Shown here: positions 1-64,000 of the stretch, one piece after another
Position numbering within the stretch: position 1 is the first letter of the stretch
How the letters are laid out: each line of letters begins with the position of its first letter
Source of the DNA: a virus
IMG/VR virus record: IMGVR_UViG_3300038468_000190
Span: 62,001 to 126,000 of that record
Direction: 5' to 3' (one strand)
Length of the DNA stretch: 64,000 bases
Program-made: the position numbers and the translations under genes
The notes under the pieces: model-generated
What the model was told of the DNA's origin: nothing
The model's database searches: none
Seen by the model: only the letters and a program-made list of their open reading frames with translations

Positions 1-123
1 CTCGACACGACCCTCGACCAGGCCCGTCAGATCCGGCGCATGAGGGAGAAGGAGCTCCGCCGAGCAGAGGTCGAGGGGAGCGCCCCGACACCAACGGAAG
101 AAGATCATGAAAGACCCGAATAG
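1..123 (+). CDS. C-terminal end of an unidentified protein (partial)
   Basis: An open frame enters at base 1 and ends with TAG at 121-123. The visible 40 residues are highly charged with a Pro/Thr/Glu-rich tail. The 5' part lies outside the window. It overlaps the next gene by 17 bases, as is usual in this element. No function can be assigned. Confidence 0.5.
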   Translation, partial: LDTTLDQARQIRRMREKELRRAEVEGSAPTPTEEDHERPE

Positions 124-349
124 ACGCCCCATCTTCGAGCCCTCGGTGCTGCCGGTGCAGACGCTGAGCTCGAAAAATCCTCACGGCCGCACGCCGCTCG
201 AGGCACTTCTCATGCGCGCGCTCGGCACGAAGGACCCGCAAAGGCTCGAGAAGTTTCTCGCCACGCTCCGGGACAAGGCCGTGATTCTCGAGAAAGAAGG
301 CTACGAAGGTCTCTGCCGGGAGATCCGCCGCAAGGTCGGTAGTACGTGA
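107..349 (+). CDS. Small hypothetical protein (80 aa)
   Basis: The ATG at 107 lies inside the end of the preceding frame and follows a purine-rich GGAAGAAG. The protein has a Pro-rich start, then a charged helical half ending in EIRRKVGST. Its stop overlaps the next start as GTGA, which supports translational coupling. No family recognised. Confidence 0.55.
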   Translation: MKDPNRRPIFEPSVLPVQTLSSKNPHGRTPLEALLMRALGTKDPQRLEKFLATLRDKAVILEKEGYEGLCREIRRKVGST

Positions 350-825
350 CCGGAACCGTTCGACGCGGCTTTCTGGAGGTCGATCCGTCGTGGGTCGAGT
401 GGCTCCTCGCGGCGTCGACTTGTCTCCCCTCCTTCCAGATGAGTGCGGAGGGGAGCGCGTGGCAGTGGCGGGGGCCCTGGCGCTGGCCGCGCAAGGTAGG
501 CCTCGGAGTGCCGTTCGTGAGGGCCGCGATCGAGCTCACGGGCGATGAGGAGCCGCACCACGTGAACTGGTGGGCCAATGTGCTTCGGGTAGGCGGCTCC
601 TACCGGAGTCATTCGCACGACGGCCGGTGGGTCTTCGTCTACCACCTGACGGCCGGCACGGCGCTCCACTTCGAGACGGAGAGCTTTCCTGCGACGCCCG
701 GGCAGATGCTGGTGTTCGGGGCGGGGCTTCGGCATTGGACCGACCGGGCCGAGCGCGATGCGCTGCCGCGGGTCTCGATCGTCGGCAATCTCTACTATAG
801 GAGAGGCCACCGAGTGGGGGCCTGA
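346..825 (+). CDS. Putative 2-oxoglutarate/Fe(II) oxygenase-like protein
   Basis: GTG start sharing GTGA with the previous stop; 159 aa. The central part (WANVLRVGGSYRSHSHDGRW, then a run ending GLRHW and RVSIVGN) follows the order seen in small double-stranded beta-helix oxygenases of the TIGR02466 type: Trp-Ala-Asn lead-in, a His/Asp metal pair around H89-D92, a distal metal His at H130 and a 2-oxoglutarate-binding Arg near R142. Such enzymes hydroxylate proteins or small molecules. It sits just upstream of methyltransferase and glycosyltransferase genes, so a role in modifying a surface structure is plausible. Family assignment is from motif order only; another cupin fold is possible. Confidence 0.55.
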   Translation: MTGTVRRGFLEVDPSWVEWLLAASTCLPSFQMSAEGSAWQWRGPWRWPRKVGLGVPFVRAAIELTGDEEPHHVNWWANVLRVGGSYRSHSHDGRWVFVYHLTAGTALHFETESFPATPGQMLVFGAGLRHWTDRAERDALPRVSIVGNLYYRRGHRVGA

Positions 826-837
826 AGGAGCCGGAGC

Positions 838-1167
838 ATGACCAAGAAGAAGAAAAAGATCCGACGGGAGCCCTGGGGCCCGCTGTGGATGCTGCAGGCG
901 CAGCTCATTGGGTTTACGAGCTACAAAGGCAGAAAGCTCGGTCTCACGATCATCGGAACCGCTGGCGAGTACTTGCTCTTGGCGCTCGAGACGACTGCCA
1001 CCGCGCCCGAGGAAGTCTTGGGCGAGCATGCGCACGAGTCGCTAGGCACTTACCCCACCGTCAGCGCCGCCATGACCGCGGCGGCGGCGTACGCGAAGAA
1101 GTGGTGGCGCTCGCAGTCGAAGAAGACGGCCGGGCCGTGGTGCGGCTGCGTGGAGATCGAGGAATGA
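838..1167 (+). CDS. Hypothetical protein (109 aa), Lys-rich N-terminus
   Basis: ATG after GGAGCCGGAGC. It starts with a run of lysines and continues as a mixed alpha/beta sequence with a short Ala-rich helix and a C-terminal WCGCVEI. The stop overlaps the next start as ATGA. No family recognised; it may be an accessory to the adjacent methyltransferase. Confidence 0.5.
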   Translation: MTKKKKKIRREPWGPLWMLQAQLIGFTSYKGRKLGLTIIGTAGEYLLLALETTATAPEEVLGEHAHESLGTYPTVSAAMTAAAAYAKKWWRSQSKKTAGPWCGCVEIEE

Positions 1168-2744
1168 AGATCGTTGCCGATGACGTCCGTCGCCTGAGTC
1201 TCGAGCCGCTCCGTCCCTTCGTCAGGGATAACCACGAGTTCTACGGGGCGCCGGGCAAGGAGCACTATGCCTTGCTCGCGTACCTGTCGACCCGCGTCAG
1301 CGGCCGGACGATCTTCGACATCGGCACGCACCGAGGCGATTCCGCGATGGCGCTGTCGCTGAATCGAGACAATCGGGTGATCTCGTTCGACCTCGTCGAC
1401 AAGGGAGTTCCGGAGATCCGGCGGCTTCGCGACAACGTGTGCTTTTGCCTCGCCGATCTCTGGGATCCCGCGGTTCGAGAGACATGGAAGAGCCCGCTCC
1501 TTTCGAGCGCGATCATCTCGATCGACATCGATCCGCACGAGGGGCGCCGAGAGCTCGAGTTCGTGGAGTGGCTCATGGCGGAGCAGTACGCAGGCATCGT
1601 CATCTTGGACGACATTTGGTACTTCAAGGACATGCGGGACCGGCTCTGGTCCCGGATCCATGGGGATTTGAAGTGCGACGTGACGCCCATAGGGCACTGG
1701 TCCGGGACGGGCCTCGTATCGCTCTACGAGCACGTGGAGTGCGACGCCGTGCCGAAGCGGCTCTATACCGGCAACTGGACGCTCGTCACGGGCTACTTCG
1801 ATCTCACGACCTTGCCGGACGCGACTCCGGAGATCCAGGCGCGCCCGCCGACTCATTATCTCGACGATCACGCGGGCGGCACGCTCGGCCTCGACCAGAA
1901 CCTCGTCATCTTCACGGAGCCGAAGTACGAACAGAAGATCTGGGACATGCGACCCCGGTGGCTCTGGCCGCGGACAGACGTCGTCGTGAGGTCCTTCGAC
2001 ACATTCCCCATGTGGCCGCATCTCGAGCGCATCATCGAAAACCGAAACGGCCCGGCGTGCGCTCGGGACCGGCGTAATACCGCCTCCTACTACCTCTTTT
2101 GCATGGCGCGGAGCGCGATGCTGAAGAGCGCCATGCGGGTGAATCGGTTCGAGAGCACGCACTTCGGCTGGATCAATATCTGCATCGAGCGGATGGGCTT
2201 TCGTAACCTCGCGCATCTTGCAGGGGCGCTAGCCTGCAATCGGTCGAAGTTCTCGTGCGCTCAGATCGACTACATCCCGAAGAGCGTGCTCGGCTCCCTA
2301 CCGGCGTTCTTCGGCAGAGAAGGCTGCCGTGATCCGCATAGCCCCGAGCGGTCGTCGATGTGTAGCGGCTTCTTTACGGGCGACGTCAAACACATGACCG
2401 AGGTCACGAGCCTCGTGGAAACGAAGTTTCTCGAGTGCCTCGCTCTGGGCTACGGCCACGCCGACGAGCAGCTCTTCGGGCTCGTGCATGCGGACCGCCC
2501 GGGGCTCTTCGATTTGTATCCGGCCGACTACACCGAAATGGTCACGAACTACGCGGCGGTCCACGAGCGGCCGGGCAGTATCCTGAATACCGTCATCGCG
2601 GGGAGCCTCGCTGCCGGCGACAGAGCGGTGACCGAGCGGGCCGTTGCCGCTGTCTGGGACGGTTACGTAGCGGGCAAGTGCCAGCTTACCGATCGAGAGC
2701 TCGAGGCCCTGCTTCACGCCAGGAGTACTTGTACGCCACCATGA
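1164..2744 (+). CDS. Fusion: SAM methyltransferase + HtrL/YibB-like glycosyltransferase
   Basis: Start set at the ATG overlapping the previous stop (ATGA); 526 aa. The frame is open further upstream, but that part reads as a shadow of the preceding gene. Residues about 45-190 look like a class I SAM-dependent methyltransferase: a TIFDIGTHRGDSAMAL motif I, an acidic ISIDIDPHEG and a DDIWYFKD strand, as in Methyltransf_24 or cephalosporin-hydroxylase-like proteins. From about residue 205 the sequence changes to an HtrL/YibB-like pattern (TLVTGYFDL, then NLVIFTEP, and FGWINICIERMG), a glycosyltransferase-like family tied to surface polysaccharides. The fusion implies two coupled steps on one glycan. 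Its end overlaps a convergent methyltransferase by 59 bases. Confidence 0.7.
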   Translation: MKIVADDVRRLSLEPLRPFVRDNHEFYGAPGKEHYALLAYLSTRVSGRTIFDIGTHRGDSAMALSLNRDNRVISFDLVDKGVPEIRRLRDNVCFCLADLWDPAVRETWKSPLLSSAIISIDIDPHEGRRELEFVEWLMAEQYAGIVILDDIWYFKDMRDRLWSRIHGDLKCDVTPIGHWSGTGLVSLYEHVECDAVPKRLYTGNWTLVTGYFDLTTLPDATPEIQARPPTHYLDDHAGGTLGLDQNLVIFTEPKYEQKIWDMRPRWLWPRTDVVVRSFDTFPMWPHLERIIENRNGPACARDRRNTASYYLFCMARSAMLKSAMRVNRFESTHFGWINICIERMGFRNLAHLAGALACNRSKFSCAQIDYIPKSVLGSLPAFFGREGCRDPHSPERSSMCSGFFTGDVKHMTEVTSLVETKFLECLALGYGHADEQLFGLVHADRPGLFDLYPADYTEMVTNYAAVHERPGSILNTVIAGSLAAGDRAVTERAVAAVWDGYVAGKCQLTDRELEALLHARSTCTPP

Positions 2745-3327
2745 GCTCCGACTTCGGGCAGTCGACGACGAAGTAGGGTGCGTCGCCGATGACGTCGAGG
2801 ACGCTCGCCCAGAGCGTCGTGCGTAAGGAGCTCCCGGGCTGAATATCCTCGAGTACGAAGACGCCACCGGGACGGAGGTGAGGCCAGAGGTTCTGGAGCG
2901 TGGACAGTTGCGAGGCCGCGTCGTGGGCGCCGTCGTCGATGACGATGTCCATAATCGGCTGGTCGCTCCGAAAAAATCCGTCGACATCGGTCCTCCGCGT
3001 CGAGTCGCAGAGCGCCGTCTCGATGCGCTCCTCGGAGAATTGCGTGTCCTTCTGTACGTCGAAACCGGTGACCCAGGCCCGCGGAAAGTATTCTCGCCAC
3101 GCTCGGAGCGACGCCCCGGGTCGATAGCCCGGCAGATCGTGGCCGTACATCGAGCTCTCCGCTCCCGGGGTCAACGTGCCGATGCCGATCTCGAGGAGGC
3201 GGACCGGTCGGCTGCGATAGGGCGCAAAAATCTCGCTGTAGGTCCTCGCGTAGCCGTTCTGGCCCTTGTCGGTTCCGTGTCGAGCAAAAAGGGAAATGAG
3301 CTCTAGCTCGAGTGCCGATCCAGGCAT
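2686..3327 (-). CDS. SAM-dependent sugar O-methyltransferase, MycE/ElmMI-like
   Basis: 213 aa. HGTDKGQNGYARTYSEIF followed by VRLLEIGIGT is the start signature of macrolide/tetracenomycin sugar O-methyltransferases, where the second segment binds SAM. DIVIDDGAHD and GGVFVLEDIQPGS give the metal/SAM-binding acidic motifs downstream. Such enzymes methylate rhamnose-type hydroxyls. Its place among glycosyltransferases suggests methylation of a phage or host surface glycan. It converges on and overlaps the previous gene. Confidence 0.75.
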   Translation of the reverse strand: MPGSALELELISLFARHGTDKGQNGYARTYSEIFAPYRSRPVRLLEIGIGTLTPGAESSMYGHDLPGYRPGASLRAWREYFPRAWVTGFDVQKDTQFSEERIETALCDSTRRTDVDGFFRSDQPIMDIVIDDGAHDAASQLSTLQNLWPHLRPGGVFVLEDIQPGSSLRTTLWASVLDVIGDAPYFVVDCPKSELMVAYKYSWREAGPRALDR

Positions 3328-3340
3328 CGTTGGTTCTCCT

Positions 3341-4159
3341 TTAGTACGAGCTTCGGAGCGCCCGGCAGCGCCGGAGCCCCTCTTCTAAGTTCCCGTCCTC
3401 GAGCGCGCGGACGGCCATGTCGAGGATGAGGGCCTGGCTCCCCCGGACCCGCCGCCAGTTCTCGGCGAGCGAGGGGTGGTCGCCATAGTACGTCTCGAAC
3501 CGCTCCGGGTGCCGGAAGAGGACGCGTCCGATGAGCATCTCGTCCGTCGCGACGTAGCCCAAGTCTAGCGAGAGCTCCCACTCCTTCTCCATCTCGGCGG
3601 CAAGCCATCGGATCTCCGCCGGTCGCGCCGACCAGAGCCCACCGCCGACGGGCCACCAGTGTCGCTCGTAGTAGCGGTCGACGGAGTATCGCGCCGAGCG
3701 GGGCACGTAGGAGATTTCCGAGAGCCGGATCTTCCCCGGCTCGGGAGGCCTCGCGAGGACCTCGTGGAGCGTCTCGCCCTCGCGGTGAGGCAGGCAGAGG
3801 TCGGCCCACGTGAGCACGGCGTCTGCGTTCACTTGGGACGCGGCGTCGACCATCCAGGAAATCCGATGCCGCATGAGGCAGAAGTAGCGCGGCGTGTCCT
3901 TCAGAGGGTCCCATCCGATCCGCGAGTGCTGGAGATTTTGGGTGATGCGATCGATGTCGGAAAAGTCCGGTGCGATGACGGGTACGGTCAATATCCTGCG
4001 GAACGCCGTCCGCTCGATAAAGTCGTCGTCCGCGTAGACGACCATCGACACACCCGCGTGACCGAGGAGCCAGGATGACCGAACGGCCCACTCAGCGGTC
4101 GGCGTGCGTCGCTCCTCGAATTTCTCGAGGTTGTAGAAGCCGGTGACGATCATGGCCAT
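3341..4159 (-). CDS. HtrL/YibB-like glycosyltransferase-family protein
   Basis: 272 aa from the ATG at 4159; a second ATG at 4153 shares ATGA with the upstream stop and is an equally good start. It opens with MIVTGFYNLEKF, then VVYADDDF, a conserved RYFCLMRHRISWMVDAA helix and DAVLTWADLCLP, all in the order of the HtrL/YibB family. It is shorter than, but alignable by eye with, the second half of the fusion at 1164-2744. It probably acts in the same polysaccharide pathway, in an operon with the upstream GT2 enzyme and the downstream methyltransferase. Confidence 0.65.
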   Translation of the reverse strand: MAMIVTGFYNLEKFEERRTPTAEWAVRSSWLLGHAGVSMVVYADDDFIERTAFRRILTVPVIAPDFSDIDRITQNLQHSRIGWDPLKDTPRYFCLMRHRISWMVDAASQVNADAVLTWADLCLPHREGETLHEVLARPPEPGKIRLSEISYVPRSARYSVDRYYERHWWPVGGGLWSARPAEIRWLAAEMEKEWELSLDLGYVATDEMLIGRVLFRHPERFETYYGDHPSLAENWRRVRGSQALILDMAVRALEDGNLEEGLRRCRALRSSY

Positions 4160-6228
4160 TGCCGGATGCTCCGGAGCACCAGCTCGACATCGAACGTCGC
4201 CCAGCGCGCTTCTCTGTCCTCGACGCCGTAGGTCGCGATGAGCCGGCGGCCGAGTTTCGCGAGTCCGCAGCAGTACTCGACGCCTGCGTGATCGAAGTAC
4301 CAGGGGAGCGACACGCCGACCACGGTCGGGACGTCGCCTTCGAGGAGCACCCAGCGGTGGCCGTAGATCGAGTATTCCCAGCTCGCCGTATTGGGCATGT
4401 ACGCCGTCTCGTGGACGACAGCGAGCCACCGATTGCGAGAGATCTGTACGGGCGAAGAGCTCCCCTTGAAGCGAGCGAGGCGCCGGGCGGGCGTGTAACG
4501 CCGAAACTCTTGGCAGGCTCCGGTCTCCGTGTCGACTTCGACGATCACGAACGGGTCCCACGAATAGATGACAAGGAGCGTCCGCTGTCCGACGTTGCCC
4601 TCGATGGACCACGGGACCCAGTTTTTCTCGCGTGCACCGTCGTGCTTCTGACCGTAGTCGAGCGTCTTCAATTCCGCGACGCTCCGGAGGTCGTCGCTCA
4701 TGCGACCGAGGACGACTCGCGGCCAGCCGCCCGCGCCCGGCGTTTGGCAGCTCGTCGCCGTAAACCAGAGCGCCCCGTTGTGCCGTACCCAGCGCTTGTC
4801 TTCGAGCCCCCGGATACGCGTGAGCTCCCATTCGGCAGGGAGCGTCTCCTCGATTTCTACTGCGTCGCTCGTCACGACGAGTGCGTCGTCATTGAGCTCG
4901 GCTTCCGAGACGGCGCCGCGCGTGAGAAACGTCCCCCCGTGCGGGTCGTAGTAGCGGCCGTTTCTTTGGGTGTAGTTCACGAGGCGAAGGTGCACATCGA
5001 AGGAGTTATAGGCCTTCGCGGCCGGCGCGATCGTTGGGTTGGTCGCGACGTACGGCAGCCCGTATTTGTCGTCGAGTCCCGCCGGCACGGGGAAGGTCCC
5101 CTTCCCGAGGCTCGGAAACTCCGACAGGTAAAAGGTCTGATTGCACGCGAAGTGATCGTAGCGATCGGCCGATTCGCCGCGGCGAAGAACGAGCTTCTCG
5201 GCCGCTTCGGCTCCTATCGCTCGGCCTCCGACGGCGTAATAGCCGACGATCGAGGTCTCGTAGAGCGGCTCCTTGTCGTTGGCATCGGATTCGACGAAGA
5301 GCTTATCGCCCGAGCGCGGGAGCGCCCTCGCCCTCTCCGCGAACATGAACGCGAGGTTGTTCTTCCCTGCCAGCCGAAAGTGCGTCGCGAGGCGCGAGAG
5401 GGGCTCGGCTCGATGGGGCCGTTCCTCGTGGGCGCGAAGGAGCGCGGCCATACCGGCATCCTCCTCTCCTAGCGCGAGGAGCGCGCGCCCGATCTTGTAG
5501 AGCGAATACCAGATTTCTTCGTCCCAGCCGCCGAGGAGGCGCCGCCGCGTGTAAAAGGGGATGGCCTTTGCGAACTCGCCGATGTCGAAATACGATTGAG
5601 CGAGGTAGAAGAGGTAGCGCACGTTGTTCGGCTCGGTCTCGAGCCCCTCGGTGAGCAGGCGAATGTCCCGTGCGGTCTTGTCTCCCTTGGCTCCTCCGTC
5701 GCCTATGTCCTGGATCCAAAGGTGCGGCATTGGCGTCGGTGTGCAGTTGGGCTCGGGGCTCCAGTACTCGTGCGTGACGCCGACGCTCGTCCACTTGTGC
5801 GACAGTCGGCAGAGCCGGGTGTTCGACCAGCGGAGATCTCCCGTCCGCTGTTCGACCTCGTACCAGGGCTCGGTGAGCTTCTGTCGGTCGAAGAGCCCGG
5901 TCGAGTGCAGGATCATGTCCGCGTCGAGGCAGAGCATGTAGGTCCGCGCTGGGGGCCAGTATATGGCGGCTCGCTCGGCGGCTCGCTCGGCGGCCCGGGT
6001 GCGGTTATGGCCAAAGTTTCGCCACGGGTCGTGCCACACGACGGTCCGAAGGTTGTGCGCTCGGCCGAAGTCTTCGATCTTCTTGACGGTGTCGTCGGTC
6101 GAGCCGGTATCGGCCACGAACACCGCGCTCAAGAGCGGCCGCGCGCTCTCGAGGCATCGCTCGATGACGCGCGACTCGTTCTTGACGATCATGGATAGGA
6201 CAAGGCGGATCTCTAGGTCGTCGGACAT
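4150..6228 (-). CDS. GT2 glycosyltransferase with TPR and beta-propeller-like C-terminus
   Basis: 692 aa. The N-terminal GT-A domain has MIVKNESRVIERCLES, ADTGSTDDT (about 39-47) and the metal-binding LDAD at about 101-104. Residues about 190-310 form TPR-like helices (PNNVRYLFYLAQSYFDIGEF). The last 300 residues are rich in Trp/Tyr strands and resemble the propeller seen behind some bacterial GT2-TPR proteins. Such enzymes add sugars in polysaccharide or glycoprotein assembly. It heads a three-gene minus-strand operon with the HtrL-like protein and the O-methyltransferase. Confidence 0.75.
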   Translation of the reverse strand: MSDDLEIRLVLSMIVKNESRVIERCLESARPLLSAVFVADTGSTDDTVKKIEDFGRAHNLRTVVWHDPWRNFGHNRTRAAERAAERAAIYWPPARTYMLCLDADMILHSTGLFDRQKLTEPWYEVEQRTGDLRWSNTRLCRLSHKWTSVGVTHEYWSPEPNCTPTPMPHLWIQDIGDGGAKGDKTARDIRLLTEGLETEPNNVRYLFYLAQSYFDIGEFAKAIPFYTRRRLLGGWDEEIWYSLYKIGRALLALGEEDAGMAALLRAHEERPHRAEPLSRLATHFRLAGKNNLAFMFAERARALPRSGDKLFVESDANDKEPLYETSIVGYYAVGGRAIGAEAAEKLVLRRGESADRYDHFACNQTFYLSEFPSLGKGTFPVPAGLDDKYGLPYVATNPTIAPAAKAYNSFDVHLRLVNYTQRNGRYYDPHGGTFLTRGAVSEAELNDDALVVTSDAVEIEETLPAEWELTRIRGLEDKRWVRHNGALWFTATSCQTPGAGGWPRVVLGRMSDDLRSVAELKTLDYGQKHDGAREKNWVPWSIEGNVGQRTLLVIYSWDPFVIVEVDTETGACQEFRRYTPARRLARFKGSSSPVQISRNRWLAVVHETAYMPNTASWEYSIYGHRWVLLEGDVPTVVGVSLPWYFDHAGVEYCCGLAKLGRRLIATYGVEDREARWATFDVELVLRSIRQWP

Positions 6229-6327
6229 GTGTAGCTCCCGGGCAAATCTAAGCCCAGATCCGGTCGCCGGGCGAGCCCTTTCAGGCTGGGCTTCCCTTGC
6301 TCGCTTAACCGGGCTATTCTCGTCAGC

Positions 6328-6774
6328 ATGTTCGGGTCGTCAGCGGACGTATTCGAGAACATCCCGCCTGAAGTCACTCGCGAGTCTGGCCCCCCGGCCC
6401 CGGCTGGCGTCGGTGCGACGCCCGACGGCCTAGGCATGCAGGGCATGGGAGCGTACGCCACGGCGATGAGCGGCAAGGTCGACTTCCTCGAGCCCGGCGA
6501 CGCGTCGCCCGAAGCGGCTCTTCGGAGCGCGGGGCTCGTGTCGCTCGCCGCGGCAGTCGCTTTCGGAGCGGGACTCGCGCTCGGCGGAGGCTGGGGCGCG
6601 ATAAGCGGCATCATGCTCTCGGGCTCCGGCTTCAACATTTACCGAGCGCAGAAGTGGTGGGGCTCGCCCGAGCCGAGCGAGAAACACGAAGCGGTCGTCT
6701 CGGCGATCTTCGGCGCGATTGGTCTCGCTGCCGGCGGCTACTCGGCATACAAGGCCTACCAGGCGAAAGGTTAG
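6328..6774 (+). CDS. Small glycine-rich membrane protein
   Basis: 148 aa. A polar, Pro-rich N-terminal third is followed by two hydrophobic Gly/Ala helices (LVSLAAAVAFGAGLALGGG and AIFGAIGLAAGGYSAY) separated by a short Trp loop. Glycine-zipper-like spacing suggests helix packing in a membrane. It begins the rightward virion-type gene block. Possible holin or virion membrane protein; function not assignable. Confidence 0.55.
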   Translation: MFGSSADVFENIPPEVTRESGPPAPAGVGATPDGLGMQGMGAYATAMSGKVDFLEPGDASPEAALRSAGLVSLAAAVAFGAGLALGGGWGAISGIMLSGSGFNIYRAQKWWGSPEPSEKHEAVVSAIFGAIGLAAGGYSAYKAYQAKG

Positions 6775-6775
6775 T

Positions 6776-8943
<2,168 letters not shown>

Positions 8944-8954
8944 TCGACAATGAG

Positions 8955-10484
8955 ATGACGATCAGGGCTGAAACGGGCACTTCTGGGCGAGGTACGCCGC
9001 GCGTCCCGCCGGGTGCCAGCGCCACGGGACTGACCTTCGACAGCCCGCAGGATCTTGCCGCCTATAACGCGACTGCGTTGCCGCATGACTCGGTCGTCGA
9101 GGTCGGCGTGGTGCACGACTCGTATCGTTACATCCCGTCGCCGAGCGCCGAGCTTCTAGCAGCCGTAGATGGCTTGAACGTCATCGCGCCTGTCGCGCCC
9201 GCAGGTGCGGTATTCGAGCGGCTCTATCTGCCTAATCAGGTAGCTTGGTACCAGACAGCGTGGACGATCGATCCGGTAGCGGGTGACGACCGCAACGCCG
9301 GCACGGCTCTGTCGCCGCTCAGGACGCTGAACGAGTGGGCTACCCGCATGCAGAACGGGGTCGTACAGCAGGACGTCACCGTCACCGTCCTTGCCGGCAC
9401 CGCCAACACGAAGCCGATCTACCTCCGCATTCGGATCAGCTACGCGGCGAGCGCGATCATTCGAATCGTCGGCACGGTCACTCCTGATGCCGGCCACACG
9501 GTGACGGCCGTCACGGCGAGCGTTCCGACGACTTCCGCCGGAACGAACGTGCGCGGATTCATCTCGAGCGCAGACGCTTTCACGGACAAGTCGCGCATTC
9601 GGTTCACGTCCGGCGCTCGGAGCGGCTACACGTGCCAGGTAACGGGCTTCAACGTCGTCAACACGTCGGCGTTCATATCGACCCCGGGCATCCTCTCGAA
9701 CCTTCACCCGCCGAACTCTATCTCTCCGGCCACGGGGTTTCCGGCGATCAACGACACCTACGTCGTCGACACGTTGAACACCATCGTCGACACGACCGAC
9801 ATGAACATCGAGGTCGACGGATCTGGTCGATTGATCTTCGAGGACGTGAATCTCAGAAACATCTCGAACCCGCAAAACCTCATCGTTTGTCGCGGCGCAA
9901 ACCCTGGGAACTTCGGTTCGTCCGTTCTTTTCTACAACTGTATCGCCCCGAGCGGCGCAGAGGTCATCTGGCTTTCGGACTCCGAGTGCTCGTTCGTCAA
10001 CTGCGCGTTCGACGCCTTCTTCGCGTCGGCCAATAACTCGGTCGTCTTCATGCGCACGTGCGTGTTCCGTCTCTTGAGCGGCAGCGGCCTATCGTGTCAA
10101 GCCGTCGAGGGCGGCTACATCCAATTCTCGAGCCCGAATTGCTTCGACGGCGCCGGGATCAATATCGACGACGGATTCATGGAGTTCAACAGCGGCGACG
10201 CGCAGTGGTGCGACGGGCCTGGAGGAACCGGCCTTCAGACCTTCGGCAAGGTGTACGTGCACAGCGGCTTTCTCATCTGGGGCGGCAGCGCCAACAGCGG
10301 GAACAACTTTGCGCGCTTCCTTCGAGTCTTCTCGGGCGGCGGTATCTATTCGACGACAGGCGCAGCGCCGACAGTCGGCCCGAACGTCACGAGCGATGTT
10401 TTGGTCGGTAACTTTGCCACCAGCTACGCCGCTATTCCGTACGTCAACGCCACGAATCTGGCGGCGTACACCACGATCGCTTGA
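8955..10484 (+). CDS. Right-handed beta-helix tail-spike-like protein
   Basis: 509 aa. The segment WTIDPVAGDDRNAGTALSPL, followed by LRTLNEWATRM, is the common entry to phage spike and pectate-lyase-like parallel beta-helices. It is followed by many short Asn/Gly-rich turns (ADAFTDKSRIRFTSG, LFYNCIAPSGAEV, CVFRLLSGSGL). Such proteins bind or cut surface polysaccharide. No catalytic residues could be placed. Together with its neighbours it forms a receptor-binding set. Confidence 0.65.
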   Translation: MTIRAETGTSGRGTPRVPPGASATGLTFDSPQDLAAYNATALPHDSVVEVGVVHDSYRYIPSPSAELLAAVDGLNVIAPVAPAGAVFERLYLPNQVAWYQTAWTIDPVAGDDRNAGTALSPLRTLNEWATRMQNGVVQQDVTVTVLAGTANTKPIYLRIRISYAASAIIRIVGTVTPDAGHTVTAVTASVPTTSAGTNVRGFISSADAFTDKSRIRFTSGARSGYTCQVTGFNVVNTSAFISTPGILSNLHPPNSISPATGFPAINDTYVVDTLNTIVDTTDMNIEVDGSGRLIFEDVNLRNISNPQNLIVCRGANPGNFGSSVLFYNCIAPSGAEVIWLSDSECSFVNCAFDAFFASANNSVVFMRTCVFRLLSGSGLSCQAVEGGYIQFSSPNCFDGAGINIDDGFMEFNSGDAQWCDGPGGTGLQTFGKVYVHSGFLIWGGSANSGNNFARFLRVFSGGGIYSTTGAAPTVGPNVTSDVLVGNFATSYAAIPYVNATNLAAYTTIA

Positions 10485-10495
10485 CGGGCTAGCCC

Positions 10496-11002
10496 ATGTC
10501 TTCGACGCGCATAGGTAACGGAGTGGACATCGAGGCGTCGGCGGCCCCGGCCGTGAGCGGAGCCAGCGTTGCGCGCATCTACTTCGATTCGACGACGTTG
10601 CAGCTCATGCTGTCGCAGAACGCGGCGCCGTTTCAGTACATGCTCGCCGACGGCGCGTACTGGGGGTTCAATGCGCCTGGCAATAACGCCTTCGGCACAC
10701 CGTTCCAGGCCGTCAACGCCGCTGCCGAGATCAACGGGCAATGGGCAGTTCCGAAGGACGGCACCCTCGCAGGGCTTGCGATCCGCGCACTCAACGCGAA
10801 CTTCTCTGCGGCAGGAAACTGCACACTAAATGTCGGCGGCGTACCGTCCACGCTCGTCGCCGCGTACGCCGGCACAGGCAACCTGTTCGCCGACGACACG
10901 CACTTGGTGCAAGTCGTGCGCGGGGATTTGATCTCGATCCAGGTATCGGCGGCGCTCACGAACAACCCGATCTTTGCGAGCGTTCTCCTTTTACCGCGCT
11001 GA
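10496..11002 (+). CDS. Putative fibre/decoration protein A
   Basis: 168 aa, beta-rich. The C-terminal half (IRALNANFSAAGNCTLNV, VVRGDLISIQVSAALTNN) is closely matched in the next gene, so the two are paralogs by tandem duplication. No enzymatic motif. Probably a trimeric fibre tip or decoration protein. Confidence 0.5.
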   Translation: MSSTRIGNGVDIEASAAPAVSGASVARIYFDSTTLQLMLSQNAAPFQYMLADGAYWGFNAPGNNAFGTPFQAVNAAAEINGQWAVPKDGTLAGLAIRALNANFSAAGNCTLNVGGVPSTLVAAYAGTGNLFADDTHLVQVVRGDLISIQVSAALTNNPIFASVLLLPR

Positions 11003-11006
11003 AACC

Positions 11007-11528
11007 ATGGGCACGCGACTCCAAGTGATCGACTGGCCGAACAACGGCGGCGGTATCCCTACGGGTGTCTCTGTCGCCGGAGACGCGCGCATGAATCTCG
11101 CGAACGCGCCGAGAGAGCTCTTTATCTCCCAAAACGGATACCCCACGAACGAGGTCATGCTCGGCTTTCCGCTGTCGTGGGGCGCCGATAACCCGGCGAA
11201 CAACTCGTTTTTGGGGCATTGGGATTTCTTGGAAAACGCGGTCGAACTCGGTACGAGAATTCCAGCACCGTTTCGCGGAACGATCTACAGGCTATCTGTG
11301 CGCGCGCTCGACGCCAACTGGAGCGCTGCGGGCCGCATTTTCACCATACGGAAAAACGCCGTCTCGGCCGGCATCGCATCCAACGCAACCGCTACGAACA
11401 CGAACCTGGTCGGCAACACCGCGACAGCGACGACATTCGTTCGAGGAGACGCGCTCTCGATTCAACTCACCGGCGGAGCCCTCACGAACCGAATCTGGGC
11501 TACGGTCTTTCTCGTCCCAACCGGCTGA
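11007..11528 (+). CDS. Putative fibre/decoration protein B
   Basis: 173 aa from ATG 11007, four bases after the previous stop. It shares VRALDANWSAAG and FVRGDALSIQLTGGALTN with the protein before it. The N-terminal half differs, which suggests domain swapping in front of a common head or oligomerisation domain. Confidence 0.5.
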   Translation: MGTRLQVIDWPNNGGGIPTGVSVAGDARMNLANAPRELFISQNGYPTNEVMLGFPLSWGADNPANNSFLGHWDFLENAVELGTRIPAPFRGTIYRLSVRALDANWSAAGRIFTIRKNAVSAGIASNATATNTNLVGNTATATTFVRGDALSIQLTGGALTNRIWATVFLVPTG

Positions 11529-11541
11529 AAAGGCGAAAAAC

Positions 11542-11856
11542 ATGGATCCGCACGTGAATGGCCCTGCAATCACCCCACGCGGTGAAGTCGCGCCCGGCGC
11601 CTACTACTTCTACAACCGCGGACGGGCCGAAGCGGTGCCGCTAGCGCTCGTCGACATCGGCGACGAGCTCTGGATTGCCCTGCCCGGCAGCCGCTTACGT
11701 TTTACCGGCTGGGCTGTCGTCTCCGTTAGTGTCGGCGCAAAGTTCCCCATCGAGCCTGGCACCGTCGCGCCTGTGTCGGCGCACGGCAAGCAATGGATGG
11801 TCTTCGAACGCGCGCCTGGGGATACGTTAGTGCTCGAGATCGTTGAGCTGTCTTGA
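11542..11856 (+). CDS. Small hypothetical beta-rich protein (104 aa)
   Basis: Compact, beta-strand-rich sequence with GAYYFYNRG and a C-terminal DTLVLEIVELS. Last gene of the fibre sub-operon before a probable promoter. No family recognised. Confidence 0.5.
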   Translation: MDPHVNGPAITPRGEVAPGAYYFYNRGRAEAVPLALVDIGDELWIALPGSRLRFTGWAVVSVSVGAKFPIEPGTVAPVSAHGKQWMVFERAPGDTLVLEIVELS

Positions 11857-11882
11857 CGTAATGTTTGCGCTTGTACGATAAT
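11853..11882 (+). promoter_or_regulatory. Candidate sigma-70-type promoter
   Basis: TTGACG (11853-11858) and GATAAT (11877-11882), 18 bp apart, differ from consensus by one base each. They stand out in a locally AT-richer patch ahead of the gene at 11918. The -35 overlaps the stop codon of the preceding gene. Confidence 0.45.
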
Positions 11883-11917
11883 CCTCTACGTAATCAGAAA
11901 GCCAAGCGGTAACGAAC

Positions 11918-12655
11918 ATGTCGCGCTACGGAAGCATCGTCTTGGGATTGGGAGCGAGCACGACGCGCGTCGTCCGGGCGACCGATCCTGCCATCCTCGA
12001 GTCGCTCGTGAACCAACAAATCACGGCACTCGGCGGGGGCTTTACGATCGTTGCTCTGACGCTGGCAGGTGCCGGTAACGGGCAAGCGTTCACGGTCACG
12101 ATCGAGGCTGGGGCGGCGGCGGCTGTCCTAGGCGGGTTTCTTGCGCCGCCGACTGTTCGGTGCGTAGCCGGATCGGATCCCGAGGCGCTTCGTGCCGGAC
12201 TCGAGTCGAAGATCACGGCTCCCGGGACGCTCGCCGACGTGCAGGTCGCCGGTAGCTCTGCCGGCAACTACTTCATGGCGATGGCGGTCTTCGGGAGCCT
12301 GCTGGCGACGGGGGCAGCGGGACCTACGGAAACACGCTCGAACAAAGGCATGCCGGCCCTGACGACCGTCAACGACGGCGATCAGGGATGCGCAACGGCC
12401 GTGACGACGACGCCGGCGGCGTCGAGCGCGGCGGGAGGCTACGTCGGCGCCCGCGTGAACGGTGTCGGCGCGACGACCGGCGACGGCACGACGGTCGGAG
12501 TCATGTGTTACTTCTCCGGGACCGGCGGAGCGACCGCGCGAGCGATGAAGGACATCGTCGCGGGCGACACCTTCCACTGGAATCAGTCCGTCGCCGGCTA
12601 CAACCTCGACGCCGCGACGGACATCATCGACTACATGTACGGCGTGGACAGCTAA
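11918..12655 (+). CDS. Putative virion protein with shared LAGAG module
   Basis: 245 aa. Residues 1-130 (MSRYGSI, LTLAGAGNGQAFTVTIEAG, DVQVAGSSAGNYFMAM) match the first module of the collagen-like fibre at 7609. Instead of a collagen stalk it continues into a short globular domain with AATDIIDYMYGVDS at the end. This shows modular swapping behind a common anchor. Confidence 0.55.
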   Translation: MSRYGSIVLGLGASTTRVVRATDPAILESLVNQQITALGGGFTIVALTLAGAGNGQAFTVTIEAGAAAAVLGGFLAPPTVRCVAGSDPEALRAGLESKITAPGTLADVQVAGSSAGNYFMAMAVFGSLLATGAAGPTETRSNKGMPALTTVNDGDQGCATAVTTTPAASSAAGGYVGARVNGVGATTGDGTTVGVMCYFSGTGGATARAMKDIVAGDTFHWNQSVAGYNLDAATDIIDYMYGVDS

Positions 12656-12674
12656 TAGCTCGGCAAGGTTTGCG

Positions 12675-14147
12675 ATGCCGCCCATCCTTGTAAACCCAGC
12701 GCAGCTGGATCCGAATCAGATAGGCACGTCTCTGGGTATGGTGCAGCCGAAGCAGGTGCGCGCGCTCGCGCCGACGCTCGCCATGCTTGATCTCACGCAG
12801 ACCACGGGCTCCATCGTTGCGTTCGATACGCTCCGCGCGACTGCAACTACGACCGATGACGAGGACAAGCACGTCACAACAGGCGTGGACCTCTACGACG
12901 ACAGCGGGGCGACGTTCGTTGCGTCGATGCTCGAGGGCCCGGCTGGCACATGGACCGTCACGGTCGCTGCCGTAACCGAGGGTGCGCACAATTACATCGC
13001 ACGTCGGAGTTTTGCGTCTGGAACGACCGATAGCCCCGTGCAGTCGCTCACGGCGCTAGGGCCACTCGCACCCAACGAGGTGACCTCGGCGACGCTTCTT
13101 GCCTGGTATCGATGTCCGGAATCGATCGAGATGCATACGCAGCTCCGTGGAACGAACACGGTGACAATCGCGTCCGCGTCGACCCTTATCGGTCGCACGG
13201 AAAACGTCATCCTTATCATTCAAGCCGGAGGTCTTCCGGGTACAGGAACCTTCCTTTCGTATATCGACGGTGGTGGCACTCCGCTAGAGGGAGCGCCGGT
13301 GACTATCCCCACGGCTCCCGGAACCTACACCCTTCCGGGAACCGATTTGACCGTGACGTTCCAGCAAGGCGTCTCCTACGGCGCCGGTACCGGGTACAGG
13401 GGCATCGTCTCGAAGTTTCTGGACAAGGTCGGCGCTTACCCAAACTCGACGAACAACTTCATCAACGATGGAACGAGTCCCAGCAACGATTCTCGTCCGC
13501 GCATTGCTGCCACGAACAACAGCGCAAGCACGCTCGGTGGAATCAACATGCTTGGCGCAACGGCTGTGCGATTCGATCCTCTCCTCGGCCAAAACGGTTT
13601 CATGTGGTGCACCGCCGGAAGCATCGCGACCGCTTTCAGCGGAGCCGATGTACCGTTTGGGTTTTTCATGGTCGTAAGCGTCGGCCAAGCGCACATCCCG
13701 ACCGTTGCCGGACAGAAAAGATGTTTCTACGACGTCTCGAATTTGACTGACGCGGATGTGCCGAGAATCTCGATGAATTGTCAGTTGGCTGCGACTGCTC
13801 AGACGGGCCTGTTCAACCCGCAAAAAGTTGGCGATACGGGTACGAACAAAAACAACGTGTCCGGCGGCGGGCTCTTTGCCGAGGTCTATTTATTGGAGGA
13901 CACTTTCGACGGAAGCCTTCGAAAGGTCGTGGCAAATGCGGCTGACCAGCTCGGCGGCGATGCCGGCCCACCGGTAGACCAGAGTGGGCTCACGATCACG
14001 ACGACGCGTTTCGTCATCGGCCAGCGCCAAGATCAAGCGGGGAAAAACGACGCGGGAACCTTCGACCTGGGCGAATTCGTCATTTTCGATGGTCCGATAA
14101 CCGATGAGCTCGAGCTCTGGCAGCACCGGGCTTACTACCTCACATGA
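12675..14147 (+). CDS. Putative fibre protein with lectin-like C-terminus
   Basis: 490 aa. The middle and C-terminal parts are beta-sandwich-like. The end (FDLGEFVIFDGPITDELE, then LWQHRAYYLT) matches the closing strand-helix of concanavalin/LamG-like domains in tail fibres. It probably binds carbohydrate. It overlaps the next gene by 4 bases (ATGA). Confidence 0.5.
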   Translation: MPPILVNPAQLDPNQIGTSLGMVQPKQVRALAPTLAMLDLTQTTGSIVAFDTLRATATTTDDEDKHVTTGVDLYDDSGATFVASMLEGPAGTWTVTVAAVTEGAHNYIARRSFASGTTDSPVQSLTALGPLAPNEVTSATLLAWYRCPESIEMHTQLRGTNTVTIASASTLIGRTENVILIIQAGGLPGTGTFLSYIDGGGTPLEGAPVTIPTAPGTYTLPGTDLTVTFQQGVSYGAGTGYRGIVSKFLDKVGAYPNSTNNFINDGTSPSNDSRPRIAATNNSASTLGGINMLGATAVRFDPLLGQNGFMWCTAGSIATAFSGADVPFGFFMVVSVGQAHIPTVAGQKRCFYDVSNLTDADVPRISMNCQLAATAQTGLFNPQKVGDTGTNKNNVSGGGLFAEVYLLEDTFDGSLRKVVANAADQLGGDAGPPVDQSGLTITTTRFVIGQRQDQAGKNDAGTFDLGEFVIFDGPITDELELWQHRAYYLT

Positions 14148-15727
14148 GCAAATACCCGAATCTTTTGCCTTGGGTCTGCCCTGCCGGGGTCCTCTCCCTG
14201 ATTAATTCTTGGGACGCTTGGGTGAAGGGTCAAACGGCGGTCTTCGGTGTCGCGACGAACATGATCGACGACCCCGGGGCTCCGACCAGCATCACGACCC
14301 GCTACGGCTACCGGGCACCGCGAAAAAGCGATGGGAGCGCCTACCCCGATAACTGGTACCTCCTCGGTTCTTCCGAAGGTGACGCCGCCGAGCAAGCCGT
14401 TTTTCTCGACCAACAGGAAATGCTCGGTGCCGTGGGCGCGATGCGGATGATCCTCTGGTACCCGAATCGCGCCGACGTGTCCGTAGGCCCAGTTCCGGAT
14501 GCCAGTGACATCTACGATGCCTCCGTGGCGCGTTATCTCGCGATGACGACGGCAAATCAAAACCTCTCGAAATTTTGCCTGAGTCTTCAGCCGGCCTTTG
14601 CGGCCTACGACGGAAATAACCCGGGAACCTGGGGAAATTACACGGCATTTGTGAATAGCTGGGTAACGCTCGCGCTTCTTGAGCAGTACTTGAAGGTTAC
14701 TCTTCTAGGTGTGCCAAATCGCCCCGTCTTCGGTATGTATTATTCAGGGATTTCCAATGATTGGCACCTGAATTTAGCTCGGGTGACGACCTTGACGAAT
14801 GCCATCACTGCTGCCGGCCTTGGTCCTCCCGTGTATATGTTTCTCGGTACCAGCGGCGCCATGGCGACGCGCGTGACGGCGTCCAATACCCTCGGCGCCC
14901 AATACTTTACCGGCTACTTGCCGGGCTTCGGCGCCGGACACCAGCCCTGGAAAAGTCTCGATGCGCCTGCATCAACGGGCTGCAAGGCTTACGACAACCC
15001 GAGCGGTCTGAATGCGGGTCGTGCTCTCGAAATGAGTCATTGTGTCGATAACCGACCAAGAAATTCGGCAAACCCGTGGACGGATCTTCCGACGTATACC
15101 GAGCTCGAACAATTCGAACGGGATCGCTACGCAACCGCGCGCTCTGCGCGCCGCACGAACCCGAACGCGTTTCTTTCGAGATACAGCGCGTGTGAAATCG
15201 ACGAGGCCATGGTGTTTTTTCCGAGCGAACAGACGCTCGCCGAAAGCGTGAACAGCCCGGCGCGGGGAATTTTTCTGGACGCGATGGCAAATGTCCGCAA
15301 TCGGACCTTTCCGAGCACGTACACGGACGCGTACATGGCGTGGACCTTCCACGCGGACGTCGGCGCGAGCCTTCCTGCCGGCTGGGCGATCGTTCAGGAC
15401 CTCGCGGGCACGGCCGGCGGCCTTACGGGCTCCGATCAGTACGCGGTCATTCGAAACACGACGACCACGGACCCTCGCACGTGGACGACCGTTACCACGC
15501 GTTATCGCGTCTACGGAACCCTCGGCCCGGGTCTCGGCCACATCGGTTTTTCACTCGATGGCGCTGGCGCGGTCGACGTAAATCAGGACGACGGTGGCCC
15601 GACGACCCGCTACAGCCAACTGCTCTATGATTCGGGCCCCATCGCGAACACGTCGCACACGCTGGCAATCGCCCGGATCTCCGGCCAGGCCGAATTTTCC
15701 AAAGTGCGAGCTGGTCGGTCCCGTTGA
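14144..15727 (+). CDS. Possible glycosidase-type tail protein (527 aa)
   Basis: ATGA-coupled to the previous gene. Alternating strand-helix segments (RMILWYPNRADV, RPVFGMYYSGISNDW, GPPVYMFLGTSG) look like a TIM barrel of the kind seen in GH71/GH99-like enzymes. The last 110 residues are beta-rich and may bind sugar. No catalytic acid pair could be assigned. A depolymerase role fits the fibre neighbourhood but is inference. Confidence 0.4.
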   Translation: MSKYPNLLPWVCPAGVLSLINSWDAWVKGQTAVFGVATNMIDDPGAPTSITTRYGYRAPRKSDGSAYPDNWYLLGSSEGDAAEQAVFLDQQEMLGAVGAMRMILWYPNRADVSVGPVPDASDIYDASVARYLAMTTANQNLSKFCLSLQPAFAAYDGNNPGTWGNYTAFVNSWVTLALLEQYLKVTLLGVPNRPVFGMYYSGISNDWHLNLARVTTLTNAITAAGLGPPVYMFLGTSGAMATRVTASNTLGAQYFTGYLPGFGAGHQPWKSLDAPASTGCKAYDNPSGLNAGRALEMSHCVDNRPRNSANPWTDLPTYTELEQFERDRYATARSARRTNPNAFLSRYSACEIDEAMVFFPSEQTLAESVNSPARGIFLDAMANVRNRTFPSTYTDAYMAWTFHADVGASLPAGWAIVQDLAGTAGGLTGSDQYAVIRNTTTTDPRTWTTVTTRYRVYGTLGPGLGHIGFSLDGAGAVDVNQDDGGPTTRYSQLLYDSGPIANTSHTLAIARISGQAEFSKVRAGRSR

Positions 15728-15765
15728 TCCAAGGCTGACGAGCCGGTAGGCTAACGCTAGTCCGA

Positions 15766-15780
15766 GCGGCCGTCGGCCGC
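15766..15780. other. Short GC hairpin between genes
   Basis: GCGGCC and GGCCGC separated by GTC form a perfect six-pair stem, just before the Shine-Dalgarno sequence of the gene at 15798. There is no U-tract, so intrinsic termination is unproven. Confidence 0.3.
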
Positions 15781-15797
15781 CTGAAAGGAGAGCGACG

Positions 15798-16262
15798 ATG
15801 AGCGTATTTCGAGGAGCCAGAGTGGACGGCGCCGAGTACTTCGATGACATCACGGGTCAAAACGAGGACGCCGGCGTCTTTTCGGGTCTCGGCAGCGACG
15901 ACTACGAGAACACCAAAGAGACGGTGGGCCCCGAGGGCCTTAAGGTGCAGATGAATTGCCGTGTGTGCAATCAGCGCCACGAGATCGTGCTCGAGTGGCA
16001 AGAGCTCTTCATCGTCGGCAGTAACGGTCCCGGCAGGAGCCTCTTGAAGCCCACGGGCTGGGAATACAGCGAGAACAACGCGAAGCTCTACCCCGCGAAC
16101 GTCCCATGCAAGAAATGCCGCGCGCCGATCTGTCCGCAGGTCTCTCCGGACGAAGCCCGCCAGCTCGTCAACGACGCCGTCAGCCGTAACCTCGTCTCGA
16201 GCGAGGCCGCGGCGCACTGGAATCAGCAAGTCCAGTCCGTCCGGGCGGCGCGCGGCGGCTAG
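15798..16262 (+). CDS. Zinc-ribbon-type hypothetical protein (154 aa)
   Basis: Strong AAAGGAG ahead of ATG. Two CxxC pairs (CRVCNQRH and CKKCRAPICP) about 50 residues apart suggest one zinc site. The N-terminus is acidic and the C-terminal third helical. No known family; possibly a virion-assembly or DNA-binding protein. Confidence 0.5.
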   Translation: MSVFRGARVDGAEYFDDITGQNEDAGVFSGLGSDDYENTKETVGPEGLKVQMNCRVCNQRHEIVLEWQELFIVGSNGPGRSLLKPTGWEYSENNAKLYPANVPCKKCRAPICPQVSPDEARQLVNDAVSRNLVSSEAAAHWNQQVQSVRAARGG

Positions 16263-16300
16263 GCTCCGTCTCCGGAGCCCACCTGAGAAACGCGCGCATC

Positions 16301-16852
16301 GTGACTCGAGCATGTCCGACGATTCGCACGAGCCTAAGTCTCGACGAGGCCGAGGCCGTCATCGAGCCGTACTTCACGGCCGTGAAGGAGCGTTTCGTCG
16401 ACGCCGGAGCGACGCTCACGAAAAAAGTCCGGCTCGAGCTTGCCGCCTGGGCGCATGACAAGCCTCGCCACTTTGCCGCGACCGAGGATACGGGCCGCGT
16501 GATCATCGTCGCGCCGGAGTTTACCGAGCTTCCCGAGGACACGATCCTCGCCATCCTGAGCCACGAATTCGGCCACGCCGTGGACTTCCTCTATCCTGGG
16601 GAGTTCGTGCTCATCGACGACGGAGAGCTCGTCCGGATGCCGAAAGTCCCGGACGGCGCGCTCGGGGCGCGGGGCGAGGAGGCGTCGATCGCGCGCGCGC
16701 GCGCGTGGCGAGACCGCGACAAGGACACGGTCGAGCGCACGGCGGACGCCATCGCCGAGCACTTCACCGGTAAGACCATCGGCTACGCGGGGCCGTGCGA
16801 GCTCCAGTCGTTCGAGAGGGGCGTGAGACCACGGAGGCTCGGGCTCCGGTGA
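16301..16852 (+). CDS. Putative zinc metalloprotease (HExxH)
   Basis: GTG start; 183 aa. ILSHEFGHAVDFLYP gives the HExxH zinc site, and TADAIAEHFTG downstream could supply the third ligand, as in compact minimal gluzincin/ImmA-like proteases. Possible roles include virion maturation, host-protein cleavage or cell-wall work. The downstream gene overlaps by GTGA. Confidence 0.6.
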   Translation: MTRACPTIRTSLSLDEAEAVIEPYFTAVKERFVDAGATLTKKVRLELAAWAHDKPRHFAATEDTGRVIIVAPEFTELPEDTILAILSHEFGHAVDFLYPGEFVLIDDGELVRMPKVPDGALGARGEEASIARARAWRDRDKDTVERTADAIAEHFTGKTIGYAGPCELQSFERGVRPRRLGLR

Positions 16853-17043
16853 GCGACGCGGGAGCGAAGTACAAGGCGCTTCTTCGTGAGCTCGTCAGGG
16901 CGCGTGTGAACGCTCGCGGCGAGCTTCCCATGCATGTCGAGTCCCGCTACGTCGAAAAGCTCGACGAGCTCTGGAAGGCGATGGACGGCGCCGAGAGAGG
17001 CGCGATCGAGCGTGAGCTCGCCGACAAGGAGTTCGGGTGCTGA
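16849..17043 (+). CDS. Small helical protein (64 aa)
   Basis: GTG start sharing GTGA with the protease stop. Entirely helical and charged, ending LADKEFGC. Coupled to the next gene by TGATG. No family. Confidence 0.45.
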   Translation: MSDAGAKYKALLRELVRARVNARGELPMHVESRYVEKLDELWKAMDGAERGAIERELADKEFGC

Positions 17044-17372
17044 TGGCCGCCTACGACTCGAACTTCGCCTGGACCGGCAACGGTGTCTCCTGGTGGTCGA
17101 ACACCGCGCAGGATACGACCACTGTGCCGTTCTTCCACTCGACAAACCACCCTGTGGATCGGGCCCTCCGTAGCCGGCGCGCAAAGTGGCTCGACCGCGC
17201 GGAGAGCTTCGAAGAGCGAAAGCGGCGAGAGGCGCGGGAGCGGACGCTCGCAGCGATCCTCCTCCGAAAGCTCCTCTCTCCCGAGGCCCTGCCCGAGCGT
17301 CAGTACGATCGCGACCGGCGCGAGGGCCGCGCTGTCGGGGTCGACAGTCGGTATCGCGTGATGCTGTGCTGA
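17043..17372 (+). CDS. Hypothetical protein (109 aa)
   Basis: ATG in TGATG with the preceding stop. The N-terminal half contains WTGNGVSWWSNTA; the C-terminal half is a very basic helix rich in Arg and Glu, possibly nucleic-acid binding. It is the last gene before the tRNA pair; about 140 noncoding bases follow. Confidence 0.45.
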   Translation: MAAYDSNFAWTGNGVSWWSNTAQDTTTVPFFHSTNHPVDRALRSRRAKWLDRAESFEERKRREARERTLAAILLRKLLSPEALPERQYDRDRREGRAVGVDSRYRVMLC

Positions 17373-17515
17373 GCGCTTTGGGGCTTGACGATTCGTGCGG
17401 CGATGCCCAAGCTCAGCAAAGCAATGCACCTCTCTCGAGCTTGACAGTCAGCCCCGCTGGGGCGCCGAGACGGTAACAGCCTGGAAGACCTCTGGTTTTC
17501 CGGGCTTTTGCATTT

Positions 17516-17590
17516 GCCCCTCTAGCTCAGTGGTAGAGCATCCGGGTGTAATAACCCGGGAGGTCGGTCGTTCAATTCGATCGAGGGGCT
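17516..17590 (+). tRNA. tRNA-like gene with 10-nt anticodon loop, identity undetermined
   Basis: The acceptor stem (GCCCCTC with GAGGGGC), D arm (GCTC/GAGC), AGGTC variable region and T arm with a TTCAATT loop are all canonical. The anticodon stem (TCCGG/CCGGG) closes a 10-base loop, GTGTAATAAC, instead of seven. The loop contains a tandem TAA. Removing one TAA would leave a normal loop with GTA after U33. An extra G-C pair would still leave eight bases. No CCA is encoded. Confidence 0.65.
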
Positions 17591-17652
17591 CTGGGGCTCG
17601 GCCTGCCGTGTATCCTGCCTCGGCGGGATGGCGGCAGGTCCGCCCCAGCCAC

Positions 17653-17730
17653 GCGCGGGTAGCTCAGCGGCAAGAGCACTCGACATAAGCATTCGAGCGG
17701 TCGGTGGTTCGAATCCACTCCTGCGCGCCA
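17653..17730 (+). tRNA. tRNA-like gene with 9-nt anticodon loop and encoded CCA
   Basis: The acceptor (GCGCGGG with CCTGCGC), D arm, TTCGAAT T-loop and a genomic G-CCA end are canonical. The anticodon stem CTCGA/TCGAG encloses nine bases, CATAAGCAT, so no standard anticodon can be read. The last A of CCA (17730) is also the first base of the ATG of the peptidyl-tRNA hydrolase gene. Confidence 0.7.
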
Positions 17731-18110
17731 TGGACAACGAAAAACTGTACGTCGTCGTGAGAAGCGATCTGCCAGCCGGGGCGATGCTCGCCCAGTCCGC
17801 GCACGCGGCGGTGGCGTTCGGGTTTCGGCACCCAGAGCTCGCTGCCGAGTGGTTTTGGGACTCGAACAATCTCGTCATCCTCGAAACTCCGGACGAAGCG
17901 TCGCTTCGCGCGCTCGTCACGAACGCGCGCGTCGCCCGGATCCCCTACGTGCTCTTCTCGGAGCCGGACTTCGACATGGCCGCCACGGCGGCGGCGTTCG
18001 GGAAGGAGGCGAAGAAGATGCTTCGCGGCCTGTCGCTCGCGCTCCGGGAGCGGCCTACTTCTTCGTCAGGATCCAGAGCGCCCCGAGCGTCACCAGTAGT
18101 AGGAGCGTAA
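17730..18110 (+). CDS. Peptidyl-tRNA hydrolase, Pth2-type
   Basis: 126 aa from the ATG overlapping the tRNA CCA. YVVVRSDLPAGAMLAQSAHA (residues 7-26) is the Pth2 signature strand and helix with Q22 and H25; LVILETPDEASLRALV and a closing SEPDFDMAATAAAFG follow in family order. Pth2 enzymes release tRNAs trapped as peptidyl-tRNA after abortive translation. There is no Shine-Dalgarno sequence, because the upstream bases are the tRNA 3' end, so translation may depend on processing or be leaderless. The last 20 residues overlap a convergent gene and may be a read-on tail. Confidence 0.75.
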   Translation: MDNEKLYVVVRSDLPAGAMLAQSAHAAVAFGFRHPELAAEWFWDSNNLVILETPDEASLRALVTNARVARIPYVLFSEPDFDMAATAAAFGKEAKKMLRGLSLALRERPTSSSGSRAPRASPVVGA

Positions 18111-18507
18111 GCACGATCGTGACGCCGGAAAAGCCGAGTAGCTTGAACGTGTTCTTGCCGACCTTCACCTCGAGCTCGGAGAGCGGCGTCTTGATCTTCG
18201 CCTTGGCCCGGACGCTCTCGATGCCGCGGGATAGGGCCGACTCGATCTTCTCGAGCTCCGCCTGACTCGGGCGGTCGTCGAGCTTGTCTTCGATGCTGTC
18301 GAGGCGGCCGTTGACGAGGGCTACCTGCTCGGAGAGCTGGCGGCTGAGGAACGTCGTCTGGTCGCGGATCTGGTCGCGCACTGCCGTGAAGAGCCCGCGG
18401 AGCTCGCCGAGATCGTGCATGATGATGCCGCGCTCTTCGTCGACGGCGTCGAGCCGGCGCTCGATGACATCGATCCTCGCGTCGGCCTGGCCGTTCTCAC
18501 CGACCAT
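18055..18507 (-). CDS. Coiled-coil protein with C-terminal membrane anchor
   Basis: 150 aa. Residues 10-100 are a long coiled coil (heptads in VIERRLDAVDEERGII and LSRQLSEQVALVNGRL). The end has one transmembrane helix (FSGVTIVLTLLLLVTLGALW) and a Lys-Lys tail. Such tail-anchored coiled coils occur beside lysis genes or as membrane scaffolds. Confidence 0.6.
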   Translation of the reverse strand: MVGENGQADARIDVIERRLDAVDEERGIIMHDLGELRGLFTAVRDQIRDQTTFLSRQLSEQVALVNGRLDSIEDKLDDRPSQAELEKIESALSRGIESVRAKAKIKTPLSELEVKVGKNTFKLLGFSGVTIVLTLLLLVTLGALWILTKK

Positions 18508-18694
18508 TGGCTGGATGCTCCATGAAGCTCACGCGCTCATCGAGCTCGAGGGTCTTCAGTTTTTGCGCCGAGAGCTCCTCGAAAAAGGTCGACAGCATGC
18601 CTGTCAATCGATCGACCTTGCCCTCGAGCCGGCCGATGGCGGCCATCACGGGATCGGCATTCTCCGGCTTGGTCGGCGTCTCGTCGCTCTTCAT
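18497..18694 (-). CDS. Small helical protein (65 aa)
   Basis: ATG at 18694; the upstream in-frame extension has no initiation signal. Amphipathic helix with IGRLEGKVDRLTGMLSTFF. Overlaps the start of the coiled-coil gene and may pair with it. Confidence 0.45.
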   Translation of the reverse strand: MKSDETPTKPENADPVMAAIGRLEGKVDRLTGMLSTFFEELSAQKLKTLELDERVSFMEHPANGR

Positions 18695-18699
18695 GGGCC

Positions 18700-19011
18700 T
18701 TACCAGCGGATGCGGGCGTTGTTCAGGGCGTGTCGGCGCGCCTCGCACGGCGTGCAGGGCTTCTGTCCGAAGAAGCGCGCGATGGGTTTCGCAACCGCTG
18801 CAACGGCGTCGCCGAGGCCGACGGCGCGGGGCCCGGCGGTGTGCGCCCGATGCGCCATCGCGAAGCCGCGCGCGGGCTCGCTACCTACCGCGAGGCCGCG
18901 CGCGCCGCACACCGTGCACATGACCTCGTACTTCGTCGTCCAACCGAGCTGCTCCACCGGAGTTACGAGTACCCAGGGGATTTCCGGCGAATACGGGATC
19001 GGCGCTCCCAT
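18700..19011 (-). CDS. Small Cys-pair protein (103 aa)
   Basis: CTVCGARG and CTPCEARRHALN, about 45 residues apart, could bind one zinc. The N-terminal 30 residues contain several hydrophobic strands. It is the first gene of a three-gene minus operon that diverges from the gene at 19072. No named function. Confidence 0.5.
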   Translation of the reverse strand: MGAPIPYSPEIPWVLVTPVEQLGWTTKYEVMCTVCGARGLAVGSEPARGFAMAHRAHTAGPRAVGLGDAVAAVAKPIARFFGQKPCTPCEARRHALNNARIRW

Positions 19012-19071
19012 GTCGCCTATCAGACTACCAAGGCTTGCGGGAGGCGGCTAGTTCCGGCATGATCCGGGTCA

Positions 19072-19653
19072 ATGAGTACCGCGCCCTACGTGCTCGGAGC
19101 GATTGCCGGCCTCGCGATCGTCAAGACGTTCTTCAGGCCATTTCGCGCGGTTGTCAAAGAGGGAAGTGTAGGTGCTTGCCCGGGTACTCCGAGTCGCGGA
19201 GCGTGTGATCCGAGTCTCCGGATAGATACCCCACAGGGTAGTCCTGTGTACTCCACGGTGGCCGGCAGAGTCGTCGCGGCGGGCTCGCACTTCGTGCTCG
19301 TCGCGAGTCTCTACGAGCCGGTCGTCGTGATGATGGACGGTGTCACGCCGGTGACGCTCCATGACGGTCAGTACGTCGGGCGCGGGCAGAAGCTCGGCGA
19401 GTCGTCGGGTCACGTCTACTTCAGCGTGACGGAATTTTTGCCGGGCGGAGGCGCGGTCGCTGTCGACCCCTCCTCGTGGCTCGCGAGCCGTGGACAGAAG
19501 ATCGCTCACAAGAATCCCTCTCCCGGCTCTTCGTGGTGCGAAGGCGGCAGGCACATCGAAGTGCCGGTCGCGGCTGGGCGCGGCTGCGATCTCCATGAGC
19601 CGGACAAGGGCGGTTTTGCGCTTCTGCCGGTGAGCGTGACGGTCGACAGGTAG
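19072..19653 (+). CDS. Secreted/anchored protein with degenerate M23-like barrel
   Basis: 193 aa. An N-terminal hydrophobic helix (YVLGAIAGLAIVKTFF) is followed by RIDTPQGSPVYSTVAGRVV, then VTLHDGQYVGRGQKLGESSG and VYFSV, in the order of a lysostaphin-type (M23) barrel. The expected HxxxD and HxH zinc ligands are not complete, so it may bind rather than cut peptidoglycan. It heads the lysis-type gene run. Confidence 0.5.
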   Translation: MSTAPYVLGAIAGLAIVKTFFRPFRAVVKEGSVGACPGTPSRGACDPSLRIDTPQGSPVYSTVAGRVVAAGSHFVLVASLYEPVVVMMDGVTPVTLHDGQYVGRGQKLGESSGHVYFSVTEFLPGGGAVAVDPSSWLASRGQKIAHKNPSPGSSWCEGGRHIEVPVAAGRGCDLHEPDKGGFALLPVSVTVDR

Positions 19654-19661
19654 GCAGCGCT

Positions 19662-19991
19662 GTGACGAAGGACGTTGTGCTCGAGGATGTGAGGCGCTTC
19701 GCGGAAGAGAGCAACATCCGTTTCGGCAAGGACGAGCTCACGGCGAAGCTCGACGTGGAGATCCAGGAGATATTCGAAGCCATCCACGTAGCGTGGCGCG
19801 GTAGTCGCTCGAAGCGGGGGATATGGGTCGCGGACGGCTGCAAGATCGGGAACATCCTCGCTCCGGAGCATGATATCGACAGAATCCTCCGGGACGCGTC
19901 CGGTGCGCTCGGCATCGAGCTAGCGGCTTCTGATTTGTGGGAGGATGCAGCGATGCGCCTGCGTTCTCGGAGGACTCAGGCGCCGTGCTGA
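19662..19991 (+). CDS. Hypothetical protein (109 aa)
   Basis: GTG start. Charged alpha/beta sequence with DELTAKLDVEIQEIFEAIHV and a C-terminal Arg-rich end. It overlaps the amidase gene by 55 bases in another frame, so one of the two boundaries may be shorter than given. Confidence 0.4.
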   Translation: MTKDVVLEDVRRFAEESNIRFGKDELTAKLDVEIQEIFEAIHVAWRGSRSKRGIWVADGCKIGNILAPEHDIDRILRDASGALGIELAASDLWEDAAMRLRSRRTQAPC

Positions 19992-20806
19992 AGCCCGCTC
20001 CGTCCGAATGGCGAGACCTTCGCAAGGGGATGAAGGGGCACGACGTTGCCGCCTGGCAGGCGGTCCAGCGCTACGAGGAGAGGCCGAACGAGTGGAAGTA
20101 CCACTGGCCGATCGGGGTCGACGGCGACTTCGGCCCCGTGACGGAAGCGGCGACGTGGGTCTACCAGATCCGGCGAAAGCTCCCCCCGAACGGCGTCGTC
20201 AATTCCGTCGTGAGGTCGTTCATTGACCCGACGCTCTTCATCGATCCGGCGCCTCCGCCTGACGCGGGCCTGCCTCCGATCAAAGAAGTCCGAGCGAAGT
20301 ACTGGCGCTGGGCGAATCGCACGCGCATCGACACGATCGTCTTTCACTCCGCGGAGCTCGGCGAGTTTCTCTCGAGCGCGGAAGCCGTAGCGAACTACTT
20401 CCACATGGGGCCGCCGAAGCCGGCGAGCGCGCACCTCACCGTCGACGTCGACAGCATCGTGCGAAGCGTCCCGGACGAGCACATCGCCTTCCACGCCCCC
20501 CCGAACGACTGGTCCCTCGGCATCGAGCAAGCCGGCTACGCGAAGCAGAGCCGCGACGAGTGGCTCGATCCCTACGGGCAAAAGATGCTCCGGCTCGTTG
20601 CGAAGCTCACGGCGTTCGAGGCGAAGAAGTGGAATATCCCTCTCGTCTGGCTCGCCGTGGACGAGCTCAAGCAGGGGGCACGCGGCCTCTGCACGCACAA
20701 CGACGTCCGCCTCGCCTTCGGGCAGACGAAGCACACCGACCCCGGCCCGAACTATCCGAAGGACGTGGTCCTCGGATGGGCGGTAGAGGAGATGGAGAGG
20801 CTATGA
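19937..20806 (+). CDS. Endolysin: N-acetylmuramoyl-L-alanine amidase with peptidoglycan-binding domain
   Basis: 289 aa, GTG start. Residues 25-95 form a PG_binding_1-like domain (LRKGMKGHDVAAWQAVQ, GVDGDFGPVTE). Residues 130-285 are an Amidase_2/PGRP domain: H137 in TIVFHSAEL, H254 in CTHND and D268 in KHTDPGPNYP match the zinc/catalytic pattern. It cuts between MurNAc and the stem peptide to release progeny. There is no signal peptide, so a holin or spanin route is expected. It is coupled to the next gene by ATGA. Confidence 0.85.
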   Translation: MGGCSDAPAFSEDSGAVLKPAPSEWRDLRKGMKGHDVAAWQAVQRYEERPNEWKYHWPIGVDGDFGPVTEAATWVYQIRRKLPPNGVVNSVVRSFIDPTLFIDPAPPPDAGLPPIKEVRAKYWRWANRTRIDTIVFHSAELGEFLSSAEAVANYFHMGPPKPASAHLTVDVDSIVRSVPDEHIAFHAPPNDWSLGIEQAGYAKQSRDEWLDPYGQKMLRLVAKLTAFEAKKWNIPLVWLAVDELKQGARGLCTHNDVRLAFGQTKHTDPGPNYPKDVVLGWAVEEMERL

Positions 20807-21009
20807 GCGAGCCCGTAGATCTCATCGCGCGCTGCGACGTGAACGGCGAGCCCTGCTCCAACATGCAGAACGTCGCGGGACTCGGCATCGGCTGCCTCTG
20901 CGAGGTCTGCTCGACCTGGCGCACGATGAATGCGCCAGTGCTCCGCTCGGCTCCCGTGCTGGGAGCGCGGACAACGCTCGACAAGGTGATGGCGTGGCTC
21001 GGATGGTGA
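20803..21009 (+). CDS. Small Cys-rich protein (68 aa)
   Basis: ATGA overlap with the amidase stop. Four cysteines within residues 11-36 (RCDVNGEPC, GCLCEVC) suggest metal binding. No family; it travels with the lysis genes. Confidence 0.45.
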   Translation: MSEPVDLIARCDVNGEPCSNMQNVAGLGIGCLCEVCSTWRTMNAPVLRSAPVLGARTTLDKVMAWLGW

Positions 21010-21269
21010 GAGCCGAGCGAGACCCGAGCGGCCGCTTTCTTCCGGGCCACGCGGTCCATCCGCCGCCGATCCCGCGCGTGTCGCCCGGTCCCGATCGACG
21101 AAAGGCCTGCAGCCAATGCGGGCTGCCCTTGCCGGTCGATTGCTTTACGCGCGATCCGCGCGCGCCGGACGGTCGGGAGCGCCGATGCAAGGCCTGCCGA
21201 TACGAGCGGCGCGAGGCCCTGAAACGCGGCGCAGAGAAGCGGCGGCCGTGGGGGCTCAAGCGGCTATGA
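21003..21269 (+). CDS. Small zinc-finger protein (88 aa)
   Basis: Start at ATG 21003; a GTG at 21006 that overlaps the previous stop is an alternative. CSQCG, then about 25 residues including DGRERRCKACRYERR, form a Cys4 finger of the type common in phage DNA-binding or HNH-associated proteins, followed by a basic tail. No nuclease His-Asn core is visible. Confidence 0.5.
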   Translation: MVRAERDPSGRFLPGHAVHPPPIPRVSPGPDRRKACSQCGLPLPVDCFTRDPRAPDGRERRCKACRYERREALKRGAEKRRPWGLKRL

Positions 21270-21424
21270 GCCGGCAGAAGCGGATCAGGAAGGCACGCGC
21301 CGCGAAGAAGCGTGAGCGACGACGGATGTCCCTCATCCGCGAGCTTCAGCGTCGGCCGATCCTGGAGCGGTCGTTCGTGCCGTTCTACGTCGAGATCGAA
21401 TGGGAGACGAAAGGAAGCAGCTGA
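21266..21424 (+). CDS. Very basic small protein (52 aa)
   Basis: ATGA overlap with the preceding gene and TGATG with the next. The first 25 residues are almost all Arg/Lys/Ala (RKARAAKKRERRR), which suggests nucleic-acid or ribosome binding. Possibly a translation or packaging accessory. Confidence 0.45.
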   Translation: MSRQKRIRKARAAKKRERRRMSLIRELQRRPILERSFVPFYVEIEWETKGSS

Positions 21425-21801
21425 TGGCCCTACTTACGCCGAAACGGATCAAGGCGGTCATCAAAGCCGCCCGCTACCACGTGTGGGAGATGGGCATTCG
21501 CGACAGAAAGAGCCCGGTCCGTCAGGTGAACCGCCATCCACTCCTGCTCGGTCCCGCCAAACAGCTCGCGCGCATCGGCGCGACCGAGGGCAAGCACGAC
21601 CGCGCGGTCACCACGAACCCCCGTGGCAGAGACTTTCGGATCATCGCTCAGTACGAGGCCCGGACGGGCGACAACGTGACCGGGGAGGTGTACGCGGGTC
21701 GCGCGCGTCGGAAGAAGGCCCTCAGAGAAAACCCCGTCATGGTCTTGCGAGAAGACGAGCCGCCTGAGATCCTTGCCCCGAACGAGCCGGCTCCCGAATG
21801 A
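21424..21801 (+). CDS. Hypothetical protein (125 aa)
   Basis: Basic N-terminal half and acidic Pro-rich tail (LREDEPPEILAPNEPAPE). Position between lysis genes suggests a related role. No motif. Confidence 0.45.
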   Translation: MALLTPKRIKAVIKAARYHVWEMGIRDRKSPVRQVNRHPLLLGPAKQLARIGATEGKHDRAVTTNPRGRDFRIIAQYEARTGDNVTGEVYAGRARRKKALRENPVMVLREDEPPEILAPNEPAPE

Positions 21802-22286
21802 GCGCCGAGCTCACGCCGTGGATGGAGGACAAGCTCGCCGAGCTCCTCCGCTTCGCCGATAGAAGCGGCATCCGGGCCGAGGTCGTCTCTACCAGGCGGA
21901 GCTGCGCCGAGCAGAACGCCATCTACGCGGGCGGCGTCGCAACGCAGGCCCGAGGCTGCCAGTCGTGGCACGTCTGGGGGCGCGCGGCAGATCTGCGGCT
22001 CTATGGGCCGGTGAGTAATTACGCCCTCCTCGGCGAGAAGTGGAAAGAGATGGGCGGCGTCTGGGGCGGAGACTTTCTCGTCCACGGCAGTCCCGACCCC
22101 GGCCACTTCGAATGGCATCCCGGGCTCAAGATCAGCGACGTGTGCCCCGATCCCGATGTATGCCCAGCGGCCGGCGACTGGCCCGAAGACAGGCCGCTAT
22201 TCGCGCGCCCCGCGGTGCGCTGGGTTTTCGGCGCTCTAATCGCGGCGGTAGGGATCACTCTGGCGCGCCGGGTCCTCACCGGGTAG
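21798..22286 (+). CDS. M15-family peptidase (endopeptidase/D,D-carboxypeptidase-like) with membrane tail
   Basis: 162 aa. TRRSCAEQNAIYA, then SWHVWGRAADL (H58, D65) and PGHFEWHPG (H103), are the zinc-binding SxHxxGxAxD and HxE/W motifs of VanY/L-Ala-D-Glu peptidases. They cleave peptidoglycan cross-links or stem peptides. A C-terminal helix (WVFGALIAAVGITLARRV) would anchor it in the inner membrane. It is probably a second lytic activity beside the amidase. Confidence 0.8.
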   Translation: MSAELTPWMEDKLAELLRFADRSGIRAEVVSTRRSCAEQNAIYAGGVATQARGCQSWHVWGRAADLRLYGPVSNYALLGEKWKEMGGVWGGDFLVHGSPDPGHFEWHPGLKISDVCPDPDVCPAAGDWPEDRPLFARPAVRWVFGALIAAVGITLARRVLTG

Positions 22287-22350
22287 AGTCTCTTGTCGTA
22301 GACCCCGGTGTCGAGCCATAGCCGCCCGGGCTCTCGAAAGGGAAAACCCC

Positions 22351-22899
22351 ATGGCTCTCTCAGTTATCTATTTCGAGCAGACCAACGGCGTAGACGATTT
22401 CATCGTCCGGAGCGCGCAAGCCGCCGACGCCGAGGAGATGGAGCGCGTCGTGGCCCAGCACCTCGCGGAGATCGTCGCCGTGAACGCGGCCATCCAGGAT
22501 CCGCAGGAGAAGTTTCAGGCCGTGGACGCAAACCTCGCCGGCGCAGGCGACGGCCACACGTTCCTCTTCACGGTGACGTTCACGAGGACCCGGCTCGCAG
22601 CCGTCCAGAACCTCCTCTTGAACGAGGCGACGGCTCTGCCGCTGAATCCTGCCGCGACGTTCGTGGACCCATCGCTCTTCGTCACGCGCTTCGCGGTCGG
22701 TAGCGAGCAGGACTCGATCGACGCCGTCACGAGGAAGCTCCTCAGCGACGTCTTGGCGGGCGTCCCGCCGGTCCAGGGACGCGTCACGGGCTTCTCGCCG
22801 TTTTTCGCAATAGCGGGCGGCGCCAAGGGACAGCGCTTCATGGTCGGAGTGGGCATGCTGCCGTCCGAGGACATCCCGACGCCTCCGCCTCCGCAATGA
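22351..22899 (+). CDS. Putative virion protein, LAGAG-module paralog (182 aa)
   Basis: VDANLAGAGDGHTFLFTVTF and GGAKGQRFMVGVGML are the two hallmark segments shared with the genes at 7609, 11918 and 23403. Acidic N-terminus, Pro-rich C-terminus. Probably an oligomeric virion component. Confidence 0.5.
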   Translation: MALSVIYFEQTNGVDDFIVRSAQAADAEEMERVVAQHLAEIVAVNAAIQDPQEKFQAVDANLAGAGDGHTFLFTVTFTRTRLAAVQNLLLNEATALPLNPAATFVDPSLFVTRFAVGSEQDSIDAVTRKLLSDVLAGVPPVQGRVTGFSPFFAIAGGAKGQRFMVGVGMLPSEDIPTPPPPQ

Positions 22900-22914
22900 T
22901 AGGGAGGCCGCGGC

Positions 22915-23352
22915 TTGGATCTCGACAAGAGCGCGTCGGCGCGAGCTGACTTCATTCAGGCGACGGAGGCTGGTGAGCTTCACAGCCTCTTTGCGCGGAA
23001 GATTCAGTCACTCGTCGACGAAAACGAGGCGCGGCAGAAGGAGAGCCCTCCGCGCCCGCCGCTCGGGATTGCCGAGATAGAGGTCGCGTCGTTTCTTCAC
23101 GGCTTCATGATGGTGCTCTTCGTGTCGACCGACGCCGCGCTCTGGCCGCCGGGCTCGCTCCGGCGGCTCGTCGGTCGGTTCTGGCTAGCGGCGGACGCCG
23201 AGAGCCTTTCGGACTATCAGGAGGCCGCCATCGCGTCGCTTCGTAACGGCTCGAGCCTCCGGCACGTGAAGATGAGCCTCGCCGGAGGCATGTCCGGACG
23301 TGTCATGGTGTTCGTGGGCGCCGAACGCATAGTCGAGCGCACAGTCGAGTAA
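22915..23352 (+). CDS. Hypothetical protein related to neighbouring virion proteins
   Basis: TTG start behind GGGAGG. 145 aa. The end (MSLAGGMSGRVMVFVGAERI) resembles a shortened form of the hallmark in the flanking genes, and the middle is strand-rich. Likely part of the same structural subset. Confidence 0.45.
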   Translation: MDLDKSASARADFIQATEAGELHSLFARKIQSLVDENEARQKESPPRPPLGIAEIEVASFLHGFMMVLFVSTDAALWPPGSLRRLVGRFWLAADAESLSDYQEAAIASLRNGSSLRHVKMSLAGGMSGRVMVFVGAERIVERTVE

Positions 23353-23402
23353 AGGGAAAATATTTCGCACATCGCGCCCGGGCGCGAGGGAGAATAGGCC
23401 AC

Positions 23403-24299
23403 ATGACGACGTTCGGAACCATCGTACCCGATTTCGACGAGCCCGAAGAAGAACCCACGGTGCTGTTCATCGAGAGCGCGGATCCAGTCGATCTCGAGAC
23501 CCGCGTGAACGCCGCGCTCGCGGCCATGGATCCCGAGGCTTCCGTCGTCACGAACATCACTCTCGCCGGAGCCGGCGACGGTCATACGTTCGTGGTGCTC
23601 ATCGAAAGCATCTCGCCGGTCGGCACGCCGAACGGCCTTGTCGCCGGCAGTTTTGGCGGAGTCGCCTCAAGTCTTGTCCGCTGCTACCTCGGCGGTAGCG
23701 ACGAAGAGCTCGCAAAAGCGCGCCTACGTGCCGGGGTGCCACCGCCGATCGTTACGGGAGACCCGCCGCTCACAGTCCCCTACGTGCTCGTCGACGAGCA
23801 GGTCGCGGGCGGCGCCAAGGGCCAGCGCTTCATGGGGCTCGAGATCTATACGGTCGTCTCGATCCCGCAGGGTATCTTCCTCCGACCGCGCGTCCTCGGC
23901 GTCGGCACCACCAACCAGGCGCTCGGCGCCGGACAGACGATCCTTACGTTCGCGAGCATCGAGAACGAAGCGAAGTTCAGCCTCCTGTCGCCGCAAGAGA
24001 TTAACTACACCGGAAACCAGGCCTTCATCGTGCTCGTCGAAGCCAGCGTCTCGGTGACCCAGAACGGCGCGGGCGATTTCACCGTGGCGATCGTGAAGGA
24101 TCCCACCGGGACGCCGGAAGTGGTCGCGAGCATGACCAGTCACACGGGAGCCGGAGAAACCGACACCGTCGCCGTGTTCGGCTACTCGGATATCTTCCCG
24201 CCGCTGATCCAGGACACCAAGTTCGGGCTCATCGTGACATCGACGGCCGGCGTCTCCGCGGGAGCGCAGCTCCGGATTACCGCCGAGCTCGCGCCCTAG
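23403..24299 (+). CDS. Putative virion protein, LAGAG-module paralog (298 aa)
   Basis: Residues 1-160 repeat the shared module: SADPVDLETRVNAALAAMD, NITLAGAGDGHTFVVLIES and VDEQVAGGAKGQRFMGLEI. The last 130 residues are a separate beta-sandwich-like head with Asn/Thr turns. It converges on the next gene with a 4-base overlap. Confidence 0.55.
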   Translation: MTTFGTIVPDFDEPEEEPTVLFIESADPVDLETRVNAALAAMDPEASVVTNITLAGAGDGHTFVVLIESISPVGTPNGLVAGSFGGVASSLVRCYLGGSDEELAKARLRAGVPPPIVTGDPPLTVPYVLVDEQVAGGAKGQRFMGLEIYTVVSIPQGIFLRPRVLGVGTTNQALGAGQTILTFASIENEAKFSLLSPQEINYTGNQAFIVLVEASVSVTQNGAGDFTVAIVKDPTGTPEVVASMTSHTGAGETDTVAVFGYSDIFPPLIQDTKFGLIVTSTAGVSAGAQLRITAELAP

Positions 24300-24532
24300 A
24301 CCGTTCGGGGCGGGCGGCTCAGTCCGTTTCGAAGCGGCGAGTGCCGGTTTTGCCAAAAGCCGCAGGGAGAGCTCTGCTCCGTCGACGTCCCCTCACTGGA
24401 GCCGTGGCAGTAGTAGATGTCGTAGGACGAGCCGTAGCAGTCGCCACTACAGTTCGGGCAGATCCAGAGGCGCCTCCCCCCGGCAACCGTGTAGTCCATC
24501 ACGAAGGCGTCCCGGAAGGGAGCCTTGTTCAC
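24296..24532 (-). CDS. Small Cys-rich zinc-binding protein (78 aa)
   Basis: The GTG at 24532 shares GTGA with the stop of the ribbon-helix-helix gene. LWICPNCSGDCYGSSYDIYY and CHG give a likely Cys/His zinc site. Co-transcribed with the regulator, it may be a partner or effector. Confidence 0.5.
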   Translation of the reverse strand: MNKAPFRDAFVMDYTVAGGRRLWICPNCSGDCYGSSYDIYYCHGSSEGTSTEQSSPCGFWQNRHSPLRNGLSRPPRTV

Positions 24533-24702
24533 GGACGCTTCTCCTGGGCGTTCTCGATGAGCTCGCAGATCACGCTGTTCTTGCTCACGATCTTGCCGCC
24601 CGCGATGCGGCTCGAGACGAGCCTGAGGACCTTCTGGTGAAGGTGCGGGGGCATACGAAGGATCATCGCGTGGCGGTCCTTGGGCCTCGACTTTTTGGCC
24701 AT
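24529..24702 (-). CDS. Ribbon-helix-helix (Arc/CopG-like) DNA-binding regulator
   Basis: 57 aa, very short. After a basic start it reads HAMILRMPPHLHQKVLRLVS then SKNSVICELIENA: one beta-strand (ribbon), helix A, a turn and helix B, the full RHH fold. These bind palindromes as dimers and usually repress their own gene. A perfect 20-bp palindrome lies 17 bases upstream of the start. Confidence 0.7.
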   Translation of the reverse strand: MAKKSRPKDRHAMILRMPPHLHQKVLRLVSSRIAGGKIVSKNSVICELIENAQEKRP

Positions 24703-24718
24703 CTGGGAGCGATTTACA

Positions 24719-24738
24719 TAGCACTGATATCAGTGCTA
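24719..24738. promoter_or_regulatory. Perfect 20-bp palindrome, probable operator of the RHH gene
   Basis: TAGCACTGATATCAGTGCTA is a perfect dyad lying between the start of the RHH gene (24702) and the end of the gene at 24754. An Arc-like dimer-of-dimers would fit this size and position, blocking its own promoter. Confidence 0.6.
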
Positions 24739-24753
24739 GCCAAGGGCCCTCTC

Positions 24754-25122
24754 TCAGCGCTTTTTCGCCGTCGGATCCTCGGGGCGAGGAAAGAGCGGAT
24801 CCGTCGCCGGAGCCCGCGGAAAGGTCGCGCTCGATTTGCGGCGCAGGATGGGCTCGACGGGCGTGTCCTCGGTCGTCGTGGCGAGGGGCGGCGTCTGCAC
24901 GCCCGTCAGGGCCTGGATGCGGATACGGGTCATCCGCATATCGAGCTCGATGTGCTGCAGGGCCTCGACGGCGTCCCGGAGCGCCTTCAAGTCGAGGCGC
25001 TCGAGGACCTCCAGGGCACGCAAGATGTTGTTGCGGTCGATCTTCTGAAAAGTCTTTTCCATGCGATGCAGGGCATCGAGCGCGTCCTCGATCGATTGGA
25101 CGAGGGCGGGATCCTTGTCCAT
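24754..25122 (-). CDS. Helical hypothetical protein (122 aa)
   Basis: Residues 1-75 are two amphipathic helices (SIEDALDALHRMEKTF, LRDAVEALQHIELDM); the rest is Pro/Thr-rich and probably disordered. Upstream member of the regulator's operon direction. Confidence 0.45.
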   Translation of the reverse strand: MDKDPALVQSIEDALDALHRMEKTFQKIDRNNILRALEVLERLDLKALRDAVEALQHIELDMRMTRIRIQALTGVQTPPLATTTEDTPVEPILRRKSSATFPRAPATDPLFPRPEDPTAKKR

Positions 25123-25123
25123 C

Positions 25124-25498
25124 CTAGATTTCGGGGCCTGGCCTCGGCGCCCCGCCCGGACTTCTGAGAAGCGACCACATCCAGATGGCCGCGCCTAACC
25201 CCACGAACGCGCTCAGCATGAGCTCGTTACCGAGAGCGCCGCGAAGCGCCCGGGTCGCGTAGTATCCCCCCACGAACGCGACCACGTCGCCCGTGTGGTT
25301 CTCGAGCGACTCGGGGCGCGTGTCGGGAAAGAGCGGCCGGACGAGCTTTTTGACGTCGTCCTCGACGAGCTCGAAGAGAACGTGCGAGCCGACCGCGACG
25401 GCGGGCGGGATCCGGGACGCCTCGAAGACCATGCCGAGCGCGGCGTGGCCGACCGAGTAGCGATCGAAGAAGCCGGGCATCTCGCCGTCTTTTGCCAT
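25124..25498 (-). CDS. Membrane protein (124 aa)
   Basis: Start ATG overlaps the stop of the SGNH gene (TGATG). Two or three hydrophobic segments (SVGHAALGMVFEA, LMLSAFVGLGAAIWMWSLL) around a polar stretch with His and Asp. Possibly functions with the SGNH hydrolase; no family name. Confidence 0.5.
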   Translation of the reverse strand: MAKDGEMPGFFDRYSVGHAALGMVFEASRIPPAVAVGSHVLFELVEDDVKKLVRPLFPDTRPESLENHTGDVVAFVGGYYATRALRGALGNELMLSAFVGLGAAIWMWSLLRSPGGAPRPGPEI

Positions 25499-26076
25499 CA
25501 GCTGAGCCACCTCCAGACAGCGCCGCTCCAGCCCGCGTAGCCGGCGGCGTTCGGGTGAAGGCCGTCGGGACTTCTCGGGATGTCGAGCTCGGCCGATCTG
25601 AAATAGAACGGAACCCGGGACTCGATGAGCTCGGAGACGCCGTGCTCCTCGAAGGGAAGGGTCGGCGGCCCGATCCACACGACCTCGGCGCCGCTCGCCC
25701 GAAGCTTCTCGAGGAGTTCGTCGACGAAGGGCGCTTGTCTCTCGGCGGCGCCCCGGCCGAGCGCCTCGTCGTTCGTGCCGAGACTGACGAGGACGATGGT
25801 CGGGCGGAAGGATTCGAGCTCGCTCTCGAGCCAGTCGCTCCGAGCCCACTGGTCGATGCGGCTACCGGTGATGCCGCGGCCGGCATAGGCCTCGACGGCG
25901 CTCTCGCCGGCGAGCTCGCGCATGTGGGGGTCGAGCCCGACGGCCATGCTGTCGCCAACGAGCAAGACCCGGCTCTTTTCCGTGAGTTTGGGGCGACGCG
26001 TAGCGGCGGCGACGAGCCCCACCCCGAGCACGGTGAGGAGCCCGCCGAGGAGCCAACGTCTGTCCACGCTCGCCAT
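25498..26076 (-). CDS. Membrane-anchored SGNH/GDSL hydrolase
   Basis: 192 aa. N-terminal signal anchor (WLLGGLLTVLGVGLVAAA), block I VLLVGDSMAVGL with the nucleophile Ser, block III SLGTNDEA and block V SPDGLHPNAAGY with the Asp-His pair. SGNH enzymes remove acyl groups from polysaccharides, lipids or peptidoglycan. An extracytoplasmic site suggests wall or capsule de-acetylation before or after infection. Confidence 0.8.
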   Translation of the reverse strand: MASVDRRWLLGGLLTVLGVGLVAAATRRPKLTEKSRVLLVGDSMAVGLDPHMRELAGESAVEAYAGRGITGSRIDQWARSDWLESELESFRPTIVLVSLGTNDEALGRGAAERQAPFVDELLEKLRASGAEVVWIGPPTLPFEEHGVSELIESRVPFYFRSAELDIPRSPDGLHPNAAGYAGWSGAVWRWLS

Positions 26077-26087
26077 GTTAGCATGGC
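26072..26087. other. Inverted repeat over the SGNH start codon
   Basis: GCCATG and CATGGC separated by TTAG cover the ATG at 26076. Could be an operator or a start-masking hairpin in the divergent region between 26076 and 26182. Short, so chance is possible. Confidence 0.25.
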
Positions 26088-26181
26088 CGCTCTCCGTGTA
26101 GAATCAGTGTAAAATGACGTGCTCTCGGCCCCCGGATGCTCGGGGCGCGAGGCGAGACCCGAGCGAAGAGACGGATCCCCC

Positions 26182-26400
26182 ATGGAACTCTTAGACGACA
26201 TCCGCACACAGCTCAGCGAAACGATTCGAGAGCTCACCGAAGATCTCGAAGAGCTCCGTAACGCCGTCGACATGGAAGAGGCGGTGACCGAAGATCTGGA
26301 AGAGCGCGTGAAGACGCACGGCGCAAGCCTCCTCGCCGCCACCGGCGCCTACCGCGCGCTCGAAGAAGCTTCGTCGGAGCTCGACGACGACGAGGACTGA
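26182..26400 (+). CDS. Small acidic coiled-coil protein (72 aa)
   Basis: ATG start directly abutting the transglycosylase gene downstream. Heptads in IRELTEDLEELRNAVDM and an acidic DDDED tail. Possibly a chaperone or inhibitor for the following enzyme. Confidence 0.5.
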   Translation: MELLDDIRTQLSETIRELTEDLEELRNAVDMEEAVTEDLEERVKTHGASLLAATGAYRALEEASSELDDDED

Positions 26401-27045
26401 ATGCTGAATCCGTGCGGCGGCGCGCGCTGGGAGACCCTGCCGGGCGGTCTCATCGAGATCGAGGGACAAGGCACCCCGGCATTCGAGCCGGGGAGCGAGC
26501 GCTTCCGTCAGATGGAGCAATCGTGGCAGAACTGGCGCCCGCTCATCCTCTCGAACGCACGCGAGAACGGCATCCCCGCGCGCTGGATCCTCGCGACCAT
26601 CTGTCAGGAGACGGGGCCATGGTCCGATGACCCGGACAAGCAAGCGGGCATCGTGTCGTTCGACGGGGGCGTCGGCGTCATGCAGATCACCGACAAGAGC
26701 CTCGGTAACCCCGCCGACATGCTGGACCCCGCCGTGAACATCGCCGTGGGCTCGGCCCTCCTCGGTAGGCTCGCGCGCCAGTACGACGGAGAACTCCCGG
26801 AAATCGCCGCGAGCTACAACGCCGGCCGCGTGCGCTGCGGCGCCTCCGGCAATCCCTGGGGCATGGTGATGACGGGCGACTACGTCGGCGGCGTCATCCG
26901 CTGGAACAACGCCGCGGTCCTCTACATGAATCTCGAGCCGCCGCGCCTCATGCTCGGGCTCAGTCTCGGCGCCCTGGGGCTCGTTACGGCCGCCATGCTC
27001 GTCGGGCTCCTTCCGACCCCGAAGCCCCTCCGGAGGCTCCTTTGA
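26401..27045 (+). CDS. Lytic transglycosylase (SLT-like) with C-terminal membrane helix
   Basis: 214 aa. WILATICQETGPW places the catalytic Glu at E70; GVGVMQITD and AASYNAGRVRCG are the other lysozyme-like SLT motifs. The last 45 residues have one transmembrane helix (SLGALGLVTAAMLVGLL). It cuts glycan strands. Together with the amidase, M15 peptidase and SGNH enzyme it completes a multi-bond wall attack. Confidence 0.8.
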   Translation: MLNPCGGARWETLPGGLIEIEGQGTPAFEPGSERFRQMEQSWQNWRPLILSNARENGIPARWILATICQETGPWSDDPDKQAGIVSFDGGVGVMQITDKSLGNPADMLDPAVNIAVGSALLGRLARQYDGELPEIAASYNAGRVRCGASGNPWGMVMTGDYVGGVIRWNNAAVLYMNLEPPRLMLGLSLGALGLVTAAMLVGLLPTPKPLRRLL

Positions 27046-27917
27046 GAAAGAAGGAGTGGGTCGAGACGCTCCTCGGTAAGCGCGAGGCCATCGAGAAAGC
27101 GATCGGATTTCCGCTCGGCGACATGCTCGGCTGCGGCCACTGGGGCTGCGTCTTTCGGAGCACGGAGCCCTGGGTCGTGAAGCTCTCCATCGATCCGACG
27201 GAAGGGCCCATCTGGTCGAAGATCGTGGGCCTCGTGAGGGACGAAACGTGGGGCGACCGGGGCTTCGTAGAAGTCAAGAGCATCACGCGGCTCCTCCCCG
27301 ACTTGAAGGTCGGAGGCCGGACGCGCAAAGTCTGGGTGATCGTGCGCGAGGCTGTCGAGCCCGTCTTTCGCGAGTACTCGCTCCGGGAGCTCGGCGAGAA
27401 GGGCCGGGGCACGATCATGAGGACGAGCCGCTTCACAAGCGAGATCCTCGGGCTACCGGGCCCGATAGGCCAGTTCGATCGGTATGTCACCCAGGGGAGC
27501 CACGAGCAGAAGGACTTCGCGAGCGGACTCGTCGGGCTCTACAAGTACCGGGACCTCGCGACCATGTGGCACATGCTCGCCGAGCCCCGGCGGAGCCGCC
27601 TCTGGGGCGAGCGCATGGAGTTTCTGAAGCAGCGAACGCACAGGGAGGCGAAGCGTCCCGTCATCGCGGAGCGGATCGAGCAGGTCTTGAATTACTACTT
27701 TCACGGCCCCCACATGGCGCCGCTCGGCGAGTCGCTCTCGATGCTCGCCGTTCACGAGGTCTACCTCCGCGACGTCCACAACATGAACATCGGCTGGCAC
27801 GTCGGCCGGAGCGACGACGACTGGACGCGCGTCGTCGTCTTCGATCCGGGCCACACGCCGACCGGAGCCGAAGACATCGAAAGCGTCCTCCTCCAGAACC
27901 CAAGGGAGGCGCTCTAG
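27042..27917 (+). CDS. Protein-kinase-like protein A
   Basis: TTG start sharing TTGA with the previous stop; 291 aa. LGCGHWGCVF (29-38) is a glycine-rich loop and K47 in WVVKLS the ATP lysine. VREAVEPVF resembles the hinge. RDVHNMN gives D244 and N249 of an HRD-like catalytic loop, and FDPGH gives D268 in a DPG replacement of DFG. All positions needed for phosphotransfer are present, so it is probably active. It is paralogous to the protein at 29712 and may phosphorylate host or phage proteins. Confidence 0.7.
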   Translation: MRKKEWVETLLGKREAIEKAIGFPLGDMLGCGHWGCVFRSTEPWVVKLSIDPTEGPIWSKIVGLVRDETWGDRGFVEVKSITRLLPDLKVGGRTRKVWVIVREAVEPVFREYSLRELGEKGRGTIMRTSRFTSEILGLPGPIGQFDRYVTQGSHEQKDFASGLVGLYKYRDLATMWHMLAEPRRSRLWGERMEFLKQRTHREAKRPVIAERIEQVLNYYFHGPHMAPLGESLSMLAVHEVYLRDVHNMNIGWHVGRSDDDWTRVVVFDPGHTPTGAEDIESVLLQNPREAL

Positions 27918-28876
27918 TGGGAAACTACGCGCTCGGCATCGTCGTCAATCCGAAACTCAAGGTACCCGTCCTGGTCCTCGCCGAGGGGGCCGACATCACG
28001 ATCACGGCGATGGACGCTGAGGGGTACGAAGATCTCGGCTCGGGCTACTACGGCATGAGCGACTCGATTGCCCAGATGCTGGGCCTGCCGCGCTCGCACA
28101 CGCCCCACGGCGTCACCGTCGAGGGTCAGGGCTACGGCACGTGCCTCTACACGGCGCTCTGCCTCGGCGCCCACCAGAACTTCGAGGCGCACGAGGGCCA
28201 TCCGAATCGCTACCGCATCCAGAGCTACGGGCCCGACGGCGACGGCATTTGCTCGACGACCGACGATCGATCGAGCGAGGCCGACGAGTGGTGGCGGCGC
28301 GCCCGGAGGCTCGGGCTCGCGCGAGAAGTCGAGGAAGAGCAAGAAGAGGAGGACGTCGACGTCACGAGTAACTTCGACAGTCTCATCGAAGGCGAGAGCG
28401 TCGACGACGGCGTCGTCTCCCGCGTGAACACCATCAGCGTCGACGTCTCGAAGTCGGTCTCGGGCGACGTCTACCTCTGGGACAGCGCCTCGGGGCACCA
28501 CCTCGTCGTCGCCGACTTCACGATCCCGATGGCGTCCGGCGCCGAGGCGAGCGCGCTCTGGCAGCGCATCGGCGAGCCGAAGCTCGTGACGGAGGTGTCG
28601 CTCGAGCTCATCCTCGCGCTCGATGTCCGGGGGCTCGACATCTCCGGAATAAACCTCCTCGGGCTTTTAGCGAGGGAGGCCGGGGCGAGCGACGAGGCCC
28701 TCCACGATTTCCGCTTCCGGTGGGAGGCGGGTCTCGATCCGTCGGCGCCCGTCACGCAGATGCAGCTCGCCTTCAAGAAGAACTCTTCGGAGGCGCGCCA
28801 CGCGGCGCGCGCCGTCCGAGAGGCGGCCGAGTACAGGAGAGACGCCGGCTGGGAAGCGCTCGAGAGCTTGCCCTAA
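27917..28876 (+). CDS. Hypothetical protein (319 aa), kinase-linked
   Basis: GTG start overlapping the kinase stop. The N-terminal domain (VVNPKLKVPVLVLAEGA, GYGTCLYTALCLGAH) is followed by an acidic hinge (EEEQEEEDVDV) and a C-terminal alpha/beta domain with VSGDVYLWDSASGHHLVV. No family recognised. Tight coupling suggests it is the kinase substrate, regulator or effector. Confidence 0.5.
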   Translation: MGNYALGIVVNPKLKVPVLVLAEGADITITAMDAEGYEDLGSGYYGMSDSIAQMLGLPRSHTPHGVTVEGQGYGTCLYTALCLGAHQNFEAHEGHPNRYRIQSYGPDGDGICSTTDDRSSEADEWWRRARRLGLAREVEEEQEEEDVDVTSNFDSLIEGESVDDGVVSRVNTISVDVSKSVSGDVYLWDSASGHHLVVADFTIPMASGAEASALWQRIGEPKLVTEVSLELILALDVRGLDISGINLLGLLAREAGASDEALHDFRFRWEAGLDPSAPVTQMQLAFKKNSSEARHAARAVREAAEYRRDAGWEALESLP

Positions 28877-29166
28877 CGCTTCATGACGAGCGCGCCGAGG
28901 AGCGCGCCGACCGCGAACGCCACCCCCACGAAGGGCACCATGGACGGGCCTTTGCAGACCGGTAGGGCGTTGATCGCGTGATCCATCGCGGTCTGCGTGG
29001 CGTCCGGGACGCCCGGCGCGTAGGCCGCGTTGATGGCGTCACACTGGGCTTTCGGCATCGCGGTGTGGTCGGTATTCAGGCAGTCCATGAGCTCCTGCGA
29101 GAGACAGTCCGGAAGGGCCGCGGTGGCCGGTCCGAGCACACTGGCAGCGCCGAGTCCGTAGAGCAC
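28873..29166 (-). CDS. Small Cys-containing protein with C-terminal membrane helix
   Basis: A GTG at 29166, ten bases after the upstream stop, is the likely start (97 aa). A hydrophobic N-terminus (LYGLGAASVLGPATAALP), four to five cysteines in a presumably exported middle and a C-terminal helix (VPFVGVAFAVGALLGALV) suggest an envelope protein, possibly spanin- or holin-like. Confidence 0.45.
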   Translation of the reverse strand: MLYGLGAASVLGPATAALPDCLSQELMDCLNTDHTAMPKAQCDAINAAYAPGVPDATQTAMDHAINALPVCKGPSMVPFVGVAFAVGALLGALVMKR

Positions 29167-29176
29167 GACAGACAGG

Positions 29177-29392
29177 TTATCGCTTTTTGCTTGGCCGGGA
29201 AAGCATGAGATCTTCGAAGAACTCGTAGTCGAGCCATTCGTAGTAAAGAGAGCCGCAGAAGGGGCAGTGGCTCTTGGCATGGGGCCCGGGCCGGAGCAGA
29301 AAGTGCCGGTCGCACTTTCCGCATCGAAACCGGCCGAGCTCCCGGGCCGCGCCTGTCCTCAAATCCGAAAGAGGGTCGCGCCCTTGTGCCAT
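29177..29392 (-). CDS. Zinc-ribbon protein (71 aa)
   Basis: FRCGKCDRHFLLRP and SHCPFCGSLYYEW give a compact Cys4 ribbon; the tail is basic. Start set at ATG 29392, which overlaps the upstream gene by 34 bases. Possibly nucleic-acid binding. Confidence 0.5.
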   Translation of the reverse strand: MAQGRDPLSDLRTGAARELGRFRCGKCDRHFLLRPGPHAKSHCPFCGSLYYEWLDYEFFEDLMLSRPSKKR

Positions 29393-29712
29393 CCGACGGG
29401 CTTTACTCCCTCCGAGGGGTCGTGGCAGTGCCACATGACGACGAGCCCGAGCATGGCCCCGTCGTCGTCGACGAAGGTGTCCGTCGCGCCCATGGGGAGC
29501 GACAGGGCCGCCCTCGCGCGCGCGGACGCCGTCCCGCTCACCGGCCCCGAGTAGAGCGTCCAGCCGCCTGGGACAGCCGGCTGGGGGCTCGGGGGCGGCG
29601 TCTTACAGATGGGCATCTCGTCCTCGATCGGCGCTCGGAGGAGATACGCGAGCGCCGCCGCGCCCGCCGCCGCGATCCCTCCGCCGAAAAATAGGAGCGC
29701 TCGCCTCTGCAT
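29359..29712 (-). CDS. Exported protein with signal anchor (117 aa)
   Basis: MQRRALLFFGGGIAAAGAAA is a signal or membrane anchor with twin Arg. The exported part has GGWTLYSGPVSG and a closing LVVMWHCHDPSEG. Abuts the kinase-like gene upstream. Confidence 0.5.
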   Translation of the reverse strand: MQRRALLFFGGGIAAAGAAALAYLLRAPIEDEMPICKTPPPSPQPAVPGGWTLYSGPVSGTASARARAALSLPMGATDTFVDDDGAMLGLVVMWHCHDPSEGVKPVGWHKGATLFRI

Positions 29713-30665
29713 CAGCGGAAATGCCTCCCCAGGTTTTCGAGGAGCTCCGTTTCCCTGATGGGCGGCTCGTAGGGCGTCGCCATCGCACCCGGGTCGAGAA
29801 TGACCATGGAGAGCGGCCGCACGTCGCCCTCGATCTCCGCGTGGACGCGCCAGCCGACGTTCAAGAGGTGAAGGTCCTGAAAGACCAGGTCGCCGTACTG
29901 GACGGCGCTGAGCAAGGTCTGCCCAATGATGTCGCCGTAGCGGTTCACGTAGCCGTGGCCGCGCATCTTCTCGATGGCGGCGAGCATTTCCTGAAACGCC
30001 CTGTCGGCGATGTCCTCGACCTCTTCTTTCGAGAGGCCGTCGTACGCGCGGCGCATGAGCTTACCGCGCCAGGAATGGAAGATGAGCGCGTGCCGCCGGT
30101 AGTCCTGGAGCGACATCAGGACGATGAAGAGCTCGCGCATCCGGACCTTCAGGTCTTGAGGAAACGTCGAGAGCGCGTCGCTCATCGCCGAGAGCGACGG
30201 TTCTTTCGGGTCGATGCCGGCCCGCTCGAGAATGGCCGGCGTCATACCGAGCCTGCGGAGCGTTTCCTCGGTCGCGAAGTCCGGGCGCCGGAGCACGGGC
30301 TCCGCCGCCTCGCGCACGATGCCATAGACGGGCATCTCTTCGCTTCCGAAGATGACGTCCGGGTGGATCCGAACGACATCACGAACACGAAGGAACGCGT
30401 CGAGCTCTGCCGAGACCTCGGAATCGCCGAGGAGCTCGGCCATGTAGGCCCAGATGGGGCCCTCGGTCCGGTCGCGGGTGAGCTTGACGACCCAGGGCGG
30501 CTCGGAGTCGAAGACGCAGCCCCAGAGCCCGCAGCCGAGGAGTTCTCCCATCGGGACAGCCATCGTCCGCCGAAACCGGTCGAGGTTTGCCTCGAGAAAG
30601 GAGGACCAGGCGCGCTTGGCCGCAAGCTCCTCGGTGAGCCCCTTGTCGAGCTCGATGGAGGTCAT
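29712..30665 (-). CDS. Protein-kinase-like protein B
   Basis: Start at ATG 30665 (a GTG at 30686 is possible); 317 aa. It parallels kinase A: a GCGLWGCVF loop, K61 in WVVKLT, a shared TEGPIW after it, a VREAAEPVL hinge, catalytic D264 and N269 in QDLHLLN and D291 in LDPGA. All catalytic positions are kept. The middle is more helical than in A. It faces away from A across four small genes and ends a locus next to the CRISPR array. Confidence 0.7.
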   Translation of the reverse strand: MTSIELDKGLTEELAAKRAWSSFLEANLDRFRRTMAVPMGELLGCGLWGCVFDSEPPWVVKLTRDRTEGPIWAYMAELLGDSEVSAELDAFLRVRDVVRIHPDVIFGSEEMPVYGIVREAAEPVLRRPDFATEETLRRLGMTPAILERAGIDPKEPSLSAMSDALSTFPQDLKVRMRELFIVLMSLQDYRRHALIFHSWRGKLMRRAYDGLSKEEVEDIADRAFQEMLAAIEKMRGHGYVNRYGDIIGQTLLSAVQYGDLVFQDLHLLNVGWRVHAEIEGDVRPLSMVILDPGAMATPYEPPIRETELLENLGRHFR

Positions 30666-30741
30666 GGGCGCGCGGTTACGACGCACCCGAAGGATTCTAA
30701 GTGAGGTCCCGGCCGGAATCGAGTGGGATCGGTTCGGGTCC

Positions 30742-30855
30742 CTGACGAGCTAGATCATCCATGGCGGTCGGCTGACGAAAACGCGCGAGCACCCGATTTC
30801 CTCTTCCTGACGAACGGCAATAATCACTGGAAGCACGCCTGCTGCTGGTTGCGGC
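30742..30855 (-). repeat. Decayed CRISPR repeats at the array's far end
   Basis: Three partial repeat starts (CTGACGAGC at 30742, CTGACGAAA at 30772, CTGACGAACGG at 30807) precede the first full repeat. Their 3' parts are unrecognisable. This marks the leader-distal, oldest end. Confidence 0.6.
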
Positions 30856-31900
30856 CTGACGAACGCCATCGGTCACCGTAGGCCTTCCACGCGATGAATC
30901 AGATCCTTGCCGAGTGGTCGCACCCTCTGACGAACGCCATCGGTCACCATAGGCCTTCCGAGCGAGAGCGTTGTGCAGGCGGCCGCGGTGATGCGAGCTG
31001 ACGAACGCCATCCGTCACCCGGAGCCCTTGCGAGTAATATTGAGTGGCATGCCCGCGGGGACCTGAGTACTGACGAACGCCATCCGTCACCGTAGGCCTT
31101 CCGAGCTCGATGCGCCGGTTGCGCCTGTCGAGCCCGTGGGACTGACGAACGCCATCCGTCACCGTAGGCCTTATACGAGTCGCCCGAAAACATGGGCGCC
31201 GATGGGTGATCGAACTCTGACGAACGCCATCGGTCACCGTAGGCCTTCCGATGGCGAACGACAGGCGTCCGCACCCCGGACCGAACTGCTGACGAACGCC
31301 ATCGGTCACCGGAGCCCTTTGCGAGGTCGAGATCGAAATACGCTCGCCTCGTCCGAACTCTGACGAACGCCATCGGTCACCGGAGCCCTTGCGAGTCGCC
31401 ACCGCCGTCGAGAACGGCGAGCTCCGGAGCACCTGACGAACGCCATCCGTCACCGTAGGCCTTCCGAGAAGCAGTGCGGCGTCTGGTACAGCCAGCGCGC
31501 AACCCTGACGAACGCCATCCGTCACCGTAGGCCTTCCGAGCAGTAGCCGCGCCGGATGGATGGCGCTAACATTCGCACTGACGAACGCCATCCGTCACCG
31601 TAGGCCTTCCGAGTTTCCAACGGAGAGACTTGTACGGACAGAAAATGTCTGACGAACGCCATCCGTCACCGTAGGCCTTCCGAGTTCTCCGCCTGCGGGA
31701 CTTCCGGCACGCGATCCATCTGACGAACGCCATCCGTCACCGTAGGCCTTCCGAGCCGGAGGGCGGAGGGAATGATTCCGGAGAGACTCTCCTGACGAAC
31801 GCCATCCGTCACCGTAGGCCTTCCGAGCTTTCTTTTTCGCCTCTTTAGACCTCTGCGCGTCTTCCTGACGAACGCCATCCGTCACCGTAGGCCTTCCGAG
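30856..31900 (-). CRISPR. CRISPR array, 15 repeats and 14 spacers
   Basis: On the plus strand the 36-nt repeat begins CTGACGAACGCCATC and ends GTAGGCCTTCCGAG. Repeats start at 30856, 30927, 30998, 31070, 31142, 31217, 31289, 31360, 31433, 31505, 31578, 31649, 31720, 31792 and 31865. Spacers are 34-37 nt and all different. The seven repeats from 31433 to 31865 are identical, and those to the left vary, so the leader is at the 31900 side and transcription is on the minus strand, like the effector gene. Read that way, TGACG and CGTCA form a hairpin one base before each spacer, like the 5' handle of type V crRNAs. Spacers were not found elsewhere in the window by eye. Confidence 0.95.
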
Positions 31901-33774
31901 CCGTCCCCTCGGAGCCGAGTGACTCCGAGGCTTTGCGGTGCGGTTTGCGAGCGGTGCAGATCGTCGGCTCTGCACTCGGCCGTAACTCGTGGAAGTTGTT
32001 CGTCGTCGGCTCTCGCGTCGCTGGACCTCTCGAATGGGCTAGGGTGATCGATAGCATTCGGCCCCGAAGGGCCATCCGGTTGGTTCGCGGCGCCGGTAAT
32101 GGCTCCGTTCCCCGTTCCACGCTTGTGGCGTGTCCGGTTCCGAGGGCGATCCGGCGGCGTGGAGGCCGAAGCCTCCTCCGCCGTGGTTCCGGTTCCACTC
32201 GGCATTGTCCGAAGGGCGGAGCCCTCCGGGTTTCCCCCGGCGAGTCCCGCCGGAGTTACTGGTGCGCCCGAAGGCGACCTGTAGTCTCGAAGATTCTTGG
32301 CGCTGTTCACTTCGCGGTCCTCGGTGTGGCCGCACGCGGGGCAGTGGAAATCCGGGTAGCCCGGATCCGTGTCCCTGACGTTACCGCACACCGAGCAGCG
32401 CCGCGAGCTCGCGAATTCTTTCTCCGCGAACTCCGTCGTGCCGCCGGCCCATCCCTGCTTGTATTCGATGCGCCGGCGGATGTCGCCCATGCGGGCAAAC
32501 TGCACCCAGCCCGAGACGCGCTTTCGCGTCTGCTCGCCCGCCTCGGTTTTGCCGGCACGGGCCTTCATGTCCGCCACGAACGCGTCCCTCATGACGAGCG
32601 TCCCGGCGCCCGTGTCGACGACGGCGCGCGCGGCGCGGCCGGCAATGTAATCGCGGAGCTCGGTCGCGCGGCGCGAGTAGAGCGCCGCCTGAGCCTTGGC
32701 CCGGCGCCAGCCGTTCGACTGGATGCGGTCTTTGCGCGGAGTGGTCTTCGGGTAGGCCTTGTGCCGGCGCGCCATGCGCCGCTGCCAGAGCGCGATCTTC
32801 CGCTCGTAGGCCGCGAGGCGCTTCTCTTCTCGGATGCCGACGATGTCCACCTCGCCGCCGCTCGTCACGACGAGATGCCGGACGCCGACCTCGACGCCGA
32901 CGCGCTTGTCCGTCCGCGTCACGGGTCGCTCCCGGAGGGCTCTGCCGGCTCCACGGGGCCCAGGACTCGGCCGCGGCACAGTCCCCCTGAGCGAGACGTA
33001 CCAGCGCCCGCCCCATTCGCGAAGGCCGACGGCGGAGCACTGCCCGCCCCCTATGAACCGATGCGAACCCTCCTCGGTCGACGGAAGATAGCCGCGCTCC
33101 TTGAGCTTCACCCAGCCGACGCCTGGGATCTTGATCGCCCGCTCCGTCACGCGAAGCGCGCTCGGCTGGTCGGCGTGCCAGCGGCGGTTATCGCCGGACC
33201 GAAAGCGGGGCTCTCCGAGTTCGCAGCCGGGCGCTCCGCGGCGAGCGTCACACTCGGAGTGATCGCCGCGCGCGTGCTTCTTCAGCCGGCGCCAGAAGTG
33301 CTTGTAGGCATTGCCGACGTCGGCGGCCGCTTCCCGAACGGCGAAGGCACTCACCTCCGTCAGCCAGCGGAGCTCGGCCGAAGCGTGCTTAACCGCCGTG
33401 AGCTCCTTGTGCAGGGCATCGGCGTTCGGCATGGACTCGGGCTCCGCGTACGGGAGCCTCACCTGAAACTTCCAGAGCGTCCGTGGCGCCGCGCCGCGCT
33501 TGGCGCGCTTGGCCAGGCGCTCCGCGGGCTCTCCGAAGACGAGGGCGTGAAGGCCGAGCCCGAGCCACCACGCGGCGAGCCCGGTAGCGTGATCGAAGCC
33601 GGCAAGGGCCCGAAGGCCGCTAGCGACAGAGTAGATGCCGTACTCGGCGCGCCAGCGCTCGAGAGTCCAGTTGTACGCCACGCGTGCCGCTGCGATGTGC
33701 CGCGCGAGCAGGCGCCGTTGCTCGACAGTGGGGTCGAGCTCGGTGCGGTAGGCGCGATCGATCATGTCGGTCAT
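31882..33774 (-). CDS. TnpB/Cas12-type effector with substituted RuvC site
   Basis: 630 aa from ATG 33774, five bases after the upstream stop. The N-terminal DRAYRTELDPTVEQ and VAYNWTLERW are the wedge-domain start of TnpB/Cas12 proteins. RuvC-I reads VGVEVGVRHLV with E295 where Asp is expected. RuvC-II reads LVMRDAFVADM with R396 where the catalytic Glu is expected. A Cys4 zinc finger (C460, C463, C478, C481) leads into RuvC-III EDREVNSAKNL with D486 kept. The E295, R396 and D486 codons were checked in the raw bases. Loss of two of three metal ligands predicts RNA-guided binding without cutting, as known for type V-M (Cas12m) effectors, whose size it matches. Residues after about 500 are Pro/Ser/Thr-rich, and the stop lies inside the first CRISPR repeat. 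No TnpA, Cas1 or Cas2 nearby. Confidence 0.8.
   Translation of the reverse strand: MTDMIDRAYRTELDPTVEQRRLLARHIAAARVAYNWTLERWRAEYGIYSVASGLRALAGFDHATGLAAWWLGLGLHALVFGEPAERLAKRAKRGAAPRTLWKFQVRLPYAEPESMPNADALHKELTAVKHASAELRWLTEVSAFAVREAAADVGNAYKHFWRRLKKHARGDHSECDARRGAPGCELGEPRFRSGDNRRWHADQPSALRVTERAIKIPGVGWVKLKERGYLPSTEEGSHRFIGGGQCSAVGLREWGGRWYVSLRGTVPRPSPGPRGAGRALRERPVTRTDKRVGVEVGVRHLVVTSGGEVDIVGIREEKRLAAYERKIALWQRRMARRHKAYPKTTPRKDRIQSNGWRRAKAQAALYSRRATELRDYIAGRAARAVVDTGAGTLVMRDAFVADMKARAGKTEAGEQTRKRVSGWVQFARMGDIRRRIEYKQGWAGGTTEFAEKEFASSRRCSVCGNVRDTDPGYPDFHCPACGHTEDREVNSAKNLRDYRSPSGAPVTPAGLAGGNPEGSALRTMPSGTGTTAEEASASTPPDRPRNRTRHKRGTGNGAITGAANQPDGPSGPNAIDHPSPFERSSDARADDEQLPRVTAECRADDLHRSQTAPQSLGVTRLRGDGSEGLR
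31901..32280 (-). ncRNA. Candidate structured guide-scaffold RNA / leader between effector core and array
   Basis: The minus strand holds closely spaced stable hairpins: 32265-32276, 32161-32176 and 32060-32073 each close a C(UUCG)G tetraloop; 32209-32229 (nine pairs) and 32237-32253 (CCGGCG/CGCCGG) add two more. A seven-pair CTCGGAG/CTCCGAG stem sits just before the array. It overlaps the low-complexity 3' part of the effector frame, as TnpB omega-RNAs overlap their gene ends. A weak antirepeat (GACGAAC) occurs near 31996. Function as omega-RNA, tracrRNA or plain leader is inference. Confidence 0.4.
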
Positions 33775-33776
33775 GG

Positions 33777-34028
33777 TCAAGGGGTCTTCGGGACGGCGCA
33801 CTCGATGATAAGGGCGTTCGGGGACTCGCGGTAGGTGCAGGCGCGGGCGTTCGGGGAGGGCTTGGGACCGTCGCCGATGGTCCAGTGAGCCAGGAGGCAG
33901 AAGCCGACAAATGCGACGGCGCCCAAAAGCCAGAGGAATGGCCCGGGGACGCCCTTACGCGCGGCGACGATCACGCCGACCGTACACACGATGGAGAGCG
34001 CGACGTTCATGTGCTCGAAGAACGTCAC
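33777..34028 (-). CDS. Small membrane protein (83 aa)
   Basis: The GTG at 34028 shares GTGA with the HD-gene stop. Two transmembrane helices (VALSIVCTVGVIVAARKG, FLWLLGAVAFVGFCLLAH) then a short exported end with two Cys. It lies directly upstream of the effector and may be co-transcribed; any link is unproven. Confidence 0.55.
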   Translation of the reverse strand: MTFFEHMNVALSIVCTVGVIVAARKGVPGPFLWLLGAVAFVGFCLLAHWTIGDGPKPSPNARACTYRESPNALIIECAVPKTP

Positions 34029-34939
34029 GGCGCCTTGCCTTTCACGAGCTCGAGGAGGCGCTGGGAGTTGTGCTCGAGCTCGAGCAGGCGCAGGGCGTTG
34101 TGCTCGTAGAGGAAGGCGATGTCCTTCTCGAAGAGCGGTATCGCCACGCGCGGCTGCGCTGCGCTGGGCGGATCCTGAAGTGCCGCTCCCAGAGGAAACC
34201 GGCAGACCGCAGGCCATCGCTCGTCGTTGATGTGCTCCGGAAGCATCATCGCCGGCACGAGCCCGAACGACCCGTCCAAAATCTCGGGATACGGCTCGAC
34301 GCCAGCCGGCCAGTTCTCGTCACGCGTGTTCGGCATGAGAACGGGACAGCGCCGCTCCGTCTCGCGCATCCGCTGGTCGACCCTGCCGACGATGCGCCCA
34401 TGCGGAGCGCGGAGTAGATGGAGCCCGAAGTGCGAGCGGATAGCCTGGGCGACGCCGCGCTCGATGTCGTCTAGCGGGGAGCGCCCGTCGTAGACTCCGC
34501 GGCTCCGTCGAAGCGTCGTTTTGAGAGGCCCGGACAGATCTCCGATGTACGCCTCCTGAGCGTCGTGAAGGAGCGCCTCGAGCTGGAGCGCGTAGTCGTC
34601 CGGATGCTCGAGGCTCACGACGAGCCACACCCAGAGCGAATGCTCAGCGACGGAGTAGCCCTTACCGGTGTGTCCGACGAAGCGGTTCAGGTGGGCGAGC
34701 GAGTGCGCAATATCCTTCAGGCGGACGTCGCCCGGCTTCGGGCTCAAGAGATCGAAGCCGACCCCACTGAACGTCTCGATGATGGTCATGGGCTTCGGCC
34801 GCGTCTCGGCGAGGAGCGCCTCCGCCGCCTCGCGCCAGGTGGCGAAGTCGTCGCCGCCGACCGTGAGGCCTTCCATGGGCGTGAGCTCCTCGAGAGCTGT
34901 CTCGAGAAGGTCGAGGGCGGTTTTGAGGTGGTCGGTCAT
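34025..34939 (-). CDS. HD-domain phosphohydrolase (YfbR-like)
   Basis: 304 aa from ATG 34939. TFSGVGFDLLSPKPGDVRLK, IAHSLAHLNRFVGHTG and YSVAEHSLWV followed by LLHDAQEAYIGDLSGPLK contain the metal His and the HD pair of small nucleotide phosphohydrolases. Phage versions dephosphorylate dNMPs or tune nucleotide pools. The last 90 residues are an extra domain of unknown role. Confidence 0.75.
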   Translation of the reverse strand: MTDHLKTALDLLETALEELTPMEGLTVGGDDFATWREAAEALLAETRPKPMTIIETFSGVGFDLLSPKPGDVRLKDIAHSLAHLNRFVGHTGKGYSVAEHSLWVWLVVSLEHPDDYALQLEALLHDAQEAYIGDLSGPLKTTLRRSRGVYDGRSPLDDIERGVAQAIRSHFGLHLLRAPHGRIVGRVDQRMRETERRCPVLMPNTRDENWPAGVEPYPEILDGSFGLVPAMMLPEHINDERWPAVCRFPLGAALQDPPSAAQPRVAIPLFEKDIAFLYEHNALRLLELEHNSQRLLELVKGKAP

Positions 34940-35208
34940 CGGTGATAGTTCGCGAAGTCTCGAATGGCCCTCCGGAGCATGACCCCCTCGAGCCCGCAAT
35001 GGCCGCACGTGTCGGCGAGGGTCGCGTCGGACGCGTATCCTGCGAGCGCCCGCAAAAACCTCTGGAGCATGCGAAGGTGGTCGATGAAGCTGTGGTAGGT
35101 GTTCGTGATGTCCCGGAGTTCCTGGACCTGACGGTCGATGCTCCGCGCGAAGTCGGTCTTGTGATCCTCGTACTGGGGATCGAAGTCGGTGGGGCCGGGG
35201 CGGCTCAT
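34936..35208 (-). CDS. Hypothetical protein (90 aa)
   Basis: ATGA-coupled to the HD gene. Helical, with DTCGHCGLEG near the end that could bind metal with flanking His. No family. Confidence 0.45.
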   Translation of the reverse strand: MSRPGPTDFDPQYEDHKTDFARSIDRQVQELRDITNTYHSFIDHLRMLQRFLRALAGYASDATLADTCGHCGLEGVMLRRAIRDFANYHR

Positions 35209-35849
35209 GACTCGAGGCTCTGTTTAAATGCCGCGAGACGCTTCCGGTCCTGCATCTTAAAGCGGCGTATTTCGACGCTGGGCGCCACCGAGCGGAGAAG
35301 CGCCTCGGCTTCTTTCATTCGGCCATCGAGCACTCTGGCGGCGCCCATCGTGCCCCGTCGCCAAGTCTGCACGCACCTCATCAGCGCCACGAACAGCGCT
35401 CGGCGCTCTACCTTGATGTCCGGGTCCACCTCGGGCTCGCCGCTACCAGGGGCCGCGTACGAGTCAGGGTCGATCGCGGTGCTCAGCAGGGAGTACGCCT
35501 CCTGCGCAATCGTGAGAGTGCGGATATGCTCTTGCAGAAGTTCTGCCCGCGTTAGCCCCTCTAGCCATTCTCTCGAGTCGTCCGGATCGGCGGCGCCGCA
35601 CCAGAGCACCTTGGCAGCCTCACGCATTGCGTAGGCCAGATCGATCTCGGATAGAAGCTCGTGGGCCACGTCGTGAAAATCAACGCGGTCCACGCCATTT
35701 AGTTGGAGGATCGCATCCGCGAGCGCCTGCGCGTCGTCGGGCCTGCCGTAGTCGTCCAGCGTGACAGCTAGTCCGTTGGTGTAGGCATTGTCGGCTTTGC
35801 GCTTGGTCGGCCGCAGCTGCACTTTCTTGGCCCGCCTGGTCTTCCTCAT
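35205..35849 (-). CDS. Hypothetical helical protein (214 aa)
   Basis: Start at ATG 35849, overlapping the upstream stop. Very basic first 25 residues, then acidic helices (VDFHDVAHELLSEIDLAYAM). Possibly DNA or RNA associated; no family. Confidence 0.45.
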   Translation of the reverse strand: MRKTRRAKKVQLRPTKRKADNAYTNGLAVTLDDYGRPDDAQALADAILQLNGVDRVDFHDVAHELLSEIDLAYAMREAAKVLWCGAADPDDSREWLEGLTRAELLQEHIRTLTIAQEAYSLLSTAIDPDSYAAPGSGEPEVDPDIKVERRALFVALMRCVQTWRRGTMGAARVLDGRMKEAEALLRSVAPSVEIRRFKMQDRKRLAAFKQSLES

Positions 35850-36241
35850 GTCTTGAATGCTTTCTCTGCTCGCCGCCTCCGGAGCTCGTGGGCGCGAGCC
35901 CAGCCCGAGTCCGTGAGCCAGAACCTCGGATTCGCCCCCGTGCCGCGCCACTCGAGAAGCCCCGCGGCGACCAAGTCGTCGACCGCGTCCCAGTCGTCGT
36001 GTCCCTGGATCTGCGATCCATCGCGGAGCGTCGTCGAGTACTTGCCCGACCAGGTCCCGCCGCTCGGCACCATGAACTGTGGATGGCGTTCGGGGTTACA
36101 GCTCAGGCGTCGAAGGTCCGGGTATCCCCTACTGTCGACACACACGGTCTCGATGTAGAGAACCAGGCTGTCGTGGTTTTTCCCGAACAACTCCGGCAGG
36201 ACTCGATCGATCCTGTCCGGGGGCGCTTGTCGGCGCTCCAT
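35846..36241 (-). CDS. Winged-helix-like hypothetical protein (131 aa)
   Basis: The C-terminal part (WDAVDDLVAAGLLEWRG then NPRFWLTDSGWARAHELRRR) has the helix-turn-wing look of small phage wHTH proteins: a recognition helix followed by a two-strand wing. Possible transcription regulator of this operon. Confidence 0.45.
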   Translation of the reverse strand: MERRQAPPDRIDRVLPELFGKNHDSLVLYIETVCVDSRGYPDLRRLSCNPERHPQFMVPSGGTWSGKYSTTLRDGSQIQGHDDWDAVDDLVAAGLLEWRGTGANPRFWLTDSGWARAHELRRRRAEKAFKT

Positions 36242-36270
36242 CGTGGTAGCTCCTTGTTGTAGGAGCGAGC

Positions 36271-36462
36271 CTACTCGTCTCGGTCGGCCCGCGCAAACTC
36301 TTGGACGTCCCTCCAGAACCGTTTAGTCACCGGATCGGTCGAGGCCCGGATGATTTTCTCGCACTCCAGGTCGAAGCCCTCCGGATCCGTGAGGAGGATC
36401 GTCCGTAGCTCGTCGGCCGTCACACGGGCGGAGGAGGGGTCTCTCGCCAAGCGGGTATCCAT
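36271..36462 (-). CDS. Small acidic protein (63 aa)
   Basis: ATG 36462 chosen; the frame is open upstream without a plausible start. Helical, with LRTILLTDPEGFDLECEKI. No family. Confidence 0.4.
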   Translation of the reverse strand: MDTRLARDPSSARVTADELRTILLTDPEGFDLECEKIIRASTDPVTKRFWRDVQEFARADRDE

Positions 36463-36508
36463 AAGTGTGGCCGGAAAGTGGGCCGGCTGGGAAGGGGGGA
36501 AGGGATGT

Positions 36509-36802
36509 TCAGAGGGTGTAGTAGTTCTCGATGAGCTCGAGGAGCCGGCGTCGCCAGTCGATGGGAGCAAGGAGCCACGTCTCCCCTCCGGGCGCCGAGC
36601 CCATGTCGTAGAGCGCCTCGTGGATGCGGCGCGCCAAAAGGTGCGGATCGGGAAGCCTGTGTGCCTCGAGCCGCTCTACCTTCGCGTGGAGCTCCGCAAT
36701 GATCCGCTTGTCGAAGGCCGCCTCCTCGCGGAGCGTCTTGTTCTCGAGCTCGAGAGCCCTGAGCCGGCGCTCTCGCTCTGCGTCGGGGGTCGTGTCAATC
36801 AC
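36509..36802 (-). CDS. Coiled-coil protein (97 aa)
   Basis: The N-terminal half is a heptad coil (RLRALELENKTLREEAAF), then a globular end with LLAPIDWRRRLLELI. Overlaps the FkbM-type gene by 8 bases. Confidence 0.45.
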   Translation of the reverse strand: MIDTTPDAERERRLRALELENKTLREEAAFDKRIIAELHAKVERLEAHRLPDPHLLARRIHEALYDMGSAPGGETWLLAPIDWRRRLLELIENYYTL

Positions 36803-37574
36803 CGGAAACCTCGCGGGGCATACAGAGCAGGGTCTCAGCCTCGCCTACGGCGTTTAGCCCCTCCTGGTCGAGCACGGGACCGAGGTGGCCGGTGTGGCGG
36901 ATCTCCTGAATCGTGTGCGTCTTGTCGAGAAGGAGCATGTACTCCTCGCTGAGAGAGCCGTGGTGCTCGAGAAAGAGGATCGGCTTCTGCCCGAGCAGGA
37001 GCCCCGCTCCGCGGAGGACTTCATGCTCGTGCCCCTCGACGTCGATCTTGATGATCGCTCCACGGGCGTCGCAAGCCGGGGTCACATCGCTGTTGCCCAT
37101 GACCATGAAGTCGAGCGTCTCTCCGCGGACGCTCACGGTTTGCGCTCCACCGCGGGTCTGCTCTACGGTCCCGCCGCCGAGCTCGTGGTCGCGATACGAG
37201 AGGACCAGAGCCGCGGGCTCCTGCGTCGCTGCGCACTGAAACGTCGTTACGCGGCGCCTGTAACCGTTGACGTCAAGAGTCTTTTGCAGGAGCCCGTAGA
37301 GGCGAGGATGCGGCTCGATGGCGACGACCCGCCGGTCGCCGATACGGCATCCTAGCAAGGTGTACCAACCGAAGTTCGCGCCGACGTCGATGAGCGGCCC
37401 CGTCGGATACCGGCGGAGCGCCGATGCAAAAGCGCTCGTGACCCAGGGCTCCCAGTCGCCCTCGGTCAAGAGGTGCGGCGCGAGCGAGGTGTCGCGGGTG
37501 TCGACGTAGATCTTGTCGCCGTGCCGCGTCGTCGTGAGCGCGGTGAAGTCGCCGCAGTAGTGGGAAATGTTCAT
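36795..37574 (-). CDS. FkbM-family SAM methyltransferase
   Basis: 259 aa from ATG 37574. LIDVGANFGWYTLLGCRIG is motif I, VVAIEPHPRLYGLLQ follows, and IIKIDVEGHEHEVLRGA is the FkbM hallmark. Such enzymes O-methylate sugars or natural products. It stands apart from the glycan cassette at the left end but could modify the same glycan, or cap a host molecule. Confidence 0.8.
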   Translation of the reverse strand: MNISHYCGDFTALTTTRHGDKIYVDTRDTSLAPHLLTEGDWEPWVTSAFASALRRYPTGPLIDVGANFGWYTLLGCRIGDRRVVAIEPHPRLYGLLQKTLDVNGYRRRVTTFQCAATQEPAALVLSYRDHELGGGTVEQTRGGAQTVSVRGETLDFMVMGNSDVTPACDARGAIIKIDVEGHEHEVLRGAGLLLGQKPILFLEHHGSLSEEYMLLLDKTHTIQEIRHTGHLGPVLDQEGLNAVGEAETLLCMPREVSGD

Positions 37575-37813
37575 GGGGACTCCGGGGGTTTCGTTTCGGC
37601 CGAGGCAAGTAGCGCGTCCCTCCACGCTTCCCAGGCTCGGAGCTGCACCGAGACGAGGTTCAGCATGGGCAAGAGCTGCTTGATCCAGGCCTGGTGTTTT
37701 CTGAGCGTCTCGTAGTGGATGTCCAGGCGCTGCTCGTTGGCGTGCTGCCAGTAGAGGAGCGCGACCGTGTTGAAGAGCGACGCGAGGAAGGTGACGAGCA
37801 GCATCCAGCTCAT
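37571..37813 (-). CDS. Small membrane protein (80 aa)
   Basis: One N-terminal transmembrane helix (MLLVTFLASLFNTVALLYW), then a basic amphipathic helix. Coupled to FkbM by ATGA. No family. Confidence 0.5.
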   Translation of the reverse strand: MSWMLLVTFLASLFNTVALLYWQHANEQRLDIHYETLRKHQAWIKQLLPMLNLVSVQLRAWEAWRDALLASAETKPPESP

Positions 37814-37923
37814 GGCAGGGGCTTTCTGGCTGGGGCCGGCGCGAGCGCGATCTCGTCGAGCAGGTGGGCGACGAGCATGAGGTCGTGCTCGTCGTCGGGG
37901 CGTACCGAGCGGCGCCTAGCCAC
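37810..37923 (-). CDS. Micro-protein (37 aa), tandem copy of upstream gene
   Basis: The GTG at 37923 overlaps the upstream stop. ARRRSVRPDDEHDLMLVAHL repeats ARRQSVGPVDAREVALVAHL of the gene at 37916, so it is a tandem duplicate, perhaps a truncated one. Confidence 0.4.
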   Translation of the reverse strand: MARRRSVRPDDEHDLMLVAHLLDEIALAPAPARKPLP

Positions 37924-38116
37924 CCGGCGGAAGCGTGTTGGCGCTCTGGTGGATTGCCACGCCCGCGAGCCCCGGCGCCTGGGTTTCGAGCAGGTGGGCG
38001 ACGAGGGCGACCTCGCGCGCATCGACCGGGCCGACCGACTGCCGCCGCGCCACGCGCTGCAGCGCAGTAGCGTTCTCGCGGATGGCAACGGCCCGTGACG
38101 GCGGGTGCGGGTTCAT
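37916..38116 (-). CDS. Small hypothetical protein (66 aa)
   Basis: ATG 38116 overlaps the upstream stop. Contains ALQRVARRQSVGPVDAREV and LVAHLLETQAPG, duplicated in the next gene. No known family. Confidence 0.45.
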   Translation of the reverse strand: MNPHPPSRAVAIRENATALQRVARRQSVGPVDAREVALVAHLLETQAPGLAGVAIHQSANTLPPGG

Positions 38117-38517
38117 GGAGTGACTCCTTTCTCGCGGAGCGCGCGAGCCTCGTAGGGCTCCTCGGCGATGACGCGGAGCAAGCGCTCGGAGATGTCGACG
38201 TAGAAGGTCGACGCGACTTCGTAGAGCGACGGGCCTACCGGCAAGAGCCGGAGCTCGGTGCGTAGCGCTCCAGTAAAGATCGTCTGATCGCGGTCCCCGG
38301 TGATCGCGATGCGGCTCTCTGCCCAGGAGCCCACGATGGGATCCTTGCTCTTCGGCTCGAGGGGCCCGCCGGCGCATCCGGTCGCGAGGAGGAGCGCGAG
38401 CGCGAGCATGGCTCCGGACGCCCCCGGCCCGAACTCCATGAGGCCTTGCCCGTCTCCGAAGCGAGACGGATCGAGGTACTCACGGCGGTCGATGTTCACG
38501 ATGAGGAAGCGCTGCAT
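38113..38517 (-). CDS. Conserved phage/bacterial protein of unknown function (134 aa)
   Basis: Start at ATG 38517. MQRFLIVNIDRREYLDPSRF, then GDGQGLMEFG, later PIVGSWAESRIAITGD and FYVDISERLL, match from memory a widespread uncharacterised family whose members begin with IVNxDKxEYLHPHxFGDG. The Cys after the Ala-rich segment is inside the fold and not a lipoprotein site. Confidence 0.6.
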   Translation of the reverse strand: MQRFLIVNIDRREYLDPSRFGDGQGLMEFGPGASGAMLALALLLATGCAGGPLEPKSKDPIVGSWAESRIAITGDRDQTIFTGALRTELRLLPVGPSLYEVASTFYVDISERLLRVIAEEPYEARALREKGVTP

Positions 38518-38810
38518 GCATGCGACCGAGGGCGACTTGGTTCTGTGGTGCCGGCGAAACTCCGCCTCCAGGCGAGCACAGCATCCAGGAAGAAGTGCGC
38601 TCTGCCAGGATTGTCCCAAACGAAGGAGCCCTCGTTACTCACTAAGTCGTTGGCCGATTGCAGGACATCCTCTATCGCATCCCACTGCTCCTGGCGCAGC
38701 GACGTGGAGATTATTGCGTGCTCGTTCTTGGTTACCTGCTTTTTCTTGGTCAATGAGATCTTCCGTCTCGTGCCGCGGTGCGCACGGTTTCTGATTCGGG
38801 AATGCTTCAC
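38496..38810 (-). CDS. Hypothetical protein (104 aa)
   Basis: GTG start sharing GTGA with the upstream stop. Basic first 28 residues, then a defined domain (AIISTSLRQEQWDAIEDVL, GRAHFFLDAVLAWRR). Lower GC than its neighbours. No family. Confidence 0.45.
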   Translation of the reverse strand: MKHSRIRNRAHRGTRRKISLTKKKQVTKNEHAIISTSLRQEQWDAIEDVLQSANDLVSNEGSFVWDNPGRAHFFLDAVLAWRRSFAGTTEPSRPRSHACSASSS

Positions 38811-39361
38811 GTTTTTCCCTTAGTATTTTGTGGGGCTCCACCCACACGGTCCACTCGTGCGTTTTGCGATTCCTGTGCTGCCGCCTGCCAGTAGTGGCGC
38901 CCCAAGGCTTGCGAGAGCGACTCGGATGTCGCACCTGACTCGCACTGCGGGAGCCTCGCGAGCGAGTGGACTCCGTACTGTCCGGAGAACCGCGCCCCGA
39001 CCGAAGAGTCAGCCCGATGAATGACCCCATCGAGATAAGCATAGCGCTCTCCGAGTACGACGCCGTCGAGCATCGCGGCCATGTCACGAACCCAGTGATC
39101 AATGATCGTGACAGATGATTCCATTCCAAAACGCCTGATGTCACCGAGAGCGATCTCTCGGAGAGAGCACGGAGCCTCGACCGCCACCGCAAATGTGAAT
39201 GCCTTCCTACACGTCGTGCATGAAAAAAGCCAACCGCATCCGCACCAGGGGCAGTCCATTTGCATCGGGGCGGCGATCATCGCTTCTTCCGTCGGGCAGA
39301 CACAGAATGAAATCGGATGCGGTCCTGGGGCTCTTGTTAGGTAAAGACTTTTCTGGGTCAA
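38807..39361 (-). CDS. Cys-rich conserved hypothetical protein (184 aa)
   Basis: TTG start sharing TTGA with the micro-ORF before it. MDCPWCGCGWLFSCTTCRKA is a double CxxC-type zinc motif with aromatic spacing, followed by FTFAVAVE and a helical region. I have seen this CPxCGCGWxFSCxxCRKAF pattern in uncharacterised proteins, but the function is unknown. Confidence 0.5.
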   Translation of the reverse strand: MTQKSLYLTRAPGPHPISFCVCPTEEAMIAAPMQMDCPWCGCGWLFSCTTCRKAFTFAVAVEAPCSLREIALGDIRRFGMESSVTIIDHWVRDMAAMLDGVVLGERYAYLDGVIHRADSSVGARFSGQYGVHSLARLPQCESGATSESLSQALGRHYWQAAAQESQNARVDRVGGAPQNTKGKT

Positions 39362-39426
39362 CGGATTGCCTCTTTCTTGTCAGGGTAGTTTCGGACAGCC
39401 GCCTTCTGATGCTTCACGGTACTCAT
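39358..39426 (-). CDS. Micro-ORF (22 aa)
   Basis: ATG at 39426, stop overlapping the next start as TTGA, filling the gap between two genes. Basic, Lys/Arg-rich. May be a real micro-protein or a coupling leader. Confidence 0.35.
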   Translation of the reverse strand: MSTVKHQKAAVRNYPDKKEAIR

Positions 39427-39430
39427 GCGA

Positions 39431-39724
39431 TTATTTTCTGCCCCGCTCACGTAGAAGTCGAATCCAAAAGTAGACAGCGGCGACCGGAATCGCCGCGAAC
39501 ATGATGAGCATGTGCGCGCGTGCGCTGAACCACGCAACCGTCCATTCGGACGTAAAAAGCACCATGCCCCAAACGAGAACCGTCATGACGGTCCAGACGA
39601 ACACGTTCGCCTCGAGCTTGTAGCGCTCGTTCTTGATCCACTGCCCGCACGTAGGGCATTGGGTCATAGAAGCAGGTGCGCGCCTGACCGGCTCCGTTGG
39701 AGTTGTCGTTTCCTGATGCTTCAT
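39431..39724 (-). CDS. Zinc-ribbon membrane protein (97 aa)
   Basis: CPTCGQWIKNERY near residue 24, then two transmembrane helices (VFVWTVMTVLVWGMVLF, MLIMFAAIPVAAVYFWI) and a basic end. Ends TAA. Function unknown. Confidence 0.5.
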   Translation of the reverse strand: MKHQETTTPTEPVRRAPASMTQCPTCGQWIKNERYKLEANVFVWTVMTVLVWGMVLFTSEWTVAWFSARAHMLIMFAAIPVAAVYFWIRLLRERGRK

Positions 39725-39755
39725 GAGGGCTCCTTTGAACGTCCGTCGCTGGGAG

Positions 39756-40058
39756 TCATGGCTCGTTCGTCCACTTCTCGAGACGCCGCAGCCGCTCGAA
39801 CTCGAGATCGAGATGGCCGTTGTACTCGTAGTTGCAGCGGTACCCGTCCGGGAACCGGTACCAGACGACACCTACGTCAGATCGGTACTGGCGCCCGTCC
39901 GAAAGCTCGAGCTCGTGCTCCCCGTCGATTGTCCGGATAGCGATTGCCCTCGGAAGTCCCGTCGGGCGAGCCTGCCGCCGCGGCCATAGCTCGTAAAGCT
40001 CACGCGCGAAACTGCCGATTACGATCCCGGCGATGAGCGTGATAGCGGCAACCGACAT
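39756..40058 (-). CDS. Membrane-anchored protein (100 aa)
   Basis: ATG 40058, two bases after the lipoprotein stop. N-terminal helix (AAITLIAGIVIGSFA), then a beta-rich domain with GVVWYRFPDGYRCNYEYNG. Possibly an envelope partner of the lipoprotein. Confidence 0.5.
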   Translation of the reverse strand: MSVAAITLIAGIVIGSFARELYELWPRRQARPTGLPRAIAIRTIDGEHELELSDGRQYRSDVGVVWYRFPDGYRCNYEYNGHLDLEFERLRRLEKWTNEP

Positions 40059-40060
40059 GC

Positions 40061-40639
40061 CTACGTGCCCGCCTTGCAGTAGAACGACGTCTGTGACGGA
40101 CTGGTCGGGTACACGCAGCCGCACGCGTCGTCGCTCGTGCAGCACACACCGAAGCCGATGTTGCACGTCGTGTCGCAGACGACGCCGCCACAGCACGGGC
40201 CGTGAATGCACGGGTCTTCGACGTAGCCGCCGGTGCCCGCGCCGGCCGTTCCGCCTGCGCCTCCGGTCGCGCCGCCGGAGCCGATAAGCCCTCCTGTCGA
40301 AGCTCCGGCGCTCCCGCCCGTGTCGACCGTGGGAGCCCCGCCAGTCGCGCCCCCCGCCGCAGGGACGCCCGCGCTGCCTCCTGGCGAGGCGCCGCCCGTC
40401 GGTTGCAGGATGCCGCCGGTACCGGCTCCGCCTGTCGCGAGCGCTCCGGCAGTGCCGGCGCCGCCCGTGTCCGCGAGCGCGCCGCCCGTTTCGGGGGCGC
40501 CGCCGGTTTCTGGACTGCCGCCAGTGTCCGAGCCGCCGGTTTCTGTGGGGGCGCTCCCGGCGCCCGCGACGCCGGCCGCAGTCGAAAAGGCGTCGCTGCA
40601 GGCCACGCAGCCGAGCGCGACGACAATGAGGGTTCTCAC
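40061..40639 (-). CDS. Lipoprotein with Gly/Thr-rich repeats and Cys-rich C-terminus
   Basis: 192 aa from the GTG at 40639. RTLIVVALGCVACSD carries a lipobox-like end of a signal peptide. The middle 115 residues are repeats of TGG and GGA units; the last 45 hold ten cysteines (CIHGPCCGGVVCDTTC, CCTSDDACGC), a likely disulphide knot. This architecture is common in Myxococcota surface lipoproteins. On a phage it could act in superinfection exclusion or surface remodelling. Chance transfer from the host is likely. Confidence 0.6.
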   Translation of the reverse strand: MRTLIVVALGCVACSDAFSTAAGVAGAGSAPTETGGSDTGGSPETGGAPETGGALADTGGAGTAGALATGGAGTGGILQPTGGASPGGSAGVPAAGGATGGAPTVDTGGSAGASTGGLIGSGGATGGAGGTAGAGTGGYVEDPCIHGPCCGGVVCDTTCNIGFGVCCTSDDACGCVYPTSPSQTSFYCKAGT

Positions 40640-41124
40640 GAGGGGCTCCTTTTGATGGGGATCACGACCCCGAACGACAGGCACCCGAACCGGATGTCGT
40701 CGTCGGTCTTGCCCGGCTCGAACGTCTCGTCCGTACCGAAGATATCTATGATACCAAACCCGCGCGGGATCGAGGAATACCACTCCCCCGGAAAAAGCCA
40801 GAGCTCGTGCGTGCCGCCCTCGTCCACGTCTTCGTAGCGGGCTCCGCGGCGGCGTGCGCCGGGGCCCGCGCTTTCCTCGTCGACCTCTCGAAGCGCCGAC
40901 CAGCATCGGCACCCGCGCTCCTTGAGCTCTTGCCGTGACGCGGAAGAGAGGGCCTCCCAGTCGTCCGGACTGGACGGCGGCGCGGCAGGCCCGGGCTCGC
41001 CCGCGGGCCGCGTAAACTGCGGCGTCGTGACGATGACCTCGTCGTCGTCTTTCGCGCCGATGGCGTCCCGCACGGCGTCCGCGAAAGGGGCGACGCCCCG
41101 CTTTGGAAGTTTGCCGGTTGCCAT
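40636..41124 (-). CDS. Hypothetical protein (162 aa)
   Basis: Acidic, with a Pro-rich middle and a beta-rich end (LWLFPGEWYSSIPRGFGI, IRFGCLSFGVVIPI). Overlaps the lipoprotein start by GTGA. No family. Confidence 0.45.
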   Translation of the reverse strand: MATGKLPKRGVAPFADAVRDAIGAKDDDEVIVTTPQFTRPAGEPGPAAPPSSPDDWEALSSASRQELKERGCRCWSALREVDEESAGPGARRRGARYEDVDEGGTHELWLFPGEWYSSIPRGFGIIDIFGTDETFEPGKTDDDIRFGCLSFGVVIPIKRSPS

Positions 41125-41490
41125 TCAGAGATCTCCTTGGACTAGCCGGTCGCGAAAGCGCCGGCCCATCTCGAAACCGCGGCGCCCGGAGCGCGTGTAG
41201 GCAGGCAGGTCACGTCGTCCATCGAATCCCGCAACGAAGGCTCGGACGAAGATGGGGCCGATGTGGCTCTCCGCCATAGTAACGGGCCCGAACGAGGCTC
41301 CGATTGCTTGTGAGCAGCCAAACAGGGCTCCGATAGGACAGCACTCTCGCGACTCCTCCGAGAACGTGACTCCTGGCCGGATGGTCCAGCCGGCCCTGCG
41401 ACGATCTGCGCAGGCGACCGCGATGGCCTCCTCGAGCTCGCTGAGGGCCTCGGGCGACAGCTTGTCCTCGGTATTCTCGTCAGGTCTCAT
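41125..41490 (-). CDS. Hypothetical protein (121 aa)
   Basis: ATGA coupling upstream. Helical N-terminus (SPEALSELEEAIAVACADR) then a Cys pair (ECCPIGALFGC). Ends directly at the next gene. No family. Confidence 0.45.
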   Translation of the reverse strand: MRPDENTEDKLSPEALSELEEAIAVACADRRRAGWTIRPGVTFSEESRECCPIGALFGCSQAIGASFGPVTMAESHIGPIFVRAFVAGFDGRRDLPAYTRSGRRGFEMGRRFRDRLVQGDL

Positions 41491-41777
41491 GGCCACCAGG
41501 GCTCCTTGACCCAGGCAAGGAAGGCCGCGCGGTGCGCGGAGTCCCACACGCCGAGGGCTTCGTGCATGTCGAACTTCTGCCCGTTCTCGTAGGGGTTCCA
41601 GACGGAGACGAGAAACCGGAGGCTGCAGAGGGCGCCGTGACCGAAGCCGCCGCGCCTGATAGCGCGGAGGAGCGGCCGGGCGTCCGTCCAGGGGCAGACG
41701 AGCGAACGGGCGCACTTGTCGACCTCTGGAAACGAGAGCGCGAGGGCGGTCATGCGTTCGTGAGGGGTCATGGTCAC
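41487..41777 (-). CDS. Hypothetical protein (96 aa)
   Basis: GTG start overlapping the upstream stop. ALGVWDSAHRAAFLAWVKEP and several Trp; compact helical protein. No family. Confidence 0.45.
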   Translation of the reverse strand: MTMTPHERMTALALSFPEVDKCARSLVCPWTDARPLLRAIRRGGFGHGALCSLRFLVSVWNPYENGQKFDMHEALGVWDSAHRAAFLAWVKEPWWP

Positions 41778-42178
41778 GTCCAGAAGAGGTGCGTCCCGCC
41801 GACCGCGGCGATGCGATCCATGATCGCGGCCACGCGTACGGCGTCGGCAGCCACGCCCGTGTACGGGGCGTCATCGCGCTCGCGGATGAGCCGCTCGAGC
41901 TCGGCGTCGTAGCCGGGCACCACGAACGCGCACGAGAAGTTTCGGACGAGCGAGCCGTCCCACTTCCACATGTAGGGCTTCGCGCCGTGACGGTCGGCTC
42001 CGTAGAGATTGATGCTCCCGAGCCAGCATTCGCCGTGGTCTTCGGCCATCGCCTCGATGACTCGACGGCACGAGTCGTTCAGGTCGGTGTCGGCCTCGAC
42101 GGGCCAGCCGTCACCCTCGCGTACGCTCTTCACGAACGCGACCGTGTGCTCGGCGCGGGCCTCTTGGGTCTTGGTCAT
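41774..42178 (-). CDS. Hypothetical protein (134 aa)
   Basis: Start at ATG 42178. Mixed alpha/beta, with YMWKWDGSLVRNFSCAFVV and a C-terminal helix. No motif. Confidence 0.45.
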   Translation of the reverse strand: MTKTQEARAEHTVAFVKSVREGDGWPVEADTDLNDSCRRVIEAMAEDHGECWLGSINLYGADRHGAKPYMWKWDGSLVRNFSCAFVVPGYDAELERLIRERDDAPYTGVAADAVRVAAIMDRIAAVGGTHLFWT

Positions 42179-42185
42179 GGGTCTC

Positions 42186-42416
42186 CTATGTGCGCCTCCG
42201 CGAAGTCGATTGCGAGGGTGTTCGTTTGATCCAGAGAGCCCGGTCTCGGTTGCGGCGCCGGACGCGGGTCTCGAGCCTTTTGCACGCGACCCCAAGATCG
42301 CTCACGAACTCGTCGTCGAAGATCTCGGGTTCCCGCTGCAAGTCGTCCACGAATGCGTCTCCCATGGGACTACCAAGGACCCACAGGATGTGGGAGAGGG
42401 CCCGCGCACGCGTCAT
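42186..42416 (-). CDS. Small hypothetical protein (76 aa)
   Basis: ATG overlaps the upstream stop (TGATG). DDLQREPEIFDDEFVSDLG is acidic and helical; the C-terminus is strongly basic. No family. Confidence 0.45.
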   Translation of the reverse strand: MTRARALSHILWVLGSPMGDAFVDDLQREPEIFDDEFVSDLGVACKRLETRVRRRNRDRALWIKRTPSQSTSRRRT

Positions 42417-42661
42417 CAGAAAACTACCTCGCCGCAGTGCGCGCAGGTGCCCCTGCGGACGAGAGTCCCGACGCGCATGACGAGCGGCACGTCGTGCCGG
42501 CCGCGCGCGCACCAGACGTCGGCCCAGTGCGTGGCGCGCGGACACGTGGAGTCGATCTTGTGGCGCGCGCCGATGCGGCAGGCGAGACATTCTCCGCGCG
42601 CCGCGGCCCGGAGCTCTTCCTCGATGTCGATGCGCAGGGCGCGGTCTAAGTCGAGCTTCAT
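42416..42661 (-). CDS. Small zinc-binding protein (81 aa)
   Basis: CLACRIGARH, later C-x-H spacing and a terminal GTCAHCGEVVF. Six Cys and several His suggest one or two zinc sites. Coupled on both sides. Confidence 0.5.
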   Translation of the reverse strand: MKLDLDRALRIDIEEELRAAARGECLACRIGARHKIDSTCPRATHWADVWCARGRHDVPLVMRVGTLVRRGTCAHCGEVVF

Positions 42662-43020
42662 TCAAGAACCCTCCCGAAGTCGACCCGAAGATACCGACGG
42701 GCATCTTCCAGCGTCACGTCGAAAAAGAAGTGATGGTTCCACTTACCGGAGTAAGGATTCAAATGGAGGACGCCAAGCGTCTTGGCTGCCTCCACGTCCT
42801 CGAATCGGGTGAACACGGAGGCCCCCGCTCCGGCGATGTTGGGTCGGACGGAGATCCATAGGTCCCCCGCCCTGGTCCGGAGCTTGTACGGGTACATGCG
42901 CCCCACGGTCTTCTCGGCTCCGAGACTCTCGACGAACTTCACGAGCTCCGCTGCATAGCCAGCGTTGGCCAGCTCCCAGTTCTTTTTGCGCCGAGGAGCC
43001 CGGCGTTCGGGTTTGGTCAT
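42658..43020 (-). CDS. Hypothetical protein (120 aa)
   Basis: Basic N-terminus, then alpha/beta with DLWISVRPNIAGAGASVFTR and NPYSGKWNHHFFFDVTLED. The fold is unclear; no family. Confidence 0.45.
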   Translation of the reverse strand: MTKPERRAPRRKKNWELANAGYAAELVKFVESLGAEKTVGRMYPYKLRTRAGDLWISVRPNIAGAGASVFTRFEDVEAAKTLGVLHLNPYSGKWNHHFFFDVTLEDARRYLRVDFGRVLE

Positions 43021-43024
43021 GGGG

Positions 43025-43342
43025 TCAGACCTCCTCGATATCGAGCGTCGACAGGATGTCCGAGCGCAGCGACCACGCCTCGTCGCCGCCATCCTCGTAG
43101 AGCCGACGGAGAAGGACGTGGAGCTCGTCCGGGTGCACGCGGACCTCGCCCGTCGTGTGGTCGGCGCTTGAGCGCTCGGTCAGCGCTTCCAGGTGCGAGT
43201 CGATGCCCTGATTCCAGGCCGCCGCGATAGCGCGCCACTCGTCTTTGCAGCGGATCGTCATCGGGTATCCGTCCGGACACTGGTCGGCACAGGCCTTTTT
43301 GATGACCTCGTCTGGGCAGGTTCCGAAGCTGTAGCGGCTCAT
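43025..43342 (-). CDS. Hypothetical protein (105 aa)
   Basis: ATG 43342 overlaps the upstream stop. Three Cys in the first 40 residues and a helical end (ELHVLLRRLYEDGGDEAW). No family. Confidence 0.45.
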   Translation of the reverse strand: MSRYSFGTCPDEVIKKACADQCPDGYPMTIRCKDEWRAIAAAWNQGIDSHLEALTERSSADHTTGEVRVHPDELHVLLRRLYEDGGDEAWSLRSDILSTLDIEEV

Positions 43343-43914
43343 GATTGCCTCGCTGGAAAGCCGTGGAGCTTGAGCACGAGATCCTTTGCGGGATCGGCCG
43401 GCTCCGCTCCGGACTGGTAGCGGAAGAGTGCGGCGTTGAGGTCGCCGTGCATGTACTCGCGCGCGGTCGTCCCGATCTTGTTCACTGGACGCTCGAGAGC
43501 CGCCTCGTGTGCCGCGGCGTCGGCGATCATCGCTTCCGCCGCGCGTCGAGCCTTCGCTCGGACGCGTTCGGGGTAGCTCTCGCCGCTGAATGACTCGAGC
43601 GGCGCACAGGCGCCGTAGCCGACCAAGGCCTCGACTTTGACGAGGTCGCTTGGTGGGCCATGCTCGATCTCGTCGTAGCCGACGGAGTCGAGCGCGCGCC
43701 GGATCTGTTCGTCCGAGAGCTCGGACAGGTTCACCGAGCACGTCTCGGCGTAGTACTCCGCCCAGCCGTCCCGCCGACAGGCGCCCTCGCCGCAGGCGTC
43801 GAACATGTTCGTGAAGCGGATCACGAACCACGTCCCGTCCGGCGCCTGGCGCGTCCACAGGCCGTGGTAGCCCGCCCAGTCGACGTCGGAGCCGATGTCC
43901 GTCCAGCCTTTCAT
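43339..43914 (-). CDS. Hypothetical protein (191 aa)
   Basis: WAGYHGLWTRQAPDGTWFVI then a Cys pair and FTNMFDACG; the second half is helical and Ala-rich. Largest unknown in this stretch. Confidence 0.45.
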   Translation of the reverse strand: MKGWTDIGSDVDWAGYHGLWTRQAPDGTWFVIRFTNMFDACGEGACRRDGWAEYYAETCSVNLSELSDEQIRRALDSVGYDEIEHGPPSDLVKVEALVGYGACAPLESFSGESYPERVRAKARRAAEAMIADAAAHEAALERPVNKIGTTAREYMHGDLNAALFRYQSGAEPADPAKDLVLKLHGFPARQS

Positions 43915-44285
43915 GGTTGTCCTTGTGGTGCGACGCGGATCTCCTCGAGCGTCGCCAGCGTGCGCGACAGGGACGCGTTCAGGTCGTCGAGCGCTTCGTC
44001 TTCGAGCTCGGTGCGGAGGTCAGCCCAGATGGCTTTCTCGGATTCGTAAGAGCAGCCGCCGAGGGATGCGGTGCCACGAAAGCCTTTCCAGGCCGCCGTC
44101 ACGAGCACGCTGCCCCAGGCGGCATAGTTTCCGTGGGCGAGCTCGCGCCGGATCCAGGCGTAGCATTCTTGGTCGACTGAGTCGTCGCCACTCGCCATGG
44201 CGTTGCCTTCGATGGGCAGGTCGTCCACCTCGAGCGTATACGTAAACTCGACCTCGTCGAGTCGCGTGAGCTTGCGAAGCGTCAT
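43911..44285 (-). CDS. Hypothetical protein (124 aa)
   Basis: ATG 44285 in the junction GTGTGTCATGACGCT, identical to that of the next gene upstream. Beta-rich start (VEFTYTLEVDDLPIEG), helical end. No family. Confidence 0.45.
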   Translation of the reverse strand: MTLRKLTRLDEVEFTYTLEVDDLPIEGNAMASGDDSVDQECYAWIRRELAHGNYAAWGSVLVTAAWKGFRGTASLGGCSYESEKAIWADLRTELEDEALDDLNASLSRTLATLEEIRVAPQGQP

Positions 44286-44614
44286 GACACACCTTCGCCG
44301 GCAAGCGTGAAGTCGACGTGTCCGCGCGCGAGCAAGGTCTCCACAGGGTCTTCCACTTGGTAGTTTGGAAACCACCAGATACGGCCGCGCACCGTCGGTG
44401 CGCCAGCGTCCGAGAACGTGAGGTCATCGGTGACGATGGGCGCTGAGGTCAGGGCCCCGATCCATTCGGGAGCCACGTAGCTCCACCCGATGCCAAAGTA
44501 GCCGTCGAGCAGTCCGCTCCAACGGTCGCCACGCATGGCTTGCAGATCCTCCAAGTCGTCGTTCGGGCCGATGGAGAACCGTAGGTTCCCGTTTGGGAGC
44601 ACGTCGAGCGTCAT
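44282..44614 (-). CDS. Hypothetical protein (110 aa)
   Basis: Start ATG 44614 in the same repeated junction GTGTGTCATGACGCT. RGRIWWFPNYQVEDPVETLL and many strands. Ends in GEGVS, encoded by the junction sequence. Confidence 0.45.
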   Translation of the reverse strand: MTLDVLPNGNLRFSIGPNDDLEDLQAMRGDRWSGLLDGYFGIGWSYVAPEWIGALTSAPIVTDDLTFSDAGAPTVRGRIWWFPNYQVEDPVETLLARGHVDFTLAGEGVS

Positions 44615-44847
44615 GACACACCTTCTCCGTTCGGGCATCCGGGCATGCCGCAATTGCACCCGGCGTCGCTCCGCGGCGCGGGAATGTTGAGAGCGTTCCT
44701 GAGAACCTGGGTCTCTGCGGCCGTTAGCAGGAAGTAGCGGACGGCGTCGTGGAACGCATCGATGTAGGGGCGACGCTCCGGGCCGCGCTCTCGGTCCTCC
44801 CAGTAGTGGACGAACGCGAGCGCCGCCTTGATCTTCTTCGGGTTCAT
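44611..44847 (-). CDS. Small hypothetical protein (78 aa)
   Basis: Helical, with AGCNCGMPGCPNGEGVS at the end; three Cys may bind metal. The same GEGVS end as the next gene reflects the shared junction. Confidence 0.45.
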   Translation of the reverse strand: MNPKKIKAALAFVHYWEDRERGPERRPYIDAFHDAVRYFLLTAAETQVLRNALNIPAPRSDAGCNCGMPGCPNGEGVS

Positions 44848-45068
44848 GGAGCCGCCTTACGCCGCACCATCAATGCCCGCCGAGTCGGTTTCAGATACAT
44901 GGACATGAGGTTCGCGACCGTATCCTCGTCTTGCCGACTGAGCCGCTCCCTGTACTTCCGAATTGCCTCATCATAGGCCTTGCGGCGGGCGCCGCGCACC
45001 CCGTCGCCCACAAGGGCGACCTCGCGCTGGAGCGCAAACTCAGTGGCCTCAAAAACGGCGCGGTTCAA
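44844..45068 (-). CDS. Small helical protein (74 aa)
   Basis: Basic amphipathic helices (DEAIRKYRERLSRQDEDTVA), coupled by ATGA. No family. Confidence 0.45.
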   Translation of the reverse strand: MNRAVFEATEFALQREVALVGDGVRGARRKAYDEAIRKYRERLSRQDEDTVANLMSMYLKPTRRALMVRRKAAP

Positions 45069-45084
45069 TGGGCCCTCTCGCCGC

Positions 45085-45378
45085 TCATGGCGAGACCCCT
45101 TCCGCTCCCGGGCAGAGCTCGAACCTGTAGCGCCAGTTTGCGAAGGCCTGGCCGTTCGAGAAATACCACGTGAAGCGATGCCCGTATTCGCCGGGCGCGC
45201 AGTTCAGGTTGAGGCCCTCGACCCGCTTGTTGTCAAACCGAGTGACGGCCCAGTCCGGCCCCCACAGCAAGGGGCCGACCTTGACGCCTCCCACCATGTG
45301 GGAGTCGAAGTGTCCGCCGAGGGCCATTACGCCTAGCTGAAGACTCGTACCGACGGTTCTACGCTCGGGGATGTTCAT
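45085..45378 (-). CDS. Hypothetical beta-rich protein (97 aa)
   Basis: Strand-rich with FTWYFSNGQAFANWRYRFEL; overlaps the upstream gene by 20 bases. No family. Confidence 0.45.
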   Translation of the reverse strand: MNIPERRTVGTSLQLGVMALGGHFDSHMVGGVKVGPLLWGPDWAVTRFDNKRVEGLNLNCAPGEYGHRFTWYFSNGQAFANWRYRFELCPGAEGVSP

Positions 45379-45784
45379 GTTCAGCCTTCTTGGCTTCGTC
45401 GATCGGCGTGTGCAGCGCCGCGTCGAAGACTTCTGCGATGTAGTCCTTGATCTCGTTGCGGTTCCGCCCCCCGATCGTGAGCCGGAACCCGAACGCGAGC
45501 GACGGGCGCACCACCACGCGGTGCGTGGTCCAGCCGTCGTAGAAGCCGTGTTCGTTCATGTGATGAAAGTCGACGTCGAACACGAGGCTTTCCCCGGTGC
45601 TCTTGATGTCGTCGAGCTTGGTGCCGTTGTCGAAGCCGGAACCGCTCGGAAGGTAGCGCTTGACGAGCTCGGCCGCGCGCGCCTCGTGATATCGATCGTG
45701 CCACTCGTCGTTGCCGCTGCGACGGCAGTTGTCCCGCGCGATGAGGATAGACGCCAGTACTTGGTACAGGGGTTTCGGGGTCAC
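45359..45784 (-). CDS. Hypothetical protein (141 aa)
   Basis: Helical first half with HDRYHEARAAELVKRYL, then strands (GWTTHRVVVRPSLAFGFRL). No family. Confidence 0.45.
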   Translation of the reverse strand: MTPKPLYQVLASILIARDNCRRSGNDEWHDRYHEARAAELVKRYLPSGSGFDNGTKLDDIKSTGESLVFDVDFHHMNEHGFYDGWTTHRVVVRPSLAFGFRLTIGGRNRNEIKDYIAEVFDAALHTPIDEAKKAEHEHPRA

Positions 45785-45785
45785 G

Positions 45786-46040
45786 TCAGTAGCCTCCTCT
45801 GAAGTGCTTGAGCCGGTACTCGTGAAACGGTCGCAAGTGTTCGCGTGCCCACTCGCGGGCGAGCCGTCGAGTTTTGAACGCTCCTCGACTGAGGACAGAG
45901 AAGGGTCCCGTTCGCTCCGTCGGATGCCAGGGGGTCGGCAGATCCGACCACGGGAGAAGGATCGTGAAGTAGCCCCGGTTCGCCTTACGGCGCAGGCGCG
46001 CGAGCTTGCGCCGCGTGACTTTGTAGGTTCGATTGGGCAT
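45786..46040 (-). CDS. Basic hypothetical protein (84 aa)
   Basis: Many Arg/Lys (KVTRRKLARLRRKANRGYF) and a GAFKTRRLAREWAREHL helix; likely nucleic-acid binding. No family. Confidence 0.45.
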   Translation of the reverse strand: MPNRTYKVTRRKLARLRRKANRGYFTILLPWSDLPTPWHPTERTGPFSVLSRGAFKTRRLAREWAREHLRPFHEYRLKHFRGGY

Positions 46041-46043
46041 CGG

Positions 46044-46232
46044 CTAGTAGCGGATGACGCTCCCCCGTTCGAGTTTCTTGATCTCCGCCGGGCGAAGTTT
46101 GCGACACGGTGTGCCGCCTTGTCGTCGGGGCCCCACGTGCTTGGTGCAGTAGGCGAACCCCCGGTTGTCGACGTGCGACACGGGATCCCTACACGAGAGA
46201 TCCATGTCGCACTGTAGTTTGCGGGCGGTCAT
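46044..46232 (-). CDS. Small conserved phage-type protein (62 aa)
   Basis: ATG 46232 overlaps the upstream stop. CDMDLSCRDPVSHVDNRGFA then YCTKH gives a Cys2-Cys-His zinc pattern seen in short phage proteins ending with RKLRPAEIKKL. Confidence 0.55.
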   Translation of the reverse strand: MTARKLQCDMDLSCRDPVSHVDNRGFAYCTKHVGPRRQGGTPCRKLRPAEIKKLERGSVIRY

Positions 46233-46477
46233 GCGAGACCCCCGGCGAACGGTTCGAAAGCCCACTGCCCGGACCCCTGCAGCGTCGGCGCGTGCTTACA
46301 GTGGCCATGGTGTACTTGTCCCATGCTGGCGAGGTGCGCCGCGCAGATCGGGAACCGGCGAGTTTCGCCGTGGAGAGTGAACGCGGCGACTCCGATCGCT
46401 TCGTTCTGGTCGGGTGTGGGGCGACCGTTGCAGTCGATCCACTGGATCTGACACGTAGGGCGTTCGGGAGCGTTCAC
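46229..46477 (-). CDS. Small Cys/His protein (82 aa)
   Basis: The GTG at 46477 shares GTGA with the upstream stop. Pairs such as CQIQWIDCNG and FPICAAHLASMG suggest a zinc site, similar in layout to the previous protein. Confidence 0.45.
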   Translation of the reverse strand: MNAPERPTCQIQWIDCNGRPTPDQNEAIGVAAFTLHGETRRFPICAAHLASMGQVHHGHCKHAPTLQGSGQWAFEPFAGGLA

Positions 46478-46965
46478 GCGGCCGCCTTTCCGCTGCGAAG
46501 AGTGTACTCCCCGACGAACGGCGTGCCCGGCTGGCGCTGGACGCCCACGTTGACCCCGCCCCGCGGCTGGCCAGCGGCGCGGCGCACTACGGCGCGGCCG
46601 AGCACCGCATACACGGCGCCGTCGCCCGGGCGTTCTGCGACGCCGCGGAGGTACTCGCGAGCGCGCTCGCGTTCGGACGGAGCGGCGACGGGGGCCGCGG
46701 CATGCGCCGGGAGCTCCGGACGCTTGGCGAGCGCGCGATCGATCGCGCCTTGTAGGTCCCGGACGTGCGCCGGGCCGACCCGGACGACGCCACCTAGCTC
46801 GGCTGCGAGACTCGTCGCGGCGCGCGCCGTCACTGCGAGCACGATCGCGATGCGCCGGTCGCCCGCGGAGTCGTTTACGGTCGCGCTCCAGGCCGCGATC
46901 TGCCGCCCGTTCTCGAGGGCTACGCGGATCGCCCGCGCTTGCTCTGAATCGAATTTGTTGACCAT
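46474..46965 (-). CDS. First gene of leftward operon, hypothetical (163 aa)
   Basis: A clear AAAAAGGGAAA Shine-Dalgarno region ahead of ATG. Ala/Arg-rich, with RRIAIVLAVTARAATSLAAE and a basic C-terminal half. As first gene after the divergent control region it would be transcribed early. No family. Confidence 0.5.
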   Translation of the reverse strand: MVNKFDSEQARAIRVALENGRQIAAWSATVNDSAGDRRIAIVLAVTARAATSLAAELGGVVRVGPAHVRDLQGAIDRALAKRPELPAHAAAPVAAPSERERAREYLRGVAERPGDGAVYAVLGRAVVRRAAGQPRGGVNVGVQRQPGTPFVGEYTLRSGKAAA

Positions 46966-46998
46966 TGCCGTTTCCCTTTTTGAGCCCGGCTGCCCGGG

Positions 46999-47203
46999 TT
47001 TTGCGCCCTAGCGGCCGAGGAACGGCCCCCGCCGGGGTGCTCCGGCTGCCTCGAGACGACGTTACGAATAATCTACCATGCATAACGTCTCACTGGTAGA
47101 CGTTACGATAACTGTGCTTATCATAACGTCGGTCCCTGGCGCCGGCGTGCGCCGGGGGCCGTTCCCCGGGCCCGGGGCTGTTCCTGGGCTCCTAGGGCGC
47201 AAA
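46999..47203. promoter_or_regulatory. Symmetric divergent control region between the two small-gene operons
   Basis: Arms at 46999-47029 and 47174-47203 are imperfect inverted copies. The outer TTTGCGCCCTAG is identical in both, then AGGAAC and GCCCC recur. Both operons therefore start with similar leader sequences before their AAAGGGA ribosome sites. The centre is the only AT-rich stretch for kilobases. 46966-47244 holds no gene. Confidence 0.6.
47058..47130. repeat. Two tandem 32-bp palindromes
   Basis: Site 1 (47058-47089) has arms GACGTTACG and CATAACGTC. Site 2 (47099-47130) has arms GACGTTACGATAA and TTATCATAACGTC, 12 of 13 paired. The sites are 41 bp apart start to start, about four helical turns, so a dimer pair could bind on the same face. 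A half-site TTATCGTAACGT recurs at 59271. Confidence 0.65.
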
Positions 47204-47244
47204 CGGCGACCGTCGGAAAGGACGGCCGGCACGCGAAAGGGAAG

Positions 47245-47403
47245 ATGATGACGTTTTCGGATGCGGAATTCGCCGCGTTTCTCCGAGAGGAGCTCCGCGC
47301 GTATGAAGAGGGCGAACACATTCCGCCCTGGCTCTCGCGCGACGAGGCGATCGAGCAGACTGAACGCGAGCTCAAGCGGCTCGCACGGCAGAGCGAACGC
47401 TAA
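47245..47403 (+). CDS. First gene of rightward operon, small acidic protein (52 aa)
   Basis: AAAGGGAAG then two ATGs (47245, 47248). Acidic helices (FAAFLREELRAYEEGEHI, EQTERELKRLARQ). About 110 bases without a gene follow. No family. Confidence 0.5.
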   Translation: MMTFSDAEFAAFLREELRAYEEGEHIPPWLSRDEAIEQTERELKRLARQSER

Positions 47404-47513
47404 GCGGGGGCGCGTTCCGCGCCTGCTGGGCTCGCAAAGGGAAGATTCGTCTACGTCCGCTGGTGGCGGATACCAAGCTCCCGGACGTAGCGCAGTTTTG
47501 AAAGGGAAGAACG

Positions 47514-47696
47514 ATGCGGAAAACGTACCCGGAATGGATCTGGCGCACATACGACGTCAGGCCAACGTGGGCCTACGAGGCCACGATAGAGGAGTGGGCG
47601 AGCCACGCGTACGCGACGGTCGCCAGGGGCCTACGGCCCGCGTGGTTTCTGGCAGAGCTCCACTCGCACGCCAACGTCTCGCGGGGGACCCGATGA
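47514..47696 (+). CDS. Small hypothetical protein (60 aa)
   Basis: AAAGGGAAG ribosome site. Trp/Tyr-rich (YPEWIWRTYDVRPTWAYEA). ATGA coupling downstream. No family. Confidence 0.5.
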   Translation: MRKTYPEWIWRTYDVRPTWAYEATIEEWASHAYATVARGLRPAWFLAELHSHANVSRGTR

Positions 47697-47977
47697 CGCG
47701 CACATTCGTTCTCACGAACCGCCACGACCAGCGCGGGATCCAGATCGGGATCCGTCCCCTCTGCGTGGTCGCGTTTCACTTCTGGCGCCGCTACCGCGGA
47801 TCGCTCGGATGGACGCTGACTTTCGCGTTCGGGCGCGGCGCGGGCTGCCGATGGGGTCGCACGCTGTACTTCTCGCGCGGCGCGAAGGGTGGCCAGCGCT
47901 ACCTCTACAAGGCCGCGGGCTTTCGCGCCGGCTTCACCCAGAACGCCAACGAGACCCCCTACTCTTTCGGCTCTTGA
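47693..47977 (+). CDS. Basic hypothetical protein (94 aa)
   Basis: FHFWRRYRGSLGWTLTFAF and GRTLYFSRGAKGGQRYLYKA: strands with many Arg and aromatic residues, perhaps nucleic-acid binding. No family. Confidence 0.45.
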   Translation: MTRTFVLTNRHDQRGIQIGIRPLCVVAFHFWRRYRGSLGWTLTFAFGRGAGCRWGRTLYFSRGAKGGQRYLYKAAGFRAGFTQNANETPYSFGS

Positions 47978-47979
47978 TC

Positions 47980-48186
47980 ATGTCCGACCTCCTCGACACG
48001 TTCGCCCAAGACTTGGCGCACGCCGCCATGGCGGCGCACTACGGCGAGGCCGACCGGATCGACGATCCGCTGCTTCGCGCCGCGGGCGAGATCTACCTCG
48101 CGTTCGAGAGCGGCCACGTAAGCGCGCCGCACCCGCACGCGTCCAACGGCCGGCTCAGGTTCGCCGTCTATGTGAGGCCCCGATGA
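47980..48186 (+). CDS. Small hypothetical protein (68 aa)
   Basis: Start ATG 47980. Helical, with LDTFAQDLAHAAMAAHYGEA; ATGA coupling to the next gene. No family. Confidence 0.45.
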   Translation: MSDLLDTFAQDLAHAAMAAHYGEADRIDDPLLRAAGEIYLAFESGHVSAPHPHASNGRLRFAVYVRPR

Positions 48187-48491
48187 GTGAATTCACCGAT
48201 TCAATCGAGCGCGAGCTTCGCGGCTGCGAAGCGTTCAGCGTCGGGTCGTGCCCCGGCTGCTCGGAGTGCGGGCTCGGCGAGGATCCCAGCGACACGGATC
48301 GCGAGCTCGCCGAGGAGTCACGCTTCTCCTGGCGCGCATGCGACTCGTGCGGGAGCACGTTCGGGGGCGACCGGCACCCGGCGCACTACCTCGACGACGA
48401 GCGCGCGATCGTCCACGTCCACGTCTGCACCGATTGTCTCTTCTTCCACGCGAACGGCGACGAGCCGGACGACTGGAGCAAGCACCCATGA
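48183..48491 (+). CDS. Zinc-finger protein (102 aa)
   Basis: CPGCSECG, then CDSCGSTFGGDRHPAHYLD and HVCTDCLFFHANGDEPDDW: three Cys pairs and His, two likely zinc sites. Acidic overall. Function unknown. Confidence 0.5.
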   Translation: MSEFTDSIERELRGCEAFSVGSCPGCSECGLGEDPSDTDRELAEESRFSWRACDSCGSTFGGDRHPAHYLDDERAIVHVHVCTDCLFFHANGDEPDDWSKHP

Positions 48492-48895
48492 ACAAGGAAC
48501 TAGAAGCACTTCTTCTGTCCGCCGCGAAAGCGCTCGACCTCGGCGTCGTCGGCGTAAACCCCGAGCGCGCCTGTGACTGGGGTGTCCCCATGGGGGTCCT
48601 GGTACTCGAGGGCCAGACGATCCCGGGCCACTCGAAGAAAGCCCGCACGGCGGGCTACTACACGCCCTATTCCGCATGGCGTCCCCCGTCCGGCAAGTGC
48701 TTGTTCGTGGACCACGTCGAGCACGGCGACGGCAAGAGTCACTACCAGATCTTCCTCCTGTCGGAGGACACGACGGGCTACGGGGCGTTCAACGGGCGGC
48801 ACGACGGGTTCTCCCTGTCGGAGATGAAGGCGTACCTCCGCGGCGTCGCCGACGGCGCGGACATGATTCCAAAACCACGAAAGGGACGACGATGA
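48488..48895 (+). CDS. Hypothetical protein (135 aa)
   Basis: Alpha/beta with WGVPMGVLVLEGQTIPGHS and HYQIFLLSEDTTGYGAF; basic tail. Coupled both sides. No family. Confidence 0.45.
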   Translation: MNKELEALLLSAAKALDLGVVGVNPERACDWGVPMGVLVLEGQTIPGHSKKARTAGYYTPYSAWRPPSGKCLFVDHVEHGDGKSHYQIFLLSEDTTGYGAFNGRHDGFSLSEMKAYLRGVADGADMIPKPRKGRR

Positions 48896-49152
48896 CCGGC
48901 GCTGAGGTCACGCGCATCGCACAGAAACTCGTGGCTGACATGGGTTACGAGGCTGCGTTACAGGACGTCCGGCGCCGGATTCGGTACATGCAAGGGGCGC
49001 ACCCGAGCTACGGCGCATTCTGGGAGTCTGTTTTGTTAGAGCTCCTGGCGGCCCGCGTTGTCTGCCACGCCATGCGCCACCTGTCCCCGACTCCGGAGCT
49101 CAAGGCGAGCGGCCGGTGCCCGAAACTCTTCGAACGAAAGGATCTCCCGTGA
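48892..49152 (+). CDS. Hypothetical protein (86 aa)
   Basis: ATGA start. Helical, ending SGRCPKLFERKDLP. No family. Confidence 0.45.
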   Translation: MTGAEVTRIAQKLVADMGYEAALQDVRRRIRYMQGAHPSYGAFWESVLLELLAARVVCHAMRHLSPTPELKASGRCPKLFERKDLP

Positions 49153-49358
49153 GCGACGTTCGCATCGAAACAGGCGGACGCCTGTCGTCGATGGTTCTGA
49201 TTACGCCGGTGTCCTACGTCGGGCGCCAGTGGATCGACGAAAACCTACAGGTCGAGGGCTGGCAATGGCTCGGCCGGAGCCTCGCCGTCGACAAGCGATA
49301 CGCTGCGCCCATCGTGGACGGCATGATCGGTGACGGGCTAGACGTGGAGGCCTCCTGA
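49149..49358 (+). CDS. Small hypothetical protein (69 aa)
   Basis: GTG start sharing GTGA. Beta-rich, with SMVLITPVSYVGRQWIDENL and WQWLGRSLAVD. No family. Confidence 0.45.
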   Translation: MSDVRIETGGRLSSMVLITPVSYVGRQWIDENLQVEGWQWLGRSLAVDKRYAAPIVDGMIGDGLDVEAS

Positions 49359-49555
49359 TGAATCGCCTCATCCTCACCGAAAACGACCTCGCAACGCTCG
49401 TCAATGCGCTCCACGAGGCCGCCGGCCAATGCCGGCTGGACGCTGAGCAATTCCCGGCGCTGCGAAAAGCCTCACTCGAGTCCGCTGAGCAGTACGAGCT
49501 CTTGGAAGAGAAGCTCGCCGAGGCCGACTCCATCATCGTGGAGCGGAGCCCATGA
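49358..49555 (+). CDS. Small helical protein (65 aa)
   Basis: Acidic helices with LATLVNALHEAAGQCRLDAE and a coiled-coil end. TGATG start. No family. Confidence 0.45.
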   Translation: MNRLILTENDLATLVNALHEAAGQCRLDAEQFPALRKASLESAEQYELLEEKLAEADSIIVERSP

Positions 49556-49836
49556 GCGCCGCGGCAACCGTCTGGTGCGCCGACTGTGGCGACGCGTACG
49601 ACGCGCCGCTCGGCTGCTGCCCAAACTGCGAGTGCGTAGAGAGGCTCACCGAGCGCACGAAGATCATCGTCACACTCGAAGTCGCCGGCAGTCCCGACGA
49701 CGCCATGACGGCGGTCGACCAGGCCCTGGACGAGGGCGTACTGCAAGACTTTCTGAATCAGCACGACATCGAAGACGTCGGTCCCGTGCACGTGCTCACC
49801 GCGGTCGCCCGCTTCGACGGATCGGAGAACACATGA
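49552..49836 (+). CDS. Zinc-ribbon protein (94 aa)
   Basis: VWCADCGDAYDAPLGCCPNC is a rubredoxin-like Cys4 knuckle at residues 8-27, followed by a ferredoxin-like alpha/beta half (IIVTLEVAGSPDDAMTAVD). Overlaps the AAA gene by ATGA and may assist it. Confidence 0.5.
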   Translation: MSAAATVWCADCGDAYDAPLGCCPNCECVERLTERTKIIVTLEVAGSPDDAMTAVDQALDEGVLQDFLNQHDIEDVGPVHVLTAVARFDGSENT

Positions 49837-51374
49837 CACCCAGCCAGAAAACGAACGTCGACATTTCGGCCTTGCTCCGCGCGCGAAACACGCTTGTCTG
49901 GATCACGTCGCGGGAGGAGGTGCGCGTCGAGCGCGCCATCATCGAGGCGGCCGGCGCGGCGAAGTTCGAGACGCGGTTTTGGGACTGCGCGACGGGTCTC
50001 ACGGCTTCGGACGGCAAGGTCCTCGCCAACATCCCGAACGCCTACTCCGTGCTCGAGAGGATCCGCGACGACAAGGCGCGCATGCTCTACGTCCTCCGCG
50101 ACATCCCGGCGTGGTTCGATCCGCAGGTCGTCCGGATGCTCCGCTCGCTCGCCAGGAGCCTCCCCGGCGCGCCGAGGGACGAAGCGCGGGCCATCATCAT
50201 CCTCACGCCGCGCGGCGAGGTACCGCCCGAGCTCGCCGGCCATGCGACGGTCATCGACTATCCGCTGCCTGCCCGCGACGAGATCGCCGAGGTGCTCGAG
50301 ACGGCGCTCGGGGGATTGCCGGACGAATTCCGAGCCGCCGCGACCCCCACGAACGGCCTCCGAGAGCAAGCGATCGACGCCGCCGTCGGCCTCACCGCCG
50401 AGGAGGCCAGTAACTGCTACGCGAAGAGCCTCGTCACGACGAAGCGGATCGATCCCGCGCAAGTCTCCTCGGAGAAGCGCCGGGTCATCGCTCGAGAGAA
50501 AGTCCTCACCTGGTACGATCCGGAGCCCCGCGGGCTCGACGCGGTCGGCGGCCTCGAGCTTTTGAAGGACTGGCTCAAGGCGCGCCGCTCGGCGTTCTCG
50601 CAAAAGGCGAGAGACTTCGGCCTGCCCGAGCCGAAGGGGTGCCTGCTCGTGGGCGTCCCCGGCGGTGGGAAGAGCCTCACGGCCAAAGCCATCGCGACCG
50701 CGTGGGGCATGCCACTCCTGCGCTTGGACCTCGGCGCGCTACGGTCGAAGTACGTGGGCGAGAGCGAGGGCAACATCCGAAAGGCCCTGGCGGTCGCCGA
50801 GACCGTGGCGCCGTGCGTGCTCTGGCTCGACGAGATCGAAAAGGCCCTGGCGGGCGCGACGGGCGCTCAGGGCGACGGCGGCGTCTCAGCGGACGCGCTC
50901 GGCGCGGTGCTCTCCTGGATGCAGGAGCGCCAGGCGCCGGTGTTCGTGGTGGCGACCGCGAACAAGGTGAGTGACCTCCCGCCGGAGCTTCTCCGGAAGG
51001 GCCGTTTCGACGAGCTCTTTTTCGTGGACCTACCGACCCCAGCCGAACGCAAGGCAATCCTCCGGACGACCCTCGCGGCCTTCAAGCGGAGCCCGGACGG
51101 CATCGACGAGGACGCCGTCGCGCGGGCGACGCAGAGCTTCACCGGCGCCGAGATCGCGGCCATCGTGCCCGAGGCGATGTTCGTGGCGTTCGGGGAGGGG
51201 GAGCGCGCGATCCAGACCGAAGATCTCCTCGCCGCCGCAGCGCGCGTCGTGCCGCTCGCCGAGACCGCAAAGGAACAACTCGCCGAGCTCCGCGCCTGGG
51301 CCAAGGGCAAGGCGCGGCCCGCCGCGACGCCCGTCGCCGAAGCGCCTCGTAAGCCACGGGAGCTCGACCTCTGA
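49833..51374 (+). CDS. AAA+ ATPase, Ycf46-like
   Basis: 513 aa. N-terminal domain (residues 1-235) without motifs. AAA core: Walker A GVPGGGKSLT (K280), Walker B CVLWLDEIEKA (D333, E334), sensor VVATANKVSDLP and LRKGRFDELF with the arginine finger. This order matches chloroplast/cyanobacterial Ycf46 and phage homologs. It probably remodels a protein complex. It is in one operon with the two conserved genes that follow. Confidence 0.8.
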   Translation: MTPSQKTNVDISALLRARNTLVWITSREEVRVERAIIEAAGAAKFETRFWDCATGLTASDGKVLANIPNAYSVLERIRDDKARMLYVLRDIPAWFDPQVVRMLRSLARSLPGAPRDEARAIIILTPRGEVPPELAGHATVIDYPLPARDEIAEVLETALGGLPDEFRAAATPTNGLREQAIDAAVGLTAEEASNCYAKSLVTTKRIDPAQVSSEKRRVIAREKVLTWYDPEPRGLDAVGGLELLKDWLKARRSAFSQKARDFGLPEPKGCLLVGVPGGGKSLTAKAIATAWGMPLLRLDLGALRSKYVGESEGNIRKALAVAETVAPCVLWLDEIEKALAGATGAQGDGGVSADALGAVLSWMQERQAPVFVVATANKVSDLPPELLRKGRFDELFFVDLPTPAERKAILRTTLAAFKRSPDGIDEDAVARATQSFTGAEIAAIVPEAMFVAFGEGERAIQTEDLLAAAARVVPLAETAKEQLAELRAWAKGKARPAATPVAEAPRKPRELDL

Positions 51375-51405
51375 GCTCCGCAGAACAACAAGGGAAGAAC
51401 CGACC

Positions 51406-52152
51406 ATGACCACGACATCGCTCCTCAAACCAGGGTTTCTCGTCAGTCTGAAGACGTCGCTACAGGGCGGCGTCTCCTACCATCGGGTCGACCTCGACGC
51501 CGACCGGCCCGAGGGCGACCCCGCGGCCATCGCGCGCTGGGAGACCACGCGCCGCATCGACGACCCCGACGAGCACAAGCGCGCGACCAAGGCGCGGAGC
51601 GCCGCGAGCTCGCTCATTCGAGCGGTCTGCACGCATACGGCGTTCGGGCTCTTGTGCCCGGAGTCCAAAGCGGCCGAGCTCGACGAGGCGATCCAGGGCG
51701 CGCAAGCGCTCATCGACGCTCACAACCAGGCGGCGCACTCGACCCACGTCCGGGTCTACGTGCTCCGCGGCCGCATCGCCTCGACCGACGAGGAGGCCGT
51801 CAGGGCCCTGTCGAGCGAGGTCCGAGAGGTGCTCGAGGAGATGCAGGCCGGCATCCGTCGGGTCGACGTCACGGCGATTCGAGAGGCGGCCACTCGAGCC
51901 CGAAAGCTCGGCGCGATTCTCGACGCCGACCAGGCCGCCAAGGTGAACCGCGCCGTCGAGGCGGCGAGAGACGCCGCCAAGCAGATCGTCAAGCGCATCG
52001 ACGTCGAGGGCGCGGAGGCCGTGCGCGCCGTGGCCGAGGGCATGAGCGGGCCGATCGAGCAGGCGCGGTTTTCGTTCCTCGAGATCGAGGAGAGCATCGC
52101 CACGCCCGTCCACGTGCCGGCCCAAGCGGCCCGTGATCTCGAGGTGCAGTGA
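51406..52152 (+). CDS. Helical protein (248 aa), AAA-linked
   Basis: AAGGGAAGAA ribosome site. After a strand region (FLVSLKTSLQGGVSYHRVDL) it is mostly helical. Resembles DUF3150-type proteins that accompany AAA ATPases in phages; likely a partner. Confidence 0.5.
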   Translation: MTTTSLLKPGFLVSLKTSLQGGVSYHRVDLDADRPEGDPAAIARWETTRRIDDPDEHKRATKARSAASSLIRAVCTHTAFGLLCPESKAAELDEAIQGAQALIDAHNQAAHSTHVRVYVLRGRIASTDEEAVRALSSEVREVLEEMQAGIRRVDVTAIREAATRARKLGAILDADQAAKVNRAVEAARDAAKQIVKRIDVEGAEAVRAVAEGMSGPIEQARFSFLEIEESIATPVHVPAQAARDLEVQ

Positions 52153-52155
52153 GCC

Positions 52156-52491
52156 ATGCCCTGCGACACGGTACGTCTCTCGCCCGGCCAGACCCTGGCC
52201 GAGCGGATGGCCCAAGTGAAGGCGGCCCTTCAGCGTCTCGAGCAGAAACTCCAGAGCGGCGCCGTGCGCCTCGGCATCGGCCCGAACGGCGCCGTGGTCT
52301 TCCAGGGCTGGGCGGACAGGGACGGCGTGACCGACGTCTGCGCGTACCGCTCGCTCGCCGCGGAAAACTCCTGGGCGCTTCGCCAGGCCGTCGCTCGCGC
52401 CGAGCAATTCAGCGGGCGCAAGGTCAACGTGAACGCCGTCGCCGCGGGCGTGCACTCGCACGACGGCGGCCGGTCATGGGACAAGCACTGA
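52156..52491 (+). CDS. DUF-type protein beginning MPCDT (111 aa)
   Basis: MPCDTVRLSPGQTLAERMAQ, then GAVRLGIGPNGAVVFQGW and DGVTDVCAYRSL. It recalls uncharacterised small proteins found beside Ycf46-like ATPases. Recognition is from memory of the pattern only. Confidence 0.5.
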   Translation: MPCDTVRLSPGQTLAERMAQVKAALQRLEQKLQSGAVRLGIGPNGAVVFQGWADRDGVTDVCAYRSLAAENSWALRQAVARAEQFSGRKVNVNAVAAGVHSHDGGRSWDKH

Positions 52492-52814
52492 TGGCAAACG
52501 ATATCGAGTACGCCTACGACGGGGAATTCTGTCTGGAGATCCAGAAACGCCACAACTGGCCCTGGTACATCGGCGTCGGTCCGTGGCGCAAAGAGCTGGA
52601 GGGGCGCGTGGCCATCCGGATACCGACCGGTGGCATCGCGTCCGGCACCATGCTCGTGCCGCGCCCTGAGTACGACAGCTTGCCCGACGCGATCAAAGCG
52701 AAGCTCGGGCCTCCCAAGGAAGCGCTCGAGGATACGCGCGAGCAGGCCGACGCGGCCGAAGCACTGGGCCGGGCACTGGTCGCGCTCAGCCGACGAAGAA
52801 CACGGAGACGCTGA
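52491..52814 (+). CDS. Hypothetical protein (107 aa)
   Basis: ATG 52491 in TGATG; an earlier in-frame ATG at 52476 is possible. RHNWPWYIGVGPWRKELEG then a helical end. No family. Confidence 0.45.
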   Translation: MANDIEYAYDGEFCLEIQKRHNWPWYIGVGPWRKELEGRVAIRIPTGGIASGTMLVPRPEYDSLPDAIKAKLGPPKEALEDTREQADAAEALGRALVALSRRRTRRR

Positions 52815-52818
52815 GAGC

Positions 52819-53193
52819 ATGAAAGCAGAGATCATCGACCTCGGAGGCGGCGAACGCGTCGTCATCGGCAAGATCAAGCCGCTCGGCGCGCGGGAGTTTT
52901 GCCGCGAGCTCCACCGCGGCGAGAGCGGGAAGTTCGCAAACATGCACGTCCTACTCACTCGGGATGAGCTCGCCGAGCTCGGCGAGGCGGTTCGGGCTCT
53001 TCTCGAGGCGGCCAGCCCTGTTCCCTACGGCCCGAGGATCCCGGTCGACGAAGCCGAGCTCCGGCGCCGGTGCCAAGAGTGCGGAGCCCCCGCGACCTTC
53101 ATGCGGACCGATACAATCGTCGGCGGGGGGCACCGCAGGACCGTCTACTGGTGCGATGAACATGACGACGGCAGAGCCGAGATGGAGCCGTGA
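52819..53193 (+). CDS. Cys/His-containing hypothetical protein (124 aa)
   Basis: RRRCQECGAPATFMRTD then TVYWCDEHDDG: a Cys3-His zinc site in the last third. Helical start. No family. Confidence 0.45.
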   Translation: MKAEIIDLGGGERVVIGKIKPLGAREFCRELHRGESGKFANMHVLLTRDELAELGEAVRALLEAASPVPYGPRIPVDEAELRRRCQECGAPATFMRTDTIVGGGHRRTVYWCDEHDDGRAEMEP

Positions 53194-53414
53194 TGACAAA
53201 CGAGGAACGTATTGAACGCGCCGAGCGGTACGTCGTGAAGCTCCTGACGTCCCAGTACCGGGACCGCATCTCGAACCTCGAGAGCAAGAACATCGGCCGG
53301 CAGTCCAAGGTGCAGAAACGATGGATCGCCGAAGCGAAGGCGGCGCTACAAGCCGCAGAAGACGACGCCCGGATCATCTTCCGGGAAGTGATCGAGGGCA
53401 GACTGGAGCCGTGA
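53193..53414 (+). CDS. Small helical protein (73 aa)
   Basis: TGATG start. ERAERYVVKLLTSQYRDRIS and AEAKAALQAAEDDARIIFRE: two long helices. No family. Confidence 0.45.
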   Translation: MTNEERIERAERYVVKLLTSQYRDRISNLESKNIGRQSKVQKRWIAEAKAALQAAEDDARIIFREVIEGRLEP

Positions 53415-53659
53415 TGCAAGCGAACAAGGACCACCTCCTCCACATCGGAGAACTACTCGGCATCGTCTTCGGCGGCAGGCCCAATACGGTGCAAGTGCTG
53501 TCGGCAATCGCTGCCAAGATCCGAGACATCCACGTGGCGATCATCCGGCTCTACCCGGACGACACCATGCTCGGCGGGCACCCGGCCGACTGCAAGCGGC
53601 GCATCGATAGGCTGCTCGCCGCGGGCGCGACCAAGGCCGCTCGAAAAGGCCTCCTGTGA
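53414..53659 (+). CDS. Small hypothetical protein (81 aa)
   Basis: TGATG start. KIRDIHVAIIRLYPDDTM then CKRRIDRLLAAGATKAARKG. No family. Confidence 0.45.
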   Translation: MQANKDHLLHIGELLGIVFGGRPNTVQVLSAIAAKIRDIHVAIIRLYPDDTMLGGHPADCKRRIDRLLAAGATKAARKGLL

Positions 53660-53697
53660 CCACCGCGCCGCGGAAGAACGGCTTCTTTGGTGGCCAC
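53656..53697. other. Stem-loop over the gap 53660-53715
   Basis: GTGACCACC and GGTGGCCAC pair over nine positions with one wobble, enclosing a second GAAG/CTTC stem. It overlaps the stop codon of the upstream gene; possible attenuator or processing site. No U-tract. Confidence 0.3.
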
Positions 53698-53715
53698 CTA
53701 CTCTGGACGTGAACC

Positions 53716-54168
53716 ATGGCAAAACGCAAAGCAGTGCTCCGCGTCACGGTGGAGTTCGACGATCGGGCAACGAGCGAGGTGCTCTTGTGCGGAGCACTCG
53801 ACGACTTCCTGCGAACCGCACCTGGCAAGCTCGCCGAGCCCGGCACGCCGATCTACGCAGTCTTCGGGCCGTTCGAGGTAGCCGTACCCGACTGGGCGCC
53901 GAATCCGACGGTGGCCAAGCCCGAGAGCTTATGTGCCGTGCGGGACTGCGGACGCGCCGGCGTGAACGCGACGTGCCCCTACGACGGCTCGAGTCACGGC
54001 CACGGCCGCGTCCACTACGAGTGTCACAAGCGCTGGGTCCCGTGGACCGAGCTCGAGTTCGAGGACCTCGCCGTCGGCGGCTGGCGGCTCATCTGCCGGG
54101 AGCACCTCGACCAAATGAACTCCGAGATCCAACAAGAGCAGGCCCAGAGGGCCGAGAGCACCACGTAA
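53716..54168 (+). CDS. Hypothetical protein with Cys/His site (150 aa)
   Basis: Beta-rich start (AVLRVTVEFDDRATSEVLLC), then CAVRDCGRAG, CPYDG, HYECHKRW and CREHLDQM forming a likely zinc site. No family. Confidence 0.45.
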   Translation: MAKRKAVLRVTVEFDDRATSEVLLCGALDDFLRTAPGKLAEPGTPIYAVFGPFEVAVPDWAPNPTVAKPESLCAVRDCGRAGVNATCPYDGSSHGHGRVHYECHKRWVPWTELEFEDLAVGGWRLICREHLDQMNSEIQQEQAQRAESTT

Positions 54169-54612
54169 ATGTCCGACAACCGCTCAGCCTCGGAGCTCAT
54201 CAAAGAGCTCCGAGACCAGATTGCCGCGCTCCCTTCCGACAAGGAAGGTTTCGGGCGCGACGTCGCGCTCAGCCTCATGGATCTCATCCTCGAACGCGTC
54301 GGCGCCTGGCCTCCGTTCCCTGCGTCCGGCGAACGCCCCGGCATCGAGTTCAGTCTCGGGCTTTACCGGCACTACAAAGGGGGTTTCTATACGGCGCTCG
54401 GGCTCGTCTTCCATCACGAGAGCCGGCAGCCGATGGTCCGGTACATCTGCCACGAGACCGGCACCGAGAGCGTGCGCTCGCTTTACGGTCACCCCGGCGA
54501 TCCCGACGGCTGGAAGGACCGCGTCGAGTGGGAGGACGGCGGAATGCTGCCGCGCTTTTGCTATGCGGGTCCGCCGGGACACGCTGAGATCGTCCGCGTC
54601 CTCCTCCCCTGA
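54169..54612 (+). CDS. DUF1653-like protein (147 aa)
   Basis: ATG directly after the previous TAA. GLYRHYKGGFYTALGLVFHH then MVRYICHETG, VRSLYGHP and MLPRFCYAG follow the small beta-barrel DUF1653 pattern (GxYxHYKG ... Y ... RF). Function of that family is unknown. Helical N-terminal extension. Confidence 0.65.
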   Translation: MSDNRSASELIKELRDQIAALPSDKEGFGRDVALSLMDLILERVGAWPPFPASGERPGIEFSLGLYRHYKGGFYTALGLVFHHESRQPMVRYICHETGTESVRSLYGHPGDPDGWKDRVEWEDGGMLPRFCYAGPPGHAEIVRVLLP

Positions 54613-54729
54613 AACCCTTTGGGGGCTCCCGGCCTGGGTTAGCCGGCGGTGCGGTTCCTTCCCTCTTCCTCACCGTCCGCCCCGGCCGGGGGCTTCCCAT
54701 CTAGCCCGCACGAAAGGACACTTCTACCC

Positions 54730-54951
54730 ATGCACCGCCTGACCCCCGTGAACGCCGTTCTCGCGGGCGCGCTCGCGCGCGTGATGCCGCGTGGCGAGGG
54801 CAAGGTCGACTGGCTCGACGTCGCCGATGAGTTCGTCCTGGCGACGGCGCACACGCTCACCATCCTCGACAAGAAAGACTACGACCGCTGGGACGGCGAG
54901 CTTCGCCGGGCCAAGGAGTACCTCCGAGCCCTGGGAGTCCAGATGCCATGA
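54730..54951 (+). CDS. Small hypothetical protein (73 aa)
   Basis: Follows a 117-base gap rich in GC palindromes (CCCCGGCCGGGG). Helical, with VDWLDVADEFVLATAHTLTI. ATGA coupling downstream. No family. Confidence 0.45.
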   Translation: MHRLTPVNAVLAGALARVMPRGEGKVDWLDVADEFVLATAHTLTILDKKDYDRWDGELRRAKEYLRALGVQMP

Positions 54952-55478
54952 CGACCAACATCCGCGAGGATCACGCCGTTTCGTTCGTGGAGCTCGTAGA
55001 GAAGCTCGTCGAGCTCGCCGTCCGGGACTCGATCGGCCCCGGCCAGTGCATCGCTGCGCTCAAGGTCGCGGCGGCGTCGCTCTCTCTCGAGCTCCCGACC
55101 GAGGTCGTCCGGGCAGGCCGGGCCTTCGGCAAGGACTTCGCGACCGAAACCCCGGAGGGGGCACTTCGCGGCATGGCGCGCCGCGCGCTCGACGAGAGCG
55201 AGAAGGCGATCCCGGAGACCCTGCCCGACCAAGCGCTCAAGGACCTCGTACGGCGCGCCACGAACGCCATCACCGCCATCGACCAGAAAGACGGCCTCGG
55301 GACGCTCATCGTGCTTCACATGGCGTCGCACATTTCGATGGCCATCATGAAATCGCAGAGCACGGAGGACGAGCTCGCGATGAAGCTCACGAAGTTTCTG
55401 ACGGCGCGCCGGATGATTGCCCGGATCGAAATGGACGTGCAACAAATCGGGCATATGACCCGAGGAGGAGACGCATGA
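54948..55478 (+). CDS. Helical hypothetical protein (176 aa)
   Basis: Almost all helix: FVELVEKLVELAVRDSIG and LVRRATNAITAIDQKDGL. No motif. Confidence 0.45.
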   Translation: MTTNIREDHAVSFVELVEKLVELAVRDSIGPGQCIAALKVAAASLSLELPTEVVRAGRAFGKDFATETPEGALRGMARRALDESEKAIPETLPDQALKDLVRRATNAITAIDQKDGLGTLIVLHMASHISMAIMKSQSTEDELAMKLTKFLTARRMIARIEMDVQQIGHMTRGGDA

Positions 55479-55852
55479 CCGTCGCCGCCAAGGACGCCGT
55501 GGCCGGCAAGATCTACCGTCTGACGCGCGAGAGCGGCACGACGTACTACAAGATCTGCGACGCGGCCTCGGTCAGGCGCCTCGAGAAGCGCCTGTCGACG
55601 CAAAGCATCCAGAGCATGAAGCCGGCGGACAGGTTCGCGTGGGCGGCCATCGGCCGCTGCCGGAGCCGCGGGCACGTCCTGTCCGTGCGCATCCTCCGCT
55701 ACCGTGACGACGGCGGCAGGCCCCACGAGGCCAAGGCGTACGTCGACTTTCCTCCGGACTACGTGCTCCGCGAGGTCGAGCGTCCGCCGGGCTACAGCGC
55801 CGGACGGCGGCGCGGACTGGACAACGGCGGGGCGGAGGCGGAAGATTCATGA
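55475..55852 (+). CDS. Hypothetical protein (125 aa)
   Basis: AGGAGG ribosome site within the previous gene; ATGA start. GKIYRLTRESGTTYYKICDA then a basic Arg-rich second half, possibly RNA binding. No family. Confidence 0.45.
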   Translation: MTVAAKDAVAGKIYRLTRESGTTYYKICDAASVRRLEKRLSTQSIQSMKPADRFAWAAIGRCRSRGHVLSVRILRYRDDGGRPHEAKAYVDFPPDYVLREVERPPGYSAGRRRGLDNGGAEAEDS

Positions 55853-56076
55853 CGACCATGGATGATCCGACACATCCGGACGAAGGCGGAGATGTCGTCA
55901 CGGACGACACGACGGTCGGTGAGCTACAGAAATGGCTAGCCGATCACCATGTGACGCTCCGCTTTCGGCTCGTGCCGATATTCCCGCTCGCTCCCGTCGC
56001 CTCGCTCACGAAGAAAATCAACGAGGCTATTAGCCTCCGACGCCACTATCTGACATTCAAACGGAACCGCACATGA
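55849..56076 (+). CDS. Small hypothetical protein (75 aa)
   Basis: Acidic start, then TVGELQKWLADHHVTLRFRL and a basic end. ATGA coupling. No family. Confidence 0.45.
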   Translation: MTTMDDPTHPDEGGDVVTDDTTVGELQKWLADHHVTLRFRLVPIFPLAPVASLTKKINEAISLRRHYLTFKRNRT

Positions 56077-56119
56077 CCGGCCCGGTCGAGCTCGTAAGTT
56101 TCCGACGGCCACGGCTGCC

Positions 56120-56311
56120 ATGTCGGCGTACGACGCCGACCTCATCGCTCGCGGCTGGCTCATCGACGAAACGGCAGCGCGTCCGGACAGGGAGACCAGC
56201 CGGGTCCGGCGGTGCCTTCACGGCGTGCCGCAGGACACTTGGTGTGCCGACTGCGGCCGAGACGAATTCCTCGAATCACCGTCCGAGCCCGGACAGGAGC
56301 CCCTAGCATGA
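56120..56311 (+). CDS. Small Cys-containing protein (63 aa)
   Basis: ARGWLIDETAARPDR then CLHGVPQDTWCADCGRDE, a likely zinc knuckle. ATGA coupling to the next gene. A competing frame from 56073 reads less like protein. Confidence 0.45.
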   Translation: MSAYDADLIARGWLIDETAARPDRETSRVRRCLHGVPQDTWCADCGRDEFLESPSEPGQEPLA

Positions 56312-56838
56312 CCCGCTCCACGTACATCACCGTGCCCGCCGACACGCGCCGCTTCTCCTGGCGAAGCCCGAACGGCAAGACCGGCTCCTTCCGCCCGAAC
56401 GGCCCGATGACGCTCGAAGGGCGGCGCGCAGACTTCGCGGAAAACCCCACCGGCTGGTCGAGCCGTGCGCCGATCTACGCCGCGCGCATCTTCGTCGGGT
56501 TCAACGTGGGGCCGAGGCCGCGCTGGACGATGAGCGACGTCGTCCAGATCGTGAAACGCGTGCGTAAGCGCCAGGTCGGCTCCCCGGACGCGACGTTCCT
56601 CTATCAGCGCGGGCTCTACACGAGCAAGGAGGACCGGTCGGTCGTCGACGAGAAGGGCGCGCAGATCATCATCCTGAACCTCTCGGGCGCGACCGTGAAG
56701 GAGTTCCGAGCGCAGATGATCGAGCTCGGTGAAGAGATTGCGGAGAAGCTCCGTCAGGAAGAGGTGATCGTCGAGATCCAGAAAGGCGGCGTCTCCAAAG
56801 AGACGATCGGGATCACGCCCGTCAGGAGAGCAGGATGA
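56308..56838 (+). CDS. Hypothetical protein (176 aa)
   Basis: STYITVPADTRRFSWRSPNG then RIFVGFNVGPRPRWTMSDVV and a C-terminal helix-strand region (EFRAQMIELGEEIAEKLRQE). The middle recalls small phage proteins that bind nucleic acid, but no family is certain. Confidence 0.45.
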   Translation: MTRSTYITVPADTRRFSWRSPNGKTGSFRPNGPMTLEGRRADFAENPTGWSSRAPIYAARIFVGFNVGPRPRWTMSDVVQIVKRVRKRQVGSPDATFLYQRGLYTSKEDRSVVDEKGAQIIILNLSGATVKEFRAQMIELGEEIAEKLRQEEVIVEIQKGGVSKETIGITPVRRAG

Positions 56839-57047
56839 GCGCCGAGGAACTCCTCAGGGACGTGCTCGCGTCGGTCGAGCTCGCCGAGGTAGACCCCCGC
56901 CGCGTCGTGGTGCGCTCGTTCCAGCTCGGGCTTCTCGCCGCAGTCGAAGAGTGCGAACGCCTCGCCGCGTCGTCTCCGGCTCTGAAGGATGACGTGCTGA
57001 AGCTCGCCGTGCGACTCCGGCATCGGGCGAAGGAAGCGCGTCTTTGA
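56835..57047 (+). CDS. Small helical protein (70 aa)
   Basis: ATGA start. VVVRSFQLGLLAAVEECERL and LAVRLRHRAKEARL. No family. Confidence 0.45.
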   Translation: MSAEELLRDVLASVELAEVDPRRVVVRSFQLGLLAAVEECERLAASSPALKDDVLKLAVRLRHRAKEARL

Positions 57048-57268
57048 TCCCCAAGACAAAGCTCTTATTCAACGGCGATGATGGCAGGAAACCGCAAACC
57101 GAGGCGCGCCGTTACGTGTACCGGATCCTCCGCACGATGCTCGACCATGAACTCCAGGACCGCGACGGATGGATGTTCGGTGGTGTCGAGCGGGAGCCCG
57201 ATGTTCGCCGACTGACGAAAGCAGTCGAGGCGGTCAAGAAAGAGCTGCTTCGCAAGGTGGCTAGGTGA
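57044..57268 (+). CDS. Small hypothetical protein (74 aa)
   Basis: TTG start sharing TTGA. ARRYVYRILRTMLDHELQD and a Lys-rich helix at the end. No family. Confidence 0.4.
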   Translation: MIPKTKLLFNGDDGRKPQTEARRYVYRILRTMLDHELQDRDGWMFGGVEREPDVRRLTKAVEAVKKELLRKVAR

Positions 57269-57291
57269 GCGAAGAAAGCGAGCGTGCGCCG

Positions 57292-57351
57292 TGAAGCAGT
57301 CGGAGCTACGTGGCCCGGACTACCGGATCAAGAAAGAGAGGGTTCATTGAC
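57292..57351 (+). CDS. Micro-ORF (19 aa)
   Basis: GTGAAGCAGTCGG start, like the starts at 57661 and 58047, and a TTGA overlap with the next gene. Basic peptide. Possibly a coupling leader. Confidence 0.3.
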
Positions 57352-57664
57352 CCAGCCAATCGGCACGCAACGGTTTTGGATCTCCTGGTGGGGAGGTGAC
57401 GGAGAAGACTGCCGCCCATGCTATGTCGACCTCGCTCCGGAGTTTCCGTGGTGGTGCTCCGGGGAGCGCGAAGGAGACCCGCCATTCTCGCTCTGCGCCG
57501 TGGTTGACGCGCTTAATGAAGAGTGCGCGCTGACCATGGTGCGCAAGTTCTGGCTCGAAGCAGACCTGATATTCTGCAAACCGAAACCGGATGGGTGGAT
57601 GCCAGAACCGACGCGCTTTCCGCCGAAGGTGAGCGTGCTGGAGAAACCTGCGGTGCGACCGTGA
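57347..57664 (+). CDS. Hypothetical Trp-rich protein (105 aa)
   Basis: TTG start. RFWISWWGGDGEDCRPCYVD and APEFPWWCSGE: an aromatic, Cys-containing beta protein resembling small phage proteins of unknown role. GTGA coupling downstream. Confidence 0.45.
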   Translation: MTQPIGTQRFWISWWGGDGEDCRPCYVDLAPEFPWWCSGEREGDPPFSLCAVVDALNEECALTMVRKFWLEADLIFCKPKPDGWMPEPTRFPPKVSVLEKPAVRP

Positions 57665-58050
57665 AGCAATCAGGAAAAGGCAGATCAGGCGCCGCCATGA
57701 GATTTCTTGCGTTTCTTCCTGCGCTCGGCATCGCTGCGTTCTTTATCGGAGTCTTCTACGGACGCTCGGTAGAACGCGAGCGCGAGGCGCCTCTGCTCAA
57801 GGCCTTGACGGACCGCATGCGCGTCTCCGAAGACAAGCTCGCGGCGTGCTCGTCGAAGCTCCTCACGGAAACCCGCGGCGCCGACGCGATGCTCGAGTGG
57901 TACGAGCAGTGCCTCGACGGCCGCACGTGCACCACGGCCGGCCCGGGCCTCGAGCTCTGGCGGCACTTCAAGCCGCCGACGCTTCCGCACCACTCGCTCG
58001 AGCCATCGACCGATCTGCCCGTTGCCAAGAATCCTCCGGTGCAACCGTGA
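57661..58050 (+). CDS. Membrane-anchored protein (129 aa)
   Basis: GTG start. One transmembrane helix (FLAFLPALGIAAFFIGVFYG), a coiled segment, then a Cys pair (CLDGRTC) and Pro-rich end; probably periplasmic. Candidate spanin-like or envelope protein. Confidence 0.5.
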   Translation: MKQSGKGRSGAAMRFLAFLPALGIAAFFIGVFYGRSVEREREAPLLKALTDRMRVSEDKLAACSSKLLTETRGADAMLEWYEQCLDGRTCTTAGPGLELWRHFKPPTLPHHSLEPSTDLPVAKNPPVQP

Positions 58051-58247
58051 AGCACGGAGGCCACGTAGTCCCGTCGCTTGTGGATCTGGAGGAAAATCCG
58101 GACGCAATCGCCGAAGCCGTGTTCGAGATGGTGCTCGCGGCTCTGCCGCCGGAAGTGCTCGCGGCTATAGGCCCGGAAGTGCTGGACCGCTTGCGCCAGA
58201 ATCATCTCGCTCGAGTTAGGGACGCCCGACCCAGGGCGCGCAAATGA
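58047..58247 (+). CDS. Small hypothetical protein (66 aa)
   Basis: GTGAAGCA start overlapping the previous stop. Helical, with AVFEMVLAALPPEVLAAIGP. No family. Confidence 0.45.
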   Translation: MKHGGHVVPSLVDLEENPDAIAEAVFEMVLAALPPEVLAAIGPEVLDRLRQNHLARVRDARPRARK

Positions 58248-58258
58248 AAGGTGCCCTC

Positions 58259-58483
58259 ATGAAAGCCAAGCGAGTCGCACGTAAGCCGTTGACACGTGCG
58301 GAAGCCGAACAGTGGGCCGTCGACTGTGAGAGACGCGCAGCGGAATACTACAAATGGTCATGCCATAACAGCGACTTCACCCCGGACCTAGACCCGCTCG
58401 CTGCACGAGACCGCCGCCATTCGGAGGAGCTACGCGCCGAGGCAGCGCGGTGGCGCAGAATCGGCGAGGCCCTCGGTCGTTAA
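58259..58483 (+). CDS. Small helical protein (74 aa)
   Basis: ATG 58259 preferred over 58244: it follows AAAGGTG, and the region AAAGGNNCCCTNATGAAAGCC is repeated before the gene at 58501. Helical with EAEQWAVDCERRAAEYYKWS. No family. Confidence 0.45.
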   Translation: MKAKRVARKPLTRAEAEQWAVDCERRAAEYYKWSCHNSDFTPDLDPLAARDRRHSEELRAEAARWRRIGEALGR

Positions 58484-58500
58484 AGAGAGAAAGGACCCTT

Positions 58501-58695
58501 ATGAAAGCCAAGCAGTTCGTACGTGACCACGTGCTCCCAGCCGGGGGCGAGCTCCTGAAGAAGGACGGTGACCACCACGTCTACCGCTTCCCGAACGGCC
58601 GCGTGATGGTCGTGCCGATGGGCGGTAAGCACAGCGAGGCCAGGCCCTACCTTGTCCGGCGTCTTGAAAAGCTCCTCACCGGCGCGGGCACATGA
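58501..58695 (+). CDS. HicA-like small protein (64 aa)
   Basis: GAAAGGA ribosome site. KKDGDHHVYRFPNGRVMVVP then a closing helix follows the dsRBD-like HicA/YcfA fold with a His in the catalytic area. HicA toxins cut mRNA. No HicB antitoxin is next to it, so a nucleic-acid-binding role without toxicity is equally possible. Confidence 0.5.
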   Translation: MKAKQFVRDHVLPAGGELLKKDGDHHVYRFPNGRVMVVPMGGKHSEARPYLVRRLEKLLTGAGT

Positions 58696-58778
58696 CGCTC
58701 GTCGTCGCCGGGGTGGTCATCTTCTCGCTCGGCTTCGTCTTCGGCTTTGTCATCGCAGAAGCGCTCCCCCGCGACTGA
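58692..58778 (+). CDS. Single-pass membrane micro-protein (28 aa)
   Basis: ATGA coupling to the HicA-like gene. One hydrophobic helix (VVAGVVIFSLGFVFGFVIA) and a charged end. Candidate holin-like or type I toxin-like peptide. Confidence 0.45.
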   Translation: MTLVVAGVVIFSLGFVFGFVIAEALPRD

Positions 58779-58785
58779 GCGGCAT

Positions 58786-59220
58786 TCACCGAAGACTCCG
58801 TAGCATCCCACGGAACGCGTCGTTCGAGAGAGCCCTGACCCCGAAAAGATCTGTCCTCCGGTCTCTCACGATGCGACCCGCCCTTGCGCCGCTCATGCCG
58901 GTCAGCATGTGGATCGCGAGCGCCGCGACGAGCGCCGAGCGGTTTCGTCCCATGTTGCAGCTGATGAGCACGCGGCGGCCTACCGAGACGTCGTGAGCGA
59001 CGGCGCTCGCCGCTCGCCAAGCTTCTCGCCAATCCTCGTCACTCGGCCGCCCCGTGTCATTGAACGGGAACCGCCGTACGATGACACCAGGGAAGCCGTA
59101 GGCTGGCGGCTGGTACTCGAGACTCGTGAGCACGATGACGTCGAAGCGCCCGCCGTAGTATCCGGGCTCGGGGGCACTGCCGACCCAGATCCCACGGTAG
59201 ACTTCTGTTGCGTCGAGCAC
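58786..59220 (-). CDS. Dual-specificity protein phosphatase-like
   Basis: 144 aa. RVLISCNMGRNRSALVAALA holds the CX5R loop (C88 to R94) followed by Ser; FPFNDTGRPSDEDW upstream could supply the general acid Asp. YRGIWVGSAPEPGYYG is the family's opening. It removes phosphates from Tyr or Ser/Thr and could oppose the two kinases in this window. Confidence 0.8.
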   Translation of the reverse strand: MLDATEVYRGIWVGSAPEPGYYGGRFDVIVLTSLEYQPPAYGFPGVIVRRFPFNDTGRPSDEDWREAWRAASAVAHDVSVGRRVLISCNMGRNRSALVAALAIHMLTGMSGARAGRIVRDRRTDLFGVRALSNDAFRGMLRSLR

Positions 59221-59270
59221 GACAGTCGACTTTAACCCAAAAGGGTCCTAGGAATCGAGCCTCCGCGATA

Positions 59271-59282
59271 TTATCGTAACGT
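59271..59282. promoter_or_regulatory. Half-site shared with the divergent control region
   Basis: TTATCGTAACGT sits two bases before the recombinase ATG and is identical to one arm of the palindrome at 47099-47130 (minus strand). It probably binds the same regulator. An ACCC-AAAA-GGGT hairpin lies just upstream. Confidence 0.5.
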
Positions 59283-59284
59283 AG

Positions 59285-62200
59285 ATGTTCTCGGAGAACC
59301 GTCCCGAGCTCGCCCTGCTTCGCGGCAAGCGCGGCCCCGACGTGCTCGAAAAGTGGACGGCTGTCTTCGGCGAGGGGCGCCAGGATACGACCGCGCGCTA
59401 CCGGGAGATCCTCGATCGCATTGCGCGCCCTACCGCCGGCGAGGGGCCGTACGTCGGCCGTTACTCCAAGGAGACGGGGCGCGCGTACGGGCACGCCATC
59501 GCCGAGTTTTTCGAGTGGTGCGCACGGCAGCATCGCCGGCCCGTCCTACCCCGCGAGGTCAGCCGGCGAGACGCCGAGGACTACGTCGCCTGGCTCGCCG
59601 ATCGGCCCTTCAGCCTCGAAGAGGAGCGCCTCCGAGACGGCGACGCCGAGGGCCGGCTTACCATTTACGAGGCCGTGAAGAAGCTCGGCTCGGCCGATCT
59701 CTCGAGCATCCGGGCGGAGCTTCCCGAGCGGCTCGGAAAGAACAAGGCCGCGCTCGCGCACGAGCTCGGGCGGATGGTCCTTCACGATCTCCTCGTCCGG
59801 AGCCCGACGCTCGACGAGCTCAGAAAAACCGATCCGCAGATCGGCATCCGTCACTTCTCCGTGCCGATGCCCGGCGGCGGCGCCATGGATCTCGACGACG
59901 TCTTCGTCTACTCGACGCCGGAGCCCCGCGGCCTCAGCCGTTCGACGATCGCGCTCCGGCTCTCCGCCCTCTCGCGCTTCTGGCAGGAGCTCTGCCGCGG
60001 CGATCCGGAGACGCCGCCGCTCGTACGGTTCAACGTGTTCGACGAGATCTTGTCGCGCGTCTCGCGGGGGCTCGCGGCCGATAAGCGCGCCGCGCGCGCG
60101 CGTAAGGCCCGGCTTACGCCCGAGCTCGTCTCGCGCCTGCTCAATGCGGCTGACGGCCAGACGCTCGTAGAGAAGCGCGACGCGGCGCTGTTTTGGTTCG
60201 TGGTGCTGATGGGCTCGCGCGTCAGCGAGGCGCGGCTCATCCTCCGGGACAAGCCCCGCGACGTCCACCACGCGCCGGGCTGGCTCGAGCCGCTCTCGAC
60301 GCCGGTCGTCGTCGAGCTCGTCCGAAAGGGCGGCGTCCACCATCGCTTGCCCTATCCGCCGTACGCCCTCCGAGCGCTCTACGCGTTTCAGACCGAGCTC
60401 GAGCGCCACGCCGCGCCCCGCGGGAGCCAATCCGAAGATCCGCGCTCGCCCGGCTACGTCCAGCCGCGCTCGCCCAAGTGGCGCTACAAGGCGCTAGCCG
60501 AAGAGCCCGACGCGCCGCTCTTTCCTCCGGTCGTCTTCTGGGGCGCAAACTCCCCCGAGCTCTACGAGGAGCAGAAACCGAATCCCCTTCGGCCCGACTA
60601 CCGCCGGCCGATGAGCGCGGCCGGCGTCCGGGCGATCTTGAAGAAGATCGCCAAGAAGGCCGGGCTCTCGCCGGAAGAAGAGCGCGCCGTCCACAGCCAC
60701 GCCTTCCGGCACTTCGCGGCGACGGCCATGGCCCGTCGCGGTAAGCCCCTCCGCGAAATCAAGACCCTCCTCGGCCACTCGAGCATCACCGTCACCGAGG
60801 GCTACGTCGAGGACGAGACCGACTTGGCCGCGCTTTCCGGTCAGAACGAAATTCTTGACTACATCGCGACCGGCGAGACGGCGCCTGGCGCGCCCGCCCC
60901 CGCGCCCGCGCGCGTGGCGCCACGAGCGCCTCCAGAAGCGCCGCCGGCTCCCCCTCGGGTCATCGAGACGGTCGGCGTCAGAGCCCCTGAGAGGCGCCCC
61001 GAAGAGCCGGGATTGCCCGCCGAGTCGCCCACCGCCCGGAAGGGCCCCGAGACGCACGAGGTCGGAAGGGGCCTCGTCGCCGTCTCGGAAAAGGGGCCGC
61101 TCCCTCCCGACCGATTCCCCGGAAAGCCCGACGTCTCGGCGGGCTCGCCCTACTACGCCTACGCCGACATCGGCTCGGAAGACGCGGCCGACAGAGAGCC
61201 CATTCACTTCACCAGGGTAGGGCCCGCTCGAGCCTCCACGCGCGCGACGCTCTACGAGAAGGCCGGCAAGAAGATGGTCCAGGAGGATCCGTTTCTCGCC
61301 CGCCACTACGATCCGTGGCCGCTCGGCTACGGGATTGGCGAGACGTCGCTCCTTCCGTGGTTTGCGCGCGGCGCTGCCTCGAAGCACGGCGACGTCGTCG
61401 TCGACGTCCGCACGCGTACGGGCGAAAAGAAGAAGGCCGTCGTCCCGCCGCTTCCCGTCTTCGCCCCCGAGCAGCTCTACTCCGAGCTCAAGGCGAAGAC
61501 GCTCTTCTCGCGGGTCGAAGCGATGCGCGAGCGGTTCCTCAAAGAGGAGCCGACGAAGGCGTTCGGGCTCGACAGGTGGTGGGGCGCCTTTCAGGAAATC
61601 AGTAAGGGCCTCTCGGCTGGCACGAAGGGGAAGTTTCGATTCGTGCCGTTCGAGTCGGCGGGGGCGGTCGGTAAGGACGTCCGCGCCCACGACGACGAGT
61701 ACCTCGCCGCCTGGCTCGAAAAGAACGCCGGCCGCTACACGACGACCGTGAGGGCCTTCGAGAGCATCGAGCGGCCGCGCGGCGGGGCGCGCGACGAAGA
61801 AGAATGGGCCGCCTTCCGGGAGGCGTTTGCAAAGGCGTCGCTCGTCGGCGTGAGCCCGGCGGAGGAACTGCCGGACTGGTTTATCTTGGACGATCCCGTC
61901 AAAGACATCTGGAAGCAAAACCCGGAGGAGTGGGAGTGGTTTTCGAAATGGATCGGCGCCGTGACGGGCCAGAAGCTCACGAGCGCGCGAAAGGACGAGC
62001 GCGCCTCCGAAGTCCGGCTCGCCGAAGAAACGCGCCGCACGCGGATCGACGAAGCCCGCGAGCTCCTCAAGGCCTACTTCGAAAGCGTCGAGACCCTGCA
62101 CCGCGCGGGGCGCGCGCGCGACAAGGACGAGGCCGACAGGGAGCGCGAGACGATTGCCCTTCTCACCGAGCGCCTGGGAGCCCTCGGCGTCAGGGATCCG

Positions 62201-63124
62201 AAGACGGCCAAAGAGCTCCCCCGCACGCTCTCGGCGCGGATCGAGACGCTCCTCTCCGAAGCATTCCCCGAAGCCGGCGTCGAGCTCGTCGACCCGAACG
62301 TCCTCGAGAGCTCGCTCTTCGACAAGGAGTCATTTCGGATTGACAGGTTCGAGCACACGATTGTCCACACGGAAGCTTTCCGCGCGGAGTTTGCCGAGCG
62401 CTACGACGGGCGGGACTCGGAGTGCGTGATGCGCCGCGCGGCGCGCGGAATGTGGGAGCACGTGAAGCGCCATGGCATTCCGATCCAGCGCGGCACCGAG
62501 CGGTCGAGCGAGTACAGCCTTCTCTACTCGGTCATGCTCTCGTACATCGCCTGGATCGTCCCCTGCCCGCCGGACATCGAGAAGCGCATGACCGAAGTCA
62601 CCAAGGGCGAGCTCACCGGCGAGGAGGCGCGCCTTCGCTACCTCGGAGCGTTCCGGAAGGCGTCCGCGCGGCTTCTTCGCGTGACGCGTGACCACGACGA
62701 GGAAGAGCTTCTCGAAGCCGCGATGGACGAAGGGCTCGACGCGATGGGCGCGGCCGAAGTCCTCGAAGCCTCCCTCGTCGAGGACAGCCTCCGGGCCGCC
62801 GTAGCGCTACCGAGCGCGCCGGTCACCGAAGCTCTGGCCCGCACGGCCGTAGAATCCGGCGCCGTCGCGGTCAGTAGCCGCCGCCCCGCCGTCATCGTGG
62901 CGCGACGCGTGGGCCGGCAGGTCGTTCGCGACGTGCCGGTGCCGGCTGCTACCTACTTCTCGGTCGGCGACGACGACGAGGATGCCGAGCTCGCGCCGAA
63001 TGCGCCTCCCCGGCGCTACCTGACGCCGAATGCTCTTCGCGCGGGCCTCGCCTCCATGCGCCGGCCCGAAGAGACGATGCCGTCCGTCCTCCGTATGATG
63101 ACGGCGATGACGATCGGCTTTTAG
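59285..63124 (+). CDS. Large tyrosine recombinase with long C-terminal extension
   Basis: 1,279 aa. SAM-like core-binding segments lie within residues 55-260 (TGRAYGHAIAEFFEWCARQ, STIALRLSALSRFW). The catalytic domain keeps R312 (MGSRVSEAR), K348, H472 and R475 (HSHAFRHF), H498 (LLGHSS) and Y507 (EGYVEDE): a complete active site. After about residue 530 a Pro/Ala linker leads to about 700 residues with no known motif, charged and helical, including AETRRTRIDEARELLKAYFE-type coils. Usual integrases are 300-450 aa. It may integrate or resolve the element, with the extension recruiting DNA or protein. Confidence 0.8.
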   Translation: MFSENRPELALLRGKRGPDVLEKWTAVFGEGRQDTTARYREILDRIARPTAGEGPYVGRYSKETGRAYGHAIAEFFEWCARQHRRPVLPREVSRRDAEDYVAWLADRPFSLEEERLRDGDAEGRLTIYEAVKKLGSADLSSIRAELPERLGKNKAALAHELGRMVLHDLLVRSPTLDELRKTDPQIGIRHFSVPMPGGGAMDLDDVFVYSTPEPRGLSRSTIALRLSALSRFWQELCRGDPETPPLVRFNVFDEILSRVSRGLAADKRAARARKARLTPELVSRLLNAADGQTLVEKRDAALFWFVVLMGSRVSEARLILRDKPRDVHHAPGWLEPLSTPVVVELVRKGGVHHRLPYPPYALRALYAFQTELERHAAPRGSQSEDPRSPGYVQPRSPKWRYKALAEEPDAPLFPPVVFWGANSPELYEEQKPNPLRPDYRRPMSAAGVRAILKKIAKKAGLSPEEERAVHSHAFRHFAATAMARRGKPLREIKTLLGHSSITVTEGYVEDETDLAALSGQNEILDYIATGETAPGAPAPAPARVAPRAPPEAPPAPPRVIETVGVRAPERRPEEPGLPAESPTARKGPETHEVGRGLVAVSEKGPLPPDRFPGKPDVSAGSPYYAYADIGSEDAADREPIHFTRVGPARASTRATLYEKAGKKMVQEDPFLARHYDPWPLGYGIGETSLLPWFARGAASKHGDVVVDVRTRTGEKKKAVVPPLPVFAPEQLYSELKAKTLFSRVEAMRERFLKEEPTKAFGLDRWWGAFQEISKGLSAGTKGKFRFVPFESAGAVGKDVRAHDDEYLAAWLEKNAGRYTTTVRAFESIERPRGGARDEEEWAAFREAFAKASLVGVSPAEELPDWFILDDPVKDIWKQNPEEWEWFSKWIGAVTGQKLTSARKDERASEVRLAEETRRTRIDEARELLKAYFESVETLHRAGRARDKDEADRERETIALLTERLGALGVRDPKTAKELPRTLSARIETLLSEAFPEAGVELVDPNVLESSLFDKESFRIDRFEHTIVHTEAFRAEFAERYDGRDSECVMRRAARGMWEHVKRHGIPIQRGTERSSEYSLLYSVMLSYIAWIVPCPPDIEKRMTEVTKGELTGEEARLRYLGAFRKASARLLRVTRDHDEEELLEAAMDEGLDAMGAAEVLEASLVEDSLRAAVALPSAPVTEALARTAVESGAVAVSSRRPAVIVARRVGRQVVRDVPVPAATYFSVGDDDEDAELAPNAPPRRYLTPNALRAGLASMRRPEETMPSVLRMMTAMTIGF

Positions 63125-63606
63125 CGATTGCCGAGCACCGTGAACGCGCTCGCGAGGTCCTCGAAGTAGAGGCCGTTCGCGATGGTCTGGATGAGGAGGT
63201 AATCGTCACCGCTTCCAGGCGTCGCATCGATCGGCGTCCGCTTGTAGATTCCGACGACCAGCCCCGTGAACTCCCGGCTCGTCCCGCCGGCAGGATCGGT
63301 GCTCCCGTCACTCACGCCAGTCGCGTCGATGCGCAGGACCACGTTTCCGAGAAACTCGGTGACCGTATCGTTTTCCGGATCCTCGATGACGTCGAGGTTC
63401 AGCGCGGCCACGGTGCCGGCCTGCACGTCCTGAACGAGCGCATTGTCCCAGAGCACCGTGCGCGTCTCCTGGGGATCGTTCTGGCTCGAGGCCTCGGCGA
63501 TCACGTTACCGAAGCGCGGGCCCTGAGGCTGAAGGGTCGGCTGAAGAGTCGCCGAGAGCGACGTCTTCTGGATCCGGGCAGCCACTACCTTGAGTACGTC
63601 CGCCAT
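63121..63606 (-). CDS. Putative virion-type protein (161 aa)
   Basis: Beta-rich. The end IQTIANGLYFEDLASAF then VLGNR is echoed in the neighbouring gene. It overlaps the recombinase stop convergently by 4 bases. Probably a structural protein of the next cluster. Confidence 0.5.
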   Translation of the reverse strand: MADVLKVVAARIQKTSLSATLQPTLQPQGPRFGNVIAEASSQNDPQETRTVLWDNALVQDVQAGTVAALNLDVIEDPENDTVTEFLGNVVLRIDATGVSDGSTDPAGGTSREFTGLVVGIYKRTPIDATPGSGDDYLLIQTIANGLYFEDLASAFTVLGNR

Positions 63607-63609
63607 AGT

Positions 63610-64000
63610 TCACCGGTTCGGGACGAGCGCGATGTGCGTGATGGGCATCTCGTAGTAGAGGCCGTTCGCGGTGCGGATGAGAAGACGCGCGATGCCGCCG
63701 TTTATGACGTAGACGTCGACGACCTCGCCCACGTATTCGTTCGAGAACTGGACCGTGATGTCAGGGACATCCGGGTCGCTCGCCTGCTTCAGGCCGACCA
63801 CGACCTTGTCCATGAACGCCTGCCTCGTCAGCACATCCGGAGGCGTCACGAGATCGAGCGCGTCTTCCCGCACGCCGCTCGCCATGAGGGCGCTCGCGTT
63901 GATCGCCCACGTGATGCCGTTATCCGCAACGGTCGCGATGATGAGGTTCGGGGCGCCGGCGACGATCCGCGTCACGACCGCGAGGACCGGCGGCTGGGGA
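63610..64000 (-). CDS. Paralog of neighbouring protein, start beyond window
   Basis: The frame is open to the window edge (GTG at 63975 is a possible internal start). LLIRTANGLYYEMPITHIAL then VPNR matches the end of the gene at 63121. Beta-rich structural type. Confidence 0.5.
   Translation of the reverse strand, partial: PQPPVLAVVTRIVAGAPNLIIATVADNGITWAINASALMASGVREDALDLVTPPDVLTRQAFMDKVVVGLKQASDPDVPDITVQFSNEYVGEVVDVYVINGGIARLLIRTANGLYYEMPITHIALVPNR

Follow-up and report, generated by a model that had tools for sequence, protein, structure and literature searches.

A phage-encoded TnpB-like protein with a replaced RuvC triad and an adjoining CRISPR array: a candidate binding-only silencer between related phages

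The locus and its effector protein

The DNA analyzed here (the window) is a 64,000-nucleotide stretch, bases 62,001 to 126,000 of a 140,124-bp virus record (G000), and positions are those of the window unless another record is named. An integrase is present in this virus. On the minus strand, a CRISPR array adjoins the 3' end of an effector gene with no gap between them. ORF and repeat mapping agree with the preliminary description of the locus, which reported a 15-repeat array directly downstream of, and co-oriented with, a 630-amino-acid TnpB/Cas12 protein on a mobile element; the record is that of a phage. The features are as follows.

8472..8506, plus: site in the phage's own genome matched by spacer 11; it lies within ORF 7609-8943, which encodes a collagen-like tail fibre
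29712..30686, minus: neighbour gene that identifies the genomic slot (four of four relatives have a homologue)
30772..30843, minus: degenerate distal repeat remnants, with the GTTCGTCAG end retained
30856..31901, minus: CRISPR array of 15 37-nt repeats and 14 complete spacers
31107..31141, minus: spacer 11 (34/35 match with the virus's own collagen-like tail-fibre ORF)
31470..31504, minus: spacer 6 (32/35 match with a lysozyme-like ORF in the virus's own genome)
31882..33774, minus: effector gene, 630 amino acids, TnpB/Cas12-like (ORF and profile matches)
31902..32300, minus: leader and 3' end of the effector ORF, candidate guide-RNA scaffold, tracrRNA- or omegaRNA-like (fold, GC3, and substitution pattern)
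31942..31985, minus: nucleotide block shared with the orthologue in G008 (pairwise leader alignment)
32029..32060, minus: possible anti-repeat, weak (24/32 ungapped complement of the repeat)

The effector ORF runs from a Met start at 33774 to 31882 (a GTG start at 33801 is possible), and its reading frame continues through the leader to a stop codon inside the first repeat. Pfam matches are to TNB (E 5e-15) and HTH_OrfB (E 4.5e-12). In alignments with 5 plain TnpBs, 80 viral homologues, and 80 cell-genome homologues, the catalytic columns correspond to effector residues 295, 396, and 488, which are Glu, Arg, and Glu; all three positions of the triad are therefore changed (E-R-E). D-E-D was present in 85 of the 85 TnpB homologues first aligned and in 164 of 165 in the combined set with cell-genome relatives, the sole exception being a 191-amino-acid truncated ORF without the first catalytic column. 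This alignment of the three RuvC motifs, proposed as a check in the preliminary description, upheld its replacement of the RuvC-I Asp by E295 and of the RuvC-II Glu by R396, as well as its intact Cys4 zinc finger (C460, C463, C478, and C481), but not its retained RuvC-III Asp: D486 is the noncatalytic first Asp of “DRD,” and the catalytic position is Glu488. In ISDra2 TnpB, D361, which we take to be a catalytic residue, is the second D of HDRDEN and aligns with effector residue 488. Of 43 columns with ≥90% conservation among homologues, the effector retains 30, and those lost include all three catalytic positions.

In an AlphaFold (AF2) model of the effector (pLDDT 82, pTM 0.77), E295 and R396 each terminate a beta strand and E488 is at the beginning of a helix, which is where a RuvC fold would be expected to place them. 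The REC region between residues 40 and 122 is ∼64 residues above the homologue median (83 versus 19), with the extra residues spanning about 45 to 118. From its residues, the E-R-E pocket is not expected to form a normal two-metal RuvC site. Because Glu is sometimes able to coordinate metal in place of Asp, the triad is no proof of total loss of activity. A sequencing error is unlikely, since the orthologue in a related phage (G008) has two of the same three changes.

Structure prediction and HMM placement, both proposed earlier as checks, put the effector nearer TnpB, and the likeness to Cas12m (type V-M) suggested at the outset was not sustained. The best PDB match of the model is ISFba1 TnpB (TMq 0.60, against 0.45 for Cas12m2, 8hhl), and profile A2 matches TnpB at 1e-121, LaTranC at E 1.5e-54, and Cas12m chains at only 1e-13 and 7e-9, so that sequence, profile, and fold are all closer to plain TnpB than to Cas12m. 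E-R-E also lies outside the triads listed for Cas12m (HDD, HEK, HQK, DED, NED, and DND) (PMC10442227). The NCBIfam model guided_TnpB passed its cut-off and IS607_TnpB did not. The best PADLOC profile is Cas12u4 (7e-44), but its 148 bits fall below the range of 200 to 370 bits reached with this profile by many TnpB-like cell-genome matches and far below the 682 bits of a putative Cas12n that has an array of its own (genome of locus L121). Membership in type V-N (Cas12n) was dropped on these scores, and the active D-E-D RuvC of that type is not found here. The effector is the longest branch of a 72-protein tree, where it falls in no starred group and does not group with the putative Cas12n. The D-E-D triad of an IS200/IS605 or IS607 transposon TnpB is likewise replaced, and TnpA (Y1, PF01797; serine recombinase, PF00239) was not found in G000, G008, or the related G010, where positive controls matched. 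The replaced catalytic residues, from which inactivity is predicted, recall TldR, a TnpB with an inactivated RuvC, but TldR has a single omegaRNA-type guide without a CRISPR array, and here there are 15 repeats. The effector thus appears to be one more independent TnpB-to-CRISPR branch with an inactivated RuvC, to be filed under neither V-M nor V-N. Such TnpB-to-CRISPR events have been inferred about 50 times already, and RuvC inactivation also recurs (PMC12669027).

The array and a candidate guide RNA

The repeats run from R1 (31865-31901) to R15 (30856-30892), each 37 nt long, with the consensus GCTCGGAAGGCCTACGGTGACGGATGGCGTTCGTCAG and the 3' end GTGACGGATGGCGTTCGTCAG. They are regular direct repeats separated by spacers of 34 to 38 nt, no two alike, and constitute a CRISPR array in the generic sense. 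The array degenerates toward its gene-distal end, beyond which a degenerate half-repeat lies at 30807-30843. The final 15 nt of the repeat are invariant in 15 of 15 copies and variation is found further 5', mostly in gene-distal copies; this pattern is consistent with a type V crRNA in which the 3' part of the repeat would be the handle. When the repeat core was scanned in viral contigs, 8 single matches were obtained, which is about chance level. Cas1 (PF01867) was not found in five records of the phage family, in which positive controls matched; this is not a complete CRISPR-Cas system with adaptation, and the earlier statement that the locus lacks its own adaptation genes stands.

The C-terminal tail of the effector is encoded by the 400 nt immediately upstream of the array. 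Several features suggest that this region may function as RNA. First, predicted folds are more stable than those of shuffled sequences at 32130-32289 (z −4.8) and 32050-32209 (z −4.0), against a mean of −0.09 (standard deviation, 1.26) for 58 control stretches of the window, one of which fell below −3. Second, GC3 drops from 0.75-0.93 to 0.61-0.68 in the 3' region of the ORF. Third, substitutions toward the G008 orthologue are equal across codon positions over residues 561 to 630 (0.43, 0.45, and 0.45), and a block 40 to 85 nt upstream of R1 is conserved with G008 at the DNA level (TACGGCC..GAGCCGACGATC.G.ACCGCTCGCAAA). A structured 3' region conserved partly at the RNA level suggests a TnpB-type omegaRNA-derived scaffold or a tracrRNA within the mRNA, and the tracrRNA of Cas12n lies inside the cas12n mRNA (PMC11641405). 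No other off-array sequence of the record matches the repeat better than the possible anti-repeat at 32029-32060 (E 0.022), but a strong claim for a tracrRNA anti-repeat was dropped, as its duplex energy ranked about 395th of 46,289 sequence windows and 16 of 150 shuffled repeats did as well. No family was matched in an Rfam search.

Related phages and spacer targets

No close relative of the phage was found in GenBank by one conserved protein, possibly the major capsid protein, but four IMG/VR records have it: G001 (138 kb), G008 (136 kb), G009 (63 kb), and G010 (130 kb). The effector orthologue surfaced only after these sister phages had been found through that gene. G001 is syntenic with G000 along much of the genome but lacks the cassette; the same neighbour genes there flank two different small ORFs. 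In G008, at another genomic position, is an orthologue of the effector (48% identity, E 2e-134) with the triad E-R-D, the REC insert, and its own co-oriented array. The repeat of that array ends in GTGACGGGCGGCGCTTGTCAG, like the window repeat, and the two share GTGACGG..GGCG.T.GTCAG at their 3' ends, by which they look homologous. Between the two effectors, dN is 0.52 and dS, possibly underestimated at GC-rich third positions, is 1.26 (dN/dS about 0.42; NG86, residues 1 to 500). The effector is therefore under purifying selection, despite two catalytic residues having been replaced alike in both orthologues. Neither single-sequence searches of viral and genome contigs nor a search with the orthologue pair found a third member, and two orthologues are known in all.

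The gene that marks the slot in the window (29712-30686) corresponds to 100,109-101,221 of G010, where it also follows an array. The G010 slot holds a 583-amino-acid protein (L219:16025-17776), a 212-amino-acid ORF, and a 20-repeat array; the protein is unrelated to the window effector and the repeat to the window repeat. Profile matches of the protein are to Cas12u3 and Cas12f (1.9e-12 and 6e-10). Aligned to AsCas12f, it has Gln456 for E324 and keeps D401 as Asp545, and its RuvC-I, assigned by eye, is VVRIGMRKL, with Arg for Asp. Its apparent triad is R-Q-D, that of a Cas12f-like, dead-looking effector. A single-sequence AF2 run gave no usable model (pLDDT 46).

The two orthologous loci have ∼22 spacers between them, of which only three have a target, in every case an imperfect match in a conserved gene of the family's own genomes. 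Spacer 6 matches L004:13450-13484 of the same virus at 32 of 35 positions (E 5e-11; mismatches at 2, 4, and 7), and its codon changes are two synonymous and one Ser/Thr. Spacer 11 matches the virus's own tail-fibre ORF at 34 of 35 positions (E 8e-13; mismatch at 7), within a low-complexity collagen repeat. Spacer 5 of G008 matches that phage's own phosphatase-like gene at 35 of 38 positions and the window orthologue of the gene at 31 of 38; it encodes Val, as the window orthologue does, where the G008 gene has Ile. Its mismatches to the G008 gene are at positions 16, 36, and 38 and positions 1 to 15 match, and the idea that own copies always escape by a seed mismatch was dropped on this account. 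“Lysozyme-like” and “phosphatase-like” are readings of sequence motifs, and the lysozyme-like ORF matched no family in Pfam or PHROGs. The differences are as if the spacers had been derived from sibling phages. The earlier proposal that the system is aimed at rival elements is thereby supported in part, for those three spacers, which match genes of the phage's own family.

In the collections searched there was no perfect protospacer, and the 5' flanks of the matches (CCCG, CGGG, and GGGC) have no clear common motif. The other spacers of the three arrays had no convincing target in the five family records. The search of phage and plasmid collections suggested at the outset returned no match for the window array, nor did the G008 and G010 arrays match the phage collection, and a degenerate pattern for the spacer 6 target found nothing in viral contigs. 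In a translated search against G000 and G001, only spacers 6 and 11 clearly exceeded shuffled sequences; spacer 7 also scored above them but is Arg rich. The G000 and G008 arrays have no spacers in common.

Proposed mechanism, alternatives, and known systems

We consider it probable that the locus encodes a compact type V-like system, derived independently from TnpB, that acts as a binding-only, RNA-guided silencer between related phages. We infer loss of cleavage, silencing, transcription, a scaffold role for the 3' RNA, and a competitive benefit, and we predict the following. (i) The array transcript, probably with structured RNA from the 3' end of the effector mRNA, would arm the effector with guides whose 5' handle ends GGCGTTCGTCAG. 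(ii) The complex would bind complementary DNA and block transcription or replication without cutting, since the E-R-E or E-R-D pocket is not expected to form a two-metal site. (iii) Spacers would be aimed, at least partly, at conserved fibre, lysozyme-like, and phosphatase-like genes of sibling phages, so that the resident phage would gain an advantage during co-infection or superinfection, and it could tolerate guides that nearly match its own DNA because nothing is cut. (iv) New spacers may arrive by host adaptation in trans or by recombination between phages. There is precedent for both halves of this scheme: Cas12m silences without cutting, protects Escherichia coli from phage, and acts on plasmids and phages (PMC10442227 and PMC11013384), and other phages carry spacers against core genes of other phages, as well as a phage “dCas14” (PMC7162821).

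Alternatively, the imperfect guides could serve self-regulation, damping late genes (fibre and lysozyme-like) or silencing them in lysogeny, as TldR does flagellin. Three spacers in two phages match the carrier genome, a dead effector would permit self-targeting, the virus has an integrase, and TldR provides a precedent (PMC13418256). We nevertheless think this unlikely: the spacer differences resemble divergence between homologues (the synonymous and conservative changes of spacer 6 and the Val of the G008 spacer), the own copies matched by spacers 6 and 11 are mismatched within the first 7 nt, and most spacers have no self match, with none held in common by the two arrays.

Two further readings are each very improbable. 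An effector that still cuts or nicks DNA, as part of an ordinary interfering type V system, would accord with tolerance of Glu for Asp, as two of the three changes are of that kind and the G008 orthologue keeps the RuvC-III Asp; however, Arg stands in place of the invariant Glu in both orthologues, and the G008 self match, identical over positions 1 to 15, should kill a cutter unless a PAM is absent. The array might instead serve the Cas machinery of the host, with the TnpB relic beside it incidental, as viral mini-arrays that use host Cas proteins are known (PMC11656645) and these phages yielded no Cas1. Effector and array nevertheless occur together in two orthologous loci that have diverged and that occupy different places in their genomes, with repeats that look homologous, and a different Cas12-like gene precedes the G010 array. 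Least probable of all is a decaying transposon TnpB beside an unrelated array, an objection anticipated in the preliminary description: the long branch and active-site loss would suit decay, but the 630-codon frame is intact and constrained, no TnpA of either family was found, and the Glu, the Arg, and the REC insert recur in an orthologue that has its own array.

If binding-only silencing between related phages is correct, the locus represents a separately evolved RNA-guided silencer from TnpB and a testable case of phage-versus-phage interference within one family, and it suggests that loss of cutting is favored when guides are near the carrier's own genome. More broadly, and with the chances about evenly balanced, this family of 130- to 140-kb uncultured phages may have recruited dead Cas12 or TnpB proteins with arrays on at least two independent occasions and may turn them, as binding-only weapons, on siblings; this would be convergent inter-phage CRISPR interference, in which the Arg in the RuvC pocket would be an added DNA-holding residue. 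The effector is compact. Why phages choose dead Cas12 can be tested directly with the orthologue pair and the nonhomologous replacement found in the same slot.

Comparable systems are known. Type V-M, or Cas12m (V-U1), which occurs on plasmids and prophages, is alike in having a single effector of about 600 amino acids by an array, no adaptation genes, a replaced RuvC triad, and an extra REC insertion relative to TnpB; it differs in that here the triads (E-R-E and E-R-D) are unlisted, the protein is nearer TnpB, and a structured RNA is predicted upstream of the array. LaTranC (structures 9jfo and 9jfq), which we take to be a TnpB-to-Cas12 intermediate, is also a TnpB-like protein with a profile match, but one weaker than that of plain TnpB, and in the phage effector the catalytic residues are replaced. 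Type V-N, or Cas12n (V-U4; PMC11641405), shares a TnpB-like core, an array directly behind the gene, and a candidate RNA in the gene's 3' end; Cas12n, however, cuts DNA, and the effector has only a low Cas12u4 score and no place beside it in the tree. TldR (PMC13418256), some of which is phage encoded, is likewise a TnpB with an inactivated RuvC for which RNA-guided repression is predicted, but it has one fixed guide rather than a multispacer CRISPR array, and no flagellin or csrA partner was noticed in the neighbourhood here. Finally, the type V systems of other phages, including a Cas14 without a catalytic residue (PMC7162821), also lack Cas1, carry spacers against other phages, and include an inactive effector suggested to repress; they belong to a different effector lineage and phage family, and unlike them the present family holds two nonhomologous dead-looking effectors.

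Conserved protein and phage family

L002:10072-10875 (stretch of the G000 record, the whole 140-kb phage): conserved protein

This protein, which is 91% identical between G000 and the sister phage G001 and ranks among the best conserved of the family, is possibly the major capsid protein; it had no matches among the 50,697 phage records searched. G000 and its sister phages seem to represent an undescribed phage family.

Recombinase-domain ORF and predicted tRNA in the window

59285-63124, + strand: ORF (1279 aa) in which residues 276-510 match the tyrosine-recombinase domain PF00589
17516-17591, + strand: tRNA with a four-base anticodon (taat), as called by ARAGORN

The ORF, the long C-terminal part of which is kept in sister phages, suggests a role in integration or other recombination. 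A tRNA-Leu adjoins the four-base-anticodon tRNA.

Repeat loci in other viral records

L219:16025-19974 (sister phage G010, IMGVR_UViG_3300046780_000888): Cas12f-like gene, 212-aa ORF and CRISPR array
L054:3845-5487 (viral contig IMGVR_UViG_3300010276_000129): D-E-D (intact RuvC triad) TnpB-like gene, then CRISPR-like array
L072:8495-8995 (IMGVR_UViG_3300035698_022762): repeat cluster

The L072 cluster (∼9 copies of AACACCCCCATTACATGGGGAACAA, spaced ∼60 bases) is perhaps a CRISPR array, and a D-E-D TnpB lies ∼3.4 kb away. On L054, six repeats spaced 62-67 begin at most 31 nt after the gene. The G010 locus occupies the same genomic slot as that of the window; its Cas12f-like gene, unrelated to the window's effector, appears dead from its sequence, the 212-aa ORF has a weakly leucine-zipper-like tail, and the array comprises 20 repeats.

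Follow-up and report, generated by a model that had tools for sequence, protein, structure and literature searches.

The locus under study lies in a window of 64,000 nucleotides, which corresponds to bases 62001–126000 of a 140,124-bp virus record (genome A, or G000). Genes were called with a simple codon-usage caller and fall into two opposite operons around this locus, as the original prediction had stated: a left run of about 18 kb with 35 genes (28873–46965) and a right run of about 11.5 kb with 30 genes (47248–58695). Between them lie two palindromes, 47058–47089 and 47099–47130, spaced 41 bp start to start with 9 bp between them, and both carry the exact arms GACGTTA-N18-TAACGTC. The predicted longer outer inverted repeat was also recovered (47000–47029 with 47174–47203 at 87%; 47015–47034 with 47150–47169 at 90%). 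Exact 7-N18-7 inverted repeats of any sequence are common in the window (12 found against 9.5 expected); the unusual feature is the presence of the same arm in two side-by-side copies, with no further exact copies in the window. Folded as a single strand, the entire region is far more stable than its shuffled versions (z = -6.3). Its description as the only AT-rich island of the area was upheld at a 70-bp scale, at which it reaches 60% AT, the highest value of the window and the third highest of the 140-kb record, and failed at a 150-bp scale.

Several other features of genome A were recorded. The window encodes a 630-aa TnpB/IS605 OrfB-like protein (31882–33774) with a 1.2-kb gene-free 3' stretch; this gap, 30665–31882, is a possible guide-RNA region. 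Two tRNA-like hits occur at 17516–17730, one a tRNA-Leu (aag) and the other an odd call with a four-base anticodon (taat). Repetitive, mutually similar genes (the MSRYGSV... family, with CCCGTCG repeats) lie at 1–1.6, 69.6–71.0 and 136.3–140.1 kb of the genome and cross-match between these far-apart parts; they are possibly tail-fibre-like.

Relatives were retrieved by two routes. Through a homologue of one AAA+ gene of the right operon, G001 was obtained (138 kb, probably complete, judging from its 127-bp terminal overlap), and a 1279-aa recombinase encoded in the window led to G003 (76 kb), G004 (116 kb), G005 (130 kb), G006 (136 kb, 123-bp terminal overlap) and later G008 (61 kb). The control region was compared across six genomes (A, G001, G003, G004, G005 and G006), and the seventh, G008, was used for the recombinase start site. 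The known-phage search gave no match for this group, and neither the recombinase nor the protein encoded by the first gene of the left operon had any relative among 50,697 annotated phage records. The source phages are large, previously undescribed bacterial viruses with genomes of 116–140 kb. Contigs related through the AAA+ gene only (L062–L070) lacked this region at the divergent junctions that were checked. Two of them, L063 (9488–9589) and L065 (5770–5870), carry other inverted repeats (TACAGTAAACGCTTTGC, GTAAACG motifs) at a divergent junction; these relatives are more distant, and the layout is similar to that of the control region with a different sequence.

The region and its flanks contain the following features:

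46474..46965, minus strand: first gene of the left operon, 163 aa, a family of its own, adjoining the region in A, G001, G004, G005 and G006
47003..47026, minus strand: leader element of the left transcript (GCCGTTCCTCGGCCGCTAGGGCGC), second-best profile hit of the genome
47059..47070, minus strand: half-site h1 (TATTCGTAACGT, leftward), candidate -10 of the leftward operon, leave-one-out rank 4 of about 280,000 positions
47060..47087, no strand: dyad site 1, 11-6-11, CGTTACGAATA-ATCTAC-CATGCATAACG, seen in the sequence, with 11-6/7-11 geometry in six genomes
47100..47111, minus strand: half-site h3 (TTATCGTAACGT, leftward), a 12-mer identical to the one at the recombinase start
47101..47128, no strand: dyad site 2, 11-6-11, dif-like by profile match, CGTTACGATAA-CTGTGC-TTATCATAACG
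47118..47129, plus strand: half-site h4 (TTATCATAACGT) with candidate -10 TATCAT (47119–47124) of the rightward operon, leave-one-out rank 3
47177..47200, plus strand: leader element of the right transcript (GCTGTTCCTGGGCTCCTAGGGCGC), best profile hit of the genome, nearly identical in G001
47248..47403, plus strand: small ORF of 51 aa that opens the right operon, with its start at 47245 or 47248, of no known family

The original prediction had named absence from close relatives as counter-evidence; each of the five relatives inspected has the region. A core of 72–75 bp, flanked by the same pair of divergent operons, is kept in six genomes, with the invariable order h1 (leftward), h2 (rightward), h3 (leftward), h4 (rightward), each of the four being a version of the half-site consensus TTATSNTAACG. 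The pairs h1/h2 and h3/h4 form two dyads of 28–29 bp, in which 11-bp arms enclose a centre of 6 or 7 bp, and the distance between the outer half-sites h1 and h4 is 59–61 bp in every genome. The 11-6-11 geometry is found at site 2 in five of the six genomes and at site 1 in A and G005, all others being 11-7-11. Site 2 reads CGTTACCATAA-CGTCAC-TTATGGTAACG in G006 and CGCTACCCAAA-CTGTAC-TTGTGGTAACG in G001, where the region is kept with changed arms and the inner ATAA/TTAT has diverged. In none of the six genomes does the inner arm h2 still have TTAT; what it retains is mainly AACG.

A half-site profile was then applied genome-wide in a leave-one-out manner, the tested genome being excluded from each build. 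Each genome's own control and recombinase sites ranked 1–4 of 150,000–280,000 positions, with the exception of one weak G001 arm (rank 20); in a pooled first scan, the G003 control region was recovered without having been in the training set. The half-site is prominent at only two loci per genome, the control region and the start of the recombinase gene. The two variable bases preceding TAACG are concerted within a phage (p = 0.00045 against shuffling, uncorrected for the relatedness of the genomes); for the recombinase site against the phage's own control sites alone, the agreement is not significant (p = 0.067), which counts against the recombinase as binder. Since these bases are concerted yet not set by a -10 box, they point to a phage-specific binder beyond RNA polymerase, and the most economical model would be one phage protein recognizing TTATSNTAACG.

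The half-sites h1 and h4 supply candidate -10 boxes for the leftward and rightward operons, positions that we infer from sequence; h4 provides the only sigma-70-like promoter hit in 46000–48500. With its conserved position, geometry and common half-sites, the locus is well supported as the divergent master control region that had been proposed. No regulator gene lies between the two operons or adjoins their divergence point, and the first genes on both sides have no match to a DNA-binding family. The first-left protein has a predicted N-terminal domain that gave no significant match in a PDB search; it was considered as a regulator and set aside, the predicted fold having no significant relatives. 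Two further candidates had been named by the original prediction. The RHH-like ORF at 24529 is conserved in four of the five relatives and the wHTH-like ORF at 35846 in fewer than four, and neither has a Pfam hit above the cut-off; small RHH-like proteins are widely conserved in this phage group.

These observations bear on the proposed bistable promoter switch, i.e., lambda-like control of lysis and lysogeny. Divergent operons with twin symmetric operators would suit such a switch, as would the same half-site at an integrase-family gene. However, the region is not flanked by a repressor pair, its first genes belong to no DNA-binding family, and a cI-type HTH_3 gene is absent from genome A; G001 and G006 have one each, neither of them at the region. 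In view of this, the switch has no positive evidence in its favour, and we regard it as very unlikely.

The second locus bearing the half-site is the start of a recombinase gene downstream of the right operon:

59271..59282, plus strand: half-site TTATCGTAACGT at the recombinase start, leave-one-out rank 1
59285..63124, plus strand: large tyrosine recombinase, 1279 aa, catalytic residues R312 K348 H472 R475 H498 Y507, Pfam PF00589

Each genome encodes a single PF00589 recombinase, except G005, which has two. The protein measures about 1,280 aa (1,249–1,432 aa in relatives), and its catalytic R-K-H-R-H-Y set is intact and invariant in all six proteins compared. The nearest NCBIfam models are XerA, XerC and XerD with scores of about 54–83 bits against cut-offs of 220–335, which places the protein outside the curated Xer families; the closest solved structures are XerA and XerD. 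We therefore suggest that it works like an Xer enzyme and do not claim that it is one. Its conserved C-terminal part of about 700 aa had no match in the family search, and the structure model of this part was too poor for use. In six genomes, the half-site lies 6–8 bp before the recombinase start codon and has TAGRAA or a near version of it 17–18 bp upstream (a TAGRAA-17-TATSGT layout); in genome A, the candidate -10 TATCGT (59272–59277) follows TAGGAA (59249–59254) with a 17-bp spacer. The half-site is conserved at this position in all seven genomes, including the out-of-sample G008, which has TTATGGTACCGACAgtg at the same spot. The arrangement resembles that of a leaderless promoter whose -10 is of the TANNNT type.

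The dyads resemble dif, the site of the Xer recombination by which bacteria separate joined chromosomes. The 47 dif sites of proteobacteria tabulated in PMC2731167 were compiled into a profile, independently of the phage data. The control region ranked first genome-wide in G003, G004, G005 and G006, second in A (site 2) and 14th in G001. Both dif and the core are AT-rich, and the columns of the profile were permuted as a control; none of 400 permuted profiles equalled the result over the six genomes, so the match is specific to the column order of dif. The Anaeromyxobacter dif arm, TTATGGTAACT (PMC2731167), is one base apart from the G001/G006 half-site TTATGGTAACG. Bacterial replicons carry a single dif site, and here two adjacent dyads were found in every one of the six genomes.

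A dif-like sequence in a phage could act as the att site through which the phage integrates at a dif-like locus of its host, in the manner of Xer-exploiting elements such as CTXphi. The closeness of the XerD-type arm to that of Anaeromyxobacter is compatible with this, and the two dif-like sites with strong single-strand folding recall attP1/attP2 of CTXphi (PMC4246890). Against it, no integrated copy or prophage/att junction was found in GTDB genomes, the complete records end in terminal overlaps and lack flanking host sequence, and the phages are large tailed-type dsDNA viruses with a recombinase of their own. We consider integration at a host dif-like locus improbable. As a sign of a phage-plasmid lifestyle, partition genes were sought, and ParB was not found.

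Our favoured reading is that the inner palindromes are paired dif-like sites bound by the phage's own Xer-like recombinase, which would also control transcription; we hold it tentatively, at slightly under even chances. The recombinase is the best candidate for the binder because the site is dif-like, because the half-site recurs at the start of its own gene, and because it is the sole DNA-binding enzyme present in all seven genomes. In the proposed mechanism, this large enzyme would bind the 11-bp arms with their 6–7 bp centre, and binding would also control both operons, since the outer arms coincide with their candidate -10 boxes. Through one arm on its own apparently leaderless promoter, the recombinase would be autoregulated in step with the two operons. 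Recombination at the sites would probably serve resolution of genome multimers or circularization, integration being less likely. The two sites have differing spacers and are thus unlikely to be partners of each other.

Several observations sit uneasily with the recombinase as binder: the twin layout, the degenerate h2, the mixed 6- and 7-bp centres, the single arm at the recombinase gene, the weak dif match of G001, scores below the Xer cut-offs, and the lack of a prophage in the GTDB genomes. The main rival is accordingly an ordinary operator, in which some phage regulator binds GTAACGT half-sites over the -10 boxes of both operons and the recombinase gene and represses or times all three, the dif likeness being incidental or ancestral. 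AACG is present in all 12 outer arms and in five of the six h2 arms, and TTAT occurs only where a -10 is needed; the loss of TTAT from h2 would be better explained by an operator with a -10 than by a recombination core. The single half-site within a promoter-like layout before the recombinase start, the phage-specific concert of the variable bases and the widespread small RHH-like proteins agree with this as well. On the other side stand the dependence of the dif match on column order, the absence of a conserved HTH_3 repressor and a region without an adjoining regulator gene. Such an operator is a serious possibility, to which we give rather less than an even chance.

The position of the region in the genome was assessed by GC skew in A, G001, G005 and G006, after correction at third codon positions for the effect of the coding strand. 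The best boundary pairs were 40.0/110.1 kb in A (region at 109.1), 63.5/132.7 in G001 (region at 132.1), 16.8/82.0 in G005 (region at 85.9) and 80.1/12.0 in G006 (region at 135.1, i.e., 13 kb off round the circle). The region thus lies 0.6–4 kb from a boundary in three of these four related genomes, in favour of the recombinase reading, and the 13 kb of G006 counts against that reading. The region is located on the side of the cumulative GC-skew maximum, which in bacteria marks the terminus (PMC3025954), and would by analogy lie at the terminus side of the phage genome. The skew-minimum side encodes DnaB and an adjoining AAA+ ATPase, taken for a helicase loader. Repeat clusters accompany the minimum in three of the four genomes: nine AACGGTT in 400 bp at 43.95–44.4 kb of the A record, seven AACGGTT at 75.3 kb in G006 and GAACGCC at 61.5 kb in G001.

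The original prediction had also offered a replication origin with iteron-like sites, and an AT-rich patch with repeats is indeed present. The control region nevertheless contains no tandem iterons or direct-repeat array and occupies the skew maximum, with dnaB, the loader gene and the repeat clusters at the opposite extreme. An origin at 47.1 kb was rejected on these grounds and is hardly credible.

Two further loci of genome A were noted outside the window. An AT-rich gap at 43.92–44.69 kb (L073:3920–4690), with nine AACGGTT/AACCGTT beside DnaB and the loader-like gene, is a candidate replication origin. The second large divergent junction of the genome, at 45.63–45.96 kb, has TTGACA-N17-TATCAG/C in both A and G001, an ordinary sigma-70-like promoter.

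The outer repeats are two copies of one element, placed as a putative transcribed 5' leader. In six phages, both leaders carry CCCC or GGGG followed by NNGTTCCTGG..., about 25–55 bp beyond the candidate -10 boxes, and within each phage the left and right copies share each other's variant. The window's genome has just two full copies, with a partial copy at about 47155–47170. Exact copies of CCCCNNTTCC-N5-ANGT number seven each in G003 and G004 (located in L113, i.e., G003 40001–60000, and in L092 and L093, i.e., G004 20001–60000); two are in the divergent leaders and the others in short gaps before the next start codon, and 14 of 14 face away from the control region, in transcript orientation. 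By analogy, a stoperator- or nut-like system is possible in these two phages. Both divergent mRNAs would contain the element, which would exert its effect once transcription has begun. A conserved RNA hairpin seemed convincing in a few copies, but comparison of its stem with swapped arms gave p = 0.067 and did not establish it; Rfam gave a sub-threshold antisense hit only. A promoter for a phage single-subunit RNA polymerase was also considered, and no PF00940 match was obtained in a search whose control gave none either. The leader core DNA pattern returned mostly chance matches in other viral contigs, and a longer pattern found G001 alone. In the gap before the second right-operon gene (47403–47514), GGGGGCGCGTTCCGCG is perhaps a decayed third copy.

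Together, our results suggest a link, amenable to testing, of site-specific recombination with the control of transcription in undescribed phages of 116–140 kb. Should the binder be the recombinase, these phages would possess an Xer-like enzyme of unusual size that has a regulatory function built in and acts on a compact dif-like site outside a chromosome. The fullest form of this reading, a single-recombinase dif system with twin sites at the phage terminus that double as operators of two operons and the recombinase gene, we judge rather unlikely; if true, genome-multimer resolution and the gene-expression programme would be read from the same DNA. A second candidate regulatory system is the leader element, of which two relatives have additional copies between genes.

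Among known systems, nutL/nutR and putL/putR are antitermination sites in which one element recurs in each early leader, a short way past the promoter. The leader element likewise occurs in both leaders soon after a candidate promoter, set against a hairpin test of p = 0.067 and no Rfam match above threshold. The stoperators of L5-type mycobacteriophages are short asymmetric elements located at promoters and in small gaps between genes, with an orientation that follows transcription (PMC9283540). The distribution and orientation of the seven copies each in G003 and G004 are similar, whereas the window's genome has only two full copies and the leader element could act as RNA.

In CTXphi, attP1 and attP2 are two close dif-like sites in a phage region able to fold as single-stranded DNA (PMC4246890), and our region shares both the neighbouring sites and the folding. 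CTXphi is, however, a filamentous phage that uses host XerCD and has 90 bp between its sites, in contrast to the 116–140 kb genomes with their own recombinase described here. The dif/Xer system itself acts on a 28-bp site with 11-bp inverted arms, a 6-bp centre and inner ATAA-N6-TTAT, near the GC-skew shift (PMC5357621, PMC3025954, PMC2731167). The arm and centre layout, the inner ATAA-N6-TTAT (diverged in G001), the Xer-like catalytic core and, in three of the four genomes assessed, the position near a skew shift are shared with it, notably with the single-recombinase systems XerA, XerH and XerS. The phage sites differ in being twin, 41–42 bp apart, with centres of 6 or 7 bp, and in lying inside a divergent promoter region with a further arm at the recombinase start codon; the recombinase differs in its length of about 1,280 aa, with a C-terminal part of about 700 aa that belongs to no known family. 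Apl of phage 186 offers a precedent for one protein engaged both in recombination and in the regulation of divergent early promoters, pR and pL (PMC7498355). Apl is an excisionase with direct-repeat sites and is not itself the recombinase, whereas the sites found here are inverted and dif-like.
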